Source: Chryseobacterium sp. MA9 (GTDB taxonomy: Bacteria > Bacteroidota > Bacteroidia > Flavobacteriales > Weeksellaceae). Taken from it: a stretch of 64,000 bases of DNA. The translations under genes and the position numbers were made by a program. Of this stretch, positions 1-64,000 are shown in pieces. The notes under the pieces were generated by a model. The model worked only from the letters and a program-made list of their open reading frames with translations. It searched no databases and was not told the DNA's origin. The stretch is from positions 1,178,001 to 1,242,000 of the forward strand of contig NZ_CP075170.1 in assembly GCF_024399315.1 (NCBI RefSeq), given 5' to 3'. Positions within the stretch are counted from its first letter, which is position 1, and each line of letters starts with the position of its first letter.

Positions 1-1268
1 TTCAGAATTTTGAAGTGGTAGTCCTCGAGATCAAATTCCTGGTTTTCTTCAGGGATGTCTTCCAACTCATAAAGAATGAATCCGGCTAATGAATTGTACT
101 CACTTTCCTCTGAAAGCGGCAGTCTTTTAGGCAAAAATTCATTGATTTCGTCCAAAGGCTGCGTAGCCTGCACCCAATAAGTATTATCTGATATTTTATC
201 AACGATTTTTTCTTCATCGTCTTCTTCATCCTGAATTTCCCCTACCAGTTCTTCCAGAATATCTTCTAATGTAATAATTCCTTCAGTTCCACCAAACTCG
301 TCGATAACGACAGCAATATGTTGTTTTTTAAGCTGGAACGTTTTCAGTAAGTCCGAAACTTTTTTACTTTCTACGACGAAAAAGGCATCCCGCATTAAAT
401 CTTTAAGATCTTCATGATCCAGATTTCCTTTTCTTTTGACAAATTCTCTGATGATTTCTTTTGTATAGAAAATCCCGATAATATTGTCAATTGAATCAAT
501 ATACACAGGAATACGGGAATACCCGCTGTCCATAATCTTATTGATGATATCATTCACATCTTCTTCAAAATCAATGGAAGTAATATTTTGCCTTGGAACC
601 ATGATCTGTTTAGCAGAATGATCAGTAAAATCAAATGCATTTTTGATAATCTCATAGTTTTCTTCCTCAATCTCTCCGCTGTCAGCACTTTGTTTTACCA
701 AAAGCTGAAGTTCTTCTGTAGAGTGAATTTCCTGCTCGGAAGCCGGGTGAATTTTAACTAACCTAAGGAAACCATTTGACATTGAGTTCATCAACCAGAT
801 AAACGGTTTAAAAATTGTGTAAAAAACTCTCAGCGGAACGGCAGTTGCCATTGTAGTTGCTTCAGATTTTCTGATCGCAATTGATTTTGGGATAAGCTCA
901 CCAAATACAATGTGCATAATGGTAATCAACACAAAACTTGTCACTACCGAAATTGTAGTAATTGTTGTCTGAGTCAAATCTATATTCAATGAGTGGAAGA
1001 TATTTTCCACCACGTGATGCAGGGCACTTTCTCCCACCCAACCAAGGGCAAGGGATGCCAAGGTAATTCCTAATTGTGTAGCGGAAAGATATTCATCAAG
1101 GTGCTTGATGATATGTTCTGCCTGTTTTGCCATAGAATTTCCTTCTGCGGCTTTTAACTGAATTTGTGAGTAACGAACTTTAACAATTGAAAATTCTGCG
1201 GCTACGAAGAAGCCATTTAGTAAAACAAGAAATAAGGCCAGCAATAGCCTGACTATGTCCGAGTCCAT
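1..1268 (-). CDS. CNNM/CBS-domain (CorC/HlyC-like) membrane protein, 3' end outside window
   Basis: The frame opens at the ATG whose complement is at 1266-1268 and reads 422 codons to the window edge without a stop, so the C-terminus is missing. Residues 5-25 are a membrane segment, and a CNNM transmembrane domain follows to about 170 with the family motif GELIPKS at 123-129. Two CBS repeats follow (about 222-280, starting MVPR, and 285-345, with DEFGGTEG at 323-330). The start of the CorC_HlyC domain runs from about 355. Such proteins are linked to Mg/Co homeostasis; in gliding Bacteroidota, GldE has the same architecture, so the exact role is open. A TAnnTTTG element lies at 1297-1304. Family assignment is firm, substrate unknown. 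Confidence 0.9.
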   Translation of the reverse strand, partial: MDSDIVRLLLALFLVLLNGFFVAAEFSIVKVRYSQIQLKAAEGNSMAKQAEHIIKHLDEYLSATQLGITLASLALGWVGESALHHVVENIFHSLNIDLTQTTITTISVVTSFVLITIMHIVFGELIPKSIAIRKSEATTMATAVPLRVFYTIFKPFIWLMNSMSNGFLRLVKIHPASEQEIHSTEELQLLVKQSADSGEIEEENYEIIKNAFDFTDHSAKQIMVPRQNITSIDFEEDVNDIINKIMDSGYSRIPVYIDSIDNIIGIFYTKEIIREFVKRKGNLDHEDLKDLMRDAFFVVESKKVSDLLKTFQLKKQHIAVVIDEFGGTEGIITLEDILEELVGEIQDEEDDEEKIVDKISDNTYWVQATQPLDEINEFLPKRLPLSEESEYNSLAGFILYELEDIPEENQEFDLEDYHFKIL

Positions 1269-1296
1269 TTAGAGGTTGTATAAATTTTATTAGGTA

Positions 1297-1304
1297 CAAA
1301 GATA
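1297..1304 (-). promoter_or_regulatory. Predicted -7 promoter element of the CNNM/CBS gene
   Basis: On the minus strand this reads TATCTTTG, an exact match to the Bacteroidota -7 consensus TAnnTTTG, 28 bases upstream of the start codon. No clear TTG (-33) is seen at 17-23 bases. Confidence 0.5.
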
Positions 1305-1486
1305 TGTAAAATAAAAATAACCTGAATCCGGGATGGATTATTTTGATTGAGGATTTTTTGAAAGAAAATATGAAGCTATAAAATACCGTTGTTTTTCAAT
1401 AAAAAAAATAATTGAAGAGACACCTTCATTTCTTCGTAAAAAGTAGGTTTTTGAACAGCAAATAACAGTTTCAGCCTTGTGTAAAT

Positions 1487-1514
1487 AAAAAGCACCGAAA
1501 TTATCGGTGCTTTT
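1487..1514 (-). terminator. Terminator of the ATP synthase operon
   Basis: GCACCGA (1492-1498) and TCGGTGC (1504-1510) form a hairpin with a 5-base loop, flanked by A and T tracts. On the minus strand it is followed by TTTTTATTT, shortly after the atpG stop codon. Confidence 0.85.
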
Positions 1515-1536
1515 AATTGTATCTTATAATAATTCT

Positions 1537-2400
1537 TTATGAATTTTTCAAAGCTTCTGCTCCGGAAACAATTTCCAAAATTTCGTTGGTAATTGCTGCC
1601 TGTCTTGCTTTGTTGTAGAAGATCTTAAGATCATTTCTCAACGCTTCTGCATTATCTGTAGCTTTGTGCATTGCAGTCATTCTTGCTCCGTGCTCAGATG
1701 CTACTGAATCCAAGATTGATTTGAAAACCTGAGTTTTGATAGATTTTGGAATCAAATTATCCAGGATCTCAGCTCTGTTAGGTTCAAAAATATAATCTGT
1801 TTCAACCTGCGGTTCAGTGTTCTCAGGCATTGAAATCGGAAGAAGTTTTTCTGTAGTTACTTCCTGAGTTGCTGCATTCACGAATTTGTTATAAATAACA
1901 TATACTTCGTCAAATTTTCCTTCTCTGAAGCTTGTCATCACACCTTCAGTGATGTGAGCAACTGTGTCAAAGTTCAGATTATCATAAACAGAACTTCCAT
2001 TAGCATATACCGCACGGTTTCTTCTTACAGCATCATATACTTTTTTACCTACCGGTAGAACTTCAATCTCATATTGAGAGTTGTTCTGGAACTGAAGGTT
2101 AAGCTCTTTTACGATAGAAGAGTTAAAAGCTCCTGCAAGACCTCTGTTTGAAGTAACAGCGATAAATAGTATTCTTTTAACCTCTCTTTTCTGAGCATAT
2201 ACAGAAATCTGATCAGGATCTGAGCTAGAATTTACATTCTGGATAAGCTCCTGTAATTTTTCAGAATAAGGTCTTAACATTACGATTGCATCCTGTGCTT
2301 TTTTAAGTTTCGCTGCGGAAACCATTTTCATAGCACGTGTAATCTGCATCGTAGATGAAATTGACGTAATTCTGCCTCGTATTTCTTTTAAGTTTGCCAT
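1537..2400 (-). CDS. atpG: ATP synthase F1 subunit gamma
   Basis: 287 residues, the usual length for the gamma subunit, which forms the central stalk of F1 and rotates inside the alpha3beta3 head. The N-terminus MANLKEIRGRITSI with TRAMKMVSAAKL, and the C-terminal segment with ASEHGARMTAMHKATDNA, are the two conserved helices of the coiled-coil shaft. It is the last gene of the operon, 86 bp after atpA, and that gap holds an inverted repeat (2409-2482). A terminator follows at 1487-1514. atpD and atpC are not here, which is normal for Bacteroidota, where they form a separate locus. Confidence 0.98.
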   Translation of the reverse strand: MANLKEIRGRITSISSTMQITRAMKMVSAAKLKKAQDAIVMLRPYSEKLQELIQNVNSSSDPDQISVYAQKREVKRILFIAVTSNRGLAGAFNSSIVKELNLQFQNNSQYEIEVLPVGKKVYDAVRRNRAVYANGSSVYDNLNFDTVAHITEGVMTSFREGKFDEVYVIYNKFVNAATQEVTTEKLLPISMPENTEPQVETDYIFEPNRAEILDNLIPKSIKTQVFKSILDSVASEHGARMTAMHKATDNAEALRNDLKIFYNKARQAAITNEILEIVSGAEALKNS

Positions 2401-2408
2401 ATTGGGTT

Positions 2409-2482
2409 TAGTTGTTGGTTGTCGGCTGTTGGTTGCTAGTTTTAGATATTTCTGTCAACTATCAACCAACAATCATCAACTA
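2409..2482. repeat. TTGGTTG-type imperfect inverted repeat between atpA and atpG
   Basis: TGTTGGTTG (2427-2435) is complementary to CAACCAACA (2463-2471), and TAGTTG (2409-2414) to CAACTA (2477-2482). The arms are built from repeated TTGGTTG/GTTGTTGG words. The whole 86-bp intergenic space is essentially this element. It could fold as an mRNA hairpin between two co-transcribed genes. Confidence 0.7.
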
Positions 2483-2486
2483 ATTT

Positions 2487-4064
2487 TTAATTATATTTAG
2501 AAGCTAAATCGTTAGCTGCCTGCTTAAGAACTGCTGTAATATCGTTATCGATTTTACCTGCTTTAATAGCTGCCATCGTATCAGGGTGCTTAGATCTCAG
2601 GAATGCGATATACTCAACCTGGAATTCTTTTACTTTTCTGATAGGAACATTTCTTAGCAAGTTCTCTGTTCCAGCGTAGATCATTGCAACCTGGCTGTCT
2701 ACCGGAAGTGGAGAGTTTACCGGCTGTTTAAGAAGCTCTACGTTTCTTTCTCCTTTAGAGATAACTGCTAAAGTAGAAGCATCAAGGTCAGAACCGAATT
2801 TAGCAAACGCTTCTAGTTCTTTATATTGAGCCTGGTCTAATTTCAAAGTACCAGATACTTTTTTCATTGATTTGATCTGAGCATTACCTCCTACCCTTGA
2901 TACAGAGATACCTACGTTGATCGCAGGACGAACCCCTGAGTTGAATAGATCAGACTCCAAGAAGATCTGTCCGTCTGTAATAGAGATTACGTTGGTTGGG
3001 ATATATGCAGAAACGTCACCAGCTTGAGTTTCAATAATTGGAAGTGCCGTTAATGAACCACCACCTTTTACAATTGGTCTAAGAGATTCTGGCAAATCGT
3101 TCATTTGCTTAGCAATGTTGTCATCAGCAATTACTTTTGCAGCTCTTTCCAATAGTCTTGAGTGAAGGTAGAAAACGTCTCCAGGGTAAGCTTCACGGCC
3201 CGGTGGTCTTCTTAATAGTAGAGAAAGCTCACGGTAAGCAACAGCTTGTTTAGATAAATCATCATAAACGATCAATGCTGGTCTACCTGTATCTCTGAAG
3301 AATTCACCGATAGCAGCACCTGCCATCGCAGAATATACCTGCATTGGAACTGGATCTGATGCGTTAGCCGCAACGATTACAGTGTAAGCTAAAGCTCCTT
3401 TATCAGAAAGAGTTTTAACGATTTGTGCTACAGTAGAAGCTTTCTGACCGATAGCAACATATATACAATATACTGGCTGCCCAGCATCAAAGAATTCTTT
3501 TTGGTTGATGATCGTATCGATCGCAACAGTAGTTTTACCTGTCTGTCTGTCACCAATGATAAGCTCTCTCTGTCCTCTTCCTACAGGGATCATAGAGTCA
3601 ATAGCAACGATACCTGACTGTAAAGGCTCAGTTACCGGCTGTCTGAAGATAACTCCAGGAGCTTTTCTTTCCAATGGCATTTCGTATAAATCCCCAGTAA
3701 TAGGACCTTTACCATCGATAGGGTTACCAAGAGTATCTACTACTCTTCCTAACATACCTTCTCCTACTTTAATAGAAGAGATTCTGTTTGTTCTTCTTAC
3801 TGTATCACCTTCTTTTACTAATTTACTTTCACCAAGTAGAGCAACACCTACGTTGTCTTCTTCAAGGTTAAGTACAATACCTTCTACATCACTAGAAAAT
3901 TTCACCAACTCTCCGTATTGTACGTTTTCTAACCCGTATACACGAGCAATACCATCACCGATGGTTAAAACTGTACCTACTTCCTCAACGTTTGATTGAG
4001 TATCGAAGTTGGCCAATTGCTGTTTTAAGATCGCAGATACTTCTGCCGGATTTATTTCTGCCAT
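2487..4064 (-). CDS. atpA: ATP synthase F1 subunit alpha
   Basis: 525 residues, standard length. The Walker A motif GDRQTGKT is at 171-178, preceded by the beta-barrel N-terminal domain and followed by the nucleotide-binding and helical C-terminal domains. The motif [21 protein letters not shown] is broken up as usual for alpha ([20 protein letters not shown] region). Alpha carries the non-catalytic nucleotide sites of F1. It lies 16 bp after atpH in the operon and starts [13 protein letters not shown], a typical alpha N-terminus, so the start is well supported. Confidence 0.98.
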
Positions 4065-4080
4065 TGTATGGTTGTTTTTC

Positions 4081-4620
4081 TTAATTTAATTGGAAATCTT
4101 TTTTAACTTGGTTCAATTTTGTCTTCACAGACGCGTCTACCTGCTGGTCACCCACTCTTAGAACATATCCTCCAAGAATTTCAGGCTTTACATTTACTTT
4201 CAGATCAAAGTTTGAATCAGCGTTTACAAGATTGGTAGATCTTAAAATCTGATCAAGGTTCTCTTTTGAAAGCGGAGTTGCTGTAGTAAGTGTTATTCTC
4301 TGTACACCACTAAGGTCTTCTACCTTGTTGATAAATTCCTGAGCGATATTTTTCAATTGGTTTTCACGTCCATGTTTAATCACCAACTTGATTAAATTCT
4401 GAGAAGAAACAGATAAACCTTTGAAAATTTCGCTTGCTACTTCTATTTTCTTTTTAGAATCGATGTAAGGAGTCATAAAAAATTTATTTAAGTCCGCAGA
4501 CTCTTTCATGATCTTTACTACATCTTTCATTTCAGAAAATACAGTAGCCGTTTGACCTGACTCATTTGTGAAATCAAGTAAACCTTGTGCGTATCTTTTA
4601 GCTACTTTAGATGTAAGCAT
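4081..4620 (-). CDS. atpH: ATP synthase F1 subunit delta
   Basis: 179 residues, the normal size of the delta (OSCP-like) subunit that ties the peripheral stalk to the top of F1. The N-terminal helical domain begins [14 protein letters not shown], the classic delta start. The C-terminal part contains the conserved [20 protein letters not shown] region seen in OSCP/delta proteins. It sits 2 bp after atpF and 16 bp before atpA, consistent with translational coupling inside the operon. Confidence 0.97.
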
Positions 4621-4622
4621 TC

Positions 4623-5120
4623 TTAGTTAAGGTTTGATTTGTTTAAATAATTTTGAACTAATTCGTTTTGAGCTTCGCTGTTGTCTAATTTTTGTTTCAG
4701 AATAGACTCAGCAATGTTTACAGATAAAGTACCAATTTGAGTTTTGATGTCTGCCATAGCAGCATTTTTCTCAGCATTGATAGTCTGTTTAGCAGCTTCG
4801 ATCATTCTGTCTCCTTCAGTTTTAGCAACATCTTTAGCTTCCCCTACGATTCTGTCTTTAATTTCTCTAGCTTCTTTAAGGATAGCGTCTCTTTCGATTT
4901 TAGCTTCACGAATGATTCTTTCGTTATCCTCTTTTAAAGTTTCCATTTCTTTTCTAGCTAATTTAGCTTGATTAAGAGCGTCAACAATAGATGTTTCTCT
5001 GTCATTGATAGACTTTAAAATAGGTTTCCAAGCGAATTTACCTAACAAAAATAATAATGCTAGAAAAATAACAGACTGGATAATAAATAATCCTGACGAA
5101 AACTGATGAATTAATTCCAT
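4623..5120 (-). CDS. atpF: ATP synthase F0 subunit b
   Basis: 165 residues. One N-terminal membrane segment (about residues 10-27, FIIQSVIFLALLFLLG) is followed by FAWKPILKSINDRE, the hallmark of b subunits, and then a long charged coiled coil rich in Lys, Glu and Ala that forms the peripheral stalk. It lies directly upstream of atpH (2 bp gap) and downstream of atpE. The 83-bp gap to atpE holds a strong hairpin (5158-5194). Confidence 0.97.
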   Translation of the reverse strand: MELIHQFSSGLFIIQSVIFLALLFLLGKFAWKPILKSINDRETSIVDALNQAKLARKEMETLKEDNERIIREAKIERDAILKEAREIKDRIVGEAKDVAKTEGDRMIEAAKQTINAEKNAAMADIKTQIGTLSVNIAESILKQKLDNSEAQNELVQNYLNKSNLN

Positions 5121-5157
5121 TATATAAATGTATAAATAATTATTACTTTTTTTAAAG

Positions 5158-5194
5158 AACCATTACCTGTAACCAACCGTCACAGATAATGGTT
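5158..5194 (-). promoter_or_regulatory. Stable hairpin between atpE and atpF (possible stoichiometry control)
   Basis: AACCATTACCTGT (5158-5170) pairs with ACAGATAATGGTT (5182-5194): 13 pairs with one G-U wobble and an 11-base loop. On the minus strand it is followed by CTTTAAAAAAAG, not by a U tract, so it is not a classical terminator. Its place just after the c-subunit gene suggests mRNA stabilisation or partial attenuation favouring excess c subunit. That function is inference. Confidence 0.6.
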
Positions 5195-5203
5195 TGATTT
5201 TAA

Positions 5204-5398
5204 TTAGTTTACTGCGAATAGAGCAGCAAACGCAACACCTTCTACAAGTGCAGCCGCGATAAGCATAGCTGTTTGGATTTTTCCAGATTGCTCAGGTTGT
5301 CTAGCGATAGCTTCAAGAGCAGCAGCTCCGATTTTACCAAGACCGATACCTACACCTAGTACTACGATACCAGCACCTACAATTTTAGGGATTTCCAT
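5204..5398 (-). CDS. atpE: ATP synthase F0 subunit c
   Basis: 64 residues forming two membrane helices joined by the polar loop ARQPE (32-36), as in all c subunits. The ion-binding acid in helix 2 is Glu53 (ALVEGVAF). Helix 1 lacks the Gln and helix 2 lacks the Ser/Thr next to the Glu that mark sodium-type rings, so a proton-type ring is likely. It is the second structural gene of the operon, after atpB, and is followed by a strong hairpin. The sequence is short but the family match is clear. Confidence 0.97.
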   Translation of the reverse strand: MEIPKIVGAGIVVLGVGIGLGKIGAAALEAIARQPEQSGKIQTAMLIAAALVEGVAFAALFAVN

Positions 5399-5445
5399 AA
5401 TATATAATTTTAAAAAATTTGTTTTACTTTAATTTATAATTTCAA

Positions 5446-6543
5446 TTAGTGAGCAGCATGATGTTCGTGCTCGTGCTCTTCTACCGCCATTCCGATAAAC
5501 AGAGCAGATAACATTGTAAAAATATAAGCCTGTAAGAATGCTACCAATACCTCTAGTAAATAAATTACCAATGTAAGGAACGGGAATGCAACACCTGCGA
5601 TAAAATTCTTAAACACGTAGATCAATCCGATCAAACTCATTACTACGATGTGACCTGCAGTCATGTTTGCAAAAAGTCGGATCATCAAAGCAAATGGTTT
5701 AGTAATTGTTCCTAATAATTCGATAGGAAGCATGATCAGCTTCATTGGAACTGGTACTCCCGGCATCCAGAAGATGTGTTTCCAGTAATCTTTATTAGCT
5801 GAGAATGTTGTGATCAAATAAGTAAGAATAGCAAGGAAGAATGTCATTGTAATATTACCTGTAACATTAATTCCGAAAGGCATCAATCCTAAAACGTTAA
5901 GGAAAAGAATAAAGAAGAATACTGTTAATAAATAACCCATAAATCTCTTATACTTATGTCCGATGTTTGGAATAGCAACTTCATCTCTTACGAAAATGAT
6001 TAATGGCTCTAAAAATCTTGCAGCACCTGTAGGAACTACTGATTTTTTATAAGACTTGGCCATACCTCCGAATAACACTAACATAAAGATTGACACTAAT
6101 AGAATGATCAGTACACTTTTTGTAATCGAAAGATCTAATGGCTTCTCGTTAGTTGGGTGACCGTGATCATCAAGGGTTATAGTTCCCGCTGCATCAGTCT
6201 TATAGATTTTCTCATGGTGCAATACATAAAAAGAACCATCTACCTCAGTAGGCTCTCCGTGCATGAACCCTTCTTTGTTACTCATAAAAGAGTGGAAACC
6301 GTTGTCATATATAATAACAGGAAGAGGGAAACCGATGTGGTGACCATCTTTATCAACCATCAATGTGAAATCATGTGCATCCAACAAGTGATGATCGATG
6401 AACTCTTTGTTTTCTTTGCTTACTTTGTCTTTCTCTGAAAGCTCTTGAGCAGGAGCTGCCCCAGCAGTAGCCTCACCGTGCTGTGCAGACACTAAGTTTA
6501 ATACAAAAATACTGTAGAATAAAACTGCGAATTTCTTAAACAT
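5446..6543 (-). CDS. atpB: ATP synthase F0 subunit a
   Basis: I place the start at MFKKFAVLFYS (complement of 6541-6543), giving 365 residues. A longer frame opens at 6567, but a full promoter (6565-6593) overlaps its first codons. The protein begins with a cleavable-looking signal peptide ending VSAQ, then an approximately 110-residue soluble extension typical of Bacteroidota AtpB. Membrane helices follow, with the essential Arg in FALMIRLFANMTAGH and the C-terminal helix pair LVAFLQAYIFTMLSA. A His/Glu-rich tail (EEHEHEHHAAH) ends the protein. Subunit a forms the two proton half-channels against the c ring. Confidence 0.96.
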   Translation of the reverse strand: MFKKFAVLFYSIFVLNLVSAQHGEATAGAAPAQELSEKDKVSKENKEFIDHHLLDAHDFTLMVDKDGHHIGFPLPVIIYDNGFHSFMSNKEGFMHGEPTEVDGSFYVLHHEKIYKTDAAGTITLDDHGHPTNEKPLDLSITKSVLIILLVSIFMLVLFGGMAKSYKKSVVPTGAARFLEPLIIFVRDEVAIPNIGHKYKRFMGYLLTVFFFILFLNVLGLMPFGINVTGNITMTFFLAILTYLITTFSANKDYWKHIFWMPGVPVPMKLIMLPIELLGTITKPFALMIRLFANMTAGHIVVMSLIGLIYVFKNFIAGVAFPFLTLVIYLLEVLVAFLQAYIFTMLSALFIGMAVEEHEHEHHAAH

Positions 6544-6564
6544 TGATAGGTTTTTTTCGTTGTG

Positions 6565-6593
6565 CAAAAATATGATATTTTTTCTAGTTTCAA
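6565..6593 (-). promoter_or_regulatory. Promoter of the ATP synthase operon (TTG-N18-TAnnTTTG)
   Basis: On the minus strand TTG (6593-6591), an 18-base spacer and TATTTTTG (6572-6565) match the Bacteroidota housekeeping promoter in both boxes and spacing. Transcription would begin around 6558-6562, giving a leader of about 15-20 bases before the atpB ATG at 6543. This rules out the longer atpB start. Confidence 0.8.
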
Positions 6594-6602
6594 TAAATTA
6601 TT

Positions 6603-6974
6603 TTACTGTTTTTTATCATGATTAATCAGCTTGATCGCATAGTATGTAAGCAGTGCTGTCAGGACAAAATAAGGTATAATAAAATGAAATTTATAGCCAG
6701 GAATCACTTCAAAGTTCAGTTTTTTTCTGATTAAGTACATCAAACCGAATTTTAAAAGAATCAAACCAATAACAGACAATCCTAAAAATTCCGGTGCTAC
6801 TCTATTGATTAAGATAATAAGAGTGATCATCATCATAAACATGACGCTTAGAAAAAGATAAAATTTAATGATCACAATTTCATCCAGGTGAAAAACAAAT
6901 TTCCAAAGAGAAAAATGCACCAGGAACGTCAGAAAGAATAAAATGACAACAAGAATATTGGGATTGATTTTCAT
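6603..6974 (-). CDS. Small four-helix membrane protein upstream of atpB
   Basis: The best start is MKINPNILVVILFF at 6974 (123 residues). The longer frame from 7043 overlaps a TATTTTTG element at 6994-7001. Four hydrophobic stretches (about 8-25, 35-58, 65-82, 98-116) make it an integral membrane protein. It occupies the slot before atpB where Flavobacteriia carry AtpI/AtpZ-type or DUF6168-like genes, which suggests a role in assembling or supplying ions to F0. The sequence alone does not let me name a family. The atpB promoter lies in the 59-bp gap after it, so it may be transcribed separately. Confidence 0.75.
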   Translation of the reverse strand: MKINPNILVVILFFLTFLVHFSLWKFVFHLDEIVIIKFYLFLSVMFMMMITLIILINRVAPEFLGLSVIGLILLKFGLMYLIRKKLNFEVIPGYKFHFIIPYFVLTALLTYYAIKLINHDKKQ

Positions 6975-6993
6975 TCTAAATTTTAATTGACCG

Positions 6994-7001
6994 CAAAAAT
7001 A
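6994..7001 (-). promoter_or_regulatory. Predicted -7 element of the small membrane gene
   Basis: Minus-strand TATTTTTG, exact TAnnTTTG match, 19 bases upstream of the preferred ATG at 6974. No TTG is seen at the usual distance. Confidence 0.45.
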
Positions 7002-7100
7002 GACTTTTTCTATCGTATTATAATAAGATTTGATATATATCATTTTTTCTTATCTATATAATATTACGTCCCGAACACTTTAGATATGCTAAAAATTCCT

Positions 7101-7108
7101 TATTTTTG
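7101..7108 (+). promoter_or_regulatory. Predicted -7 element of ffh
   Basis: TATTTTTG followed by C, an exact TAnnTTTG match 23 bases before the ffh ATG. The -33 region has TTTAG (7079-7083) rather than a clear TTG. Confidence 0.55.
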
Positions 7109-7131
7109 CAAACCTATAATTTACAATAAAT

Positions 7132-8490
7132 ATGTTTAATAGTTTACAGGATAAATTAGACAAGGCATTACATAATATTTCCGGTAGAGGAAAAATTACT
7201 GAAATCAATGTAGCGGAAACCGTAAAGGAAATCCGTAGAGCATTGGTAGATGCCGACGTTAACTATAAAGTTGCAAAAGATCTTACTAAAAGAGTTCAGG
7301 ATAAGGCATTAGGAGAGAACGTTCTTACTTCCCTTACACCGGGACAGCTGATGACAAAAATTGTTCATGATGAGTTGGTAGACCTTATGGGAGGTTCTCA
7401 GGAAGGGATCAATCTTTCAGGAAAGCCATCTGTAATTCTTATTGCAGGTCTTCAGGGTTCTGGTAAGACTACATTTTCAGGAAAGCTTGCTAATTATTTA
7501 CAAACAAAAAGAAATAAAAAACCTTTGTTGGTAGCATGTGATGTTTATCGTCCTGCTGCGATTGACCAGCTAAAAGTTTTAGGCGGGCAAATCGGTGTTC
7601 CGGTTTTCACAGAAGAAGGTTCTACAAATCCTTCTACCATTGCTGAAAACGCAATTAATTTTGCAAAATCAAACGGTCATGATGTTGTAATTGTGGATAC
7701 GGCAGGTCGTTTGGCAATTGATGAGCAGATGATGAACGAGATTAAATCTGTTCATTACTTCATCAAACCAAATGAAACGTTATTTGTTGTTGACTCAATG
7801 ACAGGTCAGGATGCTGTGAACACGGCGAAAGCATTCAATGATGCTTTGAATTTTGACGGGGTTGTTTTAACTAAATTAGATGGTGATACTCGTGGTGGAG
7901 CCGCTTTGACGATTCGTTCTGTTGTTGAAAAACCAATCAAATTCATCTCTACAGGAGAAAAAATGGAAGCTTTAGACCTTTTCTACCCGGAAAGGATGGC
8001 AGACAGAATCCTGGGAATGGGAGACGTTGTTTCCTTAGTAGAAAGAGCTCAGGAGCAGTTTGACGAAGAAGAAGCTAAAAAACTTCACAAAAAAATCGCT
8101 AAAAACGAATTCGGTTTTGATGATTTCCTAAAACAGATCAACCAAATCAAGAAAATGGGTAATATGAAGGACTTGATGGGAATGATTCCTGGTGTTGGAA
8201 AAGCGATCAAAGATGTAGAGATCAGTGATGATGCATTCAAACATATTGAAGCTATTATCTACTCTATGACTCCTGAAGAAAGAAGAAGACCTTCTATCAT
8301 CAATACTCAGAGAAAAGGAAGAATTGCCAAAGGTGCCGGAAGAAAAATCGAAGATGTAAATCAACTGATGAAGCAATTCGACCAGATGGGTAAAATGATG
8401 AAGATGATGCAGGGACCTCAAGGAAAGCAGATGATGCAGATGATGAGCAAAATGCCAAATATGCCTGGAATGGGCGGAATGGGAAAATAA
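7132..8490 (+). CDS. ffh: Signal recognition particle protein Ffh (SRP54)
   Basis: 452 residues, full length. An N-terminal helical domain is followed by the SRP GTPase with P-loop GLQGSGKTT (about 105-113), DTAGRL, and TKLDGDTRGG with the closing-loop Gly residues. The C-terminal M domain has the RNA-binding helix region (RRPSIINTQRKGRIAKGAG) and a long Met-rich tail (MMKMMQ, QMMQMMSKM, MGGMGK) that forms the signal-peptide groove. Ffh with 4.5S RNA delivers nascent membrane proteins to FtsY at the inner membrane. It is monocistronic: divergent from the atp locus and followed by a shared terminator at 8515-8535. Confidence 0.98.
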   Translation: MFNSLQDKLDKALHNISGRGKITEINVAETVKEIRRALVDADVNYKVAKDLTKRVQDKALGENVLTSLTPGQLMTKIVHDELVDLMGGSQEGINLSGKPSVILIAGLQGSGKTTFSGKLANYLQTKRNKKPLLVACDVYRPAAIDQLKVLGGQIGVPVFTEEGSTNPSTIAENAINFAKSNGHDVVIVDTAGRLAIDEQMMNEIKSVHYFIKPNETLFVVDSMTGQDAVNTAKAFNDALNFDGVVLTKLDGDTRGGAALTIRSVVEKPIKFISTGEKMEALDLFYPERMADRILGMGDVVSLVERAQEQFDEEEAKKLHKKIAKNEFGFDDFLKQINQIKKMGNMKDLMGMIPGVGKAIKDVEISDDAFKHIEAIIYSMTPEERRRPSIINTQRKGRIAKGAGRKIEDVNQLMKQFDQMGKMMKMMQGPQGKQMMQMMSKMPNMPGMGGMGK

Positions 8491-8514
8491 AAAGACAAAA
8501 TCATTCATAAAAAA

Positions 8515-8535
8515 ACTCTCAGAAATTCTGAGAGT
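8515..8535. terminator. Bidirectional terminator between ffh and an OMP gene
   Basis: ACTCTCAG-AAATT-CTGAGAGT with a run of A before and TTTTTT after, so it can act for ffh on the plus strand and for the convergent beta-barrel gene on the minus strand. Confidence 0.9.
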
Positions 8536-8560
8536 TTTTTGTTTTTATATAGACATCTGT

Positions 8561-9214
8561 TTACTTAAACTTGTATCCTACTCCCAACTGGAAGAAATTC
8601 ATTTTCAGTTTTTCACCATCCACAGGGTTTTTGATCATATTAGTAAGGCCAAAGCTGTAACGAGCATCAATAAACAGCCCTTTGTATACGTTATAATCAG
8701 CACCTAAGAATAAACCGAACTCTGTAGATTTCAAACCATTATCGAAGTAATTTTCAAGGTATTTTTCACCCTCATTGATAGCACTTGGATTCGACTGAGC
8801 TCCGCTCACTTCAATTTTAGCCTTTGTATTGGTTCTGAAGCTTACATATGGACCTGCATAAAGTCCCAATTCAGGGGTTGCATAATATCTTGCAGATACA
8901 GGAACTACAATTCTGTTAAAGTGCAGCTTTTCGGTTACCGTAACACCAGAGGCTTTTACCACTGCCTTACCTCCCAGATTAGCATACTCTACTTCTCCTT
9001 GTAATGCAAATTTATTATTGAATTTATGCTCAACCAAACCTCCGATATAAAAACCGGATTTAGATTCAAGGCTTGCTCCTATTCCTCCAAAATCAACACT
9101 GTTGCTGTCAGAATTTAATGTTGACAAGGCATAACCAGCCTTCACTCCGAATGTAGTCTGTGCATTTAGACCTGCAAATAAAGCGATTGCAGACGCTAAT
9201 AAAATTTTTTTCAT
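8561..9214 (-). CDS. Outer-membrane beta-barrel protein (porin-like)
   Basis: 217 residues. A Sec signal peptide (MKKILLASAIALFAGLNAQ) is followed by alternating polar/aromatic strands such as FGVKAGYALSTLNS, FYIGGLVEHKFNNKFALQGEVEY and GLFLGADYNVYKGLFIDARY, and it ends LGVGYKFK, a C-terminal beta signal. This is the eight-stranded OmpA-like/PorT-like barrel type common in Bacteroidota. It resembles the product of 11773-12435 (FRFGPKAGFAMSTI, FFDARYSLGVSNL) more than its direct neighbours. Located in the outer membrane; substrate unknown. Only 75 bp, with a terminator, separate it from the upstream OMP gene. Confidence 0.85.
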   Translation of the reverse strand: MKKILLASAIALFAGLNAQTTFGVKAGYALSTLNSDSNSVDFGGIGASLESKSGFYIGGLVEHKFNNKFALQGEVEYANLGGKAVVKASGVTVTEKLHFNRIVVPVSARYYATPELGLYAGPYVSFRTNTKAKIEVSGAQSNPSAINEGEKYLENYFDNGLKSTEFGLFLGADYNVYKGLFIDARYSFGLTNMIKNPVDGEKLKMNFFQLGVGYKFK

Positions 9215-9244
9215 GATTATTATTAAATAGTTTTATATTAAAGA

Positions 9245-9270
9245 AGCCCTAAGACTGCTATCTCAGGGCT
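9245..9270 (-). terminator. Terminator or attenuator after OMP gene 9290-9952
   Basis: AGCCCT (9245-9250) pairs with AGGGCT (9265-9270) with an inner AGA/TCT pair. On the minus strand a weak T-rich stretch (TTCTTTAA) follows, so partial read-through into the next OMP gene is likely. The stem is nearly the same as that at 9979-10003. Confidence 0.65.
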
Positions 9271-9289
9271 AATGTATATATTTTATTTA

Positions 9290-9952
9290 TTATTTTGCAA
9301 ATACATATTTAACTCCAAAAGTCACTGAAGTTAAGCTGATCCCAAATTTGTAACTATCAGCACTTTTTGCACCGTCAATATCTCTTTTGTAAGTATTGTA
9401 CCCGAACTCACCTATTGTTGCTTCAATTGACCAGTTCTTCGTTACGAAATAGTCCAGACCTGGTTTGATATTAACTCCAATATTGGTGTAATTATTTTTT
9501 TGTGTAAACGGAGCGGAAAGTATAGGATCTCCGCCATCACCTTCACTGTTAAAATTCAGTTTTTGCTGACCAAATTCCAATGGAACCTGTAATTGTCCGA
9601 AGATATATAATTTATCGGATAAAGTCCAGTATTTTCTCACAAATGGAGCAACAACAAATGCGTTATCCGTATCTTTAATTTCAATTGTATTAATGAATCC
9701 AAAACCACTTACGTTATATTTTGTAACAGCGCTTTTATAGCCTATTCCAAGTCCCACCGCTAAGTTATTATTAACAAAATACCCAGCTGTAGGAAGGATT
9801 CTGATCACATTATCCTTTCTTTTGGTTTCGAATTCATTCTTTTCACTGTGGTAATATCCTACCTGTCCTGAAAGATAAGACGTTCCTTTTGCAATCTGTG
9901 CGTTTGATAAACCAAAAAGCGCAACAGCGCCCATCAATACGATTTTTTTCAT
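9290..9952 (-). CDS. Outer-membrane beta-barrel protein, tandem paralogue A
   Basis: 220 residues with signal peptide MKKIVLMGAVALFGLSNAQ and mature start IAKGTSYLSGQVGY. It shares its signal peptide, the internal blocks FVVAPFVRKYWTLSDKLY and LDYFVTKNWSIEATIGEFGY, and the C-terminus FGVKYVFAK with the next gene upstream (10025-10681), so the two are a recent tandem duplication. The C-terminal Phe-x-Lys strand fits a BAM-recognised barrel. I see no TAnnTTTG in its 72-bp upstream gap, so it may depend on read-through from its paralogue. Confidence 0.85.
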   Translation of the reverse strand: MKKIVLMGAVALFGLSNAQIAKGTSYLSGQVGYYHSEKNEFETKRKDNVIRILPTAGYFVNNNLAVGLGIGYKSAVTKYNVSGFGFINTIEIKDTDNAFVVAPFVRKYWTLSDKLYIFGQLQVPLEFGQQKLNFNSEGDGGDPILSAPFTQKNNYTNIGVNIKPGLDYFVTKNWSIEATIGEFGYNTYKRDIDGAKSADSYKFGISLTSVTFGVKYVFAK

Positions 9953-9978
9953 GATTATTATATTAGTTTTATAAAAAA

Positions 9979-10003
9979 AAGCCCTAAGAGTTACTCAGGG
10001 CTT
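9979..10003 (-). terminator. Terminator after OMP gene 10025-10681
   Basis: GCCCTAAGAG (9981-9990) folds on CTCAGGGC (9994-10001). On the minus strand the stem is followed by eight T residues, a good intrinsic terminator. Confidence 0.8.
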
Positions 10004-10024
10004 TCTTGCTATATGCTTTGTTTA

Positions 10025-10681
10025 TTATTTTGCAAATACATATTTAACTCCGAAAGTTACAGAAGATAAATTCAATCCGAAGTTATAGTTGTTTGTAGCA
10101 TCACCATCTTTTGGCTTGTAGTTGCTATAACCGAACTCACCGATAGTAGCTTCGATAGACCAGTTTTTGTTTAAGAAATAATCTAAACCTGGTTTCACAG
10201 TAACACCGATTTTAGTGTATTTAGCTTCAGTAGAAGTAGAGTTTGTAACAACAGTGCTTCCTGTAGTAGCTACAGAACTGTTTTCAACCTCAGTTTTTCC
10301 AAATTGCATAGGTACAGCTAATTGTCCGAAGAAATATAACTTGTCAGATAAAGTCCAATATTTTCTTACGAATGGAGCTACAACGAAAGCTGGAGTTTTA
10401 GTTACGTTTTCGTTTACAATTGTAGTGTTTCCTAAAGTTGTAGTTGTAGTTAGGGTGTTCTTTTCAGTTTGGTAACCAACTCCTAAACCGATTGCTAAGT
10501 TAGTGTTTACGAAATATCCAACTGTAGGTAATACGTTGAAGTTTTCTCTTTTATCGTTTCCGTTGTTAGATTCTACTTGAGAATAACCAACAGATCCTGA
10601 TAAATATGTAGTTCCTTTAGCAATCTGAGCGTTTGATAAACCGAAAAGTGCAACTGCACCCGCTAATAATATTTTTTTCAT
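10025..10681 (-). CDS. Outer-membrane beta-barrel protein, tandem paralogue B
   Basis: 218 residues, signal peptide MKKILLAGAVALFGLSNAQ, mature start IAKGTTYLSGSVGY, C-terminus FGVKYVFAK. It is the partner of 9290-9952: the FVVAPFVRKYWTLSDKLYFFGQL and LNKNWSIEATIGEFGYS blocks are conserved, while the predicted loops differ (here Thr/Asn/Val-rich, for example TTTTTLGNTTIVNENVT), as expected for surface-exposed regions under diversifying pressure. A promoter element at 10710-10717 and a palindrome at 10714-10732 lie upstream. Codon use looks strongly optimised, suggesting high expression (inference). Confidence 0.85.
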   Translation of the reverse strand: MKKILLAGAVALFGLSNAQIAKGTTYLSGSVGYSQVESNNGNDKRENFNVLPTVGYFVNTNLAIGLGVGYQTEKNTLTTTTTLGNTTIVNENVTKTPAFVVAPFVRKYWTLSDKLYFFGQLAVPMQFGKTEVENSSVATTGSTVVTNSTSTEAKYTKIGVTVKPGLDYFLNKNWSIEATIGEFGYSNYKPKDGDATNNYNFGLNLSSVTFGVKYVFAK

Positions 10682-10709
10682 TTTAAAAAATTTTAATACT
10701 TTCTGAGGG

Positions 10710-10732
10710 CAAATTTACTGTGGTCCCCAGTA
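10710..10732 (-). promoter_or_regulatory. Promoter -7 element overlapped by a palindrome, OMP paralogue B
   Basis: Minus-strand TAAATTTG (10717-10710) matches TAnnTTTG, 29 bases before the ATG. The inverted repeat TTACTG-TGGTCCC-CAGTAA (10714-10732) covers its upstream half and the spacer, a good position for a repressor operator. No TTG is seen at the -33 position. Confidence 0.5.
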
Positions 10733-11098
10733 ATATTAAAATTTGTTAATGTGATTAATATCATTGTTAAAATTTAGAGTATTGTAAAAATAAATCATAG
10801 TAAAGAGAAGATTTTGAGTTTTTCACAATATTATGAATAAAAAAACTCCATTTTACTAACAAGAGGCAAATATCTTTAATTTTTTAAATTTTCGTTTTTT
10901 TTCTAAAACCCTATGAATTCAGGAAAAATGCCAAAATAAATTAACCTAAAATATTAATTTTTAAGTTATTAACTCTTAAAATTCAAACATTTGTTTATAA
11001 TTTGGGTTATCTTTATCTTTCCTAGTCGCTGTGAGGCCGTTATTTCAAAAATTTCTGATAAAAGATCAGTAGAGACTGCTTATTTAGTATCAAAAAAA

Positions 11099-11122
11099 AA
11101 CTCCGGCCTTTCGGCCGGAGTT
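11099..11122 (-). terminator. Terminator of OMP gene 11143-11640
   Basis: AACTCCGGCC-TTTC-GGCCGGAGTT, a 10-bp GC-rich stem; on the minus strand it is followed by nine T residues. One of the strongest terminators in the window. Confidence 0.92.
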
Positions 11123-11142
11123 CAGGTATTTTTCAACTGTCT

Positions 11143-11640
11143 TTATTTGATAAAGAAATTAAATCCTAAGTTTACAGCGCCTACACTCCAGTTGTCTCTG
11201 TACCAGCCATAATCACGTCTGTTACTAATAGACTGATATCCGATGTACAACTCTCCTTTAGACATCTGGTATCCAAATTTAGGCTGTGCATAGAAACCAC
11301 CGTCTACCCCATCCTTTGTAGAAATACCATATCCAAGGTCTAATCCTACAAAGATAGGAGCTCCTTTAAATTTATATTTCCCGGAAACAGCTACAGGCAC
11401 AAATCCGAAATCATCAAAGTGATCTTTTCCGAAGAAGTGAGAATATCCTGTGGTTACCCCAAGGTCAAAACCTTTAGCAATATTCCACATATAAGCTGCA
11501 TCCACTCCTAATGTAAATGAAGATACATCACTTGCATCAGATACAGGAACACCAATATGTCCACCAAGTTTAAAACCTTCCTGCGCTTGAGCAGCACCTC
11601 CTAAAAGTGCAAAAGCACCTAGTAATAATAGTTTTTTCAT
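11143..11640 (-). CDS. Small outer-membrane beta-barrel protein
   Basis: 165 residues. Signal peptide MKKLLLLGAFALLGGAAQAQ is followed by strands such as FKLGGHIGVPVSDA, FTLGVDAAYMWNIAKGFDLGVTTGYSHFFG, FVGLDLGYGIST and the ending VNLGFNFFIK, consistent with an eight-stranded barrel with a C-terminal aromatic. It is isolated by its own -7 element (11667-11674) and a very strong terminator, so it is a single-gene unit. Function unknown; candidates are a small porin or a surface structural protein. Confidence 0.83.
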   Translation of the reverse strand: MKKLLLLGAFALLGGAAQAQEGFKLGGHIGVPVSDASDVSSFTLGVDAAYMWNIAKGFDLGVTTGYSHFFGKDHFDDFGFVPVAVSGKYKFKGAPIFVGLDLGYGISTKDGVDGGFYAQPKFGYQMSKGELYIGYQSISNRRDYGWYRDNWSVGAVNLGFNFFIK

Positions 11641-11666
11641 TTTTTTAGTAGCTTTGAATTATTTTG

Positions 11667-11674
11667 CAAAAGTA
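11667..11674 (-). promoter_or_regulatory. Predicted -7 element of OMP gene 11143-11640
   Basis: Minus-strand TACTTTTG followed by C, exact TAnnTTTG match, 26 bases upstream of the ATG. Confidence 0.5.
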
Positions 11675-11719
11675 ATAATTATTTTCATCATAAGAATAAA
11701 ATCAGCCTACAACAAAAAA

Positions 11720-11742
11720 AGCAAGACAAAAATTGTCCTGCT
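11720..11742 (-). terminator. Terminator of OMP gene 11773-12435
   Basis: AGCAAGACAA (11720-11729) pairs with TTGTCCTGCT (11733-11742), with one wobble. On the minus strand TTTTTT follows. Confidence 0.85.
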
Positions 11743-11772
11743 TTTTATTATTTCTAAATAAGATTTTCAGAA

Positions 11773-12435
11773 TTAGTTTCCTCCGAATTTGAAACCTACA
11801 CCCACCTGAGCAAAGCTGTTCTTTACAGTACCTCCGCTATTATCATTAGATAGGTTAGATACTCCTAAGCTGTATCTAGCATCAAAGAAAAGTCCGTTTT
11901 CCAGCATATATTCAACGCCTAAGAAAGGTGCAAGATTTAAAGACTTGATATCTTTTTTAATATCTACATCACCAGTATCTCCTTCCATTTCTACATCAAG
12001 GAAATCTGAACCAATTACAGTTTTTTGTTTAGCAGTAAGAATAATCCCTACGTTAACACCTGCTGCTACAGAGAATCCTTCAGTAATAAAGTATTTCGCA
12101 GAAACAGGAACCAAAATAGTTCCAAAAGTAATTTTAGTCTGCTCACCAAAATACATTCCCCCTGCGTTTACTCCGTCAATTTTTTCTTTAGCACCAAGTG
12201 GTGAATACAAAACTTCTCCCTGAACAGCAAAGTTATCATTGAATTTGTACTCAGCCATCCCACCAATATAGAAAGTATATTTAGGATCCATTTTTCTTCC
12301 GTCAAGATCATCTTGCTTATCGTCCAGTTTAATGGTTGACATTGCAAAACCAGCTTTTGGACCAAATCTAAATTCTTGTGCGTTTGCACAAATTCCCATA
12401 GCAGCGACTGCTGCAATAAGTAAAAGTTTTTTCAT
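11773..12435 (-). CDS. Outer-membrane beta-barrel protein (porin-like)
   Basis: 220 residues. Signal peptide MKKLLLIAAVAAMGICANAQ, then EFRFGPKAGFAMSTIKLDD, YIGGMAEYKFNDNFAVQGEVLYS and LAPFLGVEYMLENGLFFDARYSLGVSNL, ending VGVGFKFGGN. It is a homologue of the 8561-9214 product, with the same order of strands and the same EYKF/NKFAVQGE signature. A full TTG-N19-TAGTTTTG promoter lies at 12465-12494 and a terminator at 11720-11742, so it is monocistronic. Expected in the outer membrane; cargo unknown. Confidence 0.84.
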   Translation of the reverse strand: MKKLLLIAAVAAMGICANAQEFRFGPKAGFAMSTIKLDDKQDDLDGRKMDPKYTFYIGGMAEYKFNDNFAVQGEVLYSPLGAKEKIDGVNAGGMYFGEQTKITFGTILVPVSAKYFITEGFSVAAGVNVGIILTAKQKTVIGSDFLDVEMEGDTGDVDIKKDIKSLNLAPFLGVEYMLENGLFFDARYSLGVSNLSNDNSGGTVKNSFAQVGVGFKFGGN

Positions 12436-12464
12436 GTTTAGTTAGTTTTTACATTTAAGGTCTG

Positions 12465-12494
12465 CAAAACTAATTAATTTTTTCAAATTAACAA
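12465..12494 (-). promoter_or_regulatory. Promoter of OMP gene 11773-12435 (TTG-N19-TAnnTTTG)
   Basis: On the minus strand TTG (12494-12492), 19-base spacer, TAGTTTTG (12472-12465), about 30 bases before the ATG. Both boxes and spacing agree with the Bacteroidota consensus. Confidence 0.75.
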
Positions 12495-12554
12495 ATTTTA
12501 ACTAACTAATTTAAGGTTAACAAAAGGTTAACGGAAACTTTTACTCATTTTCAA

Positions 12555-13514
12555 CTAGTCGTTTCTTAGTCTTTTCTCTTCATCGTTATAAGCAAGAATA
12601 ATCTTTCTTACCACCGGATGTCTTACTACATCCTCTTCTGTAAGATGTACAAACCCAATCTCCTTTACTCCATTTAAAATCCTCATTGCTTCTTTCAACC
12701 CGGACTGTTGGTTTTTTGGAAGATCAATCTGGCTTGGATCTCCTGTAATAATGAATTTGGCATTCATCCCCATTCTGGTAAGGAACATTTTCATTTGCGC
12801 ATGAGTTGTATTCTGTGCTTCATCAAGAATTACAAACGCTTCATCAAGTGTACGCCCTCTCATAAAAGCCAAAGGAGCTACTTCAATTACTTTTTTCTCC
12901 ATGAAACCTTCAAGCTTTTCATGAGGTATCATATCACGAAGCGCATCATATAAAGGCTGCAAATACGGATCCAGCTTTTCTTTAAGATCACCAGGAAGGA
13001 ATCCCAGACTTTCTCCCGCTTCTACAGCCGGCCTTGTCAAGATAATTCTTTTCACTTCTTTATCTCTTAAAGCTCTTGCTGCCAATGCTACACTAGTGTA
13101 CGTTTTTCCGGTTCCGGCAGGGCCAATGGCGAATACCATATCCTTTTTCTCCGTTTCTTTTACCAGTTTTTTAAGATTGGTTGTTTTAGCTTTAATGACT
13201 TTTCCGTTTACCCCTTTTACAATAATATCCTGATCAAAAACCAGTTGCTTCTCGTTTTCGTCTTTAATATTCAATATATTTTCAACATCTTTCAGGCCTA
13301 TTGAGTTATTTTTGGAGATAAAACTGACAATATCATCCAGTTTTTGCTTCAGTATGTCTAAAGCTTCCTTATTTCCCATAGCAAAGATGACATGGTCTCT
13401 TCCTGTAATTTTAATGGTTGGAAAGCTTGATTTTATTAAGTTGAAATATTGGTTATTAACTCCATAGAAGATTTTCGCATCAATATCTTCCAAATCATAT
13501 GTTAATTCAAACAT
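12555..13514 (-). CDS. PhoH family ATPase
   Basis: 319 residues. An N-terminal domain of about 100 residues precedes the PhoH P-loop ATPase: Walker A GPAGTGKT at 131-138, RPAVEAGESLGFLPGDLKEK with the family signature, Walker B VILDEAQN, and the sensor region GDPSQIDLP. PhoH/YbeZ proteins are ATPases that often work with the endonuclease YbeY in rRNA processing and RNA turnover; no ybeY is adjacent. It is divergent from the SAM hydrolase gene, with a promoter at 13557-13584. Confidence 0.93.
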   Translation of the reverse strand: MFELTYDLEDIDAKIFYGVNNQYFNLIKSSFPTIKITGRDHVIFAMGNKEALDILKQKLDDIVSFISKNNSIGLKDVENILNIKDENEKQLVFDQDIIVKGVNGKVIKAKTTNLKKLVKETEKKDMVFAIGPAGTGKTYTSVALAARALRDKEVKRIILTRPAVEAGESLGFLPGDLKEKLDPYLQPLYDALRDMIPHEKLEGFMEKKVIEVAPLAFMRGRTLDEAFVILDEAQNTTHAQMKMFLTRMGMNAKFIITGDPSQIDLPKNQQSGLKEAMRILNGVKEIGFVHLTEEDVVRHPVVRKIILAYNDEEKRLRND

Positions 13515-13556
13515 GCAGTATTTTTATTTTTAGATTTTAAAATTAAAGCTTTTTTT

Positions 13557-13584
13557 CAAATTTATATCAAATTCTTTTCAACAA
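13557..13584 (-). promoter_or_regulatory. Promoter of the PhoH gene (TTG-N17-TAnnTTTG)
   Basis: Minus-strand TTG (13584-13582), a 17-base spacer and TAAATTTG (13564-13557), about 43 bases upstream of the ATG. Confidence 0.65.
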
Positions 13585-13611
13585 TCTTTCGGGCTTTCTT
13601 TTTATTTTAAA

Positions 13612-13619
13612 TAACTTTG
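13612..13619 (+). promoter_or_regulatory. Predicted -7 element of the SAM hydrolase gene
   Basis: TAACTTTG followed by C, exact TAnnTTTG match, 28 bases before the ATG at 13648. The divergent PhoH promoter is within 60 bases. Confidence 0.5.
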
Positions 13620-13647
13620 CAATACTACACTATTCTATAAATTGCTC

Positions 13648-14475
13648 ATGTCAATTATTACCCTTACTTCGGATTTCGGAAATTTAGATTACAGAGTCGC
13701 CGCTGTGAAAGGCAAAATTCTGTCTCTAAACCCTGAGGTTAATATTATTGATATAACCCACGACATCCAGGCATTTAACCTTATACAGACTTCGTATATT
13801 GTAAGAAATGCTTATAAATATTTTCCTAAAGGAAGCATTCATATCATTTCTGTAGACAGTTTTCACCACAGATCAAGAAAGAATATCATTTATAAAGCCG
13901 ATGGATCTTACTTTTTGGCGGCAGATAATGGTCTTTTAAGCCTTATCTTTTTCGATATTAAACCGGAAGCTATCTATGAACTTACACTGAACAACCGTTT
14001 TGATGACATCATCAACTTTACTTCTACAGACATTTTTGTTCCTGCAGCGGTACATCTTGCCAATGGCGGACTCCCTGAGGTAATTGGCCGAAAAATACAT
14101 TCAGCCAAACAACTGATGTTTCCAAGAGCGGTTTATAATGAATCGGAAGGTATGATTATCGGCGAAGTGACTTACATTGATAATTTCGGAAATATAATCT
14201 CAAATATCAACAAAGATTTTTTTGAAAATATCAGCAAAAGCTACGATAGTTTTACCATAAAATTCAGAAATTTAAGTCTTTCAAGGATATTTTCAAGTCA
14301 TACAGAGGTTGTTTCAGACTGGGAAAGGGAAACAGAATTCCATGGTCAGTCTGCTGCTATTTTCAATGATAGTCAATTATTGGAGCTTACTATCTACAAA
14401 GGAAGCAAGAAAAACGGTGCTAAAAGCCTGTTTGGGTTGAATGTGGGCGAAAATATTTATATTGAATTCAGCTAA
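13648..14475 (+). CDS. SAM hydrolase / SAM hydroxide adenosyltransferase (DUF62 family)
   Basis: 275 residues from the ATG at 13648; a TTG at 13642 in the same frame is a less likely start. The N-terminus IITLTSDFGNLDYRVAAVKG and the block INIIDITHDIQAFN-like (NIIDITHDI) are typical of the DUF62 fold, whose members hydrolyse S-adenosylmethionine to adenosine and methionine using hydroxide and are related to fluorinase and chlorinase. The middle segment YFLAADNGLLSL and the second domain around VTYIDNFGNIISNI (Asn/Phe cap) are conserved. The cellular role in Bacteroidota is not settled. Confidence 0.9.
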   Translation: MSIITLTSDFGNLDYRVAAVKGKILSLNPEVNIIDITHDIQAFNLIQTSYIVRNAYKYFPKGSIHIISVDSFHHRSRKNIIYKADGSYFLAADNGLLSLIFFDIKPEAIYELTLNNRFDDIINFTSTDIFVPAAVHLANGGLPEVIGRKIHSAKQLMFPRAVYNESEGMIIGEVTYIDNFGNIISNINKDFFENISKSYDSFTIKFRNLSLSRIFSSHTEVVSDWERETEFHGQSAAIFNDSQLLELTIYKGSKKNGAKSLFGLNVGENIYIEFS

Positions 14476-14510
14476 GATTATATATTTCATAAAAAAACCG
14501 ATTTTTTTTA

Positions 14511-14518
14511 TATATTTG
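14511..14518 (+). promoter_or_regulatory. Predicted -7 element of the E2 gene
   Basis: TATATTTG, exact TAnnTTTG match, 20 bases before the ATG at 14539; no TTG at the expected distance. Confidence 0.5.
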
Positions 14519-14538
14519 TCAAAATCTAAAAATCAAAA

Positions 14539-15843
14539 ATGGCAGAATACAAATTATTGCTTCCTTCCATGGGAGAAGGTGTTATGGAAGCGACAATTAT
14601 CACTTGGTTATTCAATGAAGGTGATAACGTAAAGGAGGATGACTCCGTAGTAGAAATTGCAACAGATAAAGTAGATTCAGACGTTCCGACACCAGTTTCG
14701 GGGAAAATCGTAAAAATTTTAAAGCAAAAAGATGAAGTTGCAAAAGTAGGTGAAGCCATTGCTATTTTAGAAATTGAAGGAGAAGGCGCAGCTTCAGAGG
14801 AAGTAAAAACCGAAACTCCGGCGGCTACTCCGGACGCTGACACTTTAAAAGCGATTGAAGAGCCTTTACAAGCCACAGCTGCTTCAAACGTAGAATTCTC
14901 AGGAGATCTTTACCTATCTCCACTAGTAAAATCTATTGCACAACAGGAAAAAATTTCTGAAACTGAACTGAAATCCATCAAAGGAAGCGGTTTAGAAGGA
15001 AGAATTACAAAAGAAGATATATTGGCATATGTTGCTAACAGAGGAAACCAGCCAGTTCAGGCAGCTCCGGTACAGGTAGCTTCTACTCCGAAGCCAGCAG
15101 TATCTGCTCCTGCAGCAACTATTCCGGTAAGTGCAGGTGATGAAATCATTCCTATGGACAGAATGAGAAAGATCATTGCTGAAAACATGGTAAAAGCAAA
15201 ACAAATTGCTCCGCACGTTACTTCTTTTATTGAAACAGACGTTACCAACGTTGTAAAATGGAGAAATAAAAACAAAGCTGTATTTGAAAAACGTGAAGGT
15301 GAAAAATTGACTTTCATGCCGATTTTCGTAAAAGCGGTAGTAAAAGCAATTCAGGATTTCCCAATGATCAATGTTTCTGTAAATGGTGAAAACATCATCA
15401 AAAAGAAAAACATCAACATCGGTATGGCTACTGCCCTTCCGGACGGAAACCTTATTGTTCCTGTAATTAAAAATGCTGATCAATTATCACTTTCAGGTCT
15501 TGCAAAAGCGATCAACGACCTGGCTTACAGAGCAAGAAATAAGAAATTAAGACCAGAAGATACTCAAGGAGCAACATACACTATTTCTAACGTAGGAAGC
15601 TTCGGAAACCTTATGGGAACACCAATCATTCCCCAGCCTCAGGTAGCTATTTTAGCCATCGGAGCTATCGTTAAGAAGCCCGCAGTTCTTGAAACAGCTG
15701 ACGGTGACGTAATCGCAATCAGAAACTTAATGTTCATGTCTCACTCTTATGACCACAGAGTGGTAGACGGTTCTTTAGGAGGAATGATGCTGAAGCACGT
15801 TCACGACTACCTTGAAAACTGGGATCTGAACACAGAAATATAA
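14539..15843 (+). CDS. 2-oxoacid dehydrogenase E2 component (dihydrolipoyl acyltransferase)
   Basis: 434 residues. The lipoyl domain has the modified Lys44 in EIATDKVDSDVP; an Ala/Pro/Thr linker follows, then the E3/E1-binding domain (about 127-165, LSPLVKSIAQQEKI ... GSGLEGRITKEDIL), a second linker rich in Ala/Pro/Val, and the catalytic domain ending in SYDHRVVDGSLGG with the active-site His. It transfers acyl groups from E1 to CoA. Substrate class is uncertain: it is not the odhB type (that gene is at 30505-31758), so branched-chain 2-oxoacid or pyruvate E2 is likely. No E1 or E3 gene is adjacent. Confidence 0.92.
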   Translation: MAEYKLLLPSMGEGVMEATIITWLFNEGDNVKEDDSVVEIATDKVDSDVPTPVSGKIVKILKQKDEVAKVGEAIAILEIEGEGAASEEVKTETPAATPDADTLKAIEEPLQATAASNVEFSGDLYLSPLVKSIAQQEKISETELKSIKGSGLEGRITKEDILAYVANRGNQPVQAAPVQVASTPKPAVSAPAATIPVSAGDEIIPMDRMRKIIAENMVKAKQIAPHVTSFIETDVTNVVKWRNKNKAVFEKREGEKLTFMPIFVKAVVKAIQDFPMINVSVNGENIIKKKNINIGMATALPDGNLIVPVIKNADQLSLSGLAKAINDLAYRARNKKLRPEDTQGATYTISNVGSFGNLMGTPIIPQPQVAILAIGAIVKKPAVLETADGDVIAIRNLMFMSHSYDHRVVDGSLGGMMLKHVHDYLENWDLNTEI

Positions 15844-15888
15844 GTAATACATCATCGCAATAAGTAATTTTTGCAAATTTGAAATACT

Positions 15889-15911
15889 AAACCTCCGATT
15901 TTCGGAGGTTT
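15889..15911 (+). terminator. Terminator of the E2 gene
   Basis: AAACCTCCGA-TTT-TCGGAGGTTT followed by TTTTTG. The same stem sequence recurs at 51286-51309. Confidence 0.92.
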
Positions 15912-16093
15912 TTTTGTTTTAGTAACTAAAATTTAAAAAGACCAAACATTTCATTAAATAAATATAAAATATTTAATAAAAACATAATTCACTTAACGAT
16001 TTATTAATAAAATAAAAATAATTCTATACTATAATAACTTTTTTGGAAATTAGGTTTATTAACATTATTTTTAAGCAAATATTATTTGGAAAA

Positions 16094-16717
16094 ATGGATC
16101 CGGATTACAGAAAATATGATGTTACAAGATTTTTTGATTTCACCGAAGAAGATGAAAAATTAATTACTGAGGTATATGATCAGCTTTCTGAATCATATCA
16201 TGTTTCAGTGGTTGATATTAAAGAATCTCCTTACGAACAATTTAGTTCTCATGATATGTACCCATTATTTATTCCACAAATCTGTTATTTGGTAAAAGAC
16301 AGGAACAAGGATAACTCTTTCTATCTTTTTATCGTCAGTAAGGTTGGAATGACTTCCAGAGGTGGACTTTTAGGACGTAAATATGACACTCTACAACTTT
16401 GGGGACTAAAAAATCTGGATGAAAATTTTGGATATATATCCCTCAACAAGAAGAAATTAATGGATAAAGTGGCGGGAATTTTCAGCAGTTTTAATGTTAA
16501 TTTTACAGATCGTGAGTTTAAAGATTTTTATGTAGTGGGAAATGATCAATTTAAAATCATGAATTTTTTAAATCCAAAGAGAAAAGAAACGATAAAGAAC
16601 TTTCCGAATGAAGATTTTAAACTTGAAGTCAGAAATACTATTTTGAGTTTCGGTATACCTGACATCCTTACGATTGAAAACGCTGAAATAATCTCAAAGT
16701 TTTTAGAAGAAATATAA
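16094..16717 (+). CDS. Hypothetical protein
   Basis: 207 residues from the ATG at 16094 (MDPDYRKYDVTRFFDF). An in-frame TTG at 16043 would add 17 hydrophobic residues but is less likely. The protein is soluble, acidic/aromatic and low in Cys, with no membrane segment and no motif I recognise. The middle (SFYLFIVSKVGMTSRGGLLGRKYDTLQLW) and the N-terminal FDFTEEDEKLITEVYDQL give it a globular look. It lies between the terminator of the E2 gene and the CLC gene. Very low GC in the 180 bp upstream. I cannot assign a function. Confidence 0.7.
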   Translation: MDPDYRKYDVTRFFDFTEEDEKLITEVYDQLSESYHVSVVDIKESPYEQFSSHDMYPLFIPQICYLVKDRNKDNSFYLFIVSKVGMTSRGGLLGRKYDTLQLWGLKNLDENFGYISLNKKKLMDKVAGIFSSFNVNFTDREFKDFYVVGNDQFKIMNFLNPKRKETIKNFPNEDFKLEVRNTILSFGIPDILTIENAEIISKFLEEI

Positions 16718-16759
16718 AATCTGCAAAAACCACGTACTTTTACATATCTAAATTAACAA

Positions 16760-18112
16760 ATGCTGAAAATTTTCGCTCTTATAAAAAAATCCATCAAAAA
16801 TTCCTTTGACAATATCCGGAACGAACAGCTGAAGTACAACCTGCTTCAGGCCATTCCTTTCTGGATAGGATCTGTTATTACAGGTTTTTTTGCCGTCATG
16901 TATGCACAGGTATTTGCCTGGGGTGAACATCTCATGAATTTTATTTTTGACTGGCATGCATGGATGATTTTCATCATTGCTCCTATAGGATTTGTACTTT
17001 CCTGGTGGCTGGTGAAAGAATTTGCGCCTAATGCCAAAGGAAGTGGTATTCCACAGGTGATGGCTGCTGTAGAACTGGCCAACCCGAAAGAACACCGCAA
17101 GATCAGAAGTCTTCTGAGTATTAAGATTATCTTTTTCAAAATCCTGTCCTCAGTCATTCTGGTAATCGGAGGAGGAGCAGTAGGACGTGAAGGACCTACC
17201 ATTCAGATTGCAGGCTCCGTTTTCAGAAAAGTGAACGAGTATCTTCCCGAATGGTGGCCGAAGATTTCAAAGAAAAATATGATTATGACAGGAGCCGCCG
17301 CCGGACTTGCTGCTGCCTTTAACACTCCGCTGGGAGGTATTGTTTTCGCTGTGGAAGAACTGTCAAAAACCCATATTAATTATTTTAAAACAGCATTGTT
17401 TACCGCGGTAATTATTGCCGGCCTCACAGCACAGACACTGGCAGGCTCTTATTTATATCTGGGATATCCGAAAACCAATGATGTTTCTTTAATGGTGATG
17501 CTTCCTATTGTACTTGTTGCTGCAGTTGCAGGCATTCTCGCCAGTCAGCTTTCGGTTGCTATGCTTAAAATCAACAGTTGGAAAAAGAATACACTGAAAA
17601 CCAATAAAGCTAATGTGATATTCCTGATCATTTGTGCTTTAATTATTGCTTCAATCGCTTATTTCATCAACAGAGAAATTTTGGGCTCCGGAAAAGAAAT
17701 TATGGAGCGGGTTCTTTTTACGAAAGATAAACACGAAGACTGGTATGTTCCAATTCTAAGAATGCTTGGCCCTGCCCTTTCTTTTACTTCAGGAGGTGCA
17801 GGAGGAATTTTTGCACCTGCCCTTACAGCGGGAGCAAGTATAGGCTCTGTTATTTCAGGCGCCATTCATTTAACACCCAACGAAACCAATGTTGTTGTTC
17901 TGGCCGGAATGGTTGCTTTTCTTACTGGAATTACGAGAGCTCCTTTTACTTCAGCCATTATTGTTCTGGAGATGACCGACAGACATTCATTGATATTTCA
18001 CCTGATGCTGGCAGGAATGGTTTCTTCTATTGCCTCTATTCTCGTAAGCAGACATTCCTTGTATGATGTGTTAAAGGTGAATTTTCTGGCGGAGTTAAGG
18101 CAAAAAGATTAG
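16760..18112 (+). CDS. CLC-family chloride channel or Cl-/H+ antiporter
   Basis: 450 residues and about ten membrane segments. The three CLC signatures are present: GSGIP (94-98), GREGP with the gating Glu144, and GGIFAPAL near residue 350. There are no C-terminal CBS domains, so it is the short bacterial form. The gating Glu within GREGP argues for the antiporter or voltage-gated chloride type rather than fluoride CLCs. It follows the hypothetical gene by 42 bp with no terminator between them, so the two may be co-transcribed. Cytoplasmic-membrane protein for halide and pH homeostasis (family knowledge). Confidence 0.94.
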   Translation: MLKIFALIKKSIKNSFDNIRNEQLKYNLLQAIPFWIGSVITGFFAVMYAQVFAWGEHLMNFIFDWHAWMIFIIAPIGFVLSWWLVKEFAPNAKGSGIPQVMAAVELANPKEHRKIRSLLSIKIIFFKILSSVILVIGGGAVGREGPTIQIAGSVFRKVNEYLPEWWPKISKKNMIMTGAAAGLAAAFNTPLGGIVFAVEELSKTHINYFKTALFTAVIIAGLTAQTLAGSYLYLGYPKTNDVSLMVMLPIVLVAAVAGILASQLSVAMLKINSWKKNTLKTNKANVIFLIICALIIASIAYFINREILGSGKEIMERVLFTKDKHEDWYVPILRMLGPALSFTSGGAGGIFAPALTAGASIGSVISGAIHLTPNETNVVVLAGMVAFLTGITRAPFTSAIIVLEMTDRHSLIFHLMLAGMVSSIASILVSRHSLYDVLKVNFLAELRQKD

Positions 18113-18252
18113 TCAAACGTTGTCAGTTAAAAGTAGATGCTTATTAAAAGTATATTATTGAAAATAACTTTTAATGTAACCTTCAGTAATCCTCAAAAAA
18201 CATTAAACTTTAAATTCTCCGCCAACAACACTCAACTATTTCACGAATCCTC

Positions 18253-18283
18253 TTGCATATACAAAATATATTCTCTAATTTTG
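18253..18283 (+). promoter_or_regulatory. Promoter of the rpsF-rpsR-rplI operon (TTG-N20-TAnnTTTG)
   Basis: TTG (18253-18255), 20-base spacer, TAATTTTG (18276-18283) then C, 34 bases before the rpsF ATG. Both boxes fit the consensus. Confidence 0.75.
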
Positions 18284-18317
18284 CACCTCGAAATAATTAA
18301 CAAATTCATTTAACATT

Positions 18318-18659
18318 ATGAACAATTACGAAACTGTTTTCATTTTAACTCCCGTTCTATCTGAGTCACAGGTAGAGGAAGCAGTGAACAAGTATGTAGA
18401 TCTTATCAAAGAAAAGAACTGCGAAATCGTTGCTAGAGAAAACTGGGGATTAAAAAAATTAGCTTATCCTATCCAATTGAAAAAGAATGGGTTCTATACT
18501 TTAATCGAATTCAAAGGAGAAGGTAGTGTAGTAGCTGATTTAGAATTAGCATTTAAGCGTGACGAGAGAGTAATCCGTTACCTTACTACAAAACTTGACA
18601 AGCATGCTGTTGAGTACGCTGTAACTAGAAGAACTAAAGTAAAAGCAGCTAAAGCTTAA
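18318..18659 (+). CDS. rpsF: 30S ribosomal protein S6
   Basis: 113 residues. The start [21 protein letters not shown] and the segment [19 protein letters not shown] are diagnostic for S6, which binds the central domain of 16S rRNA together with S18. The basic tail [10 protein letters not shown] is typical for Bacteroidota. It is the first gene of rpsF-rpsR-rplI; unlike many other bacteria, ssb is not inserted between rpsF and rpsR (an ssb lies at 63317-63649). Confidence 0.98.
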
Positions 18660-18690
18660 TTATTAACCCTATTTTTTAAAAAGACAAGAC

Positions 18691-18993
18691 ATGGCAATAG
18701 ATGAAATGGCTAAACAAGCCTCAGCTGGAGGAGAATCAGAAGTAAAATTCCTTACTCCGCTTGATATCAATACAAAATCTGAAAAGAAATATTGTAGATT
18801 CAAAAAATACGGAATTAAGCACGTTGATTACAAAGATGCTGATTTCTTATTACAATTTGTAAACGAGCAAGGTAAAATTTTACCAAGAAGATACACTGGA
18901 ACTTCTTTAAAATACCAAAGAAAAGTTTCTGCTGCTATCAAAAGAGCAAGACACCTTGCGTTACTACCATACGTAGCTGACTTATTGAAATAA
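18691..18993 (+). CDS. rpsR: 30S ribosomal protein S18
   Basis: 100 residues, 31 bp after rpsF. The core is classical S18: [34 protein letters not shown], and the basic helix [21 protein letters not shown]. The first 20 residues ([20 protein letters not shown]) are a short extension typical of this phylum. In Bacteroidota S18 has been connected with masking of the anti-Shine-Dalgarno sequence, which fits the lack of SD sites in this window (established knowledge, not visible here). Confidence 0.98.
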
Positions 18994-19010
18994 GACAAAA
19001 AATAAATAAA

Positions 19011-19030
19011 AGAAGAGGGCAACCTCTTCT
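19011..19030 (+). terminator. Hairpin terminator or attenuator between rpsR and rplI
   Basis: AGAAGAGG-GCAA-CCTCTTCT followed by TTTTG. It sits inside the ribosomal operon, so it may adjust L9 output relative to S6 and S18, or rplI may have its own promoter in the 173-bp gap. Confidence 0.7.
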
Positions 19031-19120
19031 TTTGTTGCTGAATAAATAATTAATTCTAACGAAATTGAGATTTTAAATTTTAGATTCTGGATTTAGATTT
19101 TTTATATTTCTACATCTTTG

Positions 19121-19150
19121 AATTTTTCAATCTTTTAATTTTTCAATCTT
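19121..19150. repeat. Two direct copies of a 14-bp word upstream of rplI
   Basis: AATTTTTCAATCTT occurs at 19121-19134 and again at 19137-19150. Just upstream is TTAGATT/GATTTAGATT word repetition (19076-19102). Only two copies, so not an array. Confidence 0.5.
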
Positions 19151-19166
19151 AAAACGGACAACAACA

Positions 19167-19670
19167 ATGGAAATTATCCTTAAAAAAGACGTAGAAAACT
19201 TAGGACTTGAGTTTGATACAGTAAACGTAAAGCCAGGTTATGCTAGAAACTTCTTAATTCCTCAAGGAATTGCTCTTTTAGCTACACCTAAAAACAAAGC
19301 TGCTTTAGAAGCTACATTAGAAGCTAGAAAAGAAGAAGAAGCTAAATTAATCGCTGCTGCTAACGCTGTGGTTGATCAATTGAAGAAAACTTCTATCACT
19401 ATTCCTGCAAAAGTAGGTACTGGTGATAAATTATTCGGATCTATCAACAATGCTGACCTATCTACTGCTTTAGAAAAAGCTGGTGTTTCTGTAGAGAAAA
19501 AATACATCAAGATTCCTGGTAACACAATCAAAAGAACTGGTAAATTCTCAGCTCTTATTAGACTTCACAGAAATGTTGAGTACAACTATGAGTTCGATAT
19601 CGTTTCTGACGCTCCAGTTGTAGCTGCTCCTGCTGCTAAGAAGGAAGAAGCTAAATCTGAAGAGGCTTAA
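19167..19670 (+). CDS. rplI: 50S ribosomal protein L9
   Basis: 167 residues. The N-terminal RNA-binding domain reads MEIILKKDVENLGLEFDTVNVKPGYARNFLIP with the conserved PGYARNFL motif. A long connecting helix rich in Ala/Glu/Lys follows (about 43-75), then the C-terminal domain with GDKLFGSI. The final 18 residues (AAPAAKKEEAKSEEA) are an acidic low-complexity tail often seen in Bacteroidota. L9 protrudes from the L1 side of the 50S subunit. Terminator at 19697-19726. Confidence 0.98.
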   Translation: MEIILKKDVENLGLEFDTVNVKPGYARNFLIPQGIALLATPKNKAALEATLEARKEEEAKLIAAANAVVDQLKKTSITIPAKVGTGDKLFGSINNADLSTALEKAGVSVEKKYIKIPGNTIKRTGKFSALIRLHRNVEYNYEFDIVSDAPVVAAPAAKKEEAKSEEA

Positions 19671-19696
19671 TAAGCAACGAGAATTTCTCACAATAT

Positions 19697-19726
19697 AAAA
19701 CCATCTCATTAACTTGAGGTGGTTTT
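19697..19726 (+). terminator. Terminator of the rpsF-rpsR-rplI operon
   Basis: AAAACCATCTCA pairs with TGAGGTGGTTTT across a 6-base loop (one G-U), followed by TTG. Confidence 0.88.
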
Positions 19727-19939
19727 TTGTTTGTATGATGTAGATGCGTTGATTATTGATCGGATTGGTTCTTAACTACTCCGTTTTGTTTCTTTGCAAA
19801 AGTCCACGCGGGGAATATAGGAAATCTTAACTGCTATTATTCATTAGACAAGCTGCTTTACAACCTCACGCATAGTTCAAATACAGAATAAAAGGCTTGG
19901 AAAATTTTATCCCGCAACACACCCGAAACCAAACTATCA

Positions 19940-20743
19940 TCATTTATTCCCTCTCAGTTTCTGCTGATATTCCGTAGGAGCAATACCGATCACTTTTTTG
20001 AAAATATTGCTGAAAGATGACAGGCTATTGTACCCCACCATCATTGCTATTTCGTACATATTATATTTTCCTTCCAGCATCAGTTCAAGAGAACGGGTAA
20101 TTCGTAATGCCCGTAGAAAGCGGACGTAATTCATGCCCAGAATCTCTTTAAATTTCCTCGAAAGGGTTCTTGTACTCATCCCGAATTCTTTTGCCGTAGA
20201 TTCGATGGTAAGAGGCTTTTCAAGGTTAGCATGAATATATCTTGCAATCTTCAGTAATGTTTCATCTTTTGGAAAAGGATGCTGTATCGGGAAAGCCAGA
20301 TGCTTATTCTTTTTTTCCTGTAAAACACCTTTAAGAGCTTTGAGGAAATAATATTTTGATCCGTCATTTTTTGTGATTTTTCCATCCCAATCTTTGGTAT
20401 AAAAAATCATCTCCCGAAGCAAATTATTGACGGAATAAATATTAATTTCATCAAAAAAGCCATTTTCATTTTCTTCTTTTTTAAAATAAAAATTATATAA
20501 ATCAACTTTCGGACTGGTAGAAAAAATGTAGTGAGGCGTCCCGGCGGGAATCCACATAAAGCATCTTGCAGGAAGATACCAATGCTTCTGATCTGTAAAA
20601 ACATGTACAATACCTCCTTCTGCATATACTAATTGTGCAGAACTGTGGTAATGGATCTCTGTTGTCACATTGCCTGTGAGGACATGATAGATGTAAAATT
20701 CAGCATCCTCCTCTTCTACTGCTTTAAAATGACTGTCATTCAT
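19940..20743 (-). CDS. AraC-family transcriptional regulator
   Basis: 267 residues from the ATG at 20743 (MNDSHFKAVEEED); an in-frame ATG at 20812 would add 23 residues and cannot be excluded. The N-terminal half is a cupin-type sensor (EIHYHSSAQLVYAEGG, LPARCFMWIPAGTPHYI). The C-terminal 100 residues contain both HTH motifs of AraC/XylS proteins (TIESTAKEFGMSTRTLSRKFKE and NMYEIAMMVGYNSLSSFSNIFKK) and the closing GIAPTEYQQ. It is divergent from the TolC/HlyD/MFS operon, so it most likely controls that efflux system in response to a small ligand (inference from context). Confidence 0.88.
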   Translation of the reverse strand: MNDSHFKAVEEEDAEFYIYHVLTGNVTTEIHYHSSAQLVYAEGGIVHVFTDQKHWYLPARCFMWIPAGTPHYIFSTSPKVDLYNFYFKKEENENGFFDEINIYSVNNLLREMIFYTKDWDGKITKNDGSKYYFLKALKGVLQEKKNKHLAFPIQHPFPKDETLLKIARYIHANLEKPLTIESTAKEFGMSTRTLSRKFKEILGMNYVRFLRALRITRSLELMLEGKYNMYEIAMMVGYNSLSSFSNIFKKVIGIAPTEYQQKLRGNK

Positions 20744-20830
20744 GAAATAAAGATAAGAAGAATTTTCAAATTGGCGTAAATGAGCAAATCTTTTTCTGTT
20801 TTCACAAATCATGTCCGATACTTGTCGTCG

Positions 20831-20838
20831 TAACTTTG
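20831..20838 (+). promoter_or_regulatory. Predicted -7 element of the efflux operon
   Basis: TAACTTTG followed by C, an exact TAnnTTTG match 41 bases before the TolC start. It lies between the divergent AraC and TolC genes; AraC binding would be expected upstream. Confidence 0.55.
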
Positions 20839-20879
20839 CTGCATCAAAATCATTTTAGCAAAAATCCTTTAATTAATTT

Positions 20880-22214
20880 ATGAATATCACATTTAACGCA
20901 TGCCAATATCTGTGCATTGCGTTGTGCTTATTATTGAGCAACTTTTTACATTCACAGATGATAGATTATCAGCATCTCGGCTTACAGCAAGCTGTAGAGA
21001 TTGGTCTGAAAAACAACAAAAACATACAGATAAGTCAGCTAAAACAGGAAATGTCCGTTACCAAAGAGAAAGATCTTAAAATGGAAAAGCTTCCGGACAT
21101 TGAATTTCATACCAGCTACACTCAGGTAACCAATCTGTTTCAACATCAGAATGGTGTATTTAACCAAGCAACTAAGTATGACGTGATCAATGGGATGTAT
21201 GATTTTACATTATCTGCTTCTATTCCGGTATACATGGGGGGTAAAATAAAAAACACGGAAAGGAAAGCGGCTATTGATACCGAGATTTCAGCTTTAAAAA
21301 CCCATCTGGACGAGAGACAGCTTAAAATGGCAATCATTACAGCTTTTCTGCAGATTCATCATTTAAAAGAGCAGCAGAGTCTTATCAATGATAAAATGAA
21401 GGAGGATTCTGTCAACATCAAGCAGGTAAAATCTTTGAAAGCTAATGGTGTTGTAACAGTAAACGAAGTCTTAAGAACTTCGCTGCAGCTTTCCAATCAT
21501 AAAATGAGCTGGACAGAACTGGATAACGATATTCAGATAGCAGAGCACAAACTGAAAACGATTCTTTCGCTTCCGGAAAGTCAGGAAATGCATGTGAATA
21601 CAGAGGATCTTATCTCAGACAATGCTGTGATCCCTTATGTTGATGAACTGACAGAAACAGCTTTAAACAAAAATGAGTCTGTTGAAATCACCCATAAAAA
21701 TCTTTCACTGAAAGAACTGGATCAAAAAATCACCAAAGCGAATTATTTACCTAAAATTACAGCAGACGGAGAATATTTTTTAAAGTATCCGAACATGATG
21801 TTCTTTCCTCCCGAACCGTATGCATACCGTCTGGGAATGGTAGGTGTAAACCTTACCTATCCTATCGAAAATCTGTACAAAAATAAATACAGAATGCAGG
21901 AAGCACGGGAAAATATAGACCTTGCTAAACTTCAAATAGAAGAAAACGAGGAAAATGTAAGACATAATGTATATGAAGCTTATAAAAAGTTTGAAGAGAC
22001 AGACCAGAAGGTAAAAATAGCTGAAGAAGCGATTAATCAGGCTAAAGAAAATTATCGTATTGTAAGAACAAAATACGCAAACAAGCTTAGCCTTATCACT
22101 GAACTGATCGACGCCGACAATACTTATCTGGAAGCTGAATCTAATCTTATTTCCGTAAAAATCAACAGACAACTTAAATATTATCAACTCCAATATACGA
22201 TTGGAAACTTATAA
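20880..22214 (+). CDS. TolC-family outer-membrane efflux protein
   Basis: 444 residues. A signal peptide (hydrophobic 10-22, ending LLSNFLHSQ) is followed by two OEP repeats. These contain long amphipathic helices, for example EIGLKNNKNIQISQLKQEM near the start and YRIVRTKYANKLSLITELIDADNTYLEAES near the end, the latter a TolC/OEP hallmark. The trimeric barrel-tunnel provides the outer-membrane exit for a tripartite pump. The next gene starts 5 bp downstream, so co-translation with the membrane fusion protein is likely. Confidence 0.92.
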   Translation: MNITFNACQYLCIALCLLLSNFLHSQMIDYQHLGLQQAVEIGLKNNKNIQISQLKQEMSVTKEKDLKMEKLPDIEFHTSYTQVTNLFQHQNGVFNQATKYDVINGMYDFTLSASIPVYMGGKIKNTERKAAIDTEISALKTHLDERQLKMAIITAFLQIHHLKEQQSLINDKMKEDSVNIKQVKSLKANGVVTVNEVLRTSLQLSNHKMSWTELDNDIQIAEHKLKTILSLPESQEMHVNTEDLISDNAVIPYVDELTETALNKNESVEITHKNLSLKELDQKITKANYLPKITADGEYFLKYPNMMFFPPEPYAYRLGMVGVNLTYPIENLYKNKYRMQEARENIDLAKLQIEENEENVRHNVYEAYKKFEETDQKVKIAEEAINQAKENYRIVRTKYANKLSLITELIDADNTYLEAESNLISVKINRQLKYYQLQYTIGNL

Positions 22215-22219
22215 AAACT

Positions 22220-23266
22220 ATGGCACAGAAACAACTGACACAAAAGGAAAAAAGAATCAACAAGTCCATTACTTTGCTGGCCTGGATCCTGATTATAAGC
22301 GGAATCACAGGAATGGTAAGTTTTTATCTTTTTTCGAGAAAAAATGTGACAACGAATGATGCACAGATTGAACAATATATCACGCCTGTATCCAGTAAGG
22401 TATCAGGGTTCATTAAAACTATAAAGTTTAACGAAAATCAGTTTGTGCATAAAGGGGATACTTTAATCGTCATCGACAACAGAGAGTTTGTGAATCAGGT
22501 ACACATGGCAGAGGCTAATCTTCACGCCAATACAGCAACCATCAGCACTATTGAAAGTGGTGTCAGCACCAAAGAAAGTGACACAAAGATCATTGATGCT
22601 AAAATTGCTTCCGCAAGAATTGATATCTGGAGAACTGAACAGGACTATAAAAGATACAAAAACCTTTTGACAGAAGATGCTGCTACAGAACAGGAGTTTG
22701 AAAATATAAAGGCTTCTTATGAACAGTCAAAAGCCAATCTTTTAGCATTGGAACAACAAAAAAATGCAGTAAGAGCCGGAGCGAATGAGCAACAGACTAA
22801 AGTAGCTCCCGTTAAAAGTCAGATCCAGCAGAGTTCTGCAAGTCTTAATAATGCGAAACTATATCTTTCTTATACAGTGATTACAGCTCCTTATGACGGA
22901 TGGGTCGGAAAAAAAACTATTCAGGAAGGACAACTGATTAAAGAAGGTCAGGCCCTGGTTCAGATGGTCAGCAAAGAAAAATGGATCATTGCCAATTATA
23001 AGGAAACACAGCTTGGACAGATTGATCAGAGCCAGGAAGTAATCATTACCGCAGATGCTTATCCCGATGTAGAATTTAAAGGAAAAATACTTTCTGTTTC
23101 TCCTGCTTCAGGATCTCAGTTTTCACTGGTAAAACCGGATAATGCAACCGGAAACTTTGTGAAAATTGAACAGAGATTTCCTGTGAAAATTATTCTTGAT
23201 AATAATAAAGACAACGAAAAACTACTTTCCGGAATGAATGTTCTGGTGAGTGCGAAGAAGATATGA
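22220..23266 (+). CDS. HlyD/EmrA-type membrane fusion protein
   Basis: 348 residues. One N-terminal membrane helix (about 18-38, ITLLAWILIISGITGMV) precedes a biotinyl-lipoyl-like half motif (VSSKVSGFIKTIKFNENQFVHKGD), a coiled-coil hairpin of about 120 residues, the second half (APYDGWVGKKTIQEGQLIKEGQ) and a beta-barrel domain. This is the EmrA/HlyD adaptor that links an inner-membrane MFS pump to TolC in the periplasm. It lies 5 bp after the TolC gene; the MFS gene follows after a 274-bp gap with an inverted repeat. Confidence 0.93.
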   Translation: MAQKQLTQKEKRINKSITLLAWILIISGITGMVSFYLFSRKNVTTNDAQIEQYITPVSSKVSGFIKTIKFNENQFVHKGDTLIVIDNREFVNQVHMAEANLHANTATISTIESGVSTKESDTKIIDAKIASARIDIWRTEQDYKRYKNLLTEDAATEQEFENIKASYEQSKANLLALEQQKNAVRAGANEQQTKVAPVKSQIQQSSASLNNAKLYLSYTVITAPYDGWVGKKTIQEGQLIKEGQALVQMVSKEKWIIANYKETQLGQIDQSQEVIITADAYPDVEFKGKILSVSPASGSQFSLVKPDNATGNFVKIEQRFPVKIILDNNKDNEKLLSGMNVLVSAKKI

Positions 23267-23364
23267 GTTTGAGTGTGGGAAGGTTTATGGGTTTTAGAGT
23301 TTTAAAGTTCAAAATCATCTTCAAATCAACACATTTCAGACTTCACGATTAAATTATTTTTTTA

Positions 23365-23467
23365 GCGAAAAGACAAACCGCAAAATAGCAGATCTGCAAA
23401 TTTTTTCTTAAGCATATTTGCCATTTTACCTTTTACTTGTTTACACCTTTGCTCTTTGTCTTTTCGC
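23365..23467. repeat. 13-bp perfect inverted repeat in the HlyD-MFS gap
   Basis: GCGAAAAGACAAA (23365-23377) and TTTGTCTTTTCGC (23455-23467) are exact reverse complements separated by 77 bases. The inner flanks repeat related words (GCAAAAT, TTTGCCATTTTACC). The whole gap 23267-23540 has no gene. It resembles the word-type inverted repeats elsewhere in the window. Confidence 0.75.
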
Positions 23468-23540
23468 ATTTTTTAAATCCGGCTTAATGACAAATTTGTT
23501 CATTTCCATTTCCTTTTTTTAAGCTTAATGCTTACAAATT

Positions 23541-25103
23541 ATGCAACACAATACAGTTTATCATAAATGGGTACCACAATGGCTGAAACTGCCTCTTCTT
23601 ATATTGGCATTGTTTCCCCACCTGATGTTGTTGTCGCTTTTACATTCGAACAGCGCCTTCACATCTTCTTTTATGGATGTAGATTCAGATGACATCCAGT
23701 ATTTAATGATTTTGATGTACGGGACATTTGTGGTTACCCTTTTAGTTTTACAGCGGTTTATGGCGTATTTCAGCGTCAAATATTATGTACTGCTGATGGC
23801 TTCCATTTCCGTAATTATTCTTTACGTTTTATCTGTCACCCATGATTATCATGTTATCTTGGTGATACGGTTTTTAGAGGGGATTTTCGGATTACTGGAA
23901 GGAGCTATTTTTCTGCCTTTAATTATTGCCGAATTAAAAACAAAACACGCCAAAGTTTTAGCATATCTTTTTATGTATACGATTATGCTGACCGGAGGAA
24001 CCATTACCACTTCCCTTTTAAAATCCAGTATTGAAGATTACGATTTTCAGCATATGATCCTGATGATGGTCTACTTTCATGTGTTTGTACTCATCATTGG
24101 TATTGCATTATTCAACAGAAACAGATTCTTTCCCAAAAAACCTTTGTACCAATTGGATATTACCAGCTGGTTTTTGCTTTGGGTATGTCTGCAGGCTGGC
24201 GGCTATGCCATTATTTATGGTAAAAGACTGATGTGGCTCGAATCTGACACCGTTATCATGTGTTTATTTATATTCCTGCTTTCAGGAGGGTTATTTATGC
24301 TTAAACAAAGAAATTCCAAAAGACCGCTATTTCATTTTGAAGTTTTCAGTTCACAAAATGTGATCGCGGGAATGATTCTGTTTTTTATTTTTTATCTGAT
24401 CCGCTCTGGACTGAATAATGTATACAGCATCATGGCTACAGTATGGAAATGGCCCTGGGATTATATTGTGAACATTCAGTACTGGAATGTGGCAGGAACT
24501 CTTTTGGGTATATTATTATCGGGAATCTGTCTGGTTCGGGGAGTATCCTCAAGAATTGTTTTCTTTACGGGATTTCTGTTACTGGCCATAGATTGTGCAT
24601 GGTTTACCTATACTTTTTATCCTGACACTACCCTTTCTACAATCTGTCCACCTTTATTTCTGCAGGGAGTCGCTCAGGGATTATTATTTACGCCGCTTGT
24701 TTTCTTTTTAATTTCAGGAACTCCGGAAGAATATGTATCCAATGCTACAGCGTTGGGAACAACAACCCGTTTCTGGACAACCGCTATCGGATATGCTTTG
24801 ATGCAGAATCTGATGCTATTTTTAACATTAAAACATTCTGATACACTCAGTGCTAATCTTACAGAGACCAATCCTGTTTTTTATAGCCAGTGGACCCAAA
24901 TTTTCGGAGCTAATATTTCCAAATTATCTGTGAATGATTCTTTATCTATGACAGCGGGAGCTTTTAAAGCTAAAATAACGGCTCAGTCTATTCTCCTTTC
25001 CAATATGGAAATTTTCACGGGATTATTCTGGCTGGCATTAATTACTGCCATCTGTTTATTACTTTATCATCCGGTAAAAATAGCTGTGAGAAATATTATG
25101 TAA
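23541..25103 (+). CDS. MFS transporter, DHA2/EmrB-like
   Basis: 520 residues with about 14 predicted membrane segments, the number expected for DHA2 drug:H+ antiporters. The loop after helix 4 contains IRFLEGIFGLLEGAIF, a degenerate motif C/B region of MFS exporters. N-terminal soluble part is short (QHNTVYHKWVPQW). With the preceding TolC and HlyD genes it would form an EmrAB-TolC-like pump. Sequence is more divergent from EmrB than the neighbours are from their families, so substrate cannot be predicted. No terminator is clear after it. Confidence 0.9.
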   Translation: MQHNTVYHKWVPQWLKLPLLILALFPHLMLLSLLHSNSAFTSSFMDVDSDDIQYLMILMYGTFVVTLLVLQRFMAYFSVKYYVLLMASISVIILYVLSVTHDYHVILVIRFLEGIFGLLEGAIFLPLIIAELKTKHAKVLAYLFMYTIMLTGGTITTSLLKSSIEDYDFQHMILMMVYFHVFVLIIGIALFNRNRFFPKKPLYQLDITSWFLLWVCLQAGGYAIIYGKRLMWLESDTVIMCLFIFLLSGGLFMLKQRNSKRPLFHFEVFSSQNVIAGMILFFIFYLIRSGLNNVYSIMATVWKWPWDYIVNIQYWNVAGTLLGILLSGICLVRGVSSRIVFFTGFLLLAIDCAWFTYTFYPDTTLSTICPPLFLQGVAQGLLFTPLVFFLISGTPEEYVSNATALGTTTRFWTTAIGYALMQNLMLFLTLKHSDTLSANLTETNPVFYSQWTQIFGANISKLSVNDSLSMTAGAFKAKITAQSILLSNMEIFTGLFWLALITAICLLLYHPVKIAVRNIM

Positions 25104-25252
25104 AAGGAAGGAAGCTAGAGGTTGGAAGAACGAAGTTCTGGAAGACGTATATAAAAATTAAAGTCGCTTATATTAGTATGTAAAACGTTTAATAATTTTT
25201 TATTGACCAGAAGCACTTCCATCTCCTCGCTCCCATCTTCCACCTCCATCCA
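25104..25252. repeat. GGAAG-type word inverted repeat between MFS and aldehyde dehydrogenase genes
   Basis: The left part (25104-25147) is built from GGAAG words (GGAAGGAAGCTAGAGG, TTGGAAGAACG, TCTGGAAGACG). The right part (25214-25252) has the complementary words (CACTTCCATCTCC, CCCATCTTCCACCTCC). About 65 AT-rich bases lie between. Same family as 35861-36020 and 49431-49564. Confidence 0.6.
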
Positions 25253-25328
25253 CTTTGGCCGGTTTATTGTTCGTGTTTTCTGATCGCAATATTGCGCAGA
25301 TCACTACGTTTAATACAAAAATTTACGA

Positions 25329-26690
25329 ATGGAAATTAAAAGAATTTTACTGAGCCAAAGGGATTTTTTTAAGACACAGCAAACCAAAAGTCTTGCCTTT
25401 CGGAAAATGTATCTCGAAAAGCTTAAAAGTCTTATTATTTCAAATGAAAATATGCTGTATGAAGCTATTAACAAGGATTTCGGGAAATCAAAATTTGATA
25501 CATTCACGACAGAACTATCTTTCATTCTGAATGATATTGACTATTATATCAAGAATTTAAAGTCTCTTTCAAAGCCTAAAAAAGTAAGCACCAATCTTGT
25601 CAACCAATTGGGAAGCAGCAAAGTTTACGCTGATCCATTGGGTTGTATTCTTGTGATTGGAGCCTGGAATTATCCTTATCAGTTATCCCTTTCTCCCATT
25701 ATTGCTGCAATAGCTGCCGGAAACTGTTGTATTCTTAAGCCCAGCGAAATTGCTGTAAATACCATGAAAGCAATGGCTTCTATGATCAATGAAAACTTTC
25801 CATCAGACTATCTGTACGTTTACGAAGGTGGTATTGAAGAAACTACAGCTCTTTTAACATTAAAATTTGACAAAATATTTTTTACAGGAAGTACAAAAGT
25901 CGGAAAGATTGTTTACAAAGCAGCAGCAGAACATCTTACTCCTGTAACTCTTGAGTTGGGAGGAAAATCCCCGGCTATTGTCACCAGAAATGCCAATCTC
26001 GAAATAGCAGCTAAAAGAATTGTCTGGGGAAAGTTTCTTAATGCCGGACAAACCTGTGTAGCTCCTGATTATCTGTTGGTAGAAGAAACCATTCAGGAAC
26101 AGTTTCTTGAAATGCTCAGAAAATATATCAGAGAATTTAAATATGAACAGGGCTCCGAGCAATACACAAGAATTATTAATCAAAGAAACTTTCAGCGTCT
26201 TATATCCCTTATTGATAAAGAAAAAATCTATTCCGGAGGATATTTTGATGAAGAAAAGCTACACATAGAGCCTACTATACTGAATCATATAGACTGGAAT
26301 GACAAAATCATGCAGGAAGAAATTTTCGGACCTCTCCTACCGGTTATCAGTTTTCAAAGCTACAATGCAGTTCTCAACTCTGTTTTAGAACATGAAAAGC
26401 CATTGGCGGCTTATCTTTTTACCAATAATTCTGAAGAAAAAGAAATCTTTACACGGAAACTTTCTTTTGGGGGAGGCTGCATCAATGATACCGTAATGCA
26501 TTTAAGTAATGATAACCTGCCTTTTGGGGGCGTGGGAAGTTCAGGTATAGGAAATTATCATGGAAAATATGGTTTTGAAGCCTTTTCACATCAAAAAGCT
26601 GTTCTTGAAAAAGCCACATGGGGTGAACCTGATATTAAATACCCTCCTTATTCTGATAAAAAATTAAGCTGGATTAAAAAGTTACTGTGA
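25329..26690 (+). CDS. Aldehyde dehydrogenase (class 3-like)
   Basis: 453 residues, the shorter class 3/fatty-aldehyde type. Catalytic Cys243 is in NAGQTCVAPDY and the general base Glu209 in LELGGKSPAIV. The cofactor region has GAWNYPYQLSLSP and FTGSTKVGK; the closing motif is LPFGGVGSSGIGNYHGKYGF. It oxidises aldehydes, often aromatic or long-chain, to acids with NAD(P)+. Monocistronic, with a repeat upstream and a shared terminator at 26755-26786. A C-terminal hydrophobic anchor as in membrane-bound fatty aldehyde dehydrogenases is not obvious. Confidence 0.94.
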   Translation: MEIKRILLSQRDFFKTQQTKSLAFRKMYLEKLKSLIISNENMLYEAINKDFGKSKFDTFTTELSFILNDIDYYIKNLKSLSKPKKVSTNLVNQLGSSKVYADPLGCILVIGAWNYPYQLSLSPIIAAIAAGNCCILKPSEIAVNTMKAMASMINENFPSDYLYVYEGGIEETTALLTLKFDKIFFTGSTKVGKIVYKAAAEHLTPVTLELGGKSPAIVTRNANLEIAAKRIVWGKFLNAGQTCVAPDYLLVEETIQEQFLEMLRKYIREFKYEQGSEQYTRIINQRNFQRLISLIDKEKIYSGGYFDEEKLHIEPTILNHIDWNDKIMQEEIFGPLLPVISFQSYNAVLNSVLEHEKPLAAYLFTNNSEEKEIFTRKLSFGGGCINDTVMHLSNDNLPFGGVGSSGIGNYHGKYGFEAFSHQKAVLEKATWGEPDIKYPPYSDKKLSWIKKLL

Positions 26691-26754
26691 TCAGCGAGAA
26701 ACTTTATTTTACATAGAAAGTATTACAGATTCTGGTAAACAGATTTATAGAAAT

Positions 26755-26786
26755 AAAAAACTGCCTCATTTCTGAAGCAGTTTTTT
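26755..26786. terminator. Bidirectional terminator between ALDH and thioredoxin-like genes
   Basis: AAAAAACTGC at one side and GCAGTTTTTT at the other, with an inner TCA/TGA pairing, serves both converging genes. Confidence 0.85.
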
Positions 26787-26791
26787 GTATT

Positions 26792-27364
26792 TTATCCTTT
26801 TGTAGGAGCCCAGGTATTAAAGAATTCTTTTACTTTATCTTTACTGTAACCTTTCCCTTCTTCTAAAACATCACTCTGCTGAACTTTGATCATTTTCCCG
26901 TCTTTATCCAAAATAATAAACACTGGATATCCAAATTTTTCACCTGGATTACCATATTGAGCAAAAATTTTCTCATTCTTATTATCGGGAGAATAATTCA
27001 GGTGATAATACAGGTAATTCTTGTCTACAATTTCCTTCAATTCAGGGGTAGTCTGTACAAAATTGTTAAAACGAAGACACCAGATACACCAGTTTCCACC
27101 AGCCTGGACTATAATATTTTTACCTTCTTTCTTAGCCTGAGCTACCAATTTATTAATATCAGCCTGAGCATCCGCTTTTGGATCATAAGGCTTTGGCAGC
27201 TTAGCTTTTTCTTCAGCAGCTTTTTTCTTTGCTTCCAACTCTTTCTGCTCAGTCGGAACTATAAGAGCCGTTTTCTGCTTTCCTTTATCCGGAGTATTTT
27301 TTATATCCTGTGAAAAAGCAATTGCACTTAATCCCAGGAAAGCTAACATTGTCAATTTTTTCAT
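26792..27364 (-). CDS. Secreted thioredoxin-like protein
   Basis: 190 residues. Signal peptide MKKLTMLAFLGLSAIAFSQ, then a charged Lys/Ala/Glu-rich segment (about 25-60) and a thioredoxin fold with the redox motif WCIWC (about 92-96) and the cis-Pro region FGYPVFIILDKDG. The order fits Thioredoxin_7/DUF255-type periplasmic proteins, likely a disulfide reductase in the periplasm. A -7 element is at 27400-27407, overlapping the divergent acyltransferase promoter region. Confidence 0.88.
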   Translation of the reverse strand: MKKLTMLAFLGLSAIAFSQDIKNTPDKGKQKTALIVPTEQKELEAKKKAAEEKAKLPKPYDPKADAQADINKLVAQAKKEGKNIIVQAGGNWCIWCLRFNNFVQTTPELKEIVDKNYLYYHLNYSPDNKNEKIFAQYGNPGEKFGYPVFIILDKDGKMIKVQQSDVLEEGKGYSKDKVKEFFNTWAPTKG

Positions 27365-27399
27365 AACATAAAAATAAAAAAATAATATATATCCCCCTG

Positions 27400-27436
27400 C
27401 AAAAATAGAACCATAATTTTATTATCACTAAATTTG
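27400..27436. promoter_or_regulatory. Divergent promoter pair (thioredoxin-like gene and acyltransferase gene)
   Basis: Minus-strand TATTTTTG (27407-27400) serves the thioredoxin-like gene and plus-strand TAAATTTG (27429-27436) the acyltransferase gene. The elements are only 21 bases apart, so the two promoters should compete for polymerase. Confidence 0.5.
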
Positions 27437-27444
27437 CGTGTTTT

Positions 27445-28329
27445 ATGAATTTCTTAATCAAAATATTATACTTCGTCTCTAAGCTTCCGCTTAAAATATT
27501 ATATATTTTTTCGGACGTCATCTTTTTCCTGAATTATTATCTGGTAGGATACAGAAAAGAGGTCATTACCCAAAATCTGAAAAAATCTTTCCCTGATAAA
27601 TCGGAAGAAGAAATTAAAGAGATCCGGAAAAAATTCTATCTTAATTTCTCAGATTATCTGGTAGAAACTATAAAATCTTTCAGCATTTCTGAGACAGAAG
27701 CCAGAGTGAGAATGCAGCATATCAATCAGGAATTGTTTCATGATGCTAAAAAGGAAGGTAAAAACATTATCCTGCTGGCAGGACATGTTTTCAATTGGGA
27801 ATGGATCAATGCATTGGCAAAGATTGTTCCCCAAGCTCACTGCCATCCTGTATACAGAAAAGTAAACAATGATTTTTGGGAAAATCAAATGAAAAAGGTC
27901 CGAAACAAATTCGGAAATGAAGCATTGGAAGCGAATGAAGTAATTCTGAATATCTTCAGATCTAAAAATAACGGAGATTCTGCTTATATGTTTGTAGCTG
28001 ACCAAACACCTCACCATGCACATGTCACTTACGGGTTAGAATTTTTGAATCAGCGTACTCCCGCTTTCGTAGGCTATGACAGACTTGCCACAAGAATGGA
28101 TCTTGTTTTCATTTACTGTGAGATGAAGAAGGTAAAACGCGGTTATTATCAGGTAAATTATCATAGGATATATCCTGATGGCGAAAAGTTTACTGAAAAT
28201 GAAGTAGTAAGGAAATTCCACAAATTACTGGAAAACACATTACACAAGAATCCGGACAACTATCTTTGGTCACACAGAAAATGGAAATATCAGGACTCTA
28301 TCAAAAATTTTGATTCCGAAAAAAAATAG
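27445..28329 (+). CDS. Lipid A biosynthesis acyltransferase (LpxL/HtrB family)
   Basis: 294 residues. An N-terminal membrane anchor (about 1-25) is followed by the LPLAT fold. The catalytic HX4E block is HVFNWE (in LLAGHVFNWEWINA), followed by HPVYRKVNN and, further on, VADQTPHHA. Family members add secondary acyl chains to Kdo-lipid A or related lipids on the cytoplasmic face of the inner membrane. The next gene, a glycosyltransferase, begins 6 bp later, so both are probably in one envelope-related operon. The substrate in this organism is not proven. Confidence 0.91.
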   Translation: MNFLIKILYFVSKLPLKILYIFSDVIFFLNYYLVGYRKEVITQNLKKSFPDKSEEEIKEIRKKFYLNFSDYLVETIKSFSISETEARVRMQHINQELFHDAKKEGKNIILLAGHVFNWEWINALAKIVPQAHCHPVYRKVNNDFWENQMKKVRNKFGNEALEANEVILNIFRSKNNGDSAYMFVADQTPHHAHVTYGLEFLNQRTPAFVGYDRLATRMDLVFIYCEMKKVKRGYYQVNYHRIYPDGEKFTENEVVRKFHKLLENTLHKNPDNYLWSHRKWKYQDSIKNFDSEKK

Positions 28330-28335
28330 ATTGAC

Positions 28336-29313
28336 ATGCAGAAAAAACTGGCAGTTGCCATCTTAAACTGGAACGGCAGAAATTGGCTTGAGAAGTTTCT
28401 TCCGGATGTGGTTCAATTTTCTCAGAATGCAGATATTTTTGTTATTGACAATCTTTCTACGGATGACTCCATTGAATTTCTACAAAAGAATTTCCCCACA
28501 GTCAACGTTATTAAAAATGATAAAAACTATGGATTTGCAGGAGGCTATAATGAAGGATTGAAAGCCATCCCGAATGAATATTACTGCCTTCTCAATTCTG
28601 ATGTGGAAGTTACGGAGAACTGGACAGAACCTGCTTTGGAATTATTGGAAAAAAATCCTTCCATTTCAGCAGTACAGCCTAAAATCTTATCTTATCACAA
28701 TAGAAGCTATTTTGAATTTGCAGGAGCTGCCGGCGGATTGATAGACAACCTTGGATATCCTTATTGCAGAGGCAGGGTTTTTGATGATCTGGAAGAGGAT
28801 AAAGGACAGTATAATGACGAAAAAGAGATCTTCTGGGCATCAGGATGCTGCTTTTTCATCCGTTCAAAAGATTTCTGGGAGCAGAATGGTTTTGACGCCA
28901 GATTTTTCGCCCATCAGGAAGAAATTGACCTTTGCTGGAGACTCATCAATTCAGGAAAAAAGATTTATTATACCGGAAAATCCAACGTGTACCATGTAGG
29001 TGGTGGAACACTCAACAAGCAGAGTGCGCAAAAGACTTTTTTAAACATCAGAAATAACCTTTCTATGATGCTTAAGAATCTTCCTTTTCCTCAATTGATC
29101 TGGCTTATTTTTTTCAGATTATGTCTGGATGGTGTTGCCGGAATTTATTTTGGATTAAAACATGGTTTTCCGCATCTATGGGCTGTTGTAAGAGCTCATT
29201 TTGGGTTTTATGGACAGCTTCCGGGAACATGGAAACTTCGTCAGAAAAACCAAAAGAGTGAGTTCTATCAATCGAAATGGCTTATTTTTAAACATTTTCT
29301 GGGAGGAAGGTAG
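28336..29313 (+). CDS. Glycosyltransferase family 2 protein
   Basis: 325 residues. The GT-A fold starts LAVAILNWNGRNWLEKF; the nucleotide-sugar site has FVIDNLSTDDSIEFL and the metal-binding region LNSDVEVTENW; the acceptor/base region contains FFAHQEEIDLCWRL, typical of rhamnosyl- or WbbL-like GT2 enzymes. A hydrophobic C-terminal stretch (about 245-265) may anchor it to the inner membrane. It is coupled to the acyltransferase (6 bp gap), so a role in surface glycolipid or O-antigen assembly is likely (inference). Confidence 0.9.
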   Translation: MQKKLAVAILNWNGRNWLEKFLPDVVQFSQNADIFVIDNLSTDDSIEFLQKNFPTVNVIKNDKNYGFAGGYNEGLKAIPNEYYCLLNSDVEVTENWTEPALELLEKNPSISAVQPKILSYHNRSYFEFAGAAGGLIDNLGYPYCRGRVFDDLEEDKGQYNDEKEIFWASGCCFFIRSKDFWEQNGFDARFFAHQEEIDLCWRLINSGKKIYYTGKSNVYHVGGGTLNKQSAQKTFLNIRNNLSMMLKNLPFPQLIWLIFFRLCLDGVAGIYFGLKHGFPHLWAVVRAHFGFYGQLPGTWKLRQKNQKSEFYQSKWLIFKHFLGGR

Positions 29314-29443
29314 CAGGTGGCGGATGATATTAGGAAAAATTACAGCTTTCTTCAATAATAAAGTAAACCATAAACTTTAAACCTGAAACATTAAACCAAG
29401 CACAAGCAACTATAGAGCTAGCAACAACTTATAATTTAAAACA

Positions 29444-29998
29444 ATGGATTTCTGTGCAATAGATTTTGAAACGGCCACTCACGAGAAAAGTTCAGCTTGT
29501 GAGATGGGAATTTGTTTGGTACAGGATTCTAAGATTGTAGAAACTAAAACCTGGCTGATTAAACCTCCGAGTTTTCCTTATTTTAATAAATTCAATATTG
29601 CAGTGCATGGGATTCAACCGGAAGATGTAAAAGATGCACCTACTTTTGATGAGATATGGTATGAAGCTCAGGATATGATGTATGGAAGCCTTATGATTGC
29701 TCATAATGCGGGATTTGATGCTTCTGTTTTAAGAGGATGTTTGGAACATTATGGAATGTTTACTCCCCAGCTCAATTATTTGTGCAGCATACAACTTGCC
29801 AAGAAGTCATGGAACTATCTTCCAAAATACGGTTTGAAACCTTTGGCAGAATATCATAAAATTGATTTTACCCACCACAGAGCGGGAGCAGATGCTGAAG
29901 TGTGTGCAAAAATCTCTCTGCTGGCTTTTGAGAAACTGTTTCTCACCAGTAATGATGAAGTAAATGAATATTTGAAAGCGAAAATCAAAAAGCTTTAA
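29444..29998 (+). CDS. DEDDh 3'-5' exonuclease (DnaQ-like)
   Basis: 184 residues. The DEDDh residues are visible: Asp7 and Glu9 in AIDFETATHE, the Asp in HNAGFDASVL, and the His and Asp in HHRAGADAEVCA. The length and lack of an extra domain fit a stand-alone exonuclease such as RNase T/ExoX-like proteins rather than PolIII epsilon. It acts on DNA or RNA 3' ends with Mg2+. The 130 bp upstream contain a GGAAGG-word stretch (29306-29328) but no promoter I trust. Confidence 0.9.
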   Translation: MDFCAIDFETATHEKSSACEMGICLVQDSKIVETKTWLIKPPSFPYFNKFNIAVHGIQPEDVKDAPTFDEIWYEAQDMMYGSLMIAHNAGFDASVLRGCLEHYGMFTPQLNYLCSIQLAKKSWNYLPKYGLKPLAEYHKIDFTHHRAGADAEVCAKISLLAFEKLFLTSNDEVNEYLKAKIKKL

Positions 29999-30035
29999 TA
30001 AGAACCCGGGTTCTTAGTCTGCCATCTATTAATCA

Positions 30036-30425
30036 TTAATTACTCAACACTTCGGACAATAGATTGAATTTTGGAATATCAATCTCAAATGTCTCCTGTG
30101 TTTCCAGGTTTTTAACGAGGTATTTTCCACTCATATTGCCTACTCCGGAACGAAGCATTACATTGGAAAAGTAAGCGAAATTTTCACTTGTTCCTATTTC
30201 AGGAGTCAGGCCGATTACGCCATCACCTATAATCTCTGTGTATCCAAACCCTACATCAAAAATTAACCATTTTCTTTTCAATACTTTGATAGGAAAGCTT
30301 CCGTCATTTTCTATCGTGATATTGTATTTAAAAACGTAACGGTTTTCGGATGGATAACTGTTTTTACTATCATATTCAGGTATAACTGAAACTTTGATAT
30401 TGGAAGTCATTTTTGAAAACATCAT
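30036..30425 (-). CDS. apaG: ApaG domain protein
   Basis: 129 residues, usual ApaG size, a single fibronectin-III-like beta-sandwich. Diagnostic blocks: YVFKYNITIENDG, VLKRKWLIFD, and GVIGLTPEIGTSENFAYFSNVMLRSGVGNMSGKY split over the conserved PG-x(E/I)G-type loop. In E. coli ApaG is associated with Co2+/Mg2+ efflux phenotypes and sits next to apaH; here it stands alone. ATG codons at 30425, 30422 and 30410 are all possible starts. It is convergent to the exonuclease gene. Confidence 0.93.
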   Translation of the reverse strand: MMFSKMTSNIKVSVIPEYDSKNSYPSENRYVFKYNITIENDGSFPIKVLKRKWLIFDVGFGYTEIIGDGVIGLTPEIGTSENFAYFSNVMLRSGVGNMSGKYLVKNLETQETFEIDIPKFNLLSEVLSN

Positions 30426-30451
30426 TGTAGCATTTTCTTAATAAATACAAA

Positions 30452-30476
30452 AATCTCGCCTTTTTAAGGCGAGATT
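30452..30476 (-). terminator. Terminator of odhA-odhB
   Basis: AATCTCGCCTT-TTT-AAGGCGAGATT; on the minus strand it is followed by TTTTTG. It lies 29 bp past the odhB stop and upstream of apaG on the same strand. Confidence 0.92.
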
Positions 30477-30504
30477 GTATATTTATATTATAATTTCATT
30501 AAAA

Positions 30505-31758
30505 CTATAATCCAAGGCCTTTTCTTTCGTCACCTCCCAATAATATTTCAACTGGATTGTCAATACCTTCTTTTACCGCTACAAGGAATCCTACAGACTC
30601 TTTTCCGTCGATAATTCTGTGGTCATAAGACATTGCTACATACATCATTGGTCTGATTACTACCTGCCCGTCAACAGCAACTGGTCTCTGGATGATGTTG
30701 TGCATTCCTAAGATTGCAGATTGTGGAGGGTTGATAATTGGTGTAGACATCATAGATCCGAAAGTACCACCGTTTGTAATAGTGAAAGTACCACCAGTCA
30801 TTTCATCAACAGTAATTTTACCGTCTCTTACTTTGATAGCAAGATCTTTGATATTAGCTTCCACGCTTGCGAAAGACATATTTTCTGCATTTCTCAATAC
30901 CGGAACCATTAATCCTTTAGGACCAGAAACGGCAATTGAAATATCGCAGAAATCATAATTTACTTTGAAGTCTCCGTCGATAGATGCATTTACATCCGGA
31001 TACATTTGTAATGCTCTTGTCACAGCTTTAGTAAAGAAAGACATGAAACCAAGTCCAACTCCGTGTTTTTGAGCAAATTCTTCTTTATATTGCTTTCTTA
31101 ATCTGAAGATTTCAGACATATCCACTTCGTTGAAAGTCGTCAACATAGCTGTTTCATTCTTCACAGAAACCAATCTTTGAGCGATTTTTCTTCTTAAAAC
31201 TGAAAGTTTAGTTGTAGTGGTAGTTCTAGCACCTGTAGCAGTCATAGGGCTTCCTCCTAATGCAGGAACTGCCGCTAATTCAGCATCAGTTTTAGTGATT
31301 CTTCCGTCTCTTCCTGTTCCTGAAACCTGAGCAGCATCCATTCCTTTTTCGTCAAGGATTTTCTTAGCAGCCGGAGATGGAGCTCCTGTTGCATAAGTTT
31401 GTGGAGCAGCTACCGGAGCAGCTGGTTTTGGAGCTTCTTGCTTAGCAGGTTCAGCAGCTTTCGGAGCTTCTTCCTGTTTTGGAGCTTCAGCAGCAGGTGC
31501 AGCACCTTCTGGTTTTTTAGCATCCATATCAATTAAACAAACTACCTGACCTACCTGTACTACATCACCTTCTTCTGCCTTTAAAGTGATAATACCACTT
31601 TGTTCTGCCGGCAATTCAAGAGTTGCTTTATCTGAATCCACTTCGGCGATAGGTTGATCTTTTTCTACATAATCACCATCTTTTACAAGCCAAGTTGCAA
31701 TTTCAACTTCTGTAATTGATTCGCCTGGTGAAGGAACTTTCATTTCTAAAACTGACAT
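30505..31758 (-). CDS. odhB: 2-oxoglutarate dehydrogenase E2 (dihydrolipoyl succinyltransferase)
   Basis: 417 residues. The single lipoyl domain begins [20 protein letters not shown] with modified Lys44 in [12 protein letters not shown] linker of Ala/Pro/Glu/Lys repeats ([20 protein letters not shown]) leads to the E1/E3-binding domain ([21 protein letters not shown]). The catalytic domain ends with [18 protein letters not shown]. The PGES and short linker are features of the succinyl- rather than acetyl-transferase. It follows odhA by 40 bp; lipoamide dehydrogenase (E3) is not in the window. TCA-cycle enzyme, cytoplasmic. Confidence 0.97.
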
Positions 31759-31798
31759 ATCGAGTATTTTTTATTTTTTTAATTGGATATTATTTAAA

Positions 31799-34615
31799 TT
31801 AAGCTGTAACTGGTCTTTTTGCAGGAGCATCATCTCTGTCGAAAACTCTGTTGATCACTGCATTTTGGTTTTTCTCAAACATTTTGTGGCTACCTGGAGC
31901 TGGTGCACCGCTTGGTACCGGAGCAACTACCTGAATTCCTGTATCTCTGAAGTTTCTCAGAATATAAGACCAAGCACCCATGTTTTCAGGTTCTTCCTGA
32001 GCCCAAACCAATTGTTTTTTGTTTTCGTATTTGTTAAAGATCGCTTCAATAGCATCTGTCTGAAGCGGATATAACTGCTCGAATCTTACTAGTGCAATAT
32101 TTTCACAGTTCAGTTCTTCTTTCTTCGCTAATAATTCGAAGTACAGTTTACCTGAACAAAGAACTACTTTTTCTACTTTTTTAGGATCTGCAGTAGGATC
32201 GTCCAAGATTGGCTGGAAGGTACCGTTTGCAAAATCTTCAATTGGAGAAACCACTTTAGGATGTCTCAACAAAGATTTAGGGCTCATTACGATCAATGGT
32301 TTTCTGAAGCCCCATTTCAACTGTCTTCTCAATAAGTGGAAGTAGTTGGCAGGTGAAGTAATATTAGCTACTACCATATTTTCATTAGCACAAAGGGTAA
32401 GGAATCTCTCCAGTCTTGCTGAAGAGTGCTCAGCACCCTGTCCTTCTGAACCGTGAGGCAGTAACATTACCAATCCATTTTGGATTTTCCATTTTTCTTC
32501 TGCTGCAGCAAGATATTGGTCAACGATGATCTGGGCACCGTTCACGAAATCTCCGAACTGAGCTTCCCAGATTGTTAATGTATTTGGAGAAGCCATTGCA
32601 TATCCGTAATCGAAACCTAAAACTCCATATTCAGAAAGGTGAGAGTTGAATACATCAAATCTGCTTTCTGATACGTGTCTTAACGGGATATATTCTTCTT
32701 CTGTGTCTTCTGTTTTTACTACCGCATGTCTGTGAGAGAAAGTACCTCTTTCCACATCTTCTCCGGAGATTCTTACGTTGTGACCTTCTACAAGAAGTGT
32801 AGCATATGCTAACCACTCTCCTAACGCCCAGTCTAGCGAGTTTCCTTCAATAGCTTTGATACGGTTTTCGAAAAGCCTTGTAATTTTATTGATGAACTTT
32901 TTATCAACAGGAAGTGTTGACATCTTAAGCGCCAATTCTTTCAGTTTCGCTGCATCATATTGGGTATCAACCGGCAACTGAACCGCTCCTCTCTTTCCAA
33001 TTGGATAGTTTGTCCAGTCTTCAGCCATAAACAGATCCATTACGTTCTTCTCAATCTCTTTAGAAGCATCAAAATCTTTGTCTAGAAGAGCTTTGAATTC
33101 CGTTTCCATTTTAGCAATTACATCATTTGAAGTAACGCTGTCTTTAAGCAATTTATCTTTATAAATTTCTCTTGGATTCGGGTGTTTTGAAATGGTTTTA
33201 TATAGGTTAGGCTGAGTGAATCTTGGCTCATCACCTTCGTTGTGACCATATTTTCTATATCCTAAAAGGTCGATATAAACGTCTTTTCCGAATTTTGCTC
33301 TGAAGTCAGCAGCAAAATGGATAGCATGAACAACAGCTTCAGCATCGTCAGCATTTACGTGCATTACAGGAGATTCTGTAACTTTTGCAATGTCTGTACA
33401 GTATGTTGAAGATCTTGCATCCATATAGTTGGTTGTAAATGAAACCTGGTTATTTACAACAATATGAACTGTACCACCTGTTCTGTATCCTTCCAAAGTC
33501 ATCATCTGAGCCACTTCGTAAGCAATACCTTGTCCGGCAATAGCTCCGTCACCGTGGATGATGATTGGCAATACTTTAGAGTAATCTTTGTATTTGTCGT
33601 CTACTTTTGCACGGCAGATACCTTCTACAAGGGCAGCAACTGTTTCAAGGTGAGACGGGTTCGGAGTAAGGTTAATACAAACTTCTTCTCCGGAAGCTGT
33701 TTTGATTTTTTTAGATGATCCTAAGTGATATTTAACGTCACCTGAGAATACATCCTCTTCGAATTCTTTTCCTTCAAATTCTGAGAAGATCTGCTTGTAA
33801 GATTTTCCAAAGATGTTTGTAAGAACATTCAGTCTACCTCTGTGGGCCATCCCTAATACTACTTCATCTACTCCTAACTGAGAAGATCTTGAGATCAGCT
33901 GATCTAAAGCAGGGATTAATGTTTCACCTCCTTCTAATGAGAATCTTTTTTGTCCTACAAATTTTGTGTGCAGGTAGTTTTCAAAAGCAACTGCCTGGTT
34001 TAATTTTAATAAGATTTCTGTTTTTTCGTTTGCAGAAAGACTTGGATGGTTTTCGTTTACCTGAAGCCATCTCTTGATAAAATCTTTTTCTTCAACGTTG
34101 TTGATGTGCATGTATTCTACTCCGATAGAATCACAGTAGATGCTTTCAAGGTGCTTGATCAAATCTGCCAAAGTAGCAGGTTCTTTCATTCCTGTTTCAA
34201 CAGCGCAGTTGAATTTTGTATTTAAATCTTCTTTAGAAAGACCGAAGTTCTCGATGTCTAAAGTAGGTGTATAGTGTCTTCTTTCTCTAACCGGGTTAGT
34301 TTTTGTAAAAAGGTGCCCTCTTGTTCTGTAAGCCTCAATAAGGTTTACTACTTTAAATTCTTTTTTGATGTGCTCAGGAACTTCTCCGTTTGATACTGCC
34401 TGAGAAATCTGTTGTTGAACTGCCGGAGCAGCGTTGGCTGAAGCCTGAATAAATTGGGTGTTATCGTCATCTCCGTAGTTCTCCAAAGCAAAATCGAAGC
34501 CTTGAAAGAAGGCTTTCCATGATGGTTCTAGGGAGTCCGGGAATTTTAAGTACTGTTGGTATAAATCCTCAATTAACTGAGAATGAGCTGCGTTTAGGAA
34601 TGAAAATCTGTCCAT
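31799..34615 (-). CDS. odhA: 2-oxoglutarate dehydrogenase E1 component
   Basis: 938 residues, normal for SucA/OdhA. The N-terminus (FLNAAHSQLIEDLYQQYLKFPDSLEPSWKAFF split around 5-40) is the E2-interacting segment. The thiamine diphosphate site shows GMAHRGRLNVL, HGDGAIAGQG and YRKYGHNEGDEPRFTQP. The C-terminal half has LPHGSEGQGAEHSSARLERFL. It decarboxylates 2-oxoglutarate and hands the succinyl group to OdhB. First gene of the odhA-odhB operon; a -7 element lies at 34663-34670. Confidence 0.98.
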   Translation of the reverse strand: MDRFSFLNAAHSQLIEDLYQQYLKFPDSLEPSWKAFFQGFDFALENYGDDDNTQFIQASANAAPAVQQQISQAVSNGEVPEHIKKEFKVVNLIEAYRTRGHLFTKTNPVRERRHYTPTLDIENFGLSKEDLNTKFNCAVETGMKEPATLADLIKHLESIYCDSIGVEYMHINNVEEKDFIKRWLQVNENHPSLSANEKTEILLKLNQAVAFENYLHTKFVGQKRFSLEGGETLIPALDQLISRSSQLGVDEVVLGMAHRGRLNVLTNIFGKSYKQIFSEFEGKEFEEDVFSGDVKYHLGSSKKIKTASGEEVCINLTPNPSHLETVAALVEGICRAKVDDKYKDYSKVLPIIIHGDGAIAGQGIAYEVAQMMTLEGYRTGGTVHIVVNNQVSFTTNYMDARSSTYCTDIAKVTESPVMHVNADDAEAVVHAIHFAADFRAKFGKDVYIDLLGYRKYGHNEGDEPRFTQPNLYKTISKHPNPREIYKDKLLKDSVTSNDVIAKMETEFKALLDKDFDASKEIEKNVMDLFMAEDWTNYPIGKRGAVQLPVDTQYDAAKLKELALKMSTLPVDKKFINKITRLFENRIKAIEGNSLDWALGEWLAYATLLVEGHNVRISGEDVERGTFSHRHAVVKTEDTEEEYIPLRHVSESRFDVFNSHLSEYGVLGFDYGYAMASPNTLTIWEAQFGDFVNGAQIIVDQYLAAAEEKWKIQNGLVMLLPHGSEGQGAEHSSARLERFLTLCANENMVVANITSPANYFHLLRRQLKWGFRKPLIVMSPKSLLRHPKVVSPIEDFANGTFQPILDDPTADPKKVEKVVLCSGKLYFELLAKKEELNCENIALVRFEQLYPLQTDAIEAIFNKYENKKQLVWAQEEPENMGAWSYILRNFRDTGIQVVAPVPSGAPAPGSHKMFEKNQNAVINRVFDRDDAPAKRPVTA

Positions 34616-34662
34616 TATTACAGTTTATCTATTTATTAAAATTTATTTGTAGAATTAATCTT

Positions 34663-34670
34663 CAAATTTA
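34663..34670 (-). promoter_or_regulatory. Predicted -7 element of odhA-odhB
   Basis: Minus-strand TAAATTTG, exact TAnnTTTG match, 47 bases upstream of the odhA ATG. Confidence 0.5.
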
Positions 34671-34740
34671 ATAAAAAAAACCGAGTTAGAACAGTCTCAA
34701 ACCGTTAAAAAAACTTAAGAAAAAAATAAATAAAAAAAAA

Positions 34741-35781
34741 TCACTTATACACTGATAATGAGAGCTTCATGTTCACCTCCTGTCCTTCCATGGGACGTTC
34801 AATAAAGGTCTGACGGATATCTCCGAAGCGCATCTCGTCTTTTTTGGCTTTCTGAATCAGCTGCTGAATTGCCCGAATTCGCCCTTCATAGTTCCCTTTG
34901 TAGTAGATTACATAATTTTGAGACGGGTTTACGGATCTAAAATTGAAGTTATTGTCAGATACTCCAATTTTCTTAGAAAGCGGTATTCCCAGGAAATAAG
35001 AAACCTCTTTGTCTTTGTAATTGTCTGCATCAGTGATCAGGATGGGATATCCAAATTCATCATCTCTTTTCCCCATATCCATCGTTACGAAGTTATAAGC
35101 TTTGTTATAATTCATCACGATATTTCTGTAAAGGGCATCTTTCTTATTCGAAGTGCTTACATTGATCCCAAGCAACAGCTTATCTTCTTCATTTTCCACC
35201 ATCAGACTGTCATATTTGATGGCTGCCATTTGGTTATCTTTTTCTACTTTATTTCCTAAAGAATTTTTAAGATTGGTCATGCTTTTATTTATATTTTCAG
35301 CAAAACGATCTTCAGTCCAGAAGTTCTCTACTCTTTTCCAGACAGGCAGTTTCGGTGTATGTACGTACCAAATGATTTTTGTTTTTTCTGCAGAAACAGG
35401 CTTAAATTTGACGTCAACCAGCGTTGGATTTTCATTTTCGTCCTCAAAAAGCTGATATTTCAGAGTTTTATTAAGATTCTCATACCTAATGAACATTTCT
35501 CCATCTGTATTATTTTTAGGATCTACATAGCTGATAGCACTTCCCTGTCCTTCGTAAGGCGTATAATAATCAATATCAATAGATTGTGAACTGGTAAAGA
35601 AGTTATTCCATCTCGTAAAATTCTGCAGATTATTAAACTGGGTAAAAACTTTATCTACCGGATAATCAATCTCTTTTTCAATAGTGAAATTTTTGCTTTC
35701 GTCTACAAAATAGTACATGGAAGCAGCATAAGCTCCTCCCAACAAAACAATAATAAATGTTAATATTTTAAAAATACGCAT
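34741..35781 (-). CDS. SRPBCC-fold (polyketide cyclase-like) protein with N-terminal membrane anchor
   Basis: 346 residues from MRIFKILTFIIVLL at 35781. A longer frame from 35799 runs through the promoter (35786-35816) and is rejected. Residues 3-24 form a membrane anchor or uncleaved signal; residues 30-165 are a START/SRPBCC domain (ESKNFTIEKEIDYPVDKVFTQF, TKIIWYVHTPKLPVW). The C-terminal half (about 200-346) resembles a GyrI/effector-binding-type alpha+beta fold (SLMVENEEDKLLLGINVSTSN, GIRAIQQLI-like region), but I am not certain of this. Likely periplasmic and ligand-binding. The promoter is so close that the mRNA may be leaderless. Confidence 0.75.
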   Translation of the reverse strand: MRIFKILTFIIVLLGGAYAASMYYFVDESKNFTIEKEIDYPVDKVFTQFNNLQNFTRWNNFFTSSQSIDIDYYTPYEGQGSAISYVDPKNNTDGEMFIRYENLNKTLKYQLFEDENENPTLVDVKFKPVSAEKTKIIWYVHTPKLPVWKRVENFWTEDRFAENINKSMTNLKNSLGNKVEKDNQMAAIKYDSLMVENEEDKLLLGINVSTSNKKDALYRNIVMNYNKAYNFVTMDMGKRDDEFGYPILITDADNYKDKEVSYFLGIPLSKKIGVSDNNFNFRSVNPSQNYVIYYKGNYEGRIRAIQQLIQKAKKDEMRFGDIRQTFIERPMEGQEVNMKLSLSVYK

Positions 35782-35785
35782 TGCA

Positions 35786-35816
35786 CAAAAATAATACAAA
35801 TAAAAAGAGTGAACAA
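35786..35816 (-). promoter_or_regulatory. Promoter of the SRPBCC gene (TTG-N20-TAnnTTTG)
   Basis: Minus-strand TTG (35816-35814), 20-base spacer, TATTTTTG (35793-35786). The last base is only 4 bases before the ATG, so transcription would start at or next to the start codon. Confidence 0.75.
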
Positions 35817-35860
35817 TATACTGATCACCCTGATTGTGTGTTTAACAATAATTAACCTAG

Positions 35861-36020
35861 TGGCTGGAAGATGGATGAGGGAAGCTGGAGGTTACTATTT
35901 GACAGAAATTGCTAATAGACTTCTGATTGAAAATACTCAACCTTGCCAAATAAGCCTAAATTCTATATGATAAAATCTGGTTATTTTCCGGCTTTAATAA
36001 CTTCCATCTTCCCTTCTGCT
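35861..36020. repeat. GGAAG-type word inverted repeat between the SRPBCC promoter and glgC
   Basis: Left arm 35861-35897 reads TGGCTGGAAGATGGATGAGG, then GAAGCTGGAGGTTACTAT. Right arm 35999-36020 reads AACTTCCATCTTCCCTTCTG. The inner junction GCTGGAGGTTACTAT matches GCTGGAAGTTACTAT at 49453-49467, which shows common origin. The right arm touches the glgC stop codon. Confidence 0.65.
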
Positions 36021-37287
36021 ATCCGACGTGTGTTCCCGGGGCAATTACAGCACCTTTCTTCACTACAACAATTCCATCCTGTACGGAATAGGTTCCATAA
36101 TCGCCATCCGGAATATGTTTTCCTCCGATGATTTTCACATTGTCACCAATGTAACAGTTTTTATCAAGGATTGCTTTTTCTATATAACAGTATTTCCCGA
36201 TGCCCATATTAGGACGGCCAGCTCTGTCATTCAGTACAATTTCTGTGGTATTCTGATAAAAATCGGCTCCCATTACATATGAATTTACAATGGTACTCCC
36301 TTTGTCTATTCTTGTTCTGTTTCCGATCACGGAGTTTTCAATTTTATCAGCCATAATGATACATCCGTCGCCAAACACTGCCTTACTTACATAAGAACCA
36401 TTGATTTTTGACGGTGGAAGCATCCTTGCTCTGGTATAAATGGGCGAAGAAGAGAAAAGATTAAACTGAGGAAGATCCAGACAAAGATCCAGATTGGCTT
36501 CGTAGAAAGATTCTATAGTTCCGATATCTGTCCAGTAACCTTCATACTGATAGCTTAATGTCTTGTATTTTCCAATAGAACTTGGAATAATATCTTTTCC
36601 GAAATCATCACCAGCACCTTCGTCAAACATCTTTTTAAGGATGGTCTTGGTGAAGATGTAGATCCCCATGGAAGCCAGGAATTCTTTTCCTGTATGCTTA
36701 TTTTCTGCTGAAACCTCAGATTTCAGGCCATCCAGCATCTCATAATCCGGCTTTTCATAGAAAGATGTGATATTTCCTTCATCATCCGATTTTAAGATCC
36801 CAAAACCTGTGGCATCTTTTGCATTCACCGGAATGGTAGCAATAGTAAGATCACCTCCATTTTCGATGTGAAAATCTAGCATTTCTCTGAAATCCATCTG
36901 ATACAGCTGATCTCCTGAAAGAATCAGGATATAGTCATAATCATATTTTTCAAGATGTTTCATCGATTGTCTTACGGCATCTGCAGTTCCCTGATACCAG
37001 CTTTCGTTTTCCACATTCTGCTCAGCTGCCAGAATATCGACGAAGCCTTTACTGAAGATATCAAAGTGATAAGAATTCTTAATGTGTGAATTGAGGGAAG
37101 CAGAATTAAACTGCGTTAAGACCAGAATCTTATTTAATCCTGAATTCAGGCAGTTTGAAATAGGAATATCTACCAATCTGTATTTTCCCGCGATAGGTAC
37201 AGCCGGTTTCGATCTGGAATACGTTAACGGGAATAATCTTGTTCCCCTGCCTCCTCCTAAAACTATGGAGATTACATTTCGATTCAT
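36019..37287 (-). CDS. glgC: Glucose-1-phosphate adenylyltransferase (ADP-glucose pyrophosphorylase)
   Basis: 422 residues. The nucleotidyltransferase signature GGGRGTRLFPLTYSRSKPAVP with KYRLVDIPISNCLNSG opens the protein, and SGDQLYQMD marks the catalytic region. A left-handed beta-helix of hexapeptide repeats fills the last third (GDGCIIMADKIENSVIGNRTRI, YCYIEKAILDKNCYIGDNV). It makes ADP-glucose from ATP and glucose-1-phosphate, the committed step of bacterial glycogen synthesis. It is the last gene of glgB-glgA-lipoprotein-glgC, 15 bp after the lipoprotein gene. Confidence 0.97.
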   Translation of the reverse strand: MNRNVISIVLGGGRGTRLFPLTYSRSKPAVPIAGKYRLVDIPISNCLNSGLNKILVLTQFNSASLNSHIKNSYHFDIFSKGFVDILAAEQNVENESWYQGTADAVRQSMKHLEKYDYDYILILSGDQLYQMDFREMLDFHIENGGDLTIATIPVNAKDATGFGILKSDDEGNITSFYEKPDYEMLDGLKSEVSAENKHTGKEFLASMGIYIFTKTILKKMFDEGAGDDFGKDIIPSSIGKYKTLSYQYEGYWTDIGTIESFYEANLDLCLDLPQFNLFSSSPIYTRARMLPPSKINGSYVSKAVFGDGCIIMADKIENSVIGNRTRIDKGSTIVNSYVMGADFYQNTTEIVLNDRAGRPNMGIGKYCYIEKAILDKNCYIGDNVKIIGGKHIPDGDYGTYSVQDGIVVVKKGAVIAPGTHVG

Positions 37288-37302
37288 AAATATCTTGCGT
37301 TT

Positions 37303-37836
37303 TTATTTTATTAAGTTTACTGTTCTGTTCTTAGTGTTTACTGCTACTTTAAAGCATTCTTTATTTTCATATTGGAGTTCGTTATTATAAACTACCACCT
37401 GAAAATCTTCTTTATCATTTAATTCTAAAACCTCTTTATCCAGATTATAGATTTCAATATTATATTTTTTAAGCTCATTTCTGAAGAACTGATTGGTAAT
37501 AAGAACATCCATAACATCAGTTCTCTTCACTACAAAATCATCAACATCCTTACGATATGCTTCTCTCCATCTTTTTCCATATTTTCTTTCTATTGCGGCA
37601 TATGTTCTTTTATTAATAGCGTCTATTTTCTTCATCTCATCAGGTTCTACCAGACAGCCACCAACAGAATAATGTTTGATTTTCCATTTTTCAGAAATAC
37701 CATCCATAGCTTCATATCGTTCCATTGCGGGAAGACCATACCCATAGATCCAATAATAGCCTCCATGATAACTTCCCCTATCTTCTTTACAAGAAAACAG
37801 TATCATTATTAAAGGAAGAAATCCGAAAATCTTCAT
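37303..37836 (-). CDS. Predicted lipoprotein embedded in the glycogen operon
   Basis: 177 residues. A short signal peptide ends in the lipobox LFSC (Cys16), followed by KEDRGSYHGGYYWIYGYGLP. The mature part is basic and helical (INKRTYAAIERKYGKRWREAYRKDVDDF) with two more Cys residues (CLVEP, CFKVAV). No known domain is recognised. It lies 4 bp after glgA and 15 bp before glgC in the same direction, so it is co-transcribed with the glycogen genes, although a secreted lipoprotein has no obvious place in cytoplasmic glycogen synthesis. Confidence 0.8.
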   Translation of the reverse strand: MKIFGFLPLIMILFSCKEDRGSYHGGYYWIYGYGLPAMERYEAMDGISEKWKIKHYSVGGCLVEPDEMKKIDAINKRTYAAIERKYGKRWREAYRKDVDDFVVKRTDVMDVLITNQFFRNELKKYNIEIYNLDKEVLELNDKEDFQVVVYNNELQYENKECFKVAVNTKNRTVNLIK

Positions 37837-37840
37837 TGTA

Positions 37841-39247
37841 TCAGCTATTATATAAAGCTATGTATTTTTCTGCAGATTTCTCCCATGCAAAGTCAAAATT
37901 CATGTTGGCATGGATAAGATCTTCCATTACTCCTTTTTGATTATAAATTGCCATTGCCCTGTTCATCGCGTGTACAACATCATCTACACCCGGATAAGTA
38001 AAGTTCAGTCCTGCTCCTCCGGTTGAGATATCTTCTACGGTATCTCTGAGGCCTCCTGTATACCTTACCACTGGAACGGTTCCGTATCTCATGGAATACA
38101 TCTGATTCAATCCGCAAGGTTCTACCCTTGAAGGCATCAGAAGAAAATCTGCCGAGGCATAAATCTTATGGGAAAGATGTTCTTTATATCCCAGATCCAG
38201 AGCAAAATTGGTATAGGTATAATCATATTCCTTTAGCTTATTCTCAATATAGGTATTACCAGAACCCAAAATCATAATATTTAAAGCTCCGTAGCTCTGT
38301 TTAATACTTTTCCATACTACATCCGGTAAAAGATCGGCTCCTTTTTCTGTGGCAAACCTTCCAATAAAGGCAAATAAAGGTAGTTCCGGCTTCAATCCAT
38401 ATTCTTTGCACAGTTGTTCTTTATTTTTCTTCTTTTGAGCTACTGCGTTTTTACTGTTAAAATTAAAATCCAGCATAGGATCGGTTTCAGGGTTCCAGAC
38501 TTCAGTGTCAATACCATTGATGATTCCATATGCTTTTCCAAATTCCTGGCGAACGAGGCTTTCCAATCCGCGAAAGCTTATAAAAAGCTCTTCCAGATAT
38601 CCTTCTGAAACGGTGGTAAAGGCATCAGCACATTTGATCATACTGGCCAGAGGGTTTATTAATCCATTCCAATCCATGAGTCCCCATTTATAAGAATCAA
38701 AAGACGGCATATAGTTGGCCATACCCCAGCTCATCATTCCCTGATATTCTCCGTTATGGATGGTTCCTATTGTTTTCACTCCTTTTAAGAATCCGAATTC
38801 TGAACAGTTTTCCACCATAAAAGGAACCAAACCGGTATGATAATCATGGCAATGTAAAACATCAGGACGGATTTCCATGGCACACAGCCAGTGTAACACT
38901 CCATGCTGGAAAGCCATAAACTGGAAACTTTCATCCTGATATCCGTAAGGGTTATCTCTATCTAATAATCCGGGAATTCTTACCATATACAGTTCAAATC
39001 CCAAAACGTCTGTCTTTTCTTTCAACACCTGAACCTGTAGCATATTGGTTCCCTGATGAATAAATCCATCAAAAACCAGGTCAAATTCATGGTCATATAT
39101 AAAGGGCTTGTTGTACCATGGCATTACTACCTTGGCTTCTATTCCTTTAATTTTATTCTGATATTTTGGCAGTGCTCCCACTACATCCGCAAGACCACCT
39201 ACTTTTGCTACAGGATAACATTCTGTACTTAAATGATAAACAACCAT
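37841..39247 (-). CDS. glgA: Glycogen synthase (GT5)
   Basis: 468 residues. The ADP-glucose-binding motif KVGGLADVVGALP (about 15-27) is diagnostic for GT5 glycogen/starch synthases. The second Rossmann domain has IGRFATEKGADLL and the C-terminal PSRVEPCGLNQMYSMRYGTVPVVRYTGGLRDTVED region with the catalytic Glu. It elongates alpha-1,4-glucan from ADP-glucose. Begins 3 bp after glgB. Its last codons overlap the upstream region of the lipoprotein gene only by a 4-bp gap, suggesting coupled translation. Confidence 0.97.
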   Translation of the reverse strand: MVVYHLSTECYPVAKVGGLADVVGALPKYQNKIKGIEAKVVMPWYNKPFIYDHEFDLVFDGFIHQGTNMLQVQVLKEKTDVLGFELYMVRIPGLLDRDNPYGYQDESFQFMAFQHGVLHWLCAMEIRPDVLHCHDYHTGLVPFMVENCSEFGFLKGVKTIGTIHNGEYQGMMSWGMANYMPSFDSYKWGLMDWNGLINPLASMIKCADAFTTVSEGYLEELFISFRGLESLVRQEFGKAYGIINGIDTEVWNPETDPMLDFNFNSKNAVAQKKKNKEQLCKEYGLKPELPLFAFIGRFATEKGADLLPDVVWKSIKQSYGALNIMILGSGNTYIENKLKEYDYTYTNFALDLGYKEHLSHKIYASADFLLMPSRVEPCGLNQMYSMRYGTVPVVRYTGGLRDTVEDISTGGAGLNFTYPGVDDVVHAMNRAMAIYNQKGVMEDLIHANMNFDFAWEKSAEKYIALYNS

Positions 39248-39250
39248 TCC

Positions 39251-41200
39251 TTATCTCTTGTGTTTAATTCTGTGTAATTTATACTTTTTATCTTTCTTCT
39301 GTCTTAAAATAATTCCTGCCAATGGCGGTAATTTCACAGTCATTGATTTTGGATATCCTCTCCATTCTTCATCCTTTTCTTCCAGAATTTCAGGTTCTAC
39401 TCCGCTTCCGCTGTATTTTTCATCATCAGAATTTAAAACAACCTCCCAATGAGTTCCTGCAGGAATCCCGATTTTATAATCCAGTACTTTGGGAGCCAGA
39501 TTTAGAGCTACCATAGCAACATCATCTTTTCGTTTTCCTTTTCTCAGGTATACATACACTGAGTTTTCCAGATCATCTGCTTCTACCCACTCAAAACCAT
39601 GTTTATCAAACTGATTTTCATAAAAGGCAGATTCTGATGTATACAGGTGATTCAGTTCTTTAACGATTTCCTGCATTCCTTTATGAACAGGATATTTCAG
39701 CAAATGCCAGTCGAGACTTCGGGTAAAGTTCCATTCACTCGTCTGCCCGAATTCATCCCCCATGAAAAGCAGTTTGGCTCCGGGATGGGTATACATGTAT
39801 ACATATAAGGTGCGCAGATTGGCAAATTTCTGCCATTCATCACCTTTCATTTTATAGATCAGACTTGCTTTTCCGTGTACGACTTCATCATGTGACAAAG
39901 GCATCATATAATTTTCATTATACATATACATAGAAGCAAACGTCAGCTTATGATGATGGAATTTACGATTATCAAAATCTTCTTTGAAATAATCCAAAGT
40001 GTCATGCATCCAGCCCATCATCCATTTCATTCCAAATCCTACTCCACCGTCATGCACGGGTTTTGTAAGCATAGGGAAATCTGAGCTTTCCTCCGCTATG
40101 GTCATGATATTATTTCCAAATTCCTTATAAACTGCAGTATTAAATTCCTGCAGAAAGGTTTTCGCTTCCAGATTTACATTGGTTCCGTAGATATTCGGTT
40201 CCCATTCGCCCTCATTCCTTGAATAATCCAGATGAAGCATTGAAGTTACGGCATCCACACGCAATCCATCAGCATGATAGCGGTCCAGCCAGAACATAGC
40301 ATTTGAAATCAGAAAAGATTTGACTTCATTTCTTCCGTAATTGAAAATATGGGATTTCCAATCGGGATGAAAACCTTTTCTAGGATCTTCATGTTCATAG
40401 AGATATGATCCATCAAAACGGTGAAGACCATTAGCATCTCCCGGAAAATGAGACGGAACCCAATCCAGGATAACACCTATATTATTTTTATGAAGTTCAT
40501 CAATGAGAAACATCAGATCCTGCGGTGAACCGAAGCGTGAAGTAGCTGCGTAAAAACCTGTAATCTGGTATCCCCAGCTTGGATCATATGGATACTCCAT
40601 CACAGGCATAAACTCTACGTGGGTAAAACCCATTTCATTGACATAGGGAACCAGCTTTTCCGCAATATCCCGATAATTTAAAAACTGACCCGGATTATCA
40701 CCTTCCCTCACCCAGGAACCAAGGTGCAGCTCATACACTGATATAGGAGCTTCAAGTCTGTTTCTTTCCCAGCGTTTATCCATCCACTCCTGATCATTCC
40801 ATTCATACCAGGTGGTAGAAACCAAGGAAGCCGCCTGAATATTCTGTTCCCAGCTTACGGCATAAGGATCGCTTTTTTCCAGGATCTCGCCTCTTGCTGT
40901 TTCAATGGCATACTTGTATAATGTTCCCCAGGTTAATCCTTCAATAAATCCTTCCCAAATTCCTGATCCATCCCATCTTGGAAACAAAATATGATCTTTA
41001 TGATTCCAGTTATTAAAATTTCCGATCACGGAAACTTTCTTTGCATTAGGTGCCCACACTGAAAAGTACACGCCCTTCACGCCATCTTTTTCTGCAGAAT
41101 GTGCTCCAAATTTACCATACAGCTTATAATGTCTACCTTCTTTGAAAAGATACACATCATGATCGGTGAAAAGCGTGTAGGTTTTAACAGAATTCATCAA
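39251..41200 (-). CDS. glgB: 1,4-alpha-glucan branching enzyme (GH13)
   Basis: 649 residues. The N-terminal CBM48 contains GVYFSVWAPNAKKVSVIGNFNNWN. The GH13 barrel shows region I VILDWVPSHF, region II GLRVDAVTSML with the nucleophile Asp, region III MTIAEESSDFP with the acid Glu, and region IV LSHDEVVHGK. The C-terminal beta domain ends with a Lys/His-rich tail (KKDKKYKLHRIKHKR). It creates alpha-1,6 branches. First gene of the operon; the 195-bp gap to the divergent esterase has no exact TAnnTTTG, only TAGTTTC at about 41233-41239. Confidence 0.97.
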   Translation of the reverse strand: MMNSVKTYTLFTDHDVYLFKEGRHYKLYGKFGAHSAEKDGVKGVYFSVWAPNAKKVSVIGNFNNWNHKDHILFPRWDGSGIWEGFIEGLTWGTLYKYAIETARGEILEKSDPYAVSWEQNIQAASLVSTTWYEWNDQEWMDKRWERNRLEAPISVYELHLGSWVREGDNPGQFLNYRDIAEKLVPYVNEMGFTHVEFMPVMEYPYDPSWGYQITGFYAATSRFGSPQDLMFLIDELHKNNIGVILDWVPSHFPGDANGLHRFDGSYLYEHEDPRKGFHPDWKSHIFNYGRNEVKSFLISNAMFWLDRYHADGLRVDAVTSMLHLDYSRNEGEWEPNIYGTNVNLEAKTFLQEFNTAVYKEFGNNIMTIAEESSDFPMLTKPVHDGGVGFGMKWMMGWMHDTLDYFKEDFDNRKFHHHKLTFASMYMYNENYMMPLSHDEVVHGKASLIYKMKGDEWQKFANLRTLYVYMYTHPGAKLLFMGDEFGQTSEWNFTRSLDWHLLKYPVHKGMQEIVKELNHLYTSESAFYENQFDKHGFEWVEADDLENSVYVYLRKGKRKDDVAMVALNLAPKVLDYKIGIPAGTHWEVVLNSDDEKYSGSGVEPEILEEKDEEWRGYPKSMTVKLPPLAGIILRQKKDKKYKLHRIKHKR

Positions 41201-41395
41201 GATCGGTTTGTATTTATAATTTCCCTGAAACTACGAAAAATACTGACAATAGCGATTAATTATTCATCAAATAATTATCAATATCATTTCGTGTTTTGTC
41301 TTTCTATCAAATATATCATTTTTTAACTCACATTTTTATGATTTCAAAACAATCTTTTTTTATAAATTTAACATCAACATTATTAAACACACACG

Positions 41396-42517
41396 ATGAG
41401 GTTTGAACTTTATACCGAAGAAAAAGATGACAGACCGGTATTTATTACCGGAAATTTCAACAGCTGGAATCCCAAAGACTACAATTTCCAGCTTACACAA
41501 ACTGACTCCTCCAATTACTTTATAGAAATTGAAGATCAGCTTCTGCCAGAAGAAATTGATTATAAATTCACAAAAGGAGGCTGGGAGAATGTGGAACTGG
41601 ACCAATATGGAAATATTACTCCCAACCGCAAAGTAAAAAGATCTGTCGGCAAAACTTCTGATACAATAGAAAAGTGGAGATTAAACTGGGGACCGTTCAA
41701 AGAAGAATATTATCCCATTGCTGAAGTAATTTCCGAAAATTTTTATATCCCGCAGCTTGACCGCCACCGTAAAGTTTGGGCACTGCTTCCCTATGATTAT
41801 CATACAACAGATAAGCGATATCCTGTTTTATATCTTCAGGATGCCCAGAACTTATTCAATGAAGGAAGTGGCTTCGGAAACTGGGAAATTGATAAAAAGC
41901 TGTCTATTCTTGCAGAGTATGGCCGTGGTGACCTTATCATCATTGCCATAGAACACGGCAGTGAGGAAAGAATTAAAGAATATATTTTCGATAATGATCA
42001 TGTAGCCAACGGTTCTGAGGGAAAAAAATATATCCGTTTTATTGCAGATACTTTAAAACCTTTTGTAGATGAAAATTACAGAACAAAAAAAGACCGCGAC
42101 AATACCGGGATTGGAGGCAGTTCATTGGGCGCACTGATCAGCATATACAGTGGGTTTCTTTATCCTGAAGTCTATTCCAAATTACTGATCTTCTCACCTT
42201 CGCTTTGGGTAGAACCTAACAATAACTTCCCAATGATGAATTTCAGGGTTCCTTTTAAAACAAAAATTTATCTTTATGGAGGTGGTCAGGAAGGGTCTAA
42301 AATGGTCAAAAGAATTCATATTTTTGAAGAATATCTGAAAAGATGGGAAGAGAAAAAGCTTTTTGATTTTGAATTTAAAACCAATATCAATCCTGAGGGC
42401 ACCCATAATGAATTTTACTGGTCACAGGAGTTTCCAAGAGCCATTGAATGGCTGTTCTATGACAATACAGAAAACCCTGTTGAAGTAAAGCCACAACAAC
42501 AAAGCATTAAAAACTAA
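41396..42517 (+). CDS. Esterase with N-terminal glycogen-binding-like (E-set/CBM48-type) domain
   Basis: 373 residues. Residues 1-85 form an E-set domain with PVFITGNFNSWNPKDYNFQL, the pattern of AMPK-beta/CBM48 glycogen-recognition domains. Residues 105-360 are an alpha/beta-hydrolase of the esterase D/Fes group: KVWALLPYDYH, ILYLQDAQNLF-type start (RYPVLYLQDAQNLFNEG), nucleophile Ser in GIGGSSLGAL, acid/His region near EGTHNEFYWSQEFPRAIEWL. It is divergent from glgB. A carbohydrate-targeted esterase role is plausible but unproven. The domain order argues that the hydrolase is brought to glycogen or another alpha-glucan. Confidence 0.85.
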   Translation: MRFELYTEEKDDRPVFITGNFNSWNPKDYNFQLTQTDSSNYFIEIEDQLLPEEIDYKFTKGGWENVELDQYGNITPNRKVKRSVGKTSDTIEKWRLNWGPFKEEYYPIAEVISENFYIPQLDRHRKVWALLPYDYHTTDKRYPVLYLQDAQNLFNEGSGFGNWEIDKKLSILAEYGRGDLIIIAIEHGSEERIKEYIFDNDHVANGSEGKKYIRFIADTLKPFVDENYRTKKDRDNTGIGGSSLGALISIYSGFLYPEVYSKLLIFSPSLWVEPNNNFPMMNFRVPFKTKIYLYGGGQEGSKMVKRIHIFEEYLKRWEEKKLFDFEFKTNINPEGTHNEFYWSQEFPRAIEWLFYDNTENPVEVKPQQQSIKN

Positions 42518-42609
42518 GCTTGTAAAATCACTGAAGAAGATTTTCAGACAGACAAGAACAAATGAAGAAGGCGATTGTGTATGATCTTAGAAAAATATAA
42601 CATCTATTT

Positions 42610-44025
42610 ATGAAACTAATTAATAAAAAAAACAAAAATTACACTCAGGTCTTCCACCTATTTACAGAGGAAGAATGGACAAAATCCAGTAAAAATTTCA
42701 ATAAAAACATTTCAACTTTTTTTACAGGAAAGAAGTATGAAGTTTTCATCAATGCTCATGAAGAAGGAATTACCTATTTCATTGGATTAGGAAAATCTAC
42801 GTTACAAAATTTCGAAATCCAGCAGGTTGCGGCCAAATTCTCACAAACACAGAAAGAAAAACTTCATGCAGTGCCTACATTAGCTCTGGCAGACTTCATG
42901 AATGAAAAACAATTTGAGGAATTTGTAAAGGGACTTTTAGCCGGAACTTATAATTACCCTTTTGAGAAGAAACATACTTTCTGGAATACAAAATTTGAAT
43001 TGCATTTTGAAAATGTAAGCCAGAAAAAATTAGACCATATCAGCCAGAAAACAGAAGCTCTGATTAACGGACAGACCACTTGCCAGGACTGGCTTAACAA
43101 ACCTGCCAATCTTAAAAAACCGGATATCTTAAGCGCATACCTTAAAAATTTGGCAAAAAAATATGAATTAAAATATACAGTATTCAACAGGAAGAAATGT
43201 GAAGAGCTAGGATTAGGCGCTTATCTTTCAGTCAATCAAGGAAGCGCTTATGATGCAGCGTTCACTATTTTAGAATATAAAACTACGGTTAAAAATGCCA
43301 AGACTTTCGGACTGGTTGGAAAATGTGTATTGTTTGATACTGGAGGAATATCAATAAAAAGCTCTGCCAATCTGCATTATATGAAATCTGATATGGGAGG
43401 CGCTACAGCTGTTTTGGGAACTTTAATTTATGCTGCAGAAATGCAACTTCCTGTGAACATTATTGCTGTTCTTCCTATTACAGATAATGCTGTTTCAGAA
43501 AAAGCCCTGCTTCCAAGTGATGTGATTACAGCCTACAACGGAAAAACCATTGAAGTACTTGATACTGATGCCGAAGGCCGTTTAATCCTTGCAGACGGAT
43601 TATCTTATCTTTCTAAAAACTACAAAACAGATTTTCTTATTGATCTGGCTACTTTAACAGGAAGCTCTGTACGCATGTTTGGAGACACTTGTGCCGCGAT
43701 GTTCTCCAATAATGAGGAGCTGAAAAATAATCTGATAAAAACCGGAGATCAAACCAATCAAAGAGTATGGAATCTCCCTTTATGGGACGTCTGGAAAGAC
43801 GATATTCAGTCTGATGTAGCCGATATGAAAAACATCTCTATGAAGCCTGTTGGGGACTGCATTATTGCAGCAAAATTCTTAGAGCAATTCATTGAAAACC
43901 ACCCTAAATGGGCTCATTTGGATATTGCCGGAGTAGCCTTCGGAAGTGTAGGCTATGCCAAAGAAAAAGCAGCAACAGGTTTCGGGGTTCAACTACTCGT
44001 GAACTTAATTGAAAATTATCACTAA
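42610..44025 (+). CDS. M17 leucyl aminopeptidase family protein
   Basis: 471 residues. The catalytic C-terminal domain has VLFDTGGISIKSSANLHYMKSDMGGA in pieces around 240-265 (Lys250 and Asp261 as metal ligands) and the family signature DTDAEGRL at 318-325; the first residue is Asp instead of the usual Asn. Further conserved are DLATLTGS and PVGDCIIAAKFLEQF. The N-terminal domain is divergent. These di-metal enzymes release N-terminal residues in the cytoplasm. It precedes the amidoligase cluster in the same direction, separated by an 18-bp inverted repeat. Confidence 0.92.
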   Translation: MKLINKKNKNYTQVFHLFTEEEWTKSSKNFNKNISTFFTGKKYEVFINAHEEGITYFIGLGKSTLQNFEIQQVAAKFSQTQKEKLHAVPTLALADFMNEKQFEEFVKGLLAGTYNYPFEKKHTFWNTKFELHFENVSQKKLDHISQKTEALINGQTTCQDWLNKPANLKKPDILSAYLKNLAKKYELKYTVFNRKKCEELGLGAYLSVNQGSAYDAAFTILEYKTTVKNAKTFGLVGKCVLFDTGGISIKSSANLHYMKSDMGGATAVLGTLIYAAEMQLPVNIIAVLPITDNAVSEKALLPSDVITAYNGKTIEVLDTDAEGRLILADGLSYLSKNYKTDFLIDLATLTGSSVRMFGDTCAAMFSNNEELKNNLIKTGDQTNQRVWNLPLWDVWKDDIQSDVADMKNISMKPVGDCIIAAKFLEQFIENHPKWAHLDIAGVAFGSVGYAKEKAATGFGVQLLVNLIENYH

Positions 44026-44061
44026 AAATTAGTTTTTTACAAAAAAACTCTGTATAATTGA

Positions 44062-44149
44062 TTAGTGAATTTTCAAAAACGCACGATATTACATTTTTTA
44101 GTATTAATAAAATAATAAACAAATGCTTTTATTTTTGAAAATTCACTAA
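44062..44149. repeat. Perfect 18-bp inverted repeat upstream of the first ATP-grasp gene
   Basis: TTAGTGAATTTTCAAAAA (44062-44079) and TTTTTGAAAATTCACTAA (44132-44149) are exact reverse complements, 52 bases apart. The spacer is AT-rich. The downstream copy ends 17 bases before the ATG at 44167. Each arm itself contains TGAA-TT-TTCA. It can be a pair of operator sites or a long mRNA hairpin. Confidence 0.85.
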
Positions 44150-44166
44150 ACATTAAAAAACATTAT

Positions 44167-45381
44167 ATGGAGAAGAAAACTATTGTGTGTATTTCGTGCT
44201 ATTACAAAGGCTACGATTTTATGGACGAAATGAAGAATCTCGGCAATAAAATCATTTTAGTAACCTCAGAAAATCTTAAAGAAAAAAACTGGCCCTGGCA
44301 CGCAATTGATGAGGTATTTTATATGCCAGAACTCAAACCGTCCGTATGGAATCTGGAACATCTGATTCAGGGATTTTCCCACCTGATGAAAACCAGAAAA
44401 GTAGATGCTGTAGTGGCATTGGATGATTATGACGTAGAAAAAGCTGCATTAATCAGGGAAACATTCCGCATTCCGGGAATGGGACAGACTACACACAGAT
44501 ATTTCAGAGATAAACTGGCTATGCGCCAAAAAGCAAAAGATTCAGAGATCAGTGTTCCTGAATTTACAGCTGTATTCAATGATAATGAAGTCAATGAATT
44601 TACAGACCGCGTTCCTGCACCATGGGTACTGAAACCCCGTTCTGAAGCTTCAGCATCAGGAATCAAGAAAATAACTTCCAAGGAACAACTTTATGAGGCG
44701 CTAGAGACACTGGGAGAAGAACGCCATCTTTTTTTACTGGAAAGTTTTAAACCCGGAGACGTTTACCATGTAGACAGCCTTACTTTTAATAAAAAAATTG
44801 TATTCACTTCTGCTTCAAAATACCTTGCTCCTCCTATGCAGGTTTCCCATGAAGGCGGAGTATTCCGATCCAAGACTTTAGGAAGATATTCCGAGGAGTT
44901 TAAGGCATTGGAAGAAATTAATGCCAAAGTTCTTTCCAATTTTGGATTGATTAATGGCGCAACCCATACAGAATTTATCCGAGGAAGAGAAGATGGGAAA
45001 TGGTACTTCCTTGAAACCTCATCAAGAGTTGGTGGTGCTCATATTCCTGATCTTGTAGAAGCCTCAAGCGGTATTAATATCTGGAGAGAATGGGCTAAAA
45101 TTGAAGATGCCCTTCTGAGAGGAAATGATTACAGTGTTTCACCACCTACAGGATATTATTCGGGGCTGATTGTTGCTTTGATTAAAGATAAAGAACCGGA
45201 TTACAGTAATTTTGAATGTGAAGAAGTTGTAAAATTCCTTCCGATAGATTACCATGTAGGAATTGTTTACAAATCCGGAGATGCCTCCGTTGTACAGGAC
45301 AGGCTGGATTCTGCTGCAGATATGATTCATGCAGATATGCTGAACATTCTGCCTCCCAAAAGCAATAAGTTGAGTTCCTAA
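44167..45381 (+). CDS. ATP-grasp amidoligase 1
   Basis: 404 residues. An N-terminal Rossmann-like pre-ATP-grasp domain (TIVCISCYYKGYDFMDEM, VDAVVALDDYDVEKAALI) is followed by the ATP-grasp domain. Phosphate-binding region: PAPWVLKPRSEASASGIKKI; hinge: HLFLLESFKPGDVYHVDSLT; metal-binding: THTEFIRG ... WYFLETSSRVGG. The overall plan is that of ATP-grasp carboxylate-amine ligases that activate an acid as acyl phosphate. It heads a colinear cluster with two more ATP-grasp genes, a GCS2 ligase and an amidotransferase; product unknown. Confidence 0.9.
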   Translation: MEKKTIVCISCYYKGYDFMDEMKNLGNKIILVTSENLKEKNWPWHAIDEVFYMPELKPSVWNLEHLIQGFSHLMKTRKVDAVVALDDYDVEKAALIRETFRIPGMGQTTHRYFRDKLAMRQKAKDSEISVPEFTAVFNDNEVNEFTDRVPAPWVLKPRSEASASGIKKITSKEQLYEALETLGEERHLFLLESFKPGDVYHVDSLTFNKKIVFTSASKYLAPPMQVSHEGGVFRSKTLGRYSEEFKALEEINAKVLSNFGLINGATHTEFIRGREDGKWYFLETSSRVGGAHIPDLVEASSGINIWREWAKIEDALLRGNDYSVSPPTGYYSGLIVALIKDKEPDYSNFECEEVVKFLPIDYHVGIVYKSGDASVVQDRLDSAADMIHADMLNILPPKSNKLSS

Positions 45382-45384
45382 AAA

Positions 45385-45663
45385 ATGAAGAGTGACATTG
45401 ATATTCAAAATGTTATTGAATTCATAATATACAATTTGCCAGAAGATTCCGTACTAAAATGTAATTTAGAGAATATAGATCCGGGAAAATGGCAAAGCAA
45501 AGCATATTATCGATTCGTTGACTCAACTCATGCCAACAAAACTGGATCAAAATGGATCTTTAAAGAAAATATAATCCTCGAACATCCGAAATTAGGAACA
45601 ATCGTACTGGATATTTTGGAAAAAGATCAGCTTGGAGGAATTGAATTTATCAAATTAATATAA
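45385..45663 (+). CDS. Hypothetical protein of the amidoligase cluster
   Basis: 92 residues, 3 bp after ATP-grasp 1. Soluble and mixed alpha/beta by appearance (DIDIQNVIEFIIYNL, KWIFKENIILEHPKLGTIVLDILEKDQLGGIEFIKLI). No metal- or phosphopantetheine-binding motif (no DSL) and no double-Gly terminus, so it is not an evident carrier protein. Tight spacing implies co-translation with the ATP-grasp enzyme. I do not recognise a family. Confidence 0.72.
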   Translation: MKSDIDIQNVIEFIIYNLPEDSVLKCNLENIDPGKWQSKAYYRFVDSTHANKTGSKWIFKENIILEHPKLGTIVLDILEKDQLGGIEFIKLI

Positions 45664-45691
45664 GTACAGTATTAAAATTAAACAAGGAAAA

Positions 45692-46405
45692 ATGCCTCAC
45701 ATAGAACATACAGAGTATTATTCAAATATATTGGGAACAAGTCTTCAGGTAGAAGTGACCGGGCATTACGGCCACCCTATTATTATGTTTCCTACTTCCC
45801 AGGGACAATACACCCAAAATCATGATTTTCATCTTAACGGAAGTATCAACTGGTTTATAGAACAGGGAAAAGTAAAACTTTACAATGTTCAGACCATCGA
45901 CAGCTGGAGTTTTTATGATGACAAAATTTCTCCTCAGCAAAGAATAAGAAACTATGAACGATATGTACAGTTTCTTATCAAGGAATTTGTTCCCTATATT
46001 CAGAAACTTCATAAAACCCATCGCGTAGCAGTAGCCGGAGCAAGTTTTGGAGGATATCACGCTGCCAATTTTGCTTTCAGGTTTCCTGATGTGGTTTCCC
46101 ATCTGTTTTGTCTTTCCGGAGCGTTCAGCATAAGAAATTTCATGGATGGCTATTCTGATGAAATAGTATATTTCAACTGCCCCAGGGAATTTGTAAGAAA
46201 TGATGATGCCTGGAAATATAAACACATGCATATTGTACTCAGCACTTCTGATCAGGATATCTGCAAAGATAAAAACGTTGAAATGGCTGAAATTTTAAGA
46301 CTGAAAGGGATAGACTTCTGGTATGACGAAAGAAAATGGATAGGCCACGACTGGCCGCTGTGGAGAATGGTCTTTCCAACCTTCATAGGAACATTTTTCT
46401 CTTAA
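45692..46405 (+). CDS. Esterase-like alpha/beta-hydrolase of the amidoligase cluster
   Basis: 237 residues. The nucleophile elbow is VAGASFGGYHAANF (GxSxGG type) and the catalytic His is likely in WIGHDWPLWRMVF. The N-terminal half includes GHYGHPIIMFPTSQGQYTQNHDF, matching the putative-esterase (esterase D-like) group often found next to ATP-grasp/GCS2 genes. It could hydrolyse an ester or amide product, act in transfer, or proofread. Cytoplasmic; no signal peptide. Confidence 0.87.
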   Translation: MPHIEHTEYYSNILGTSLQVEVTGHYGHPIIMFPTSQGQYTQNHDFHLNGSINWFIEQGKVKLYNVQTIDSWSFYDDKISPQQRIRNYERYVQFLIKEFVPYIQKLHKTHRVAVAGASFGGYHAANFAFRFPDVVSHLFCLSGAFSIRNFMDGYSDEIVYFNCPREFVRNDDAWKYKHMHIVLSTSDQDICKDKNVEMAEILRLKGIDFWYDERKWIGHDWPLWRMVFPTFIGTFFS

Positions 46406-46459
46406 AACAATAAAAAGGCAAATAGAAAAAAATATACACCCATCTTAAAAACAAAAATT

Positions 46460-47413
46460 ATGACAAAAAAAGTAGGAATTCTTTTCGGTATGGAAGACAC
46501 GTTTCCCTGGGCATTTATAGACAAAGTGAATGAACTGGGAGGTGGAGAAATCGTAGCTGAACCCGTTACCATTGACAAATTAGAACAGGGTGCAGATTAT
46601 GGTTATGCGGTAATCATCGACAGAATTTCACAGGACGTTCCCTTTTACAGAGCTTATCTGAAAAATGCAGCACTTAATGGCACTTATGTAATCAACAATC
46701 CGTTTTGGTGGAGTGCTGATGAGAAATTTTTCAACAATGCCCTGATGTCTAAACTTGGAATTCCGCTTCCTAAGACCGTTCTGCTTCCGTCACACGAAAG
46801 ACCTGACAATACTTCTGAAACTTCATTCAGAAACCTGAAATTTCCGCACGACTGGGAATATATCTTTAATTATGTAGGATTTCCGGCATACATGAAACCT
46901 CACGACGGTGGTGGCTGGAAAAATGTGTACAGAGTGGAAAACCCGGATGATCTTTGGAACAAATTGGGAGAAACAGAACAGCTTGTAATGATGGTACAGG
47001 AAGAAATTATCTTTGATGATTATTACAGAGTTTACTGCCTGGGCAGAAAATATGTCCACATCATGCCTTACGAGCCCAGAAATGCTCCTCACCTGAGATA
47101 TGCCACGACTCATCAGACACAAGGCGAAGAACTTGAAAAACTACTAAAAACCATTCATGATTATACCATTACTATGAATGAAGCGTTGGGATATGATTTC
47201 AATACAGTAGAATTTGCGGTAAGAGACGGCATCCCTTATGCCATTGACTTCTGCAACCCGGCTCCAGATGCAGACCGAAATTCTGTAGGAGAAGAAAATT
47301 TTGCATGGATTATAGAGCACGCTGCAAAACTGGCTATAGAAAAAGCTAAAGAATATGTTCCTGGGAAACCTAATATTACTTGGGGAACCTTTGTGAAAGA
47401 TTCCATAAAATAA
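46460..47413 (+). CDS. ATP-grasp amidoligase 2
   Basis: 317 residues. N-terminal pre-ATP-grasp domain (KKVGILFGMEDTFPWAFIDKV, GYAVIIDRISQDVPFYRAYL), then an ATP-grasp of RimK/D-Ala-ligase-like layout: PAYMKPHDGGGWKNVYRV for phosphate binding, VMMVQEEIIFDDYYRVYCLGRKYVHIM for the hinge and adenine region, and FNTVEFAVRDGIPYAIDFCNPAPDAD for metal binding. The WWSADEKFFNNALMSKLGIPLPKT segment is the usual helix before the ATP-grasp core. The next gene begins 29 bp later. Confidence 0.9.
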   Translation: MTKKVGILFGMEDTFPWAFIDKVNELGGGEIVAEPVTIDKLEQGADYGYAVIIDRISQDVPFYRAYLKNAALNGTYVINNPFWWSADEKFFNNALMSKLGIPLPKTVLLPSHERPDNTSETSFRNLKFPHDWEYIFNYVGFPAYMKPHDGGGWKNVYRVENPDDLWNKLGETEQLVMMVQEEIIFDDYYRVYCLGRKYVHIMPYEPRNAPHLRYATTHQTQGEELEKLLKTIHDYTITMNEALGYDFNTVEFAVRDGIPYAIDFCNPAPDADRNSVGEENFAWIIEHAAKLAIEKAKEYVPGKPNITWGTFVKDSIK

Positions 47414-47442
47414 CATTGAAAGAAATAAAAAACACAAGAAAA

Positions 47443-48561
47443 ATGCATCAGTTTACTATTGGAATTGAAGAAGAATATCAGATCATTGATGTGGAAAGCA
47501 GAGATCTGGTTTCTCACGTTTCAAAAATCATTGAGGGTGGCAAAGCGGTTTTAAGTGAAAATTTAAAACACGAAATGCACGAATCCATGATTGAAATGGA
47601 AACAGGGATCTGCCAGAATATTCAGGAAGCCAGAGCAGAATTGACTAATTTAAGACGTCATCTTATCAACATTGCTCATGAGCAAGGATTGCGGGTTTCC
47701 GGAGGAGGTACCCACCCTTTTTCACATTGGTCAGATAACAATATCACCCAGGGAGAAAGATACATCAAAATCGTGGACGATATGGGAGATGTAGCCCGTG
47801 AAAATCTTATTTTCGGACTGCACGTCCACATTGGGATTCCTAATCGTGAAGAAGGCGTGAGAATTCAGAATGTAATGCGTTACTTTCTTCCTCACGTATA
47901 TGCTCTTTCTACCAATTCACCATTCTGGATCGGAAGATACACAGGATTTAAATCTTACAGACAGGAAATCTTCGTGAAATTCCCGAGAACCGGTATTCCG
48001 AGTTATTTTAACTCTCTGGCAGAATTCGACAGCTATGTAGATCTTCTTGTAAAAACAGGAACCATCGACAATGCCAAGAAAATCTGGTGGGATTTACGGG
48101 TACATCCGTTCTACCCTACAATTGAATTCAGAATTTGTGATATGCCGCTGAGAATTGATGAAACGGTATGCCTTGCTGCTATCATGCAGAGTCTCGTTGC
48201 CAAAATCTATAAACTTCACCAGCAAAACCTGAGCTTCAGAAGCTACAGAAGACTGCTGCTGAATGAAAATAAATGGCGTGCCTCTAAAAGCGGTATTGAA
48301 GCCCATCTGATTGATTTTGGAAAAGAAGAATCTGTTCCATATCCTCATTTATTGAAAGAACTTTTAGAATTCATTGATGATGTGGTAGACGATTTGGGAT
48401 GCCGCCACGAAGTGGAATATGCCTGGAAGATTCTTGAAAACGGAACCGGCGCAGACAGGCAGCTTCAGATCTTTAAGGAAACAGGTGATCTCACGAAAGT
48501 CGTTGATTATATGATCTCTGAAACGGAGTATGGCATAACACATGGTGAACCTGCTTCATAA
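47443..48561 (+). CDS. GCS2-type carboxylate-amine ligase (YbdK-like)
   Basis: 372 residues from MHQFTIGIEEEYQII at 47443; an upstream in-frame ATG at 47380 overlaps the previous gene by 34 bp and is unlikely. The first block IGIEEEYQIID contains the metal-binding Glu residues of glutamate-cysteine ligase type 2. RVSGGGTHPFSHWSD and FGLHVHIGIPNREEG hold further metal ligands, and TIEFRICDMPLRIDET is the family C-terminal motif. These enzymes join an amine to the gamma- or alpha-carboxylate of an amino acid such as Glu. Substrates here are unknown. Confidence 0.92.
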   Translation: MHQFTIGIEEEYQIIDVESRDLVSHVSKIIEGGKAVLSENLKHEMHESMIEMETGICQNIQEARAELTNLRRHLINIAHEQGLRVSGGGTHPFSHWSDNNITQGERYIKIVDDMGDVARENLIFGLHVHIGIPNREEGVRIQNVMRYFLPHVYALSTNSPFWIGRYTGFKSYRQEIFVKFPRTGIPSYFNSLAEFDSYVDLLVKTGTIDNAKKIWWDLRVHPFYPTIEFRICDMPLRIDETVCLAAIMQSLVAKIYKLHQQNLSFRSYRRLLLNENKWRASKSGIEAHLIDFGKEESVPYPHLLKELLEFIDDVVDDLGCRHEVEYAWKILENGTGADRQLQIFKETGDLTKVVDYMISETEYGITHGEPAS

Positions 48562-48594
48562 TATTTTTGGTAACTTTACAAAAAATATGATGTA

Positions 48595-49428
48595 ATGAAA
48601 GATATTCGAATTGCTCTGCTGGACATGAACAACAATCATGTGAATCAAGGTTTTAGGAACATTAAAGAAATTTCTGAAGCATTTCAGCAGAACTCTGAAG
48701 AAAATGTTGTCATCAAGACATTTGATGTGAGGTTTAAAGATGAAATGCCGGAGATTGGAGACTTTGATATTTTCATTTCTTCAGGTGGTCCGGGAAATCC
48801 ACATCGTGAAGGCTTTGCCTGGGAAGACAGATTTGCCCATTTTTTAGATTCTGTTTTTGAGCATAATAAATATAATGAAGATAAAAAATATCTTTTCCTT
48901 ATCTGTCACTCATTCCAACTGGCAAGTATTCACTGGAAACTGGGTAATATCTGCAAAAGAAAATCTTATTCTTTCGGAGTAATGCCTGTCCATAAAACAG
49001 ACGAAGGCAAAGAAGAGTTTTTGTTCAAAAATCTTCAGGATCCTTTTTATGCAGTAGATTCCAGAGCTTATCAGTTTATTGAACCGAGTCATGAACGTTT
49101 TGAAGAACTTGGAATGACCATCATGGCGATTGAAAAATTCCGTCCTCATATCAATCTGGAAAGAGCGATAATGGCGGTTCGTTTTTCAGATGAGATATTC
49201 GGAACACAGTTTCACCCTGAAGCTAATCCTGAATCTTTGATCGAAAATCTGAAAGATGAAAAAAACAGAGAAGCCATGATCGAAAATTTCGGTATGGAAA
49301 AATATCTTGAAACTATCGACAGAATAGACGATGAAGATAAAATCATTCTGACCAGACATCAGATACTTCCGAGATTCCTTCAGTTTGCAAAAAAAAACAT
49401 TTTGAAAGGAGCTGAGACTTTGGCTTAA
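48595..49428 (+). CDS. Class I glutamine amidotransferase of the amidoligase cluster
   Basis: 277 residues. GATase triad: the Cys in FLICHSFQLA, and the His and Glu in GTQFHPEANPE. The oxyanion region is ISSGGPGNP. The C-terminal extension (about 215-277, EKNREAMIENFGMEKYL, ILTRHQILPRFLQFAKK) is outside the standard domain. No partner synthase is fused, so ammonia would be delivered to another cluster enzyme, or the domain acts as a gamma-glutamyl hydrolase instead. The second option is attractive beside a GCS2 ligase (inference). Confidence 0.9.
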   Translation: MKDIRIALLDMNNNHVNQGFRNIKEISEAFQQNSEENVVIKTFDVRFKDEMPEIGDFDIFISSGGPGNPHREGFAWEDRFAHFLDSVFEHNKYNEDKKYLFLICHSFQLASIHWKLGNICKRKSYSFGVMPVHKTDEGKEEFLFKNLQDPFYAVDSRAYQFIEPSHERFEELGMTIMAIEKFRPHINLERAIMAVRFSDEIFGTQFHPEANPESLIENLKDEKNREAMIENFGMEKYLETIDRIDDEDKIILTRHQILPRFLQFAKKNILKGAETLA

Positions 49429-49430
49429 AA

Positions 49431-49564
49431 GGCTGGAAGCTGGAAGAAGGATGCTGGAAGTTACTATCGGTTAAGATTATTTATTATTCTTTTATTTATA
49501 AACTAATAATTTAAATTTCAGAATTAAAAACTTCCCTCTCCCAGCTTCCAACTTCCAGCAGCTT
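49431..49564. repeat. GGAAG-type word inverted repeat inside the amidoligase cluster
   Basis: Left arm 49431-49462 (GGCTGGAAGCTGGAAGAAGG then ATGCTGGAAGTT) and right arm 49529-49564 (AACTTCCCTCTCCCAGCTTC then CAACTTCCAGCAGCTT) are near reverse complements around a 66-base AT-rich spacer. Both arms border TTACTAT (49461-49467 and 49563-49569). It separates the amidotransferase from the third ATP-grasp gene. Confidence 0.8.
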
Positions 49565-49620
49565 ACTATAACAATCGGGCAGAAATGTTCGATTTTTTTA
49601 ACATCACAAAGAAAAAAAAT

Positions 49621-50799
49621 ATGATTCCAAAATACAGAAAACAGTATAATCAGGAGTTCTCAGATGAAAAGTACAATCAATTAAAAAATATACTTGCAGA
49701 AAAAGGAGGTACTGCACCTATTTTCAGGGTTTCAGAAAGCCCTATTTTCTTGACTAAAGAATTTGAAAATAAACTTATTGATGCCAGTGAAAGTATTATC
49801 AGTCAGATTAAGGCAATGCCTGCAGAAACACTTCGTAAAGCAATCCCTGATAACTGCAAAGTTCCCAATGATACGGATCAGCCTCATTTTTTCACGATAG
49901 ATTTTGGAGTTTGCAAAAGTGAAAACGGAGCAATAGAACCTCAGCTGATAGAACTTCAGGCGTTTCCCTCTTTGTATGCTTTTCAGAAAGTGTATGAAGA
50001 AACTTATTGTGAAGTTTACCCTTTTCTTTCGGAACTCAAAAATCCGATGCCTCATGAAACCTTTAAAAACTACTTGAAGGAACTTATTGTAGGAGATGAA
50101 AATCCTGAAAATGTAATCCTGCTTGAGATCTTCCCGGAAAAACAAAAAACGGCCATTGATTTTGCTTTAACAGAGAAATTATTAGGAATCAAAACAGTAT
50201 GTCTGACAAAAGTAAAGAAAGAAGGCAAAAAGCTGTATTATGAAAACAATGGAAATCTGATAGAAATCAAAAGAATTTACAACCGTGTTATATTTGATGA
50301 ACTGGACAATATTCCAGATCTTGCCACTGAGTTTGATTTCCGTGAAGAGGTCGATGTCAAATGGATCACTCATCCAAACTGGTTCTTTAAAATCTCAAAA
50401 TTCCTTTTACCATTATTAAAACACCAGTTTGTTCCGAAAAGCTATTTCTTACATGAATTTCCGGAAAATGAAAACCTTGAAGACTTTGTATTGAAACCTT
50501 TATTTTCATTCGCAGGAAGTGGTGTTAATTTAAATCCTACCAAAGAGATTACAGATTCCATTCAGGACAAAGAAAACTATATTCTGCAGAGAAAAGTGTA
50601 TTATGAACCTATTTTTGAAGATATCAACGGAGAATTTTCAAAAGCAGAGATCCGTTTGTTGTATATTTGGCGGGAAAATGACGAACGCCCTATCCTATTG
50701 GAAAATCTTGGGAGAATGACTAAAGCCGCCATGGTAAATGTAGATTTCAATAAAAAAGATGCCATCTGGATTGGAAGCTCAAATGCATTTTTTGGATAA
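49621..50799 (+). CDS. ATP-grasp-like protein 3 of the amidoligase cluster
   Basis: 392 residues from MIPKYRKQYNQEF at 49621; an ATG at 49585 would add 12 residues. The protein is divergent, but the C-terminal half looks like an ATP-grasp: DFVLKPLFSFAGSGVNL as phosphate-binding strand-loop, YILQRKVYYEPIF as hinge, and EIRLLYIW ... PILLENLGRMTKAAMVNVDF as the metal region. The N-terminal part has FGVCKSENGAIEPQLIELQAFPSLYAFQ, resembling glutathionylspermidine-synthase-like or COG-type ATP-grasp proteins. Substrate unknown. Confidence 0.78.
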   Translation: MIPKYRKQYNQEFSDEKYNQLKNILAEKGGTAPIFRVSESPIFLTKEFENKLIDASESIISQIKAMPAETLRKAIPDNCKVPNDTDQPHFFTIDFGVCKSENGAIEPQLIELQAFPSLYAFQKVYEETYCEVYPFLSELKNPMPHETFKNYLKELIVGDENPENVILLEIFPEKQKTAIDFALTEKLLGIKTVCLTKVKKEGKKLYYENNGNLIEIKRIYNRVIFDELDNIPDLATEFDFREEVDVKWITHPNWFFKISKFLLPLLKHQFVPKSYFLHEFPENENLEDFVLKPLFSFAGSGVNLNPTKEITDSIQDKENYILQRKVYYEPIFEDINGEFSKAEIRLLYIWRENDERPILLENLGRMTKAAMVNVDFNKKDAIWIGSSNAFFG

Positions 50800-50820
50800 A
50801 AAATTTAAAACTAATAATAC

Positions 50821-51279
50821 ATGGAAGAAAAGTCGACAGCTTTTGCTGAATTTGACAACAACAGTTTAACACGAAGAAGAAACTTATTACCCACCTGGAT
50901 TAAAGTTTTCTTATGGTTCTTTTTAATCGGGAGCGCAATATCTGCTATCTTATTGATTGCAGGCTCTCTGCTGACTCATATCTCTTTATCGATATATGGG
51001 ATCAATGCTAATCATCCTTATTCAATGACAGGACTTTTGATCAGCTTCCTTTTCCTGTTCAAAGGTATTGTTGCTTACGGACTTTGGTTTGAACAAAAAT
51101 GGGCAGTACAAGCTGCAATAGTTGATGCCATCATAGGAATTGCTATCTGTCTCATTATGATGGCAATAATTCCATTTACCATTCCAACGATCAGTTTTAC
51201 GCTTAGATTAGAACTCATTCCTTTGTATTTCTATCTCGTGAAAATGCAGAGCATAAAGAAAACCTGGGAAAGCTTATAA
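50821..51279 (+). CDS. Small four-helix membrane protein at the end of the amidoligase cluster
   Basis: 152 residues with a charged N-terminus (TAFAEFDNNSLTRRRNLL) and four membrane segments (about 25-48, 68-88, 96-117, 122-140). It follows ATP-grasp 3 by 21 bp and precedes the terminator 51286-51309, so it is likely the last gene of the unit. No recognised domain. It could be an unrelated membrane protein or help export or anchor the cluster's activity. Confidence 0.72.
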   Translation: MEEKSTAFAEFDNNSLTRRRNLLPTWIKVFLWFFLIGSAISAILLIAGSLLTHISLSIYGINANHPYSMTGLLISFLFLFKGIVAYGLWFEQKWAVQAAIVDAIIGIAICLIMMAIIPFTIPTISFTLRLELIPLYFYLVKMQSIKKTWESL

Positions 51280-51285
51280 AAAACA

Positions 51286-51309
51286 AAACCTCCGAAATGT
51301 CGGAGGTTT
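51286..51309 (+). terminator. Terminator of the amidoligase cluster
   Basis: AAACCTCCGA-AATG-TCGGAGGTTT followed by ATTTTTTT. The stem is the same as in the E2 terminator at 15889-15911. Confidence 0.9.
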
Positions 51310-51410
51310 ATTTTTTTATTTATTCTTGTGACCTTCTATGAATTTTTCTTTTGTATTAAAAAGTATAACCTGAGAAGAAGCTCAAAAAGTTTGAAATACA
51401 GTAACAAAAA

Positions 51411-51429
51411 ATCCCTCTTAGCGAGGGAT
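51411..51429 (-). terminator. Terminator of the GG-leader peptide gene
   Basis: ATCCCTC-TTAGC-GAGGGAT; on the minus strand TTTTTTG follows directly, five bases after the stop codon region of the peptide gene. Confidence 0.88.
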
Positions 51430-51433
51430 AGTT

Positions 51434-51586
51434 TTATAAATCTGGACATGCCATTTGGTTGTCATGCGGGATACATACTTTATCATCGCCCCACGGCATA
51501 GGGCAATCATACCAACCTGGAGGACATCCTCCTTTTCCATTGATACTTCTTAATTTCTCCTTAGAGATTTTCTTTAAATTTTTCAT
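51434..51586 (-). CDS. GG-leader, Cys-rich precursor peptide (bacteriocin/RiPP-like)
   Basis: 50 codons from ATG (complement 51584-51586) to TAA (51434-51436). The leader MKNLKKISKEKLRSING, ending GKGG, is the type found in Chryseobacterium bacteriocin-like peptides. The 30-residue remainder begins CPPGWYDCPMPWGDD and holds four Cys (21, 28, 38, 47), two Trp, five Pro and acidic residues. It has a -7 element (51609-51616) and its own terminator (51411-51429), which supports a real gene. No modifying enzyme or peptidase-containing ABC exporter is nearby. Likely exported after cleavage behind GG; activity unknown. Confidence 0.82.
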   Translation of the reverse strand: MKNLKKISKEKLRSINGKGGCPPGWYDCPMPWGDDKVCIPHDNQMACPDL

Positions 51587-51608
51587 GGTTTTGATTTTAG
51601 TTTAGAGT

Positions 51609-51616
51609 CAAATATA
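51609..51616 (-). promoter_or_regulatory. Predicted -7 element of the GG-leader peptide gene
   Basis: Minus-strand TATATTTG, exact TAnnTTTG match, 22 bases before the ATG. A TTG at 51631-51629 is only 12 bases away, shorter than the usual spacer. Confidence 0.55.
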
Positions 51617-51654
51617 AAAATTATTCTCCAATTAGAGATTTAACATAAAAAAAT

Positions 51655-51675
51655 ATCCGTTACGGATTTCCGTAA
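51655..51675. promoter_or_regulatory. Inverted repeat TACGG-N4-CCGTA between two divergent small genes
   Basis: TTACGGA-TT-TCCGTAA (51660-51675) is a perfect inverted repeat; an alternative pairing ATCCG-TTA-CGGAT (51655-51667) overlaps it. The core TACGG-N4-CCGTA recurs at 51953-51966. It lies 75 bp from the peptide gene start and 34 bp from the start of the 45-residue gene, suggesting an operator. Confidence 0.55.
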
Positions 51676-51708
51676 ACAAAAAACGTTCAATAAAAGTACC
51701 TTAGAAAG

Positions 51709-51846
51709 ATGAAAGAATTTATTAAAGACTGCCTCTTATTTCAGAGCCCAGATTGGCAAGTGAAATTAATTGGATTTATCTCTTGGACATGTGGAATCGG
51801 ATGGATTGTTTTAGTTTACCAGATTTTTATTAAGCAGCATATCTGA
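51709..51846 (+). CDS. 45-residue single-helix membrane peptide
   Basis: ATG at 51709, TGA at 51844-51846. MKEFIKDCLLF and SPDWQVK precede one strongly hydrophobic helix (about residues 20-40, with ISWTCGIGWIVLVYQIF), ending IKQHI. It is divergent from the GG-leader peptide gene across the TACGG-N4-CCGTA repeat, so it could be an immunity-like or small stress membrane protein; this is inference. I see no exact promoter in the 120 bp between them on this strand. Short length makes the call uncertain. Confidence 0.5.
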   Translation: MKEFIKDCLLFQSPDWQVKLIGFISWTCGIGWIVLVYQIFIKQHI

Positions 51847-51860
51847 GCCATGGAAAAAAA

Positions 51861-51877
51861 CCTCCCAAAAAGGGAGG
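51861..51877 (-). terminator. Terminator of a candidate small RNA
   Basis: CCTCCC-AAAAA-GGGAGG; on the minus strand the stem is followed by seven T residues. No minus-strand protein gene precedes it, which points to a non-coding transcript. Confidence 0.75.
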
Positions 51878-51952
51878 CATTAAAAAAACTTGAAGTGTAC
51901 TTTTAATTTGTACAAACACTGTAAATATACGGATAGGTTCTCGTCATAGCCC

Positions 51953-51966
51953 TACGGGAAACCGTA
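51953..51966. promoter_or_regulatory. Second TACGG-N4-CCGTA inverted repeat
   Basis: TACGG-GAAA-CCGTA, same 5-4-5 design as the site at 51661-51674, also followed by AA. It may be a protein-binding site or a hairpin in the candidate small RNA. On the plus strand the loop would be the GNRA tetraloop GAAA. Confidence 0.5.
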
Positions 51967-52016
51967 AATACAGTGAATTAAATATTTGTAAACTGGTAGC
52001 TAAAAATTATGACCTA

Positions 52017-52024
52017 CAAAGCTA
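52017..52024 (-). promoter_or_regulatory. Predicted -7 element of the candidate small RNA
   Basis: Minus-strand TAGCTTTG, exact TAnnTTTG match. A TTG lies 23 bases upstream, the upper limit of accepted spacing, but inside the cphA terminator stem. Confidence 0.4.
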
Positions 52025-52040
52025 TAGCACAATGGATATA

Positions 52041-52080
52041 AAAATTGCAATACGTTTTATTTATTCCGCATTGCAATTTT
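52041..52080 (-). terminator. Terminator of cphA
   Basis: AAAATTGCAATACG (52041-52054) pairs with CGCATTGCAATTTT (52067-52080) with one wobble and a 12-base loop; on the minus strand TTTTTATAT follows. Confidence 0.88.
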
Positions 52081-52102
52081 AATAAGTTTTATAAAGGTTT
52101 AT

Positions 52103-54733
52103 TTACACGTTTTTGTCGTCTTCCAACAATTCCCTCGCCTGATATTCCTGTACCAGATCAATTGCATTGGAAATAACATCACTTAATGCCGTGATAAACG
52201 TTCCCTCTTCCGCCATTCCCATGGCGTGTTTTAATGCTTCGATCTCTTTAGGAATAATCTCGTAACTCACATCTCTGCCTGCAGCGTTAATCCCGTCAAT
52301 AATCAATCCGTTAATTTCCTCTTCCGTTCTTCCACGAAGATGCTTTTCATTTCGGATGATAATATAATCAAACATTCTTCCTGCAATCTTTCCACATTCT
52401 CTAATATCGTTATCCCTTCTGTCTCCAACACCGGATATAATTCCAATTTTCTTTGTTGACTCAACATTTTTAAGATAATCTTCAATAGCTTCATACCCTG
52501 AAGGATTATGAGCGAAGTCAATCAACACCTTAAAGTTTTTGAATTTAAAGACATTCAATCTTCCCGGTGTAAGCTGAGCACTTGGAATAAATGTTCTCAA
52601 AGAATTGGAAATATCTTCAATTCCGAATCCATAAAGGTAACTTGCCAAACTAGCTGCTAATACATTTTCAATCATGAACCTGGCTTTTCCTTCCATTGTG
52701 ATCGGGAAATCTTTGGCTTTTCCTATTCTGATTTTCCAGTCTCCTTTTTTAATGGTAACGAATCCTTCTTCATACACGCAGGTAATCTTTCCTTCTTTCG
52801 CAAATTTTACAATATGCGGATTGTTTTCATCCATACTGAAAATAGCCACATTAGAATCGAGATCATTCACAATCTTCATAGAATATTCATTATCGGCATT
52901 CAGTACACTCCAGCCACTCTTCTTGACACTGTCCAGTACTACACGTTTCACCTTGGTAAGGTCTCTCAGGTTGTGAACGTCATTCATTCCCAGATGATCT
53001 TCTTCAATATTGGTAAGAACTCCAATATCGCATTGTGAAAAACCAAGCCCGGAACGTAAAATTCCTCCTCTGGCAGTTTCCAGTACCGCAAACTCTACCG
53101 TTGGATCTTTTAGGATAAATTCTGCTGAAAGCGGTCCTGTAGTATCCCCTTTTGACAACATTGTGTTTTGAATGTAAATTCCGTCCGAAGTCGTGAATCC
53201 CACTCTGTAACCGTTACTTTTTACAATATGTGAAATAAGTCTTGTAGTCGTTGTTTTTCCATTGGTACCCGTCACTGCAATAATTGGAATGGTAAAAGGT
53301 TTGCCTTGTGGATAAAGCATATCTACTACCGGTGCAGCTACATTTCTTGGCAGTCCTTCACTTGGAGCCAGGTGCATTCTGAAGCCCGGAGCAGCATTTA
53401 CTTCAATAATAGCTCCGCCACTTTCTTTTAAAGGCTGAGTTAGGTTTTCCGCCATCACATCAATACCGCAGACATCCAATCCGATAATTTTGGAGATTCT
53501 TTCTGCCATCGTAATATTTTCAGGATGTACCATATCTGTTACATCAATGGATGTTCCTCCGGTTGAAAGATTCGCTGTTGATTTCAAATAGACCACTTCT
53601 CCTCTTTGAGGAATAGTTTCCAAAGTATATTGAAGTTTATCAAGTAATTCTAAAGTGTCTTTATCAACTTCAATTTCAGTAAGAACATTTTCATGGCCAT
53701 AGCCTCTTCTCGGGTCTTTATTTTCTTTTTCAATAAGCTGTTGAAGGTTCAGTTCTCCATCTCCTACAACATGAGCTGGAACTCTTCTGGCAGCGGCCAC
53801 CATTTTATTATTGATCACCAGTATACGGAAATCGTAACCTGTAATATATTTTTCAACGATTACTTTTCTGGAATATTTTTGGGCATGTTCCAGACCTATT
53901 TTAGCAGATTCCCATTCGTTGACATTAATGGAAGAACCTTTTCCGTGATTTCCATCCAAAGGTTTTAAAACAATAGGATAACCAATTTTTCTGATTACAG
54001 CGTTTAATCCTTCTTCGTCTACAACCAAATCACCAATCGGCACCGGAATAGCAGCATCATGAAGCATTCTTTTCGTTAATTCTTTATTACATGCGATATC
54101 AACGGCAATAGAACTTGTTTTTCCGGTAATGGTAGCCTGAAATCTTTGCTGATTTACTCCATATCCCAATTGTACAAGGGAATTTGTTCCCAATCTGATC
54201 CAAGGAATTCTTCTGGAAGCAGCTTCTTCTACAATACTTCCTGTAGATGGTCCAAGACGGACACGTTCTCTGATTTCTTTTAATCTATGAATACAGGCAT
54301 TTAAATCATAATCCTTCCCTTCTATCAGGGCTTCTGCAATCTTCGTTGCCTCCTCAGCAGCGTAGATTCCCGCATTTTCTTCAATATAATTGAAAACTAC
54401 ATTATACACTCCCGGAGTTTTTGTTTCCCGGGTTCTTCCAAACCCCACATCCATTCCTGCCAGTGTCTGTATTTCCAAAGCGATATGCTCAATGACATGC
54501 CCCATCCAGGTTCCTGTTTCCACTCTATGAAAAAAACCACCTTCCACTCCTTCTGAGCATCGATGGGTAATCAATGAGGGTATTAATTTTTCAATCCTTT
54601 CCCTGAATCCTTCGATTTTATTGGTAGGATAATTCTCCATTTCTTCTAAGTCTAACCTCATCTGTATCAGCTTCTTTCTTCTGATGCTCCAGATGTTAGG
54701 ACCTCTTAGTGCCTGAATCTTTTCGATTTTCAT
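52103..54733 (-). CDS. cphA: Cyanophycin synthetase
   Basis: 876 residues, standard CphA length. An N-terminal domain (1-160, with HRCSEGVEGGFFHRVETGTW and MGHVIEHIALEIQTLAG) leads to the ATP-grasp core with GYPIVLKPLDGNHGKGSSI at 251-269. The Mur-ligase-like half follows, with the P-loop GTNGKTTT at 489-496 and FAVLETARGGILRSGLGF. The enzyme builds multi-L-arginyl-poly-L-aspartate, the first half adding Asp and the second Arg. It is divergent from cphB and the isoaspartyl peptidase, together forming a full synthesis-breakdown module. Promoter element at 54778-54785. Confidence 0.96.
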   Translation of the reverse strand: MKIEKIQALRGPNIWSIRRKKLIQMRLDLEEMENYPTNKIEGFRERIEKLIPSLITHRCSEGVEGGFFHRVETGTWMGHVIEHIALEIQTLAGMDVGFGRTRETKTPGVYNVVFNYIEENAGIYAAEEATKIAEALIEGKDYDLNACIHRLKEIRERVRLGPSTGSIVEEAASRRIPWIRLGTNSLVQLGYGVNQQRFQATITGKTSSIAVDIACNKELTKRMLHDAAIPVPIGDLVVDEEGLNAVIRKIGYPIVLKPLDGNHGKGSSINVNEWESAKIGLEHAQKYSRKVIVEKYITGYDFRILVINNKMVAAARRVPAHVVGDGELNLQQLIEKENKDPRRGYGHENVLTEIEVDKDTLELLDKLQYTLETIPQRGEVVYLKSTANLSTGGTSIDVTDMVHPENITMAERISKIIGLDVCGIDVMAENLTQPLKESGGAIIEVNAAPGFRMHLAPSEGLPRNVAAPVVDMLYPQGKPFTIPIIAVTGTNGKTTTTRLISHIVKSNGYRVGFTTSDGIYIQNTMLSKGDTTGPLSAEFILKDPTVEFAVLETARGGILRSGLGFSQCDIGVLTNIEEDHLGMNDVHNLRDLTKVKRVVLDSVKKSGWSVLNADNEYSMKIVNDLDSNVAIFSMDENNPHIVKFAKEGKITCVYEEGFVTIKKGDWKIRIGKAKDFPITMEGKARFMIENVLAASLASYLYGFGIEDISNSLRTFIPSAQLTPGRLNVFKFKNFKVLIDFAHNPSGYEAIEDYLKNVESTKKIGIISGVGDRRDNDIRECGKIAGRMFDYIIIRNEKHLRGRTEEEINGLIIDGINAAGRDVSYEIIPKEIEALKHAMGMAEEGTFITALSDVISNAIDLVQEYQARELLEDDKNV

Positions 54734-54777
54734 AGTCTATTGGCATTTTAAAAGTTAACAATAACTCCTTTCATAGC

Positions 54778-54785
54778 CAAAGATA
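54778..54785 (-). promoter_or_regulatory. Predicted -7 element of cphA
   Basis: Minus-strand TATCTTTG followed by G, exact TAnnTTTG match, 44 bases before the cphA ATG. Confidence 0.5.
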
Positions 54786-54919
54786 ATGCAAAACCCAAAA
54801 CGAAACCATAGCAGATTTAAAGATTTGTCAAAAAAAAATAAATTTTAATTAACATTCCTAAAACATTAAAAATCAATTAAAGATGGCATGAAATTCGCGA
54901 AAGAATGTTAATTATTTTT

Positions 54920-54927
54920 TAATTTTG
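54920..54927 (+). promoter_or_regulatory. Predicted -7 element of cphB, possibly leaderless
   Basis: TAATTTTG, exact TAnnTTTG match. Only 4 bases separate it from the cphB ATG at 54932, so the mRNA should start at or near the start codon. No clear TTG upstream. Confidence 0.55.
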
Positions 54928-54931
54928 TACC

Positions 54932-55822
54932 ATGACGAAACCTGTTGGAAAATTAATAGTTATTGGAGGAGCTGTAAACAAAGGAAGTTTTGCTGAAACC
55001 GATTATGATCAGAATATCGAAAAGAATCTTAATTTTTTTGAACGTGGGATCTTAAGAAAGATCATCAACGAATCAAAACTTAAGGAAGATTCTGTTATTG
55101 AAATTGTAACAACTGCCTCACAAATCCCTCAGATTGTAGGTTCTGAATACAAAAAAGCATTTGAATTTCTTGGGGCTAAAAATGTAAATGTTCTTGACAT
55201 CCATAACCGCGAGGAAGCCAACTCTGATGCAATGGTGGCAAGAGCCAACGCTGCGGATGTTATGATGTTCACCGGAGGAGACCAGCTAAGACTGACTTCT
55301 ATTCTTGGAGGAACAAGATTCCATGATACAATTCTATTAAAATACCAGGAACAGGATTTTATTTATTCCGGAACTTCTGCAGGAGCTGCAGCGGCATCTG
55401 AAAATATGATCTACCAGGGAAGCAGTTCTGAAGCACTCTTAAAAGGAGAAATTAAAACCACTCAGGGGTTAGGTTTGATTGATAATGTCATTATTGACAC
55501 ACATTTTGTACAGCGTGGCAGGATTGGCCGTCTTTTCCAGGCGGTAGTCAACAATCCGAGAACACTTGGAATAGGACTTGGAGAGGATACTGGACTTTTC
55601 ATTCATAATGATGTGATGACAGCTGTAGGTTCAGGTCTTGTAATTCTGGTAGACGGAAGATTTATTAAAGATACCAATCTTACGAATATCAATCTTGGAG
55701 AACCTATCTCTATTGATAATTTAACGGTACATGTCATGTCTATGAATGATCATTATGATCTTACAACAAAGACATTAACGATTGAGAATTCTCAGTTTAA
55801 TCCGATACCACAGGATAAGTAA
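54932..55822 (+). CDS. cphB: Cyanophycinase
   Basis: 296 residues, peptidase family S51. The catalytic Ser149 is in GTSAGAAAASE; upstream are FTGGDQLRL (113-121) and TASQIPQ; downstream VIIDTHFVQRGRIGRLF with the conserved His/Arg. The enzyme cleaves cyanophycin to beta-Asp-Arg dipeptides. No signal peptide, so it is the intracellular CphB rather than the secreted CphE type. It is divergent from cphA and followed, 194 bp on, by the isoaspartyl peptidase that would hydrolyse the dipeptides. Confidence 0.96.
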   Translation: MTKPVGKLIVIGGAVNKGSFAETDYDQNIEKNLNFFERGILRKIINESKLKEDSVIEIVTTASQIPQIVGSEYKKAFEFLGAKNVNVLDIHNREEANSDAMVARANAADVMMFTGGDQLRLTSILGGTRFHDTILLKYQEQDFIYSGTSAGAAAASENMIYQGSSSEALLKGEIKTTQGLGLIDNVIIDTHFVQRGRIGRLFQAVVNNPRTLGIGLGEDTGLFIHNDVMTAVGSGLVILVDGRFIKDTNLTNINLGEPISIDNLTVHVMSMNDHYDLTTKTLTIENSQFNPIPQDK

Positions 55823-56016
55823 CTTAGTTGGTAGTTAAAAATATTGCTAATCAGTATAAAAAATGGGACCTTGGTTTCATTTTTTTTTGTTTAAAACTGA
55901 AAGTTCAATGTTTAAAAAGCAATTCTATTTCAGGAAACAGAAAAATGTAGGAATTAATTAGAATTTATAAATTAACTTCGTAGAAGAATACATTTATCAA
56001 CTTTCATCTATATTTT

Positions 56017-56859
56017 ATGAAAATTATTATCCACGGCGGTTTTTTCTCAGAAAGCGACCAAAGCCATGAAGTAAAAACTGCAAAACAGGATTCTTTAAGA
56101 GGGATCGCCAAAAAAGCCTTTGATTATCTTAAGACGCATTCAGCTTTCGATACCGTTGCTTATGCCGTTTCACTATTAGAGGATGATCCGCTGTATAATG
56201 CGGGAATCGGCTCTCAAATCCAGAGTGATGGTGTTATCCGTATGAGTGCAGCTATTATGAATGGACAAACTCAAAAGCTAAGTGGAGTCATCAATATCCA
56301 GGATGTAAAGAACCCTATTTTTGTTGCTAAAGATCTTATCGGAGAAGATGACAGGGTTTTGGGAGGCCACGGTGCAAAAATCTACGCTACGGAACATGGT
56401 TTTGAGAATTTTTCTACAGAGGTTCCTCAGAGAAGAGCGGAATATGAAGCCAAACTGGCCAACGGAGGTAAAGGAACTGTAGGCTGTGTAGCAATTGATC
56501 AAGAAGGAAAGCTGGCTGTTGCTACGTCTACAGGCGGAAAAGGTTTTGAGATTCCGGGAAGGATTTCAGATTCTGCCACAGTGGCCGGAAATTATGCCAA
56601 TTCCTTCTGTGCTGTAAGCTGTACCGGTGTGGGGGAAGATATTGTAAGCAATGCTACTGCCGCAAAAATCGTAACGAGAGTCACAGACGGGATGAGCCTT
56701 CAGGAGGCTTTCAGCAAGACATTTGATGAACTTAAAACCATCGATGGGTTCGCAGGTGCCATCGCTATTGACAAAGATGGGAATATTTATCATCAGGACT
56801 CCTATCCTACTATGGTTTTCGCCAGTTTTGATGGCGAAAATACTGAAGTCTTCTCTTAA
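56017..56859 (+). CDS. Isoaspartyl peptidase / L-asparaginase (Ntn hydrolase)
   Basis: 280 residues, plant-type asparaginase family. The autoprocessing site is Gly153-Thr154 in GGKGTVGCVAID, where Thr154 becomes the N-terminal nucleophile of the beta subunit. Other conserved segments are YNAGIGSQIQSDGVIRMSAAIMNG and CTGVGEDIVSNATAAKIV. The enzyme splits beta-aspartyl peptides, including beta-Asp-Arg released by cyanophycinase, completing the pathway to Asp and Arg. It follows cphB in the same direction; the 194-bp gap has no clear promoter (TAACTTCG at 55973-55980 is one mismatch away). Confidence 0.93.
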   Translation: MKIIIHGGFFSESDQSHEVKTAKQDSLRGIAKKAFDYLKTHSAFDTVAYAVSLLEDDPLYNAGIGSQIQSDGVIRMSAAIMNGQTQKLSGVINIQDVKNPIFVAKDLIGEDDRVLGGHGAKIYATEHGFENFSTEVPQRRAEYEAKLANGGKGTVGCVAIDQEGKLAVATSTGGKGFEIPGRISDSATVAGNYANSFCAVSCTGVGEDIVSNATAAKIVTRVTDGMSLQEAFSKTFDELKTIDGFAGAIAIDKDGNIYHQDSYPTMVFASFDGENTEVFS

Positions 56860-56892
56860 ATTTAACATTTTTTTATAAGTAGATTTATTTTT

Positions 56893-56909
56893 TTGGCACG
56901 TATTTTACA
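56893..56909 (+). promoter_or_regulatory. Sigma-54-like -24/-12 promoter of the YtxH-like gene
   Basis: TTGGCACG-TATT-TTACA compares with the sigma-54 consensus TTGGCACG-N4-TTGCA; only one base of the -12 element differs (A for G). It is 50 bases before the ATG at 56959, giving a leader of about 38 bases. Confidence 0.5.
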
Positions 56910-56958
56910 TTATTGATAACAACAAACTTTAATATTAATATATAAAAAAATAGAAATC

Positions 56959-57195
56959 ATGGGAAACAAGGCAAAAGGTTTATTAGCTTTATTAGGTTTA
57001 GGTGCATTAGCTTATTGGAAATATAAGAATTCAAGCCCTGAAGATCAACAAGCAGTAAAAGATAAAATCAATACAGCGAAAGATAATCTTAACAAATGGG
57101 GAAATGACCTTAAAACAAAAGCCAATGATGTTGCTTCCCAAGTTCAGACTAAAGTGGACGAAGCAAAAACAAAGGCTGAAGATTCTCTGAGCTAA
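56959..57195 (+). CDS. YtxH-like small stress protein
   Basis: 78 residues. A short hydrophobic N-terminus with glycine (GLLALLGLGALAYWKYKN) anchors it to the membrane; the rest is a charged amphipathic helix (QQAVKDKINTAKDNLNKWGNDLKTKANDVASQVQTKVDEAKTKA, in parts) with heptad-like Ala/Lys/Asp pattern. Such YtxH proteins accumulate under general stress in many bacteria. A sigma-54-like promoter precedes it and a strong bidirectional terminator follows (57234-57268). Confidence 0.85.
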   Translation: MGNKAKGLLALLGLGALAYWKYKNSSPEDQQAVKDKINTAKDNLNKWGNDLKTKANDVASQVQTKVDEAKTKAEDSLS

Positions 57196-57233
57196 TTTAA
57201 CAAGAGCAGTTTTTTTTAACATTCATATATAGG

Positions 57234-57268
57234 AAAAAGTCATCGTAATAGCACTACGATGACTTTTT
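57234..57268. terminator. Bidirectional terminator between YtxH-like and methyltransferase genes
   Basis: AAAAAGTCATCGTA-N7-TACGATGACTTTTT, a perfect 14-bp stem with A and T tracts on both sides, serving the convergent genes. Confidence 0.95.
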
Positions 57269-57313
57269 TATTTTTATTTAAATCGTTCAGGTATTAATCT
57301 GTTTCAATTAATT

Positions 57314-58105
57314 TTATTTTTTCTGTGCTGCTAATGCATACACAAGAGGTATCTTATTTCCAAACTGTGGAATTCTCCATTTTCCTTTTTCAAATTCATC
57401 TACATGTCTGAAGCAAGGATAAGGCGACCAGTCGAACTCACGGAAAGTATCCAGGCTTAAATCTTTTTTAATCAGGTTATCAAGAACTTCTGATAAAGAA
57501 TGATTCCACATGACATATTCGTGTACGATAGGTGCAGACTGATCTGCATAAGTTCCTTCATAGGTTTCTACTATTGGTTTTTCATTAAAATAGTTATAAG
57601 CAACTTTTGTAAAATCATCATCAAACATCCAGACAACCGGGTGAAACTCTGCCATAATAAACTGTCCGCCGGGTTTTAGAAAATGACTGATAACACCCGC
57701 CCATTTTTCAAGATCGGGAAGCCAGCCTATTGTACCATAACTTGTATACACGATATCAAATTTCTGATCTAGCACATTGGGCAGATCGTATACGTCTGAA
57801 CAGATAAATTCTGTATCTGTACCACATTTCTGAGCAAGATCTTTCGCTGCATCAATAGCCTGATCAGAAAGATCTATTCCGGTCACTTTAGCACCCATTC
57901 TTGACAGGGAAATAGAATCCTGCCCAAAATGGCACTGCAAATGCAGAATACTTTTACCTTTTATATCTCCCAGAAGTTCTAGTTCTATTGAATTGAGTGA
58001 AGTTCTTCCTTTCAGAAATTCATCTACAAAGTAAAAATCCGACTTCAGGTGCGGTTCAACCTTAGCATTCCATGATTTTTTATTTATTTCTAAGTAATTT
58101 TCCAT
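57314..58105 (-). CDS. Class I SAM-dependent methyltransferase
   Basis: 263 residues. The SAM-binding glycine-rich loop reads ILHLQCHFGQDSISLSRMGA (about 50-69), with the acidic ribose-binding residue in VTGIDLSDQAIDAA, and motif IV-like DIVYTSYGTIGWLPDLEKW. This is the UbiE/Methyltransf_11/25 type. Substrate cannot be told; the SYG-T-G-W region is common in Bacteroidota enzymes annotated simply as methyltransferases. Followed on the same strand by nothing nearer than the terminator 57234-57268; the PH-SHOCT gene is 61 bp upstream. Confidence 0.9.
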   Translation of the reverse strand: MENYLEINKKSWNAKVEPHLKSDFYFVDEFLKGRTSLNSIELELLGDIKGKSILHLQCHFGQDSISLSRMGAKVTGIDLSDQAIDAAKDLAQKCGTDTEFICSDVYDLPNVLDQKFDIVYTSYGTIGWLPDLEKWAGVISHFLKPGGQFIMAEFHPVVWMFDDDFTKVAYNYFNEKPIVETYEGTYADQSAPIVHEYVMWNHSLSEVLDNLIKKDLSLDTFREFDWSPYPCFRHVDEFEKGKWRIPQFGNKIPLVYALAAQKK

Positions 58106-58166
58106 TGTTTTTAGTTTAAAAATAGTGTTAGCTCTGCTTTTTCATTAAAGCTTTTCCACATTTTGA

Positions 58167-58703
58167 TCATAATTTACCCATGAGCTTTTTCTTCTGCTCA
58201 AGAAATTCTTCTTCGCTTAAAACTCCAGTCTCTTTTAATCTTCCCAATTGTTCGAGCTGATCCAAAACACTCGGCTCAGCTATATTCTGAAAGGGTACTT
58301 CAGGACGGGACATAAAGTCTCTTACCTTTTCACAAAACAGCTCAGCATGGTACCTTCCTACTCCATCTATCTCTACGATGTCATCAGTTACCTGAATATC
58401 TATGGAAGCCAGCAATACTGCTGTTTCATATTGTATGGAGCTTATTTTGCTGTAAGAAAAGTCTTCTACTTTTAATCCGTACATAAATTCCTTATCTACA
58501 AAGATCAATCTTCTGTCTGTGGCTACTAAAATAATATGATGATTGTTTATTTTATTTCTGCCTTCAACGAGATAGACAATTTTTTCGTTTGCTGAAAGAA
58601 TATCCGGCAGCTCATGAATTTCTTTTCTGGCAAATATAGTAGGGCTGATATCCAGCTTTTTAAGTTCCTCTCTTATTTCGTCAAGTCTTGATTTTTCACT
58701 CAT
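58167..58703 (-). CDS. PH-domain (YokE-like) protein with C-terminal SHOCT
   Basis: 178 residues. The central bPH domain (about 30-130) includes KIVYLVEGRNKINNHHIILVATDRRLIFVDKEF and FSYSKISSIQYETA, the beta-sandwich pattern of YokE/DUF-type PH domains. The last 30 residues are a SHOCT segment (LEQLGRLKETGVLSEEEFLEQKKKL). SHOCT is a small helical oligomerisation or membrane-targeting module. It resembles the C-terminal two-thirds of the two zinc-ribbon proteins at 59434-60282 and 60292-61143, so this is a paralogue group with one GNAT gene inserted. Function unknown. Confidence 0.82.
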   Translation of the reverse strand: MSEKSRLDEIREELKKLDISPTIFARKEIHELPDILSANEKIVYLVEGRNKINNHHIILVATDRRLIFVDKEFMYGLKVEDFSYSKISSIQYETAVLLASIDIQVTDDIVEIDGVGRYHAELFCEKVRDFMSRPEVPFQNIAEPSVLDQLEQLGRLKETGVLSEEEFLEQKKKLMGKL

Positions 58704-58767
58704 AGTAACAGTTTATGAGCCTAAATTACTATTTCTTGGGAAAAGAATAATTTAATTTGGCTAAATA

Positions 58768-59415
58768 TTAATTTTCAGATGGAATTACAATAGAACTGTG
58801 CAAGCAATACATCTTCCAGCCTAGCGTTTCATACAATAGCTTTCCTTCTTCTGTTGCTACTAAAATATTATTTGAAAATCCTTTTGCTAAAGCTATCTTT
58901 TCAAGCTCTCTCAATAAAAAAGAAGCAAGCCCTTTCCTTTGATGATTTTTTTCGGTAATAATCCTATCATATACAGCTATACCATTTATAAGCGAGACAC
59001 GGCCTATAGAAGCTTGTTCGCCATTCTCTGCTACAATCCTGACAACAAAGGTTGTATTATACTCAGAAAATGCTAAGTGATACCCTTCTGCAAGACTGAT
59101 TTCCGGGAAATTCATCGGGTGAAAACAGGTCATCATATATCCTTGTGACTGTAGTTTCCATCTTTCAGGGATTTTCCCCATAAATTCATCAGGAGAAGTA
59201 GATACTTTGAGATAAATCCAGGGCTCATCAATTGAATCTGCAAGTTCGAAAAAATCATCATTAAGTTGAGGAAATACAAAACGTTCTTTTTGTGTTTCAT
59301 CCCCTACAATCACATTGAATCCGGATTTATACCGAACAGGGAAAGATACTTCTCTTGATAAACACCATCCTTTAAGCCAGTTTTCTACTATTTCTGCTGA
59401 TACTTTATCCTTCAT
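58768..59415 (-). CDS. GNAT-family N-acetyltransferase
   Basis: 215 residues. The C-terminal 80 residues carry the acetyl-CoA motif A: YDRIITEKNHQRKGLASFLLRELEKIALA, with the R-x-x-G-L-A loop, followed by SNNILVATEEGKLLYETLGW. The N-terminal 120 residues (WLKGWCLSREVSFPV, GFNVIVGDETQKERFVFPQ) are a separate segment without a known motif. It stands between PH-SHOCT genes on the same strand, with 18 bp to the next gene upstream, hinting at co-transcription. Substrate unknown. Confidence 0.87.
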   Translation of the reverse strand: MKDKVSAEIVENWLKGWCLSREVSFPVRYKSGFNVIVGDETQKERFVFPQLNDDFFELADSIDEPWIYLKVSTSPDEFMGKIPERWKLQSQGYMMTCFHPMNFPEISLAEGYHLAFSEYNTTFVVRIVAENGEQASIGRVSLINGIAVYDRIITEKNHQRKGLASFLLRELEKIALAKGFSNNILVATEEGKLLYETLGWKMYCLHSSIVIPSEN

Positions 59416-59433
59416 AATTCGATGTTAAAAGTT

Positions 59434-60282
59434 TTATTTTAATTGTTCCAGCAGCTTCTTTTTTTGCTCTGAAAATTCTGCATCGGTTAAGATTCCGTTT
59501 TCTCTCAGTTTTCCTAATTTCTCAAGCTGATTAAAAACTTCTTCTGATGACACTAAAACATTTTTGTTTGCTGTATTAATTCCTTTCGGAGATTGTTCCT
59601 TAGGATTATTATAAATGGTTTTTATTGTATCATAGAACTTCTCTGCATCTTCTTTATCCATATAACATTCAAATTCAACTACTCTTTCGTCCAAATGCAG
59701 TTTAATAATCGGGGATCTCGGATCTGTTACAAAGCTTACCGCCTTTATGCTTTCATTATGATAATCATTAATCTTTGCTTCACCAAACATTCCTTTTGAT
59801 ACAGAAAGCATCCTTTTTGGAGTTGCCACCAATACTCCAGCATCCAATGTATTGACAAACTGGGCATCTGTAATCGCAATTATTTGTTCATCTTCGGAAA
59901 TCAGATAAGGAAGTTCTTTGATCTCTCCTTTGGTAAACATTGAAAGATTGGCGTTCAGCTTTTGCAGTTCAAATTTTATTTTGCGCTGTCTCCGTTTATA
60001 AACTTCTTTTGAAATTTGGTTTGAATCAGAATCTATCGTTACAGGAAAATTTTGTTCTACCACTGCTATCGGCAGAACTGGTTCCGTTATCTCTGTTTTC
60101 AGCATTTCATTAATATTGTCAATACTGAATTTATTGAGGTTGTACAGCAATTCTTCATTGATATCGCTCGTTTTATTCAAACATTTATTGCATAAAACAT
60201 TGCCGTCTGAAAGCTTATTGGCTCCCAGAAGCGTATCCATAGAGGTCAATTCTGTTTTACACAATGCACAGTTATTACTCAT
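59434..60282 (-). CDS. DUF4428-type zinc ribbon, PH domain and SHOCT protein A
   Basis: 282 residues. The N-terminal zinc ribbon has Cys5, Cys8, Cys31 and Cys34 (CALCKTELTSMDTLLGANKL ... CNKC), matching the DUF4428 layout. A linker is followed by a bPH domain (about 115-230, LPYLISEDEQIIAITDAQFV, GVLVATPKRMLSVSKGMFGEAKI) and a SHOCT tail (LEKLGKLRENGILTDAEFSEQKKKLLEQL). It is a close paralogue of the next gene (60292-61143) with identical Cys positions; the genes are 9 bp apart. Probably cytoplasmic. Function unknown. Confidence 0.82.
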   Translation of the reverse strand: MSNNCALCKTELTSMDTLLGANKLSDGNVLCNKCLNKTSDINEELLYNLNKFSIDNINEMLKTEITEPVLPIAVVEQNFPVTIDSDSNQISKEVYKRRQRKIKFELQKLNANLSMFTKGEIKELPYLISEDEQIIAITDAQFVNTLDAGVLVATPKRMLSVSKGMFGEAKINDYHNESIKAVSFVTDPRSPIIKLHLDERVVEFECYMDKEDAEKFYDTIKTIYNNPKEQSPKGINTANKNVLVSSEEVFNQLEKLGKLRENGILTDAEFSEQKKKLLEQLK

Positions 60283-60291
60283 TTCTTCTTT

Positions 60292-61143
60292 TTATAATTT
60301 ATTTAGCAGTTTTTTCTTTTGTTCGGCAAATTCAGCCTCTGTCAGCACTCCAATTTCTCTGAGTTTACCCAGTTTCTCCAGCTGCTCAAAAATAGCTCCG
60401 GGATCTTCTTTATCGGTAGAATAAACGTTTTCCTGAACCAGATCCGGGATTGTTTGAGAAAATGCCAGCAATGGACTTGAATCCTGCCTCAATTCGTTTT
60501 CAGAATAGTTTTTACTTTTGTTTTTGACATTGGAAAACATTCTTCCATCGTTTTTATTGTGAAGTTTAAACTGTGCATCACCTCTATAGGTATTGATTTT
60601 CAGAATTGAATACAAAAGATTTTCAATATGATCAATGGAAGAGATATCCTGAAGGGGAAACTCATTCTTTACAACTCCACCCAAGAATTTTTTATCAATG
60701 AAGGCAACCCTTTTCTGTGTTGAAAATATAATTCCTTCCCTGTTACTTTGAAGATCAATTCCTTCTGCAATAGCCAACAATTTTTCATCTCTGTCCAGAA
60801 CATTAGCCAATTCATTCACTTCTTCATTGGCAAGAACACTTAACCTTGCATTCAGAGCAACAATCTGATCTTTTATTTCATCCAGTCTTGTTGGTACATC
60901 ATATTCGTAATGGTTATTTTCTGTATATTGGGGACTGCTTGCATCAATTTTACTTTTCAGAATCATTCCCGTAATTTCTGCAAAATAAAACTGATCAAGA
61001 TTATGGATAAGGTCTCTGTTGATAGTAACAGCTTTGGTAAAGCATCCCGCACACAAATAACCACCGTCAGCAAGTTTATTTTTACCTACAGACATATCTG
61101 TTGCCGTTAGCGGTGTTCCGCACAATGCGCAAATAGTGTTCAT
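60292..61143 (-). CDS. DUF4428-type zinc ribbon, PH domain and SHOCT protein B
   Basis: 283 residues. Zinc ribbon Cys5, Cys8, Cys31, Cys34 (CALCGTPLTATDMSVGKNKL ... CAGC), PH domain about 115-215 (VNELANVLDRDEKLLAIAEGI, GIIFSTQKRVAFIDKKFLGGVVKNEF) and a SHOCT tail (LEKLGKLREIGVLTEAEFAEQKKKLLNKL). First of the paralogous pair, which most likely arose by tandem duplication. The middle section NKSKNYSENELRQDS is poorly conserved between the two. The 226-bp gap upstream holds a terminator (61274-61316) but no clear promoter. Confidence 0.82.
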   Translation of the reverse strand: MNTICALCGTPLTATDMSVGKNKLADGGYLCAGCFTKAVTINRDLIHNLDQFYFAEITGMILKSKIDASSPQYTENNHYEYDVPTRLDEIKDQIVALNARLSVLANEEVNELANVLDRDEKLLAIAEGIDLQSNREGIIFSTQKRVAFIDKKFLGGVVKNEFPLQDISSIDHIENLLYSILKINTYRGDAQFKLHNKNDGRMFSNVKNKSKNYSENELRQDSSPLLAFSQTIPDLVQENVYSTDKEDPGAIFEQLEKLGKLREIGVLTEAEFAEQKKKLLNKL

Positions 61144-61273
61144 CTGGTTTTTATGTTTAAAAGTTTTTTAATGAATTCAGAGCATAATTTTTACTCTGTT
61201 TATATACATCGATCCAAATTACAAATTCTGAGTCGATTTTAAAGATCAAAAATATTCAAATCTTAATATCAAT

Positions 61274-61316
61274 CAAAAAAAATCAACCACAAAAAGTTTT
61301 TTGTGGTTGATTTTTT
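61274..61316 (-). terminator. Terminator of hisS
   Basis: AAAAAATCAACCACAAAA pairs with TTTTGTGGTTGATTTTTT around AGTT; it lies 54 bases beyond the hisS stop codon and is symmetric, so it could act on either strand. Confidence 0.88.
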
Positions 61317-61369
61317 CTTTTTATATATCCCAAAGTCAAATGAGAAACTATTGGGCAATTTTTGCAATT

Positions 61370-62722
61370 TTATAACCCCAAGAATTCTTCAACAGAAACC
61401 GTTTTCTTTTCTCCCGCTTCAAGATCTTTATAAGTAACAGTGTTATTTTTAATTTCTTCTTCGCCCAGGAAAACCATATTTTTTATCCCTTTCTTTTCTG
61501 CGTAAGTAAACTGCTTATTGATTTTTGCATTTTCAGGATATAATTCTGCTGAAATTCCTTTTGCTCTTAACTGCATAATCAATTTTAAAGCTTCTATTGT
61601 TTCTTCACCTCCAGAATTAGCAAACAAATACTCGATCTTGGATGATGCTTCTTCAGGGAAAAGGTTCAATTCTTCCATTACCAGATAAATTCTGTCTAAT
61701 CCGAATGATATTCCTATTCCCGGAATATTTTTAACTCCAAAGACTTCTGTAAGGTTATCATATCTTCCTCCGCCACCAATGGATCCCATAGCAACCTCAT
61801 CTGCTTTCACTTCAAAGATCGCTCCTGTATAATAATCCAGTCCTCTTGCCAGTGTAATATTGAATACAAGGTTTTGCATATCAACACCAAGGCTCAGAGA
61901 CTGTGTAAGAACATATTCAAGTTCTTCTACTCCTTTCAGTCCGATTTCGTTACCAGCAAATTTTTCTTTAAGTTGAAGAAGGTTTTCCAGTGCATCGTCT
62001 GACTGGCTGAACAGGAAATCCAGCTTATCAATAGATTCCTGAGAAATTTCTCTTTCCAGTAATTCCTTTACCACTCCTTCTTTACCGATCTTATCCAGCT
62101 TATCCAATGCTACCGTGAAGTCAATCAGTTTATCTGTAATTCCTGCATATTCTGCCAATCCTGAAAGAATCTTTCTGTTGTTCATATGAATGGTTACAGG
62201 AACTTTCAGATCAGCAAATGATTTTAAATACAACTGAACCAGCTCTACTTCCTGTAATAAGCTTTCACTTCCTACCACATCTGCATCACATTGATAAAAC
62301 TCTCTGTATCTTCCTTTCTGAGGTCTGTCAGCTCTCCAAACCGGTTGGATCTGAGAACGTTTGAACGGAAATGTCAGTTTCCCATGATTCATAGCCACGA
62401 ATCTTGCAAAAGGTACAGTAAGATCATAACGAAGAGCTTTTTCTGAAATCTGAGAAATAAGTTTCTGATGGTTTTTATTATCCCAGTCTTCCTGATTGAT
62501 TTCAGAAGTATAATCTCCCGAATTTAAAATTTTAAAGATCAAACGGTCTCCTTCTTCTCCGTATTTCCCTGTCAGTGTAGAAAGATTTTCAAAACTTGGA
62601 GTTTCCAATGGCTGAAACCCGAATAATTCAAAATTATTCTGTAAAATATTGATGATATATTTTCTTCTGGAAACTTCCTGTGCCGTAAAATCTCTCGTCC
62701 CTTTTGCTAAACTTGGCTTCAT
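61370..62722 (-). CDS. hisS: Histidine--tRNA ligase
   Basis: 450 residues from [12 protein letters not shown] at 62722. The longer frame from 62833 has a -7 element inside it (62748-62755) and no family similarity in the extra 37 residues. Class II motifs: motif 1 in [27 protein letters not shown], motif 2 in [23 protein letters not shown], and the HisRS-specific [15 protein letters not shown] and GGGGRYDNL. The C-terminal anticodon-binding domain ends the protein. Charges tRNA-His in the cytoplasm. Terminators bracket it (61274-61316, 62783-62816). Confidence 0.97.
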
Positions 62723-62747
62723 TTTTTGTAAGTCATTTTGATAAATG

Positions 62748-62755
62748 CAAAAGTA
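62748..62755 (-). promoter_or_regulatory. Predicted -7 element of hisS
   Basis: Minus-strand TACTTTTG followed by C, exact TAnnTTTG match, 25 bases before the chosen ATG at 62722. It supports the shorter hisS start. Confidence 0.55.
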
Positions 62756-62782
62756 CGGAATTGCATGGACTTTACACAGCAT

Positions 62783-62816
62783 AAAAAGCTGAAGAAACAA
62801 TCTTCTCCAGCTTTTT
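62783..62816 (-). terminator. Terminator after the HRDC gene
   Basis: AAAAAGCTGAAGAA (62783-62796) pairs with TTCTCCAGCTTTTT (62802-62815) with one wobble; on the minus strand TTTTTATG follows. Confidence 0.82.
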
Positions 62817-62846
62817 TGCTGTTGTGTTATCAATTATTCTGAAAAA

Positions 62847-63302
62847 TCAGACACTTTCAAGAATCTCAAGGATCTCTTCACCATAATTTTCAATCTTATG
62901 CTTTCCAAATCCTTTGATCTCCAGCAATTCTTCTTTCCTGGCAGGTTTATATTTGGCTACAGATATCAGCTCTTTATTGCTGGCAATGAAATAAGTAGGA
63001 AGATTCTGCTCCCGGGCTTTTTCTGACCGCCAAAACTTCAGTGCATCCAATATCTTTTCTTCATCCATATTCAGGAAATCATTCTCTGCAGAATATTTAA
63101 CTGCTTTTGGTTCTTTAACTGTATTTTTTGTCAGTTTCAAACTTTCAAAATACAATATTACAGACCAATACCGTTCTTCACTTACGAAAGCTGTTTCCAC
63201 TTTCGTAATCTCATTGGCTTCCAGGAAATCATCCAGCATTTTCTGATCTTTGTAGAGAAATTCTTCCGGAAGTCTTATTTTAAAAACTTTTACTTTCATC
63301 AT
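62847..63302 (-). CDS. HRDC-domain protein
   Basis: 151 residues. The C-terminal 75 residues form an HRDC domain: ILDALKFWRSEKAREQNLPTYFIASNKELISVA and ELLEIKGFGKHKIENYGEEILEIL, the nucleic-acid-binding helical module of RecQ and RNase D. The N-terminal half (KVFKIRLPEEFLYKDQKML, VSEERYWSVILYFESL) has no helicase or nuclease motif. It is 14 bp after ssb on the same strand, so a DNA-binding accessory role is plausible. Start could be 63302 or 63299 (adjacent ATG codons). Confidence 0.88.
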   Translation of the reverse strand: MMKVKVFKIRLPEEFLYKDQKMLDDFLEANEITKVETAFVSEERYWSVILYFESLKLTKNTVKEPKAVKYSAENDFLNMDEEKILDALKFWRSEKAREQNLPTYFIASNKELISVAKYKPARKEELLEIKGFGKHKIENYGEEILEILESV

Positions 63303-63316
63303 TTGTGTTTTTAGAA

Positions 63317-63649
63317 TTATTTTCCTCCTAATAATAAGATCTCGTCTACACGAACTTCTGTGATATAACGCTTCACCCCATCTTTGTCATCATATGATCT
63401 GTAGGTAAGCTTCCCTTCTATGGCAATTTCTTTTCCTTTGGAAACATATTTCTCGAAAATTTCAGCTGTTTTCCCGAATGCGATAAGATTGTGCCATTGC
63501 GTTTCTTCTACTTTTTCTCCTTTGGCATTCGTATAATGATCACTTGTTGCTAAGGATACACTTGCTTTTACATTTCCGTTCTCGAAGTTTACCATTTCAA
63601 CTTCTTTTCCTGTGTAACCAATTAATGTTACTTTGTTTCTTAGTGACAT
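63317..63649 (-). CDS. ssb: Single-stranded DNA-binding protein, short form without acidic tail
   Basis: 110 residues, one OB fold: SLRNKVTLIGYTGKEVEM at the N-terminus, SVSLATSDHYTNAKGEKVEETQWHNLIAFGKTAEIFEKYVSKGKEIAIEGKL in the middle (in parts), and YITEVRVDEILLLGGK at the end. The usual Gly/Gln-rich linker and the acidic tip ending in DDDIPF or similar are absent, so partner recruitment through the tail cannot occur. It might be a secondary SSB or the normal short form of this group. Co-directional with the HRDC gene. Confidence 0.9.
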   Translation of the reverse strand: MSLRNKVTLIGYTGKEVEMVNFENGNVKASVSLATSDHYTNAKGEKVEETQWHNLIAFGKTAEIFEKYVSKGKEIAIEGKLTYRSYDDKDGVKRYITEVRVDEILLLGGK

Positions 63650-64000
63650 AACTTTTAGATTTTAAAGATTAATAATTCAGATAAGAGACGTTCACTGTTT
63701 TTCTCAAATCTCTGTTGCAAAGATTGCGATGTTATCAATCTTCAGTCGGTTATAAACTATTTAAATCCGTTTGTAGTCGTTTGAAAACGGGTAATAAAAT
63801 AAATAGAATTCTGCTTAAAACAATATTTACTAAGCTTAAAAAACAATAATCACATTTTTTTAAGTAAAAATTCAATAATAAAAAACCATGTGCTAAAATA
63901 TTTTTCTATTAAAAAAACATTGAAAAACAGATGCATTAACAAGGATTTTTTTCCATTTAATTTAATTTTTTTTTGCAAATTTGTAAAAATGTCTGATATG
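63650..64000. other. 351-bp intergenic region at the right edge
   Basis: AT-rich, no credible gene inside. Upstream of ssb is AATCTTTG on the minus strand (63725-63718), one mismatch from TAnnTTTG. CCGTTT (63767-63772) and AAACGG (63785-63790) form a small hairpin. At the extreme right ATG (63989) opens a plus-strand frame of only four codons, which may or may not be the start of the next gene. Confidence 0.5.

What the first reader, a model, noticed from the sequence alone, without database searches (positions are those of the whole stretch)
44167..51279. Amidoligase cluster: three ATP-grasp proteins, GCS2 ligase, amidotransferase and esterase in one direction
Seen: seven or eight plus-strand genes (44167-45381, 45385-45663, 45692-46405, 46460-47413, 47443-48561, 48595-49428, 49621-50799, 50821-51279) with gaps of 3-54 bp, except one 192-bp gap holding a repeat, closed by a terminator at 51286-51309. 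Known: ATP-grasp and GCS2 enzymes form amide bonds through acyl phosphates. Class I GATases give ammonia or cut gamma-glutamyl bonds. Comparative work has linked such sets to peptide or metabolite synthesis. Inference: three or four ligases acting in sequence would make a short, ribosome-independent peptide or amide, with the GATase/gamma-glutamyl hydrolase and esterase trimming it. The product is not predictable from sequence.
Basis: partly seen in the sequence, partly recalled or inferred. Interest (0 to 1): 0.85.

Follow-up and report, generated by a model that had tools for sequence, protein, structure and literature searches.

The report
Bacteroidota peptide/amide ligase pathway operon
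A set of five to eight enzymes, kept together across a whole bacterial phylum, looks like an unstudied pathway that joins small molecules by amide bonds, probably a glutathione-like gamma-glutamyl peptide or amide whose identity is still unknown.

Summary
The window is from a Chryseobacterium. Eight plus-strand genes form the conserved block: PF00756 esterase (41396), M17 aminopeptidase (42610), ATP-grasp AG1 (44167), esterase (45692), ATP-grasp AG2 (46460), GCS2 ligase (47443), class-I GATase (48595) and ATP-grasp AG3 (49621). The 92-aa gene (45385) and the membrane gene (50821) are restricted to some Chryseobacterium. All eight, colinear, were found in 16 of 19 Weeksellaceae loci.

The core esterase-AG2-GCS2-GATase-AG3 was complete at 93 Bacteroidota loci. 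Across 395 genomes AG2, GCS2 and AG3 co-occur strongly (phi 0.80-0.86), and in at least 45 genomes although AG2 and AG3 lie on different contigs or far apart. Where AG3 is missing, another circularly permuted ATP-grasp often sits beside AG2 (16 of 24 such genomes; 0 of 24 with AG3).

AG2 models as a RimK/LysX-type ligase, AG3 as a member of the glutathione synthetase / glutathionylspermidine synthetase / YgiC-YjfC fold. The ligases therefore probably act in one pathway, making a gamma-glutamyl peptide or amide. The product is unknown. Links to cyanophycin, RiPPs and bacillithiol were unsupported.

The parts
41396..42517 (+). Accessory gene 1: PF00756 esterase with an N-terminal domain that faintly resembles CBM48
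   Evidence: PF00756 E 3.8e-23; CBM_48 only E 0.085, below its cut-off; first gene of the conserved block in 17 of 19 Weeksellaceae loci
42610..44025 (+). Accessory gene 2: M17 leucyl-aminopeptidase family
   Evidence: PF00883 E 5e-106; K238, D243, D261, D320, E322 in 19/19 homologues; near the core in other orders or orientations in L080, L169, L173, L176
44167..45381 (+). Accessory gene 3, AG1: ATP-grasp ligase, ATP-grasp_4 family
   Evidence: PF13535 E 4.7e-8; K116, K156, E269, E283, R287 invariant; also near the core in Saprospiraceae and Polaribacter loci
45385..45663 (+). 92-aa ORF, found in a few Chryseobacterium only; not part of the conserved system
   Evidence: no family match; found in L118 and partly in L196 among five loci tested
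45692..46405 (+). Core gene 1: PF00756-family serine hydrolase
   Evidence: PF00756 E 3.9e-9; S118 and H219 in 36/37, D189 in 37/37; directly upstream of AG2 in most loci
46460..47413 (+). Core gene 2, AG2: RimK/LysX-fold ATP-grasp ligase, no Pfam family
   Evidence: model pLDDT 85; RimK Z 20.6, rmsd 2.9 over 263 residues; 134 of 395 Bacteroidota genomes
47443..48561 (+). Core gene 3: GCS2 (YbdK-family) carboxylate-amine ligase
   Evidence: PRK13515 534.6 bits, cut-off 371; profile also reaches plant glutamate-cysteine ligase, E 1.4e-5
48595..49428 (+). Core gene 4: class-I glutamine amidotransferase-fold enzyme
   Evidence: PF00117 E 3.7e-9; Cys-His-Glu triad in 35/35; 44/80 AG2+ genomes and 0/40 AG2- genomes
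49434..49567 (.). Inverted-repeat element in the 192-bp gap, part of it dispersed in this genome
   Evidence: two inverted-repeat pairs; 12 other genomic matches
49621..50799 (+). Core gene 5, AG3: circularly permuted ATP-grasp ligase of the GSS/GspS/YgiC-YjfC fold
   Evidence: model pLDDT 90; YjfC/YgiC Z 25.0; 114 of 395 genomes
50821..51279 (+). Small membrane protein found in some Chryseobacterium; not part of the conserved system
   Evidence: weak DUF2165 match below cut-off; found in L035, L118, L125, L196
51286..51309 (.). Bidirectional intrinsic terminator-like stem
   Evidence: 10-pair stem with T tracts on both strands

Best explanation
The block encodes one enzyme pathway, conserved across Bacteroidota, that builds a small amide-linked molecule in the cytoplasm without the ribosome. 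SHOWN: AG2, GCS2 and AG3 are inherited as a set; in genomes without AG3 another circularly permuted ATP-grasp protein usually takes its place; active-site residues are intact; AG2 models as a RimK/LysX-type fold and AG3 as the fold of glutathione synthetase / glutathionylspermidine synthetase / peptide-spermidine ligase. INFERRED: GCS2 activates a side-chain carboxylate (by analogy with glutamate) and makes a gamma-glutamyl-type bond. AG2 adds an amino acid in the alpha-peptide manner of RimK/LysX. AG3 activates the terminal carboxylate of that peptide and couples it to an amino acid or an amine. The class-I GATase-fold enzyme, replaced at its place by an M29-type peptidase in other lineages, hydrolyses an amide bond for turnover or editing rather than donating ammonia. 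The PF00756 hydrolase acts on an ester or thioester form. AG1, the M17 peptidase and the second esterase extend or recycle the product in Weeksellaceae and some others. The product would be glutathione-like in build, but is not known.
For: Co-occurrence over 395 genomes: AG2/AG3 110 shared, phi 0.84; AG2/GCS2 phi 0.80; AG3/GCS2 phi 0.86. In at least 45 genomes AG2 and AG3 are on different contigs or far apart (counted by hand), so linkage alone does not explain it. AG3 replacement: 16/24 AG2+AG3- genomes carry the alternative enzyme, beside AG2; 0/24 AG2+AG3+ do. The alternative enzyme has an R-x-D ... E-x-N motif like that of E. coli GspS (by eye). GATase was found only with AG2 (44/80 against 0/40), and the M29 peptidase, which sits at its place between GCS2 and AG3, never with GATase (7 against 44, no overlap). 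Folds. YgiC/YjfC are annotated peptide-spermidine ligases (Pederick 2023 as cited in PMC12568646). Strong purifying selection, dN/dS 0.01-0.08.
Against: No substrate has been identified. AG3 lacks the Arg of the R-x-D motif (A/T/Q/C/G at position 92) and has Gln for Asn in E-x-N (correspondence read by eye), so its acyl substrate may differ from that of GspS. YbdK-type GCS2 enzymes are not reliable glutamate-cysteine ligases (own knowledge). GCS2 is missing in five AG3+ genomes and in several lineages with the alternative ligase. 29 of 80 sampled AG2+ genomes have neither GATase nor M29 peptidase. Genomes are not independent samples, so the p-values are too small.
Confidence: 0.5

Rival explanations
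1. Amine utilisation: an amine is gamma-glutamylated by GCS2, processed, and released by the class-I GATase, as in the Puu putrescine route.
For: An argD/putrescine-aminotransferase-like class-III transaminase follows AG3 in Dyadobacter, Lacihabitans, Arundinibacter, Telluribacter and Larkinella; arginine decarboxylase speA is beside AG3 in L198; an Amidohydro_3 gene is next to AG3 or GCS2 in five loci of three families.
Against: A catabolic route does not need two further ATP-consuming ligases; no amine oxidase or aldehyde dehydrogenase is among the 25 most frequent neighbour families; the transaminase was seen only in Cytophagales loci.
Confidence: 0.15
2. Protein or peptide tagging: AG2, like RimK, adds residues to the terminus of a protein and the other enzymes edit the tag.
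For: AG2 is closest in fold to RimK and LysX, which act on carrier proteins.
Against: No conserved small protein or carrier sits in the block: gaps between the core genes are mostly short and the 92-aa ORF is restricted to a few Chryseobacterium; GCS2 and AG3 relatives act on small molecules.
Confidence: 0.12
3. A second low-molecular-weight thiol, a true glutathione analogue with cysteine.
For: AG3 shares the eukaryotic glutathione synthetase fold and the GCS2 profile reaches plant glutamate-cysteine ligase; the PRTGIP motif of GCS2 resembles plant DRTGMLP, while YbdK has PDNGPM.
Against: BshC of bacillithiol synthesis is in 69 of 70 genomes with or without AG2, so a thiol is probably already present; no cysteine-specific signature could be tested.
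Confidence: 0.12
4. Storage metabolism: the block works with the neighbouring cyanophycin or glycogen genes.
For: CphA, cyanophycinase, an Asparaginase_2-family gene and glycogen genes flank it in Chryseobacterium.
Against: AG2 and CphA are hardly coupled across the phylum (phi 0.09), and outside Weeksellaceae I found no genome with CphA close to AG2 in the position tables; glycogen genes are next to it in Weeksellaceae and one other locus.
Confidence: 0.04
5. RiPP (graspetide) maturation by the ATP-grasp enzymes.
For: AG2 also resembles the graspetide ligases PsnB and MdnC (Z about 17-18).
Against: No conserved precursor gene was seen in the block; three ligases of different folds with GATase and esterases is not a graspetide arrangement; RimK matches better.
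Confidence: 0.02

Closest known systems
Glutathione / glutathionylspermidine / trypanothione synthesis
   Same: A GCS2-fold gamma-glutamyl ligase (plants) followed by a circularly permuted ATP-grasp ligase of the GSS/GspS fold; peptidases that undo the bonds
   Different: A third ligase of RimK type is part of the set here; AG3 lacks the Arg of the R-x-D motif; no evidence for cysteine or spermidine; the organisms also carry BshC of bacillithiol synthesis
E. coli YgiC and YjfC peptide-spermidine ligases (and fungal Cp1B of E-64 synthesis)
   Same: Same fold as AG3 (Z 25.0 for YgiC/YjfC, 22.3 for Cp1B); shared PxWxxI(S/N)K and KP...G motifs read by eye
   Different: 13-16% identity; Pfam GSP_synth below its cut-off; partner genes differ
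RimK / LysX / ArgX ATP-grasp ligases
   Same: Fold of AG2 (Z 18-20.6); conserved D263 and N266 at the expected metal site
   Different: Below the NCBIfam cut-off (31.6 against 143.4 bits); no carrier protein seen; 12-18% identity
YbdK-family GCS2 carboxylate-amine ligases
   Same: Clear member by score
   Different: Fixed operon partners; PRTGIP motif where E. coli YbdK has PDNGPM
Amidoligase gene neighbourhoods predicted by Iyer et al. 2009 (from memory; paper not held)
   Same: Same general idea: ATP-grasp and glutamine-synthetase-like-fold ligases with hydrolases in one neighbourhood
   Different: I could not check whether this exact set is in that paper

Membership tests
YbdK-family carboxylate-amine ligase (GCS2, 47443) | NCBIfam TIGR02050 / PRK13515 above cut-off | tested here: met
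   303.3 against 176.4 and 534.6 against 371 bits
Glutamate-cysteine ligase (GCS2, 47443) | Forms gamma-glutamylcysteine | not testable with these tools
   plant GCL reached by profile, E 1.4e-5; R106 in 39/40 and R173 in 40/40 homologues
RimK family (AG2, 46460) | NCBIfam rimK_fam above cut-off | tested here: not met
   31.6 against 143.4 bits
RimK family (AG2, 46460) | RimK/LysX-type ATP-grasp fold | tested here: met
   Z 20.6, rmsd 2.9, 263 aligned
Glutathionylspermidine synthetase family (AG3, 49621) | Pfam GSP_synth above gathering score | tested here: not met
   17.9 against 29.3 bits
Glutathionylspermidine synthetase family (AG3, 49621) | Circularly permuted GSS/GspS fold | tested here: met
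   Z 20-25 to GspS, YgiC, YjfC, GSS, TryS; one other at 12.4, the rest 7.9 or less
Glutathionylspermidine synthetase family (AG3, 49621) | R-x-D and E-x-N active-site motifs | tested here: inconclusive
   D94 and E111 kept; Arg replaced by A/T/Q/C/G, Asn by Gln in 34/34; correspondence read by eye, the profile alignment covered only the C-terminal half
Class-I glutamine amidotransferase (48595) | PF00117 and Cys-His-Glu triad | tested here: met
   E 3.7e-9; triad in 35/35
Class-I glutamine amidotransferase (48595) | Transfers ammonia to a synthetase partner | not testable with these tools
   an M29 peptidase at its place in other lineages argues for a hydrolase
Graspetide RiPP cluster | Conserved precursor peptide gene | tested here: not met
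   mostly short gaps between core genes; 92-aa ORF restricted to a few Chryseobacterium
Cyanophycin locus | Coupled to CphA across the phylum | tested here: not met
   phi 0.09 over 395 genomes

The most novel reading that the evidence does not exclude
A previously undescribed, phylum-wide Bacteroidota metabolite: a gamma-glutamyl peptide capped with an amino acid or polyamine, made by three ligases of different folds and recycled by dedicated hydrolases. It would be a Bacteroidota counterpart of glutathionylspermidine or trypanothione.
Probability: 0.3. Interest if true: 0.85.

Novelty: new variant of a known kind. Interest (0 to 1): 0.62.

Why it matters
About a third of sampled Bacteroidota genomes carry this set and its product is unknown. 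AG2 and AG3 match no curated Pfam or NCBIfam family above its cut-off, so databases name them only loosely. The co-inheritance of three ligases makes a specific, testable claim: one lost metabolite in three different mutants. If the product is a glutathione-like conjugate, it would add a new small-molecule system to one of the most abundant environmental phyla.

Tried and rejected
Cyanophycin link: CphA is adjacent only in Chryseobacterium and a few relatives; phi 0.09. Glycogen link: adjacency mainly in Weeksellaceae. Replacement of bacillithiol: BshC is present in 69/70 genomes regardless of AG2. RiPP: no precursor seen. Plasmid carriage: no match to AG2 among 72,556 plasmids. Iyer et al. 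2009 is not held; ten paper searches gave no description of this set. Sequence searches of AG2 and AG3 against the PDB gave nothing significant, or only E 0.002-0.006 with profiles. AG3 against the alternative ligase by profile gave no significant match. L155 was put into my aminotransferase profile by mistake; it is an apiosidase-like protein and is not counted. Substrate residues of GCS2 and AG3 could not be assigned without coordinates of the known complexes.
Full report
THE OBSERVATION. The window lies at 1178001-1242000 of a single 4,996,258-base contig, 99.98% complete. AG2 is 99% identical to that of Chryseobacterium sp. CH25, C. contaminans and C. panacisoli, so the genus is Chryseobacterium. 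Pfam and NCBIfam confirm GCS2, class-I GATase, PF00756 esterase and ATP-grasp AG1; AG2 has no Pfam match and AG3 only a sub-threshold GSP_synth match. AG2, AG3 and GCS2 each give one match in this genome.

BORDERS. Comparison of 19 Weeksellaceae-family loci shows the order esterase-M17-AG1-esterase-AG2-GCS2-GATase-AG3, complete in 16. L030 lacks only AG3 in the stretch fetched; L046 and L047 have only the five-gene core. The 92-aa ORF and the membrane gene occur only in some Chryseobacterium. The 192-bp gap holds inverted repeats; 12 other matches to part of it lie elsewhere in the genome. The downstream terminator-like stem has T-runs on both strands. Whether the genes form one transcript was not tested; the M17-AG1 gap of 141 bp could hold a promoter.

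SPREAD. AG2 was found in 134 of 395 Bacteroidota genomes and 89 of 170 genera. The named loci include Chryseobacterium, Elizabethkingia, Kaistella, Maribacter, Polaribacter, Dyadobacter, Runella, Larkinella, Hymenobacter, Algoriphagus, Mucilaginibacter and Saprospiraceae. The core esterase-AG2-GCS2-GATase-AG3 was complete at 93 of the loci fetched; many of these are close relatives. In most Cytophagia loci a second PF00756 esterase is divergent just upstream. AG1 and M17 adjoin the core in other orders or orientations in L080, in Saprospiraceae (L169, L173) and in Polaribacter (L176); AG1 also in L170 and L114. This supports a real but optional association. None was found on plasmids. Spread outside Bacteroidota was not examined beyond the best 80 loci.

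CO-INHERITANCE. AG3 is in 114 and GCS2 in 129 of the same 395 genomes. AG2 and AG3 share 110, with only four AG3+ genomes lacking AG2 (phi 0.84); AG2/GCS2 phi 0.80, AG3/GCS2 phi 0.86. In at least 45 genomes AG2 and AG3 are on different contigs or far apart on one contig, counted by hand from the position tables. In most lineages with scattered genes all three are still present. The p-values ignore phylogeny and should not be taken literally; at the family level each of the 26 families with AG3 also has AG2.

REPLACEMENTS. Among 24 AG2+ genomes without AG3, 16 have another circularly permuted ATP-grasp protein, beside AG2; among 24 with AG3, none. It has a sub-threshold CP_ATPgrasp_2 match and an R-M/L-D ... 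E-L/I-N motif like GspS (by eye). Most of the other eight AG2+AG3- genomes have a divergent AG2. The GATase is in 44 of 80 AG2+ genomes and 0 of 40 AG2- genomes. In five of the fetched loci an M29-type peptidase sits between GCS2 and AG3 in place of the GATase, and across the 80 genomes it is never found together with the GATase (7 against 44; Fisher p 0.003). That favours a hydrolytic role for the GATase; it does not prove it.

FOLDS. AG2: pLDDT 85; best matches RimK (Z 20.6), LysX/ArgX (18-20), then PsnB and D-Ala ligases (17-18). AG3: pLDDT 90; best matches YjfC and YgiC (Z 25.0), plant and human glutathione synthetase (24-25), GspS (24), Cp1B (22) and trypanothione synthetase (21); one putative gamma-glutamylcysteine synthetase at 12.4, everything else 7.9 or less. 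A shared fold is not a shared function. The E. coli record names YgiC and YjfC peptide-spermidine ligases, and PMC12568646 cites Pederick et al. 2023 for this and shows Cp1B to be an amide-forming ligase of the same fold. In AG3 D94, E111, K260, K292 and Q323 are invariant, but the Arg of R-x-D is replaced and the Asn of E-x-N is Gln. The GCS2 profile reaches plant glutamate-cysteine ligase, and GCS2 has PRTGIP where YbdK has PDNGPM.

MECHANISM. The best reading is a three-ligase route to a gamma-glutamyl-type peptide or amide, with hydrolases for turnover (0.5). Which bond is made first, and from which substrates, is inference. Hints of amines come from an argD/putrescine-aminotransferase-like gene after AG3 in Cytophagales and one speA beside AG3; both are sporadic. 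Selection is strong (dN/dS 0.01-0.08 for the eight genes).

VERDICT. Real, conserved, and uncharacterised as far as the held papers show. The chemistry is of a known kind; the combination and two of the ligase families appear new. Similar neighbourhoods may have been predicted in 2009 by Iyer et al., which I could not read.

Noticed in passing
52103-56859: Cyanophycin synthetase (-), cyanophycinase (+) and an Asparaginase_2-family gene (+) form a cyanophycin locus next to the block; it stays adjacent in several Chryseobacterium and CphA also in Halpernia.
   Followed up: partly
36019-41200: Glycogen branching enzyme and, judging from relatives, further glycogen genes lie divergently upstream; the esterase at 41396 has an N-terminal stretch faintly like CBM48 (E 0.085).
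   Followed up: partly
49434-49567: Inverted-repeat element, part of it matching 12 other places in this genome, three of them about 190 bp apart near G000:C1:1930496-1930908.
   Followed up: no
L148, L150, L152-L154, L157, L161, L163, L165, L172, L182, L190, L194, L195: An argD/putrescine-aminotransferase-like class-III transaminase lies directly or one gene after AG3 in Spirosomataceae and relatives.
   Followed up: partly
L091, L092, L198, L200, L202: An Amidohydro_3 gene lies next to AG3 or GCS2 in three families; it could be a further pathway enzyme.
   Followed up: partly
L187, L189, L087, L114: An Asparaginase_2-family gene lies within a few genes of the core in Hymenobacter and other lineages, as in Chryseobacterium; may be chance.
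   Followed up: no
G144, G170, G261, G420 (AG2 matches): AG2 carries one in-frame stop in these genomes; decay or assembly error.
   Followed up: no
L138: Chryseobacterium sp. E1 has most genes of the block split by frameshifts, probably sequencing errors.
   Followed up: no
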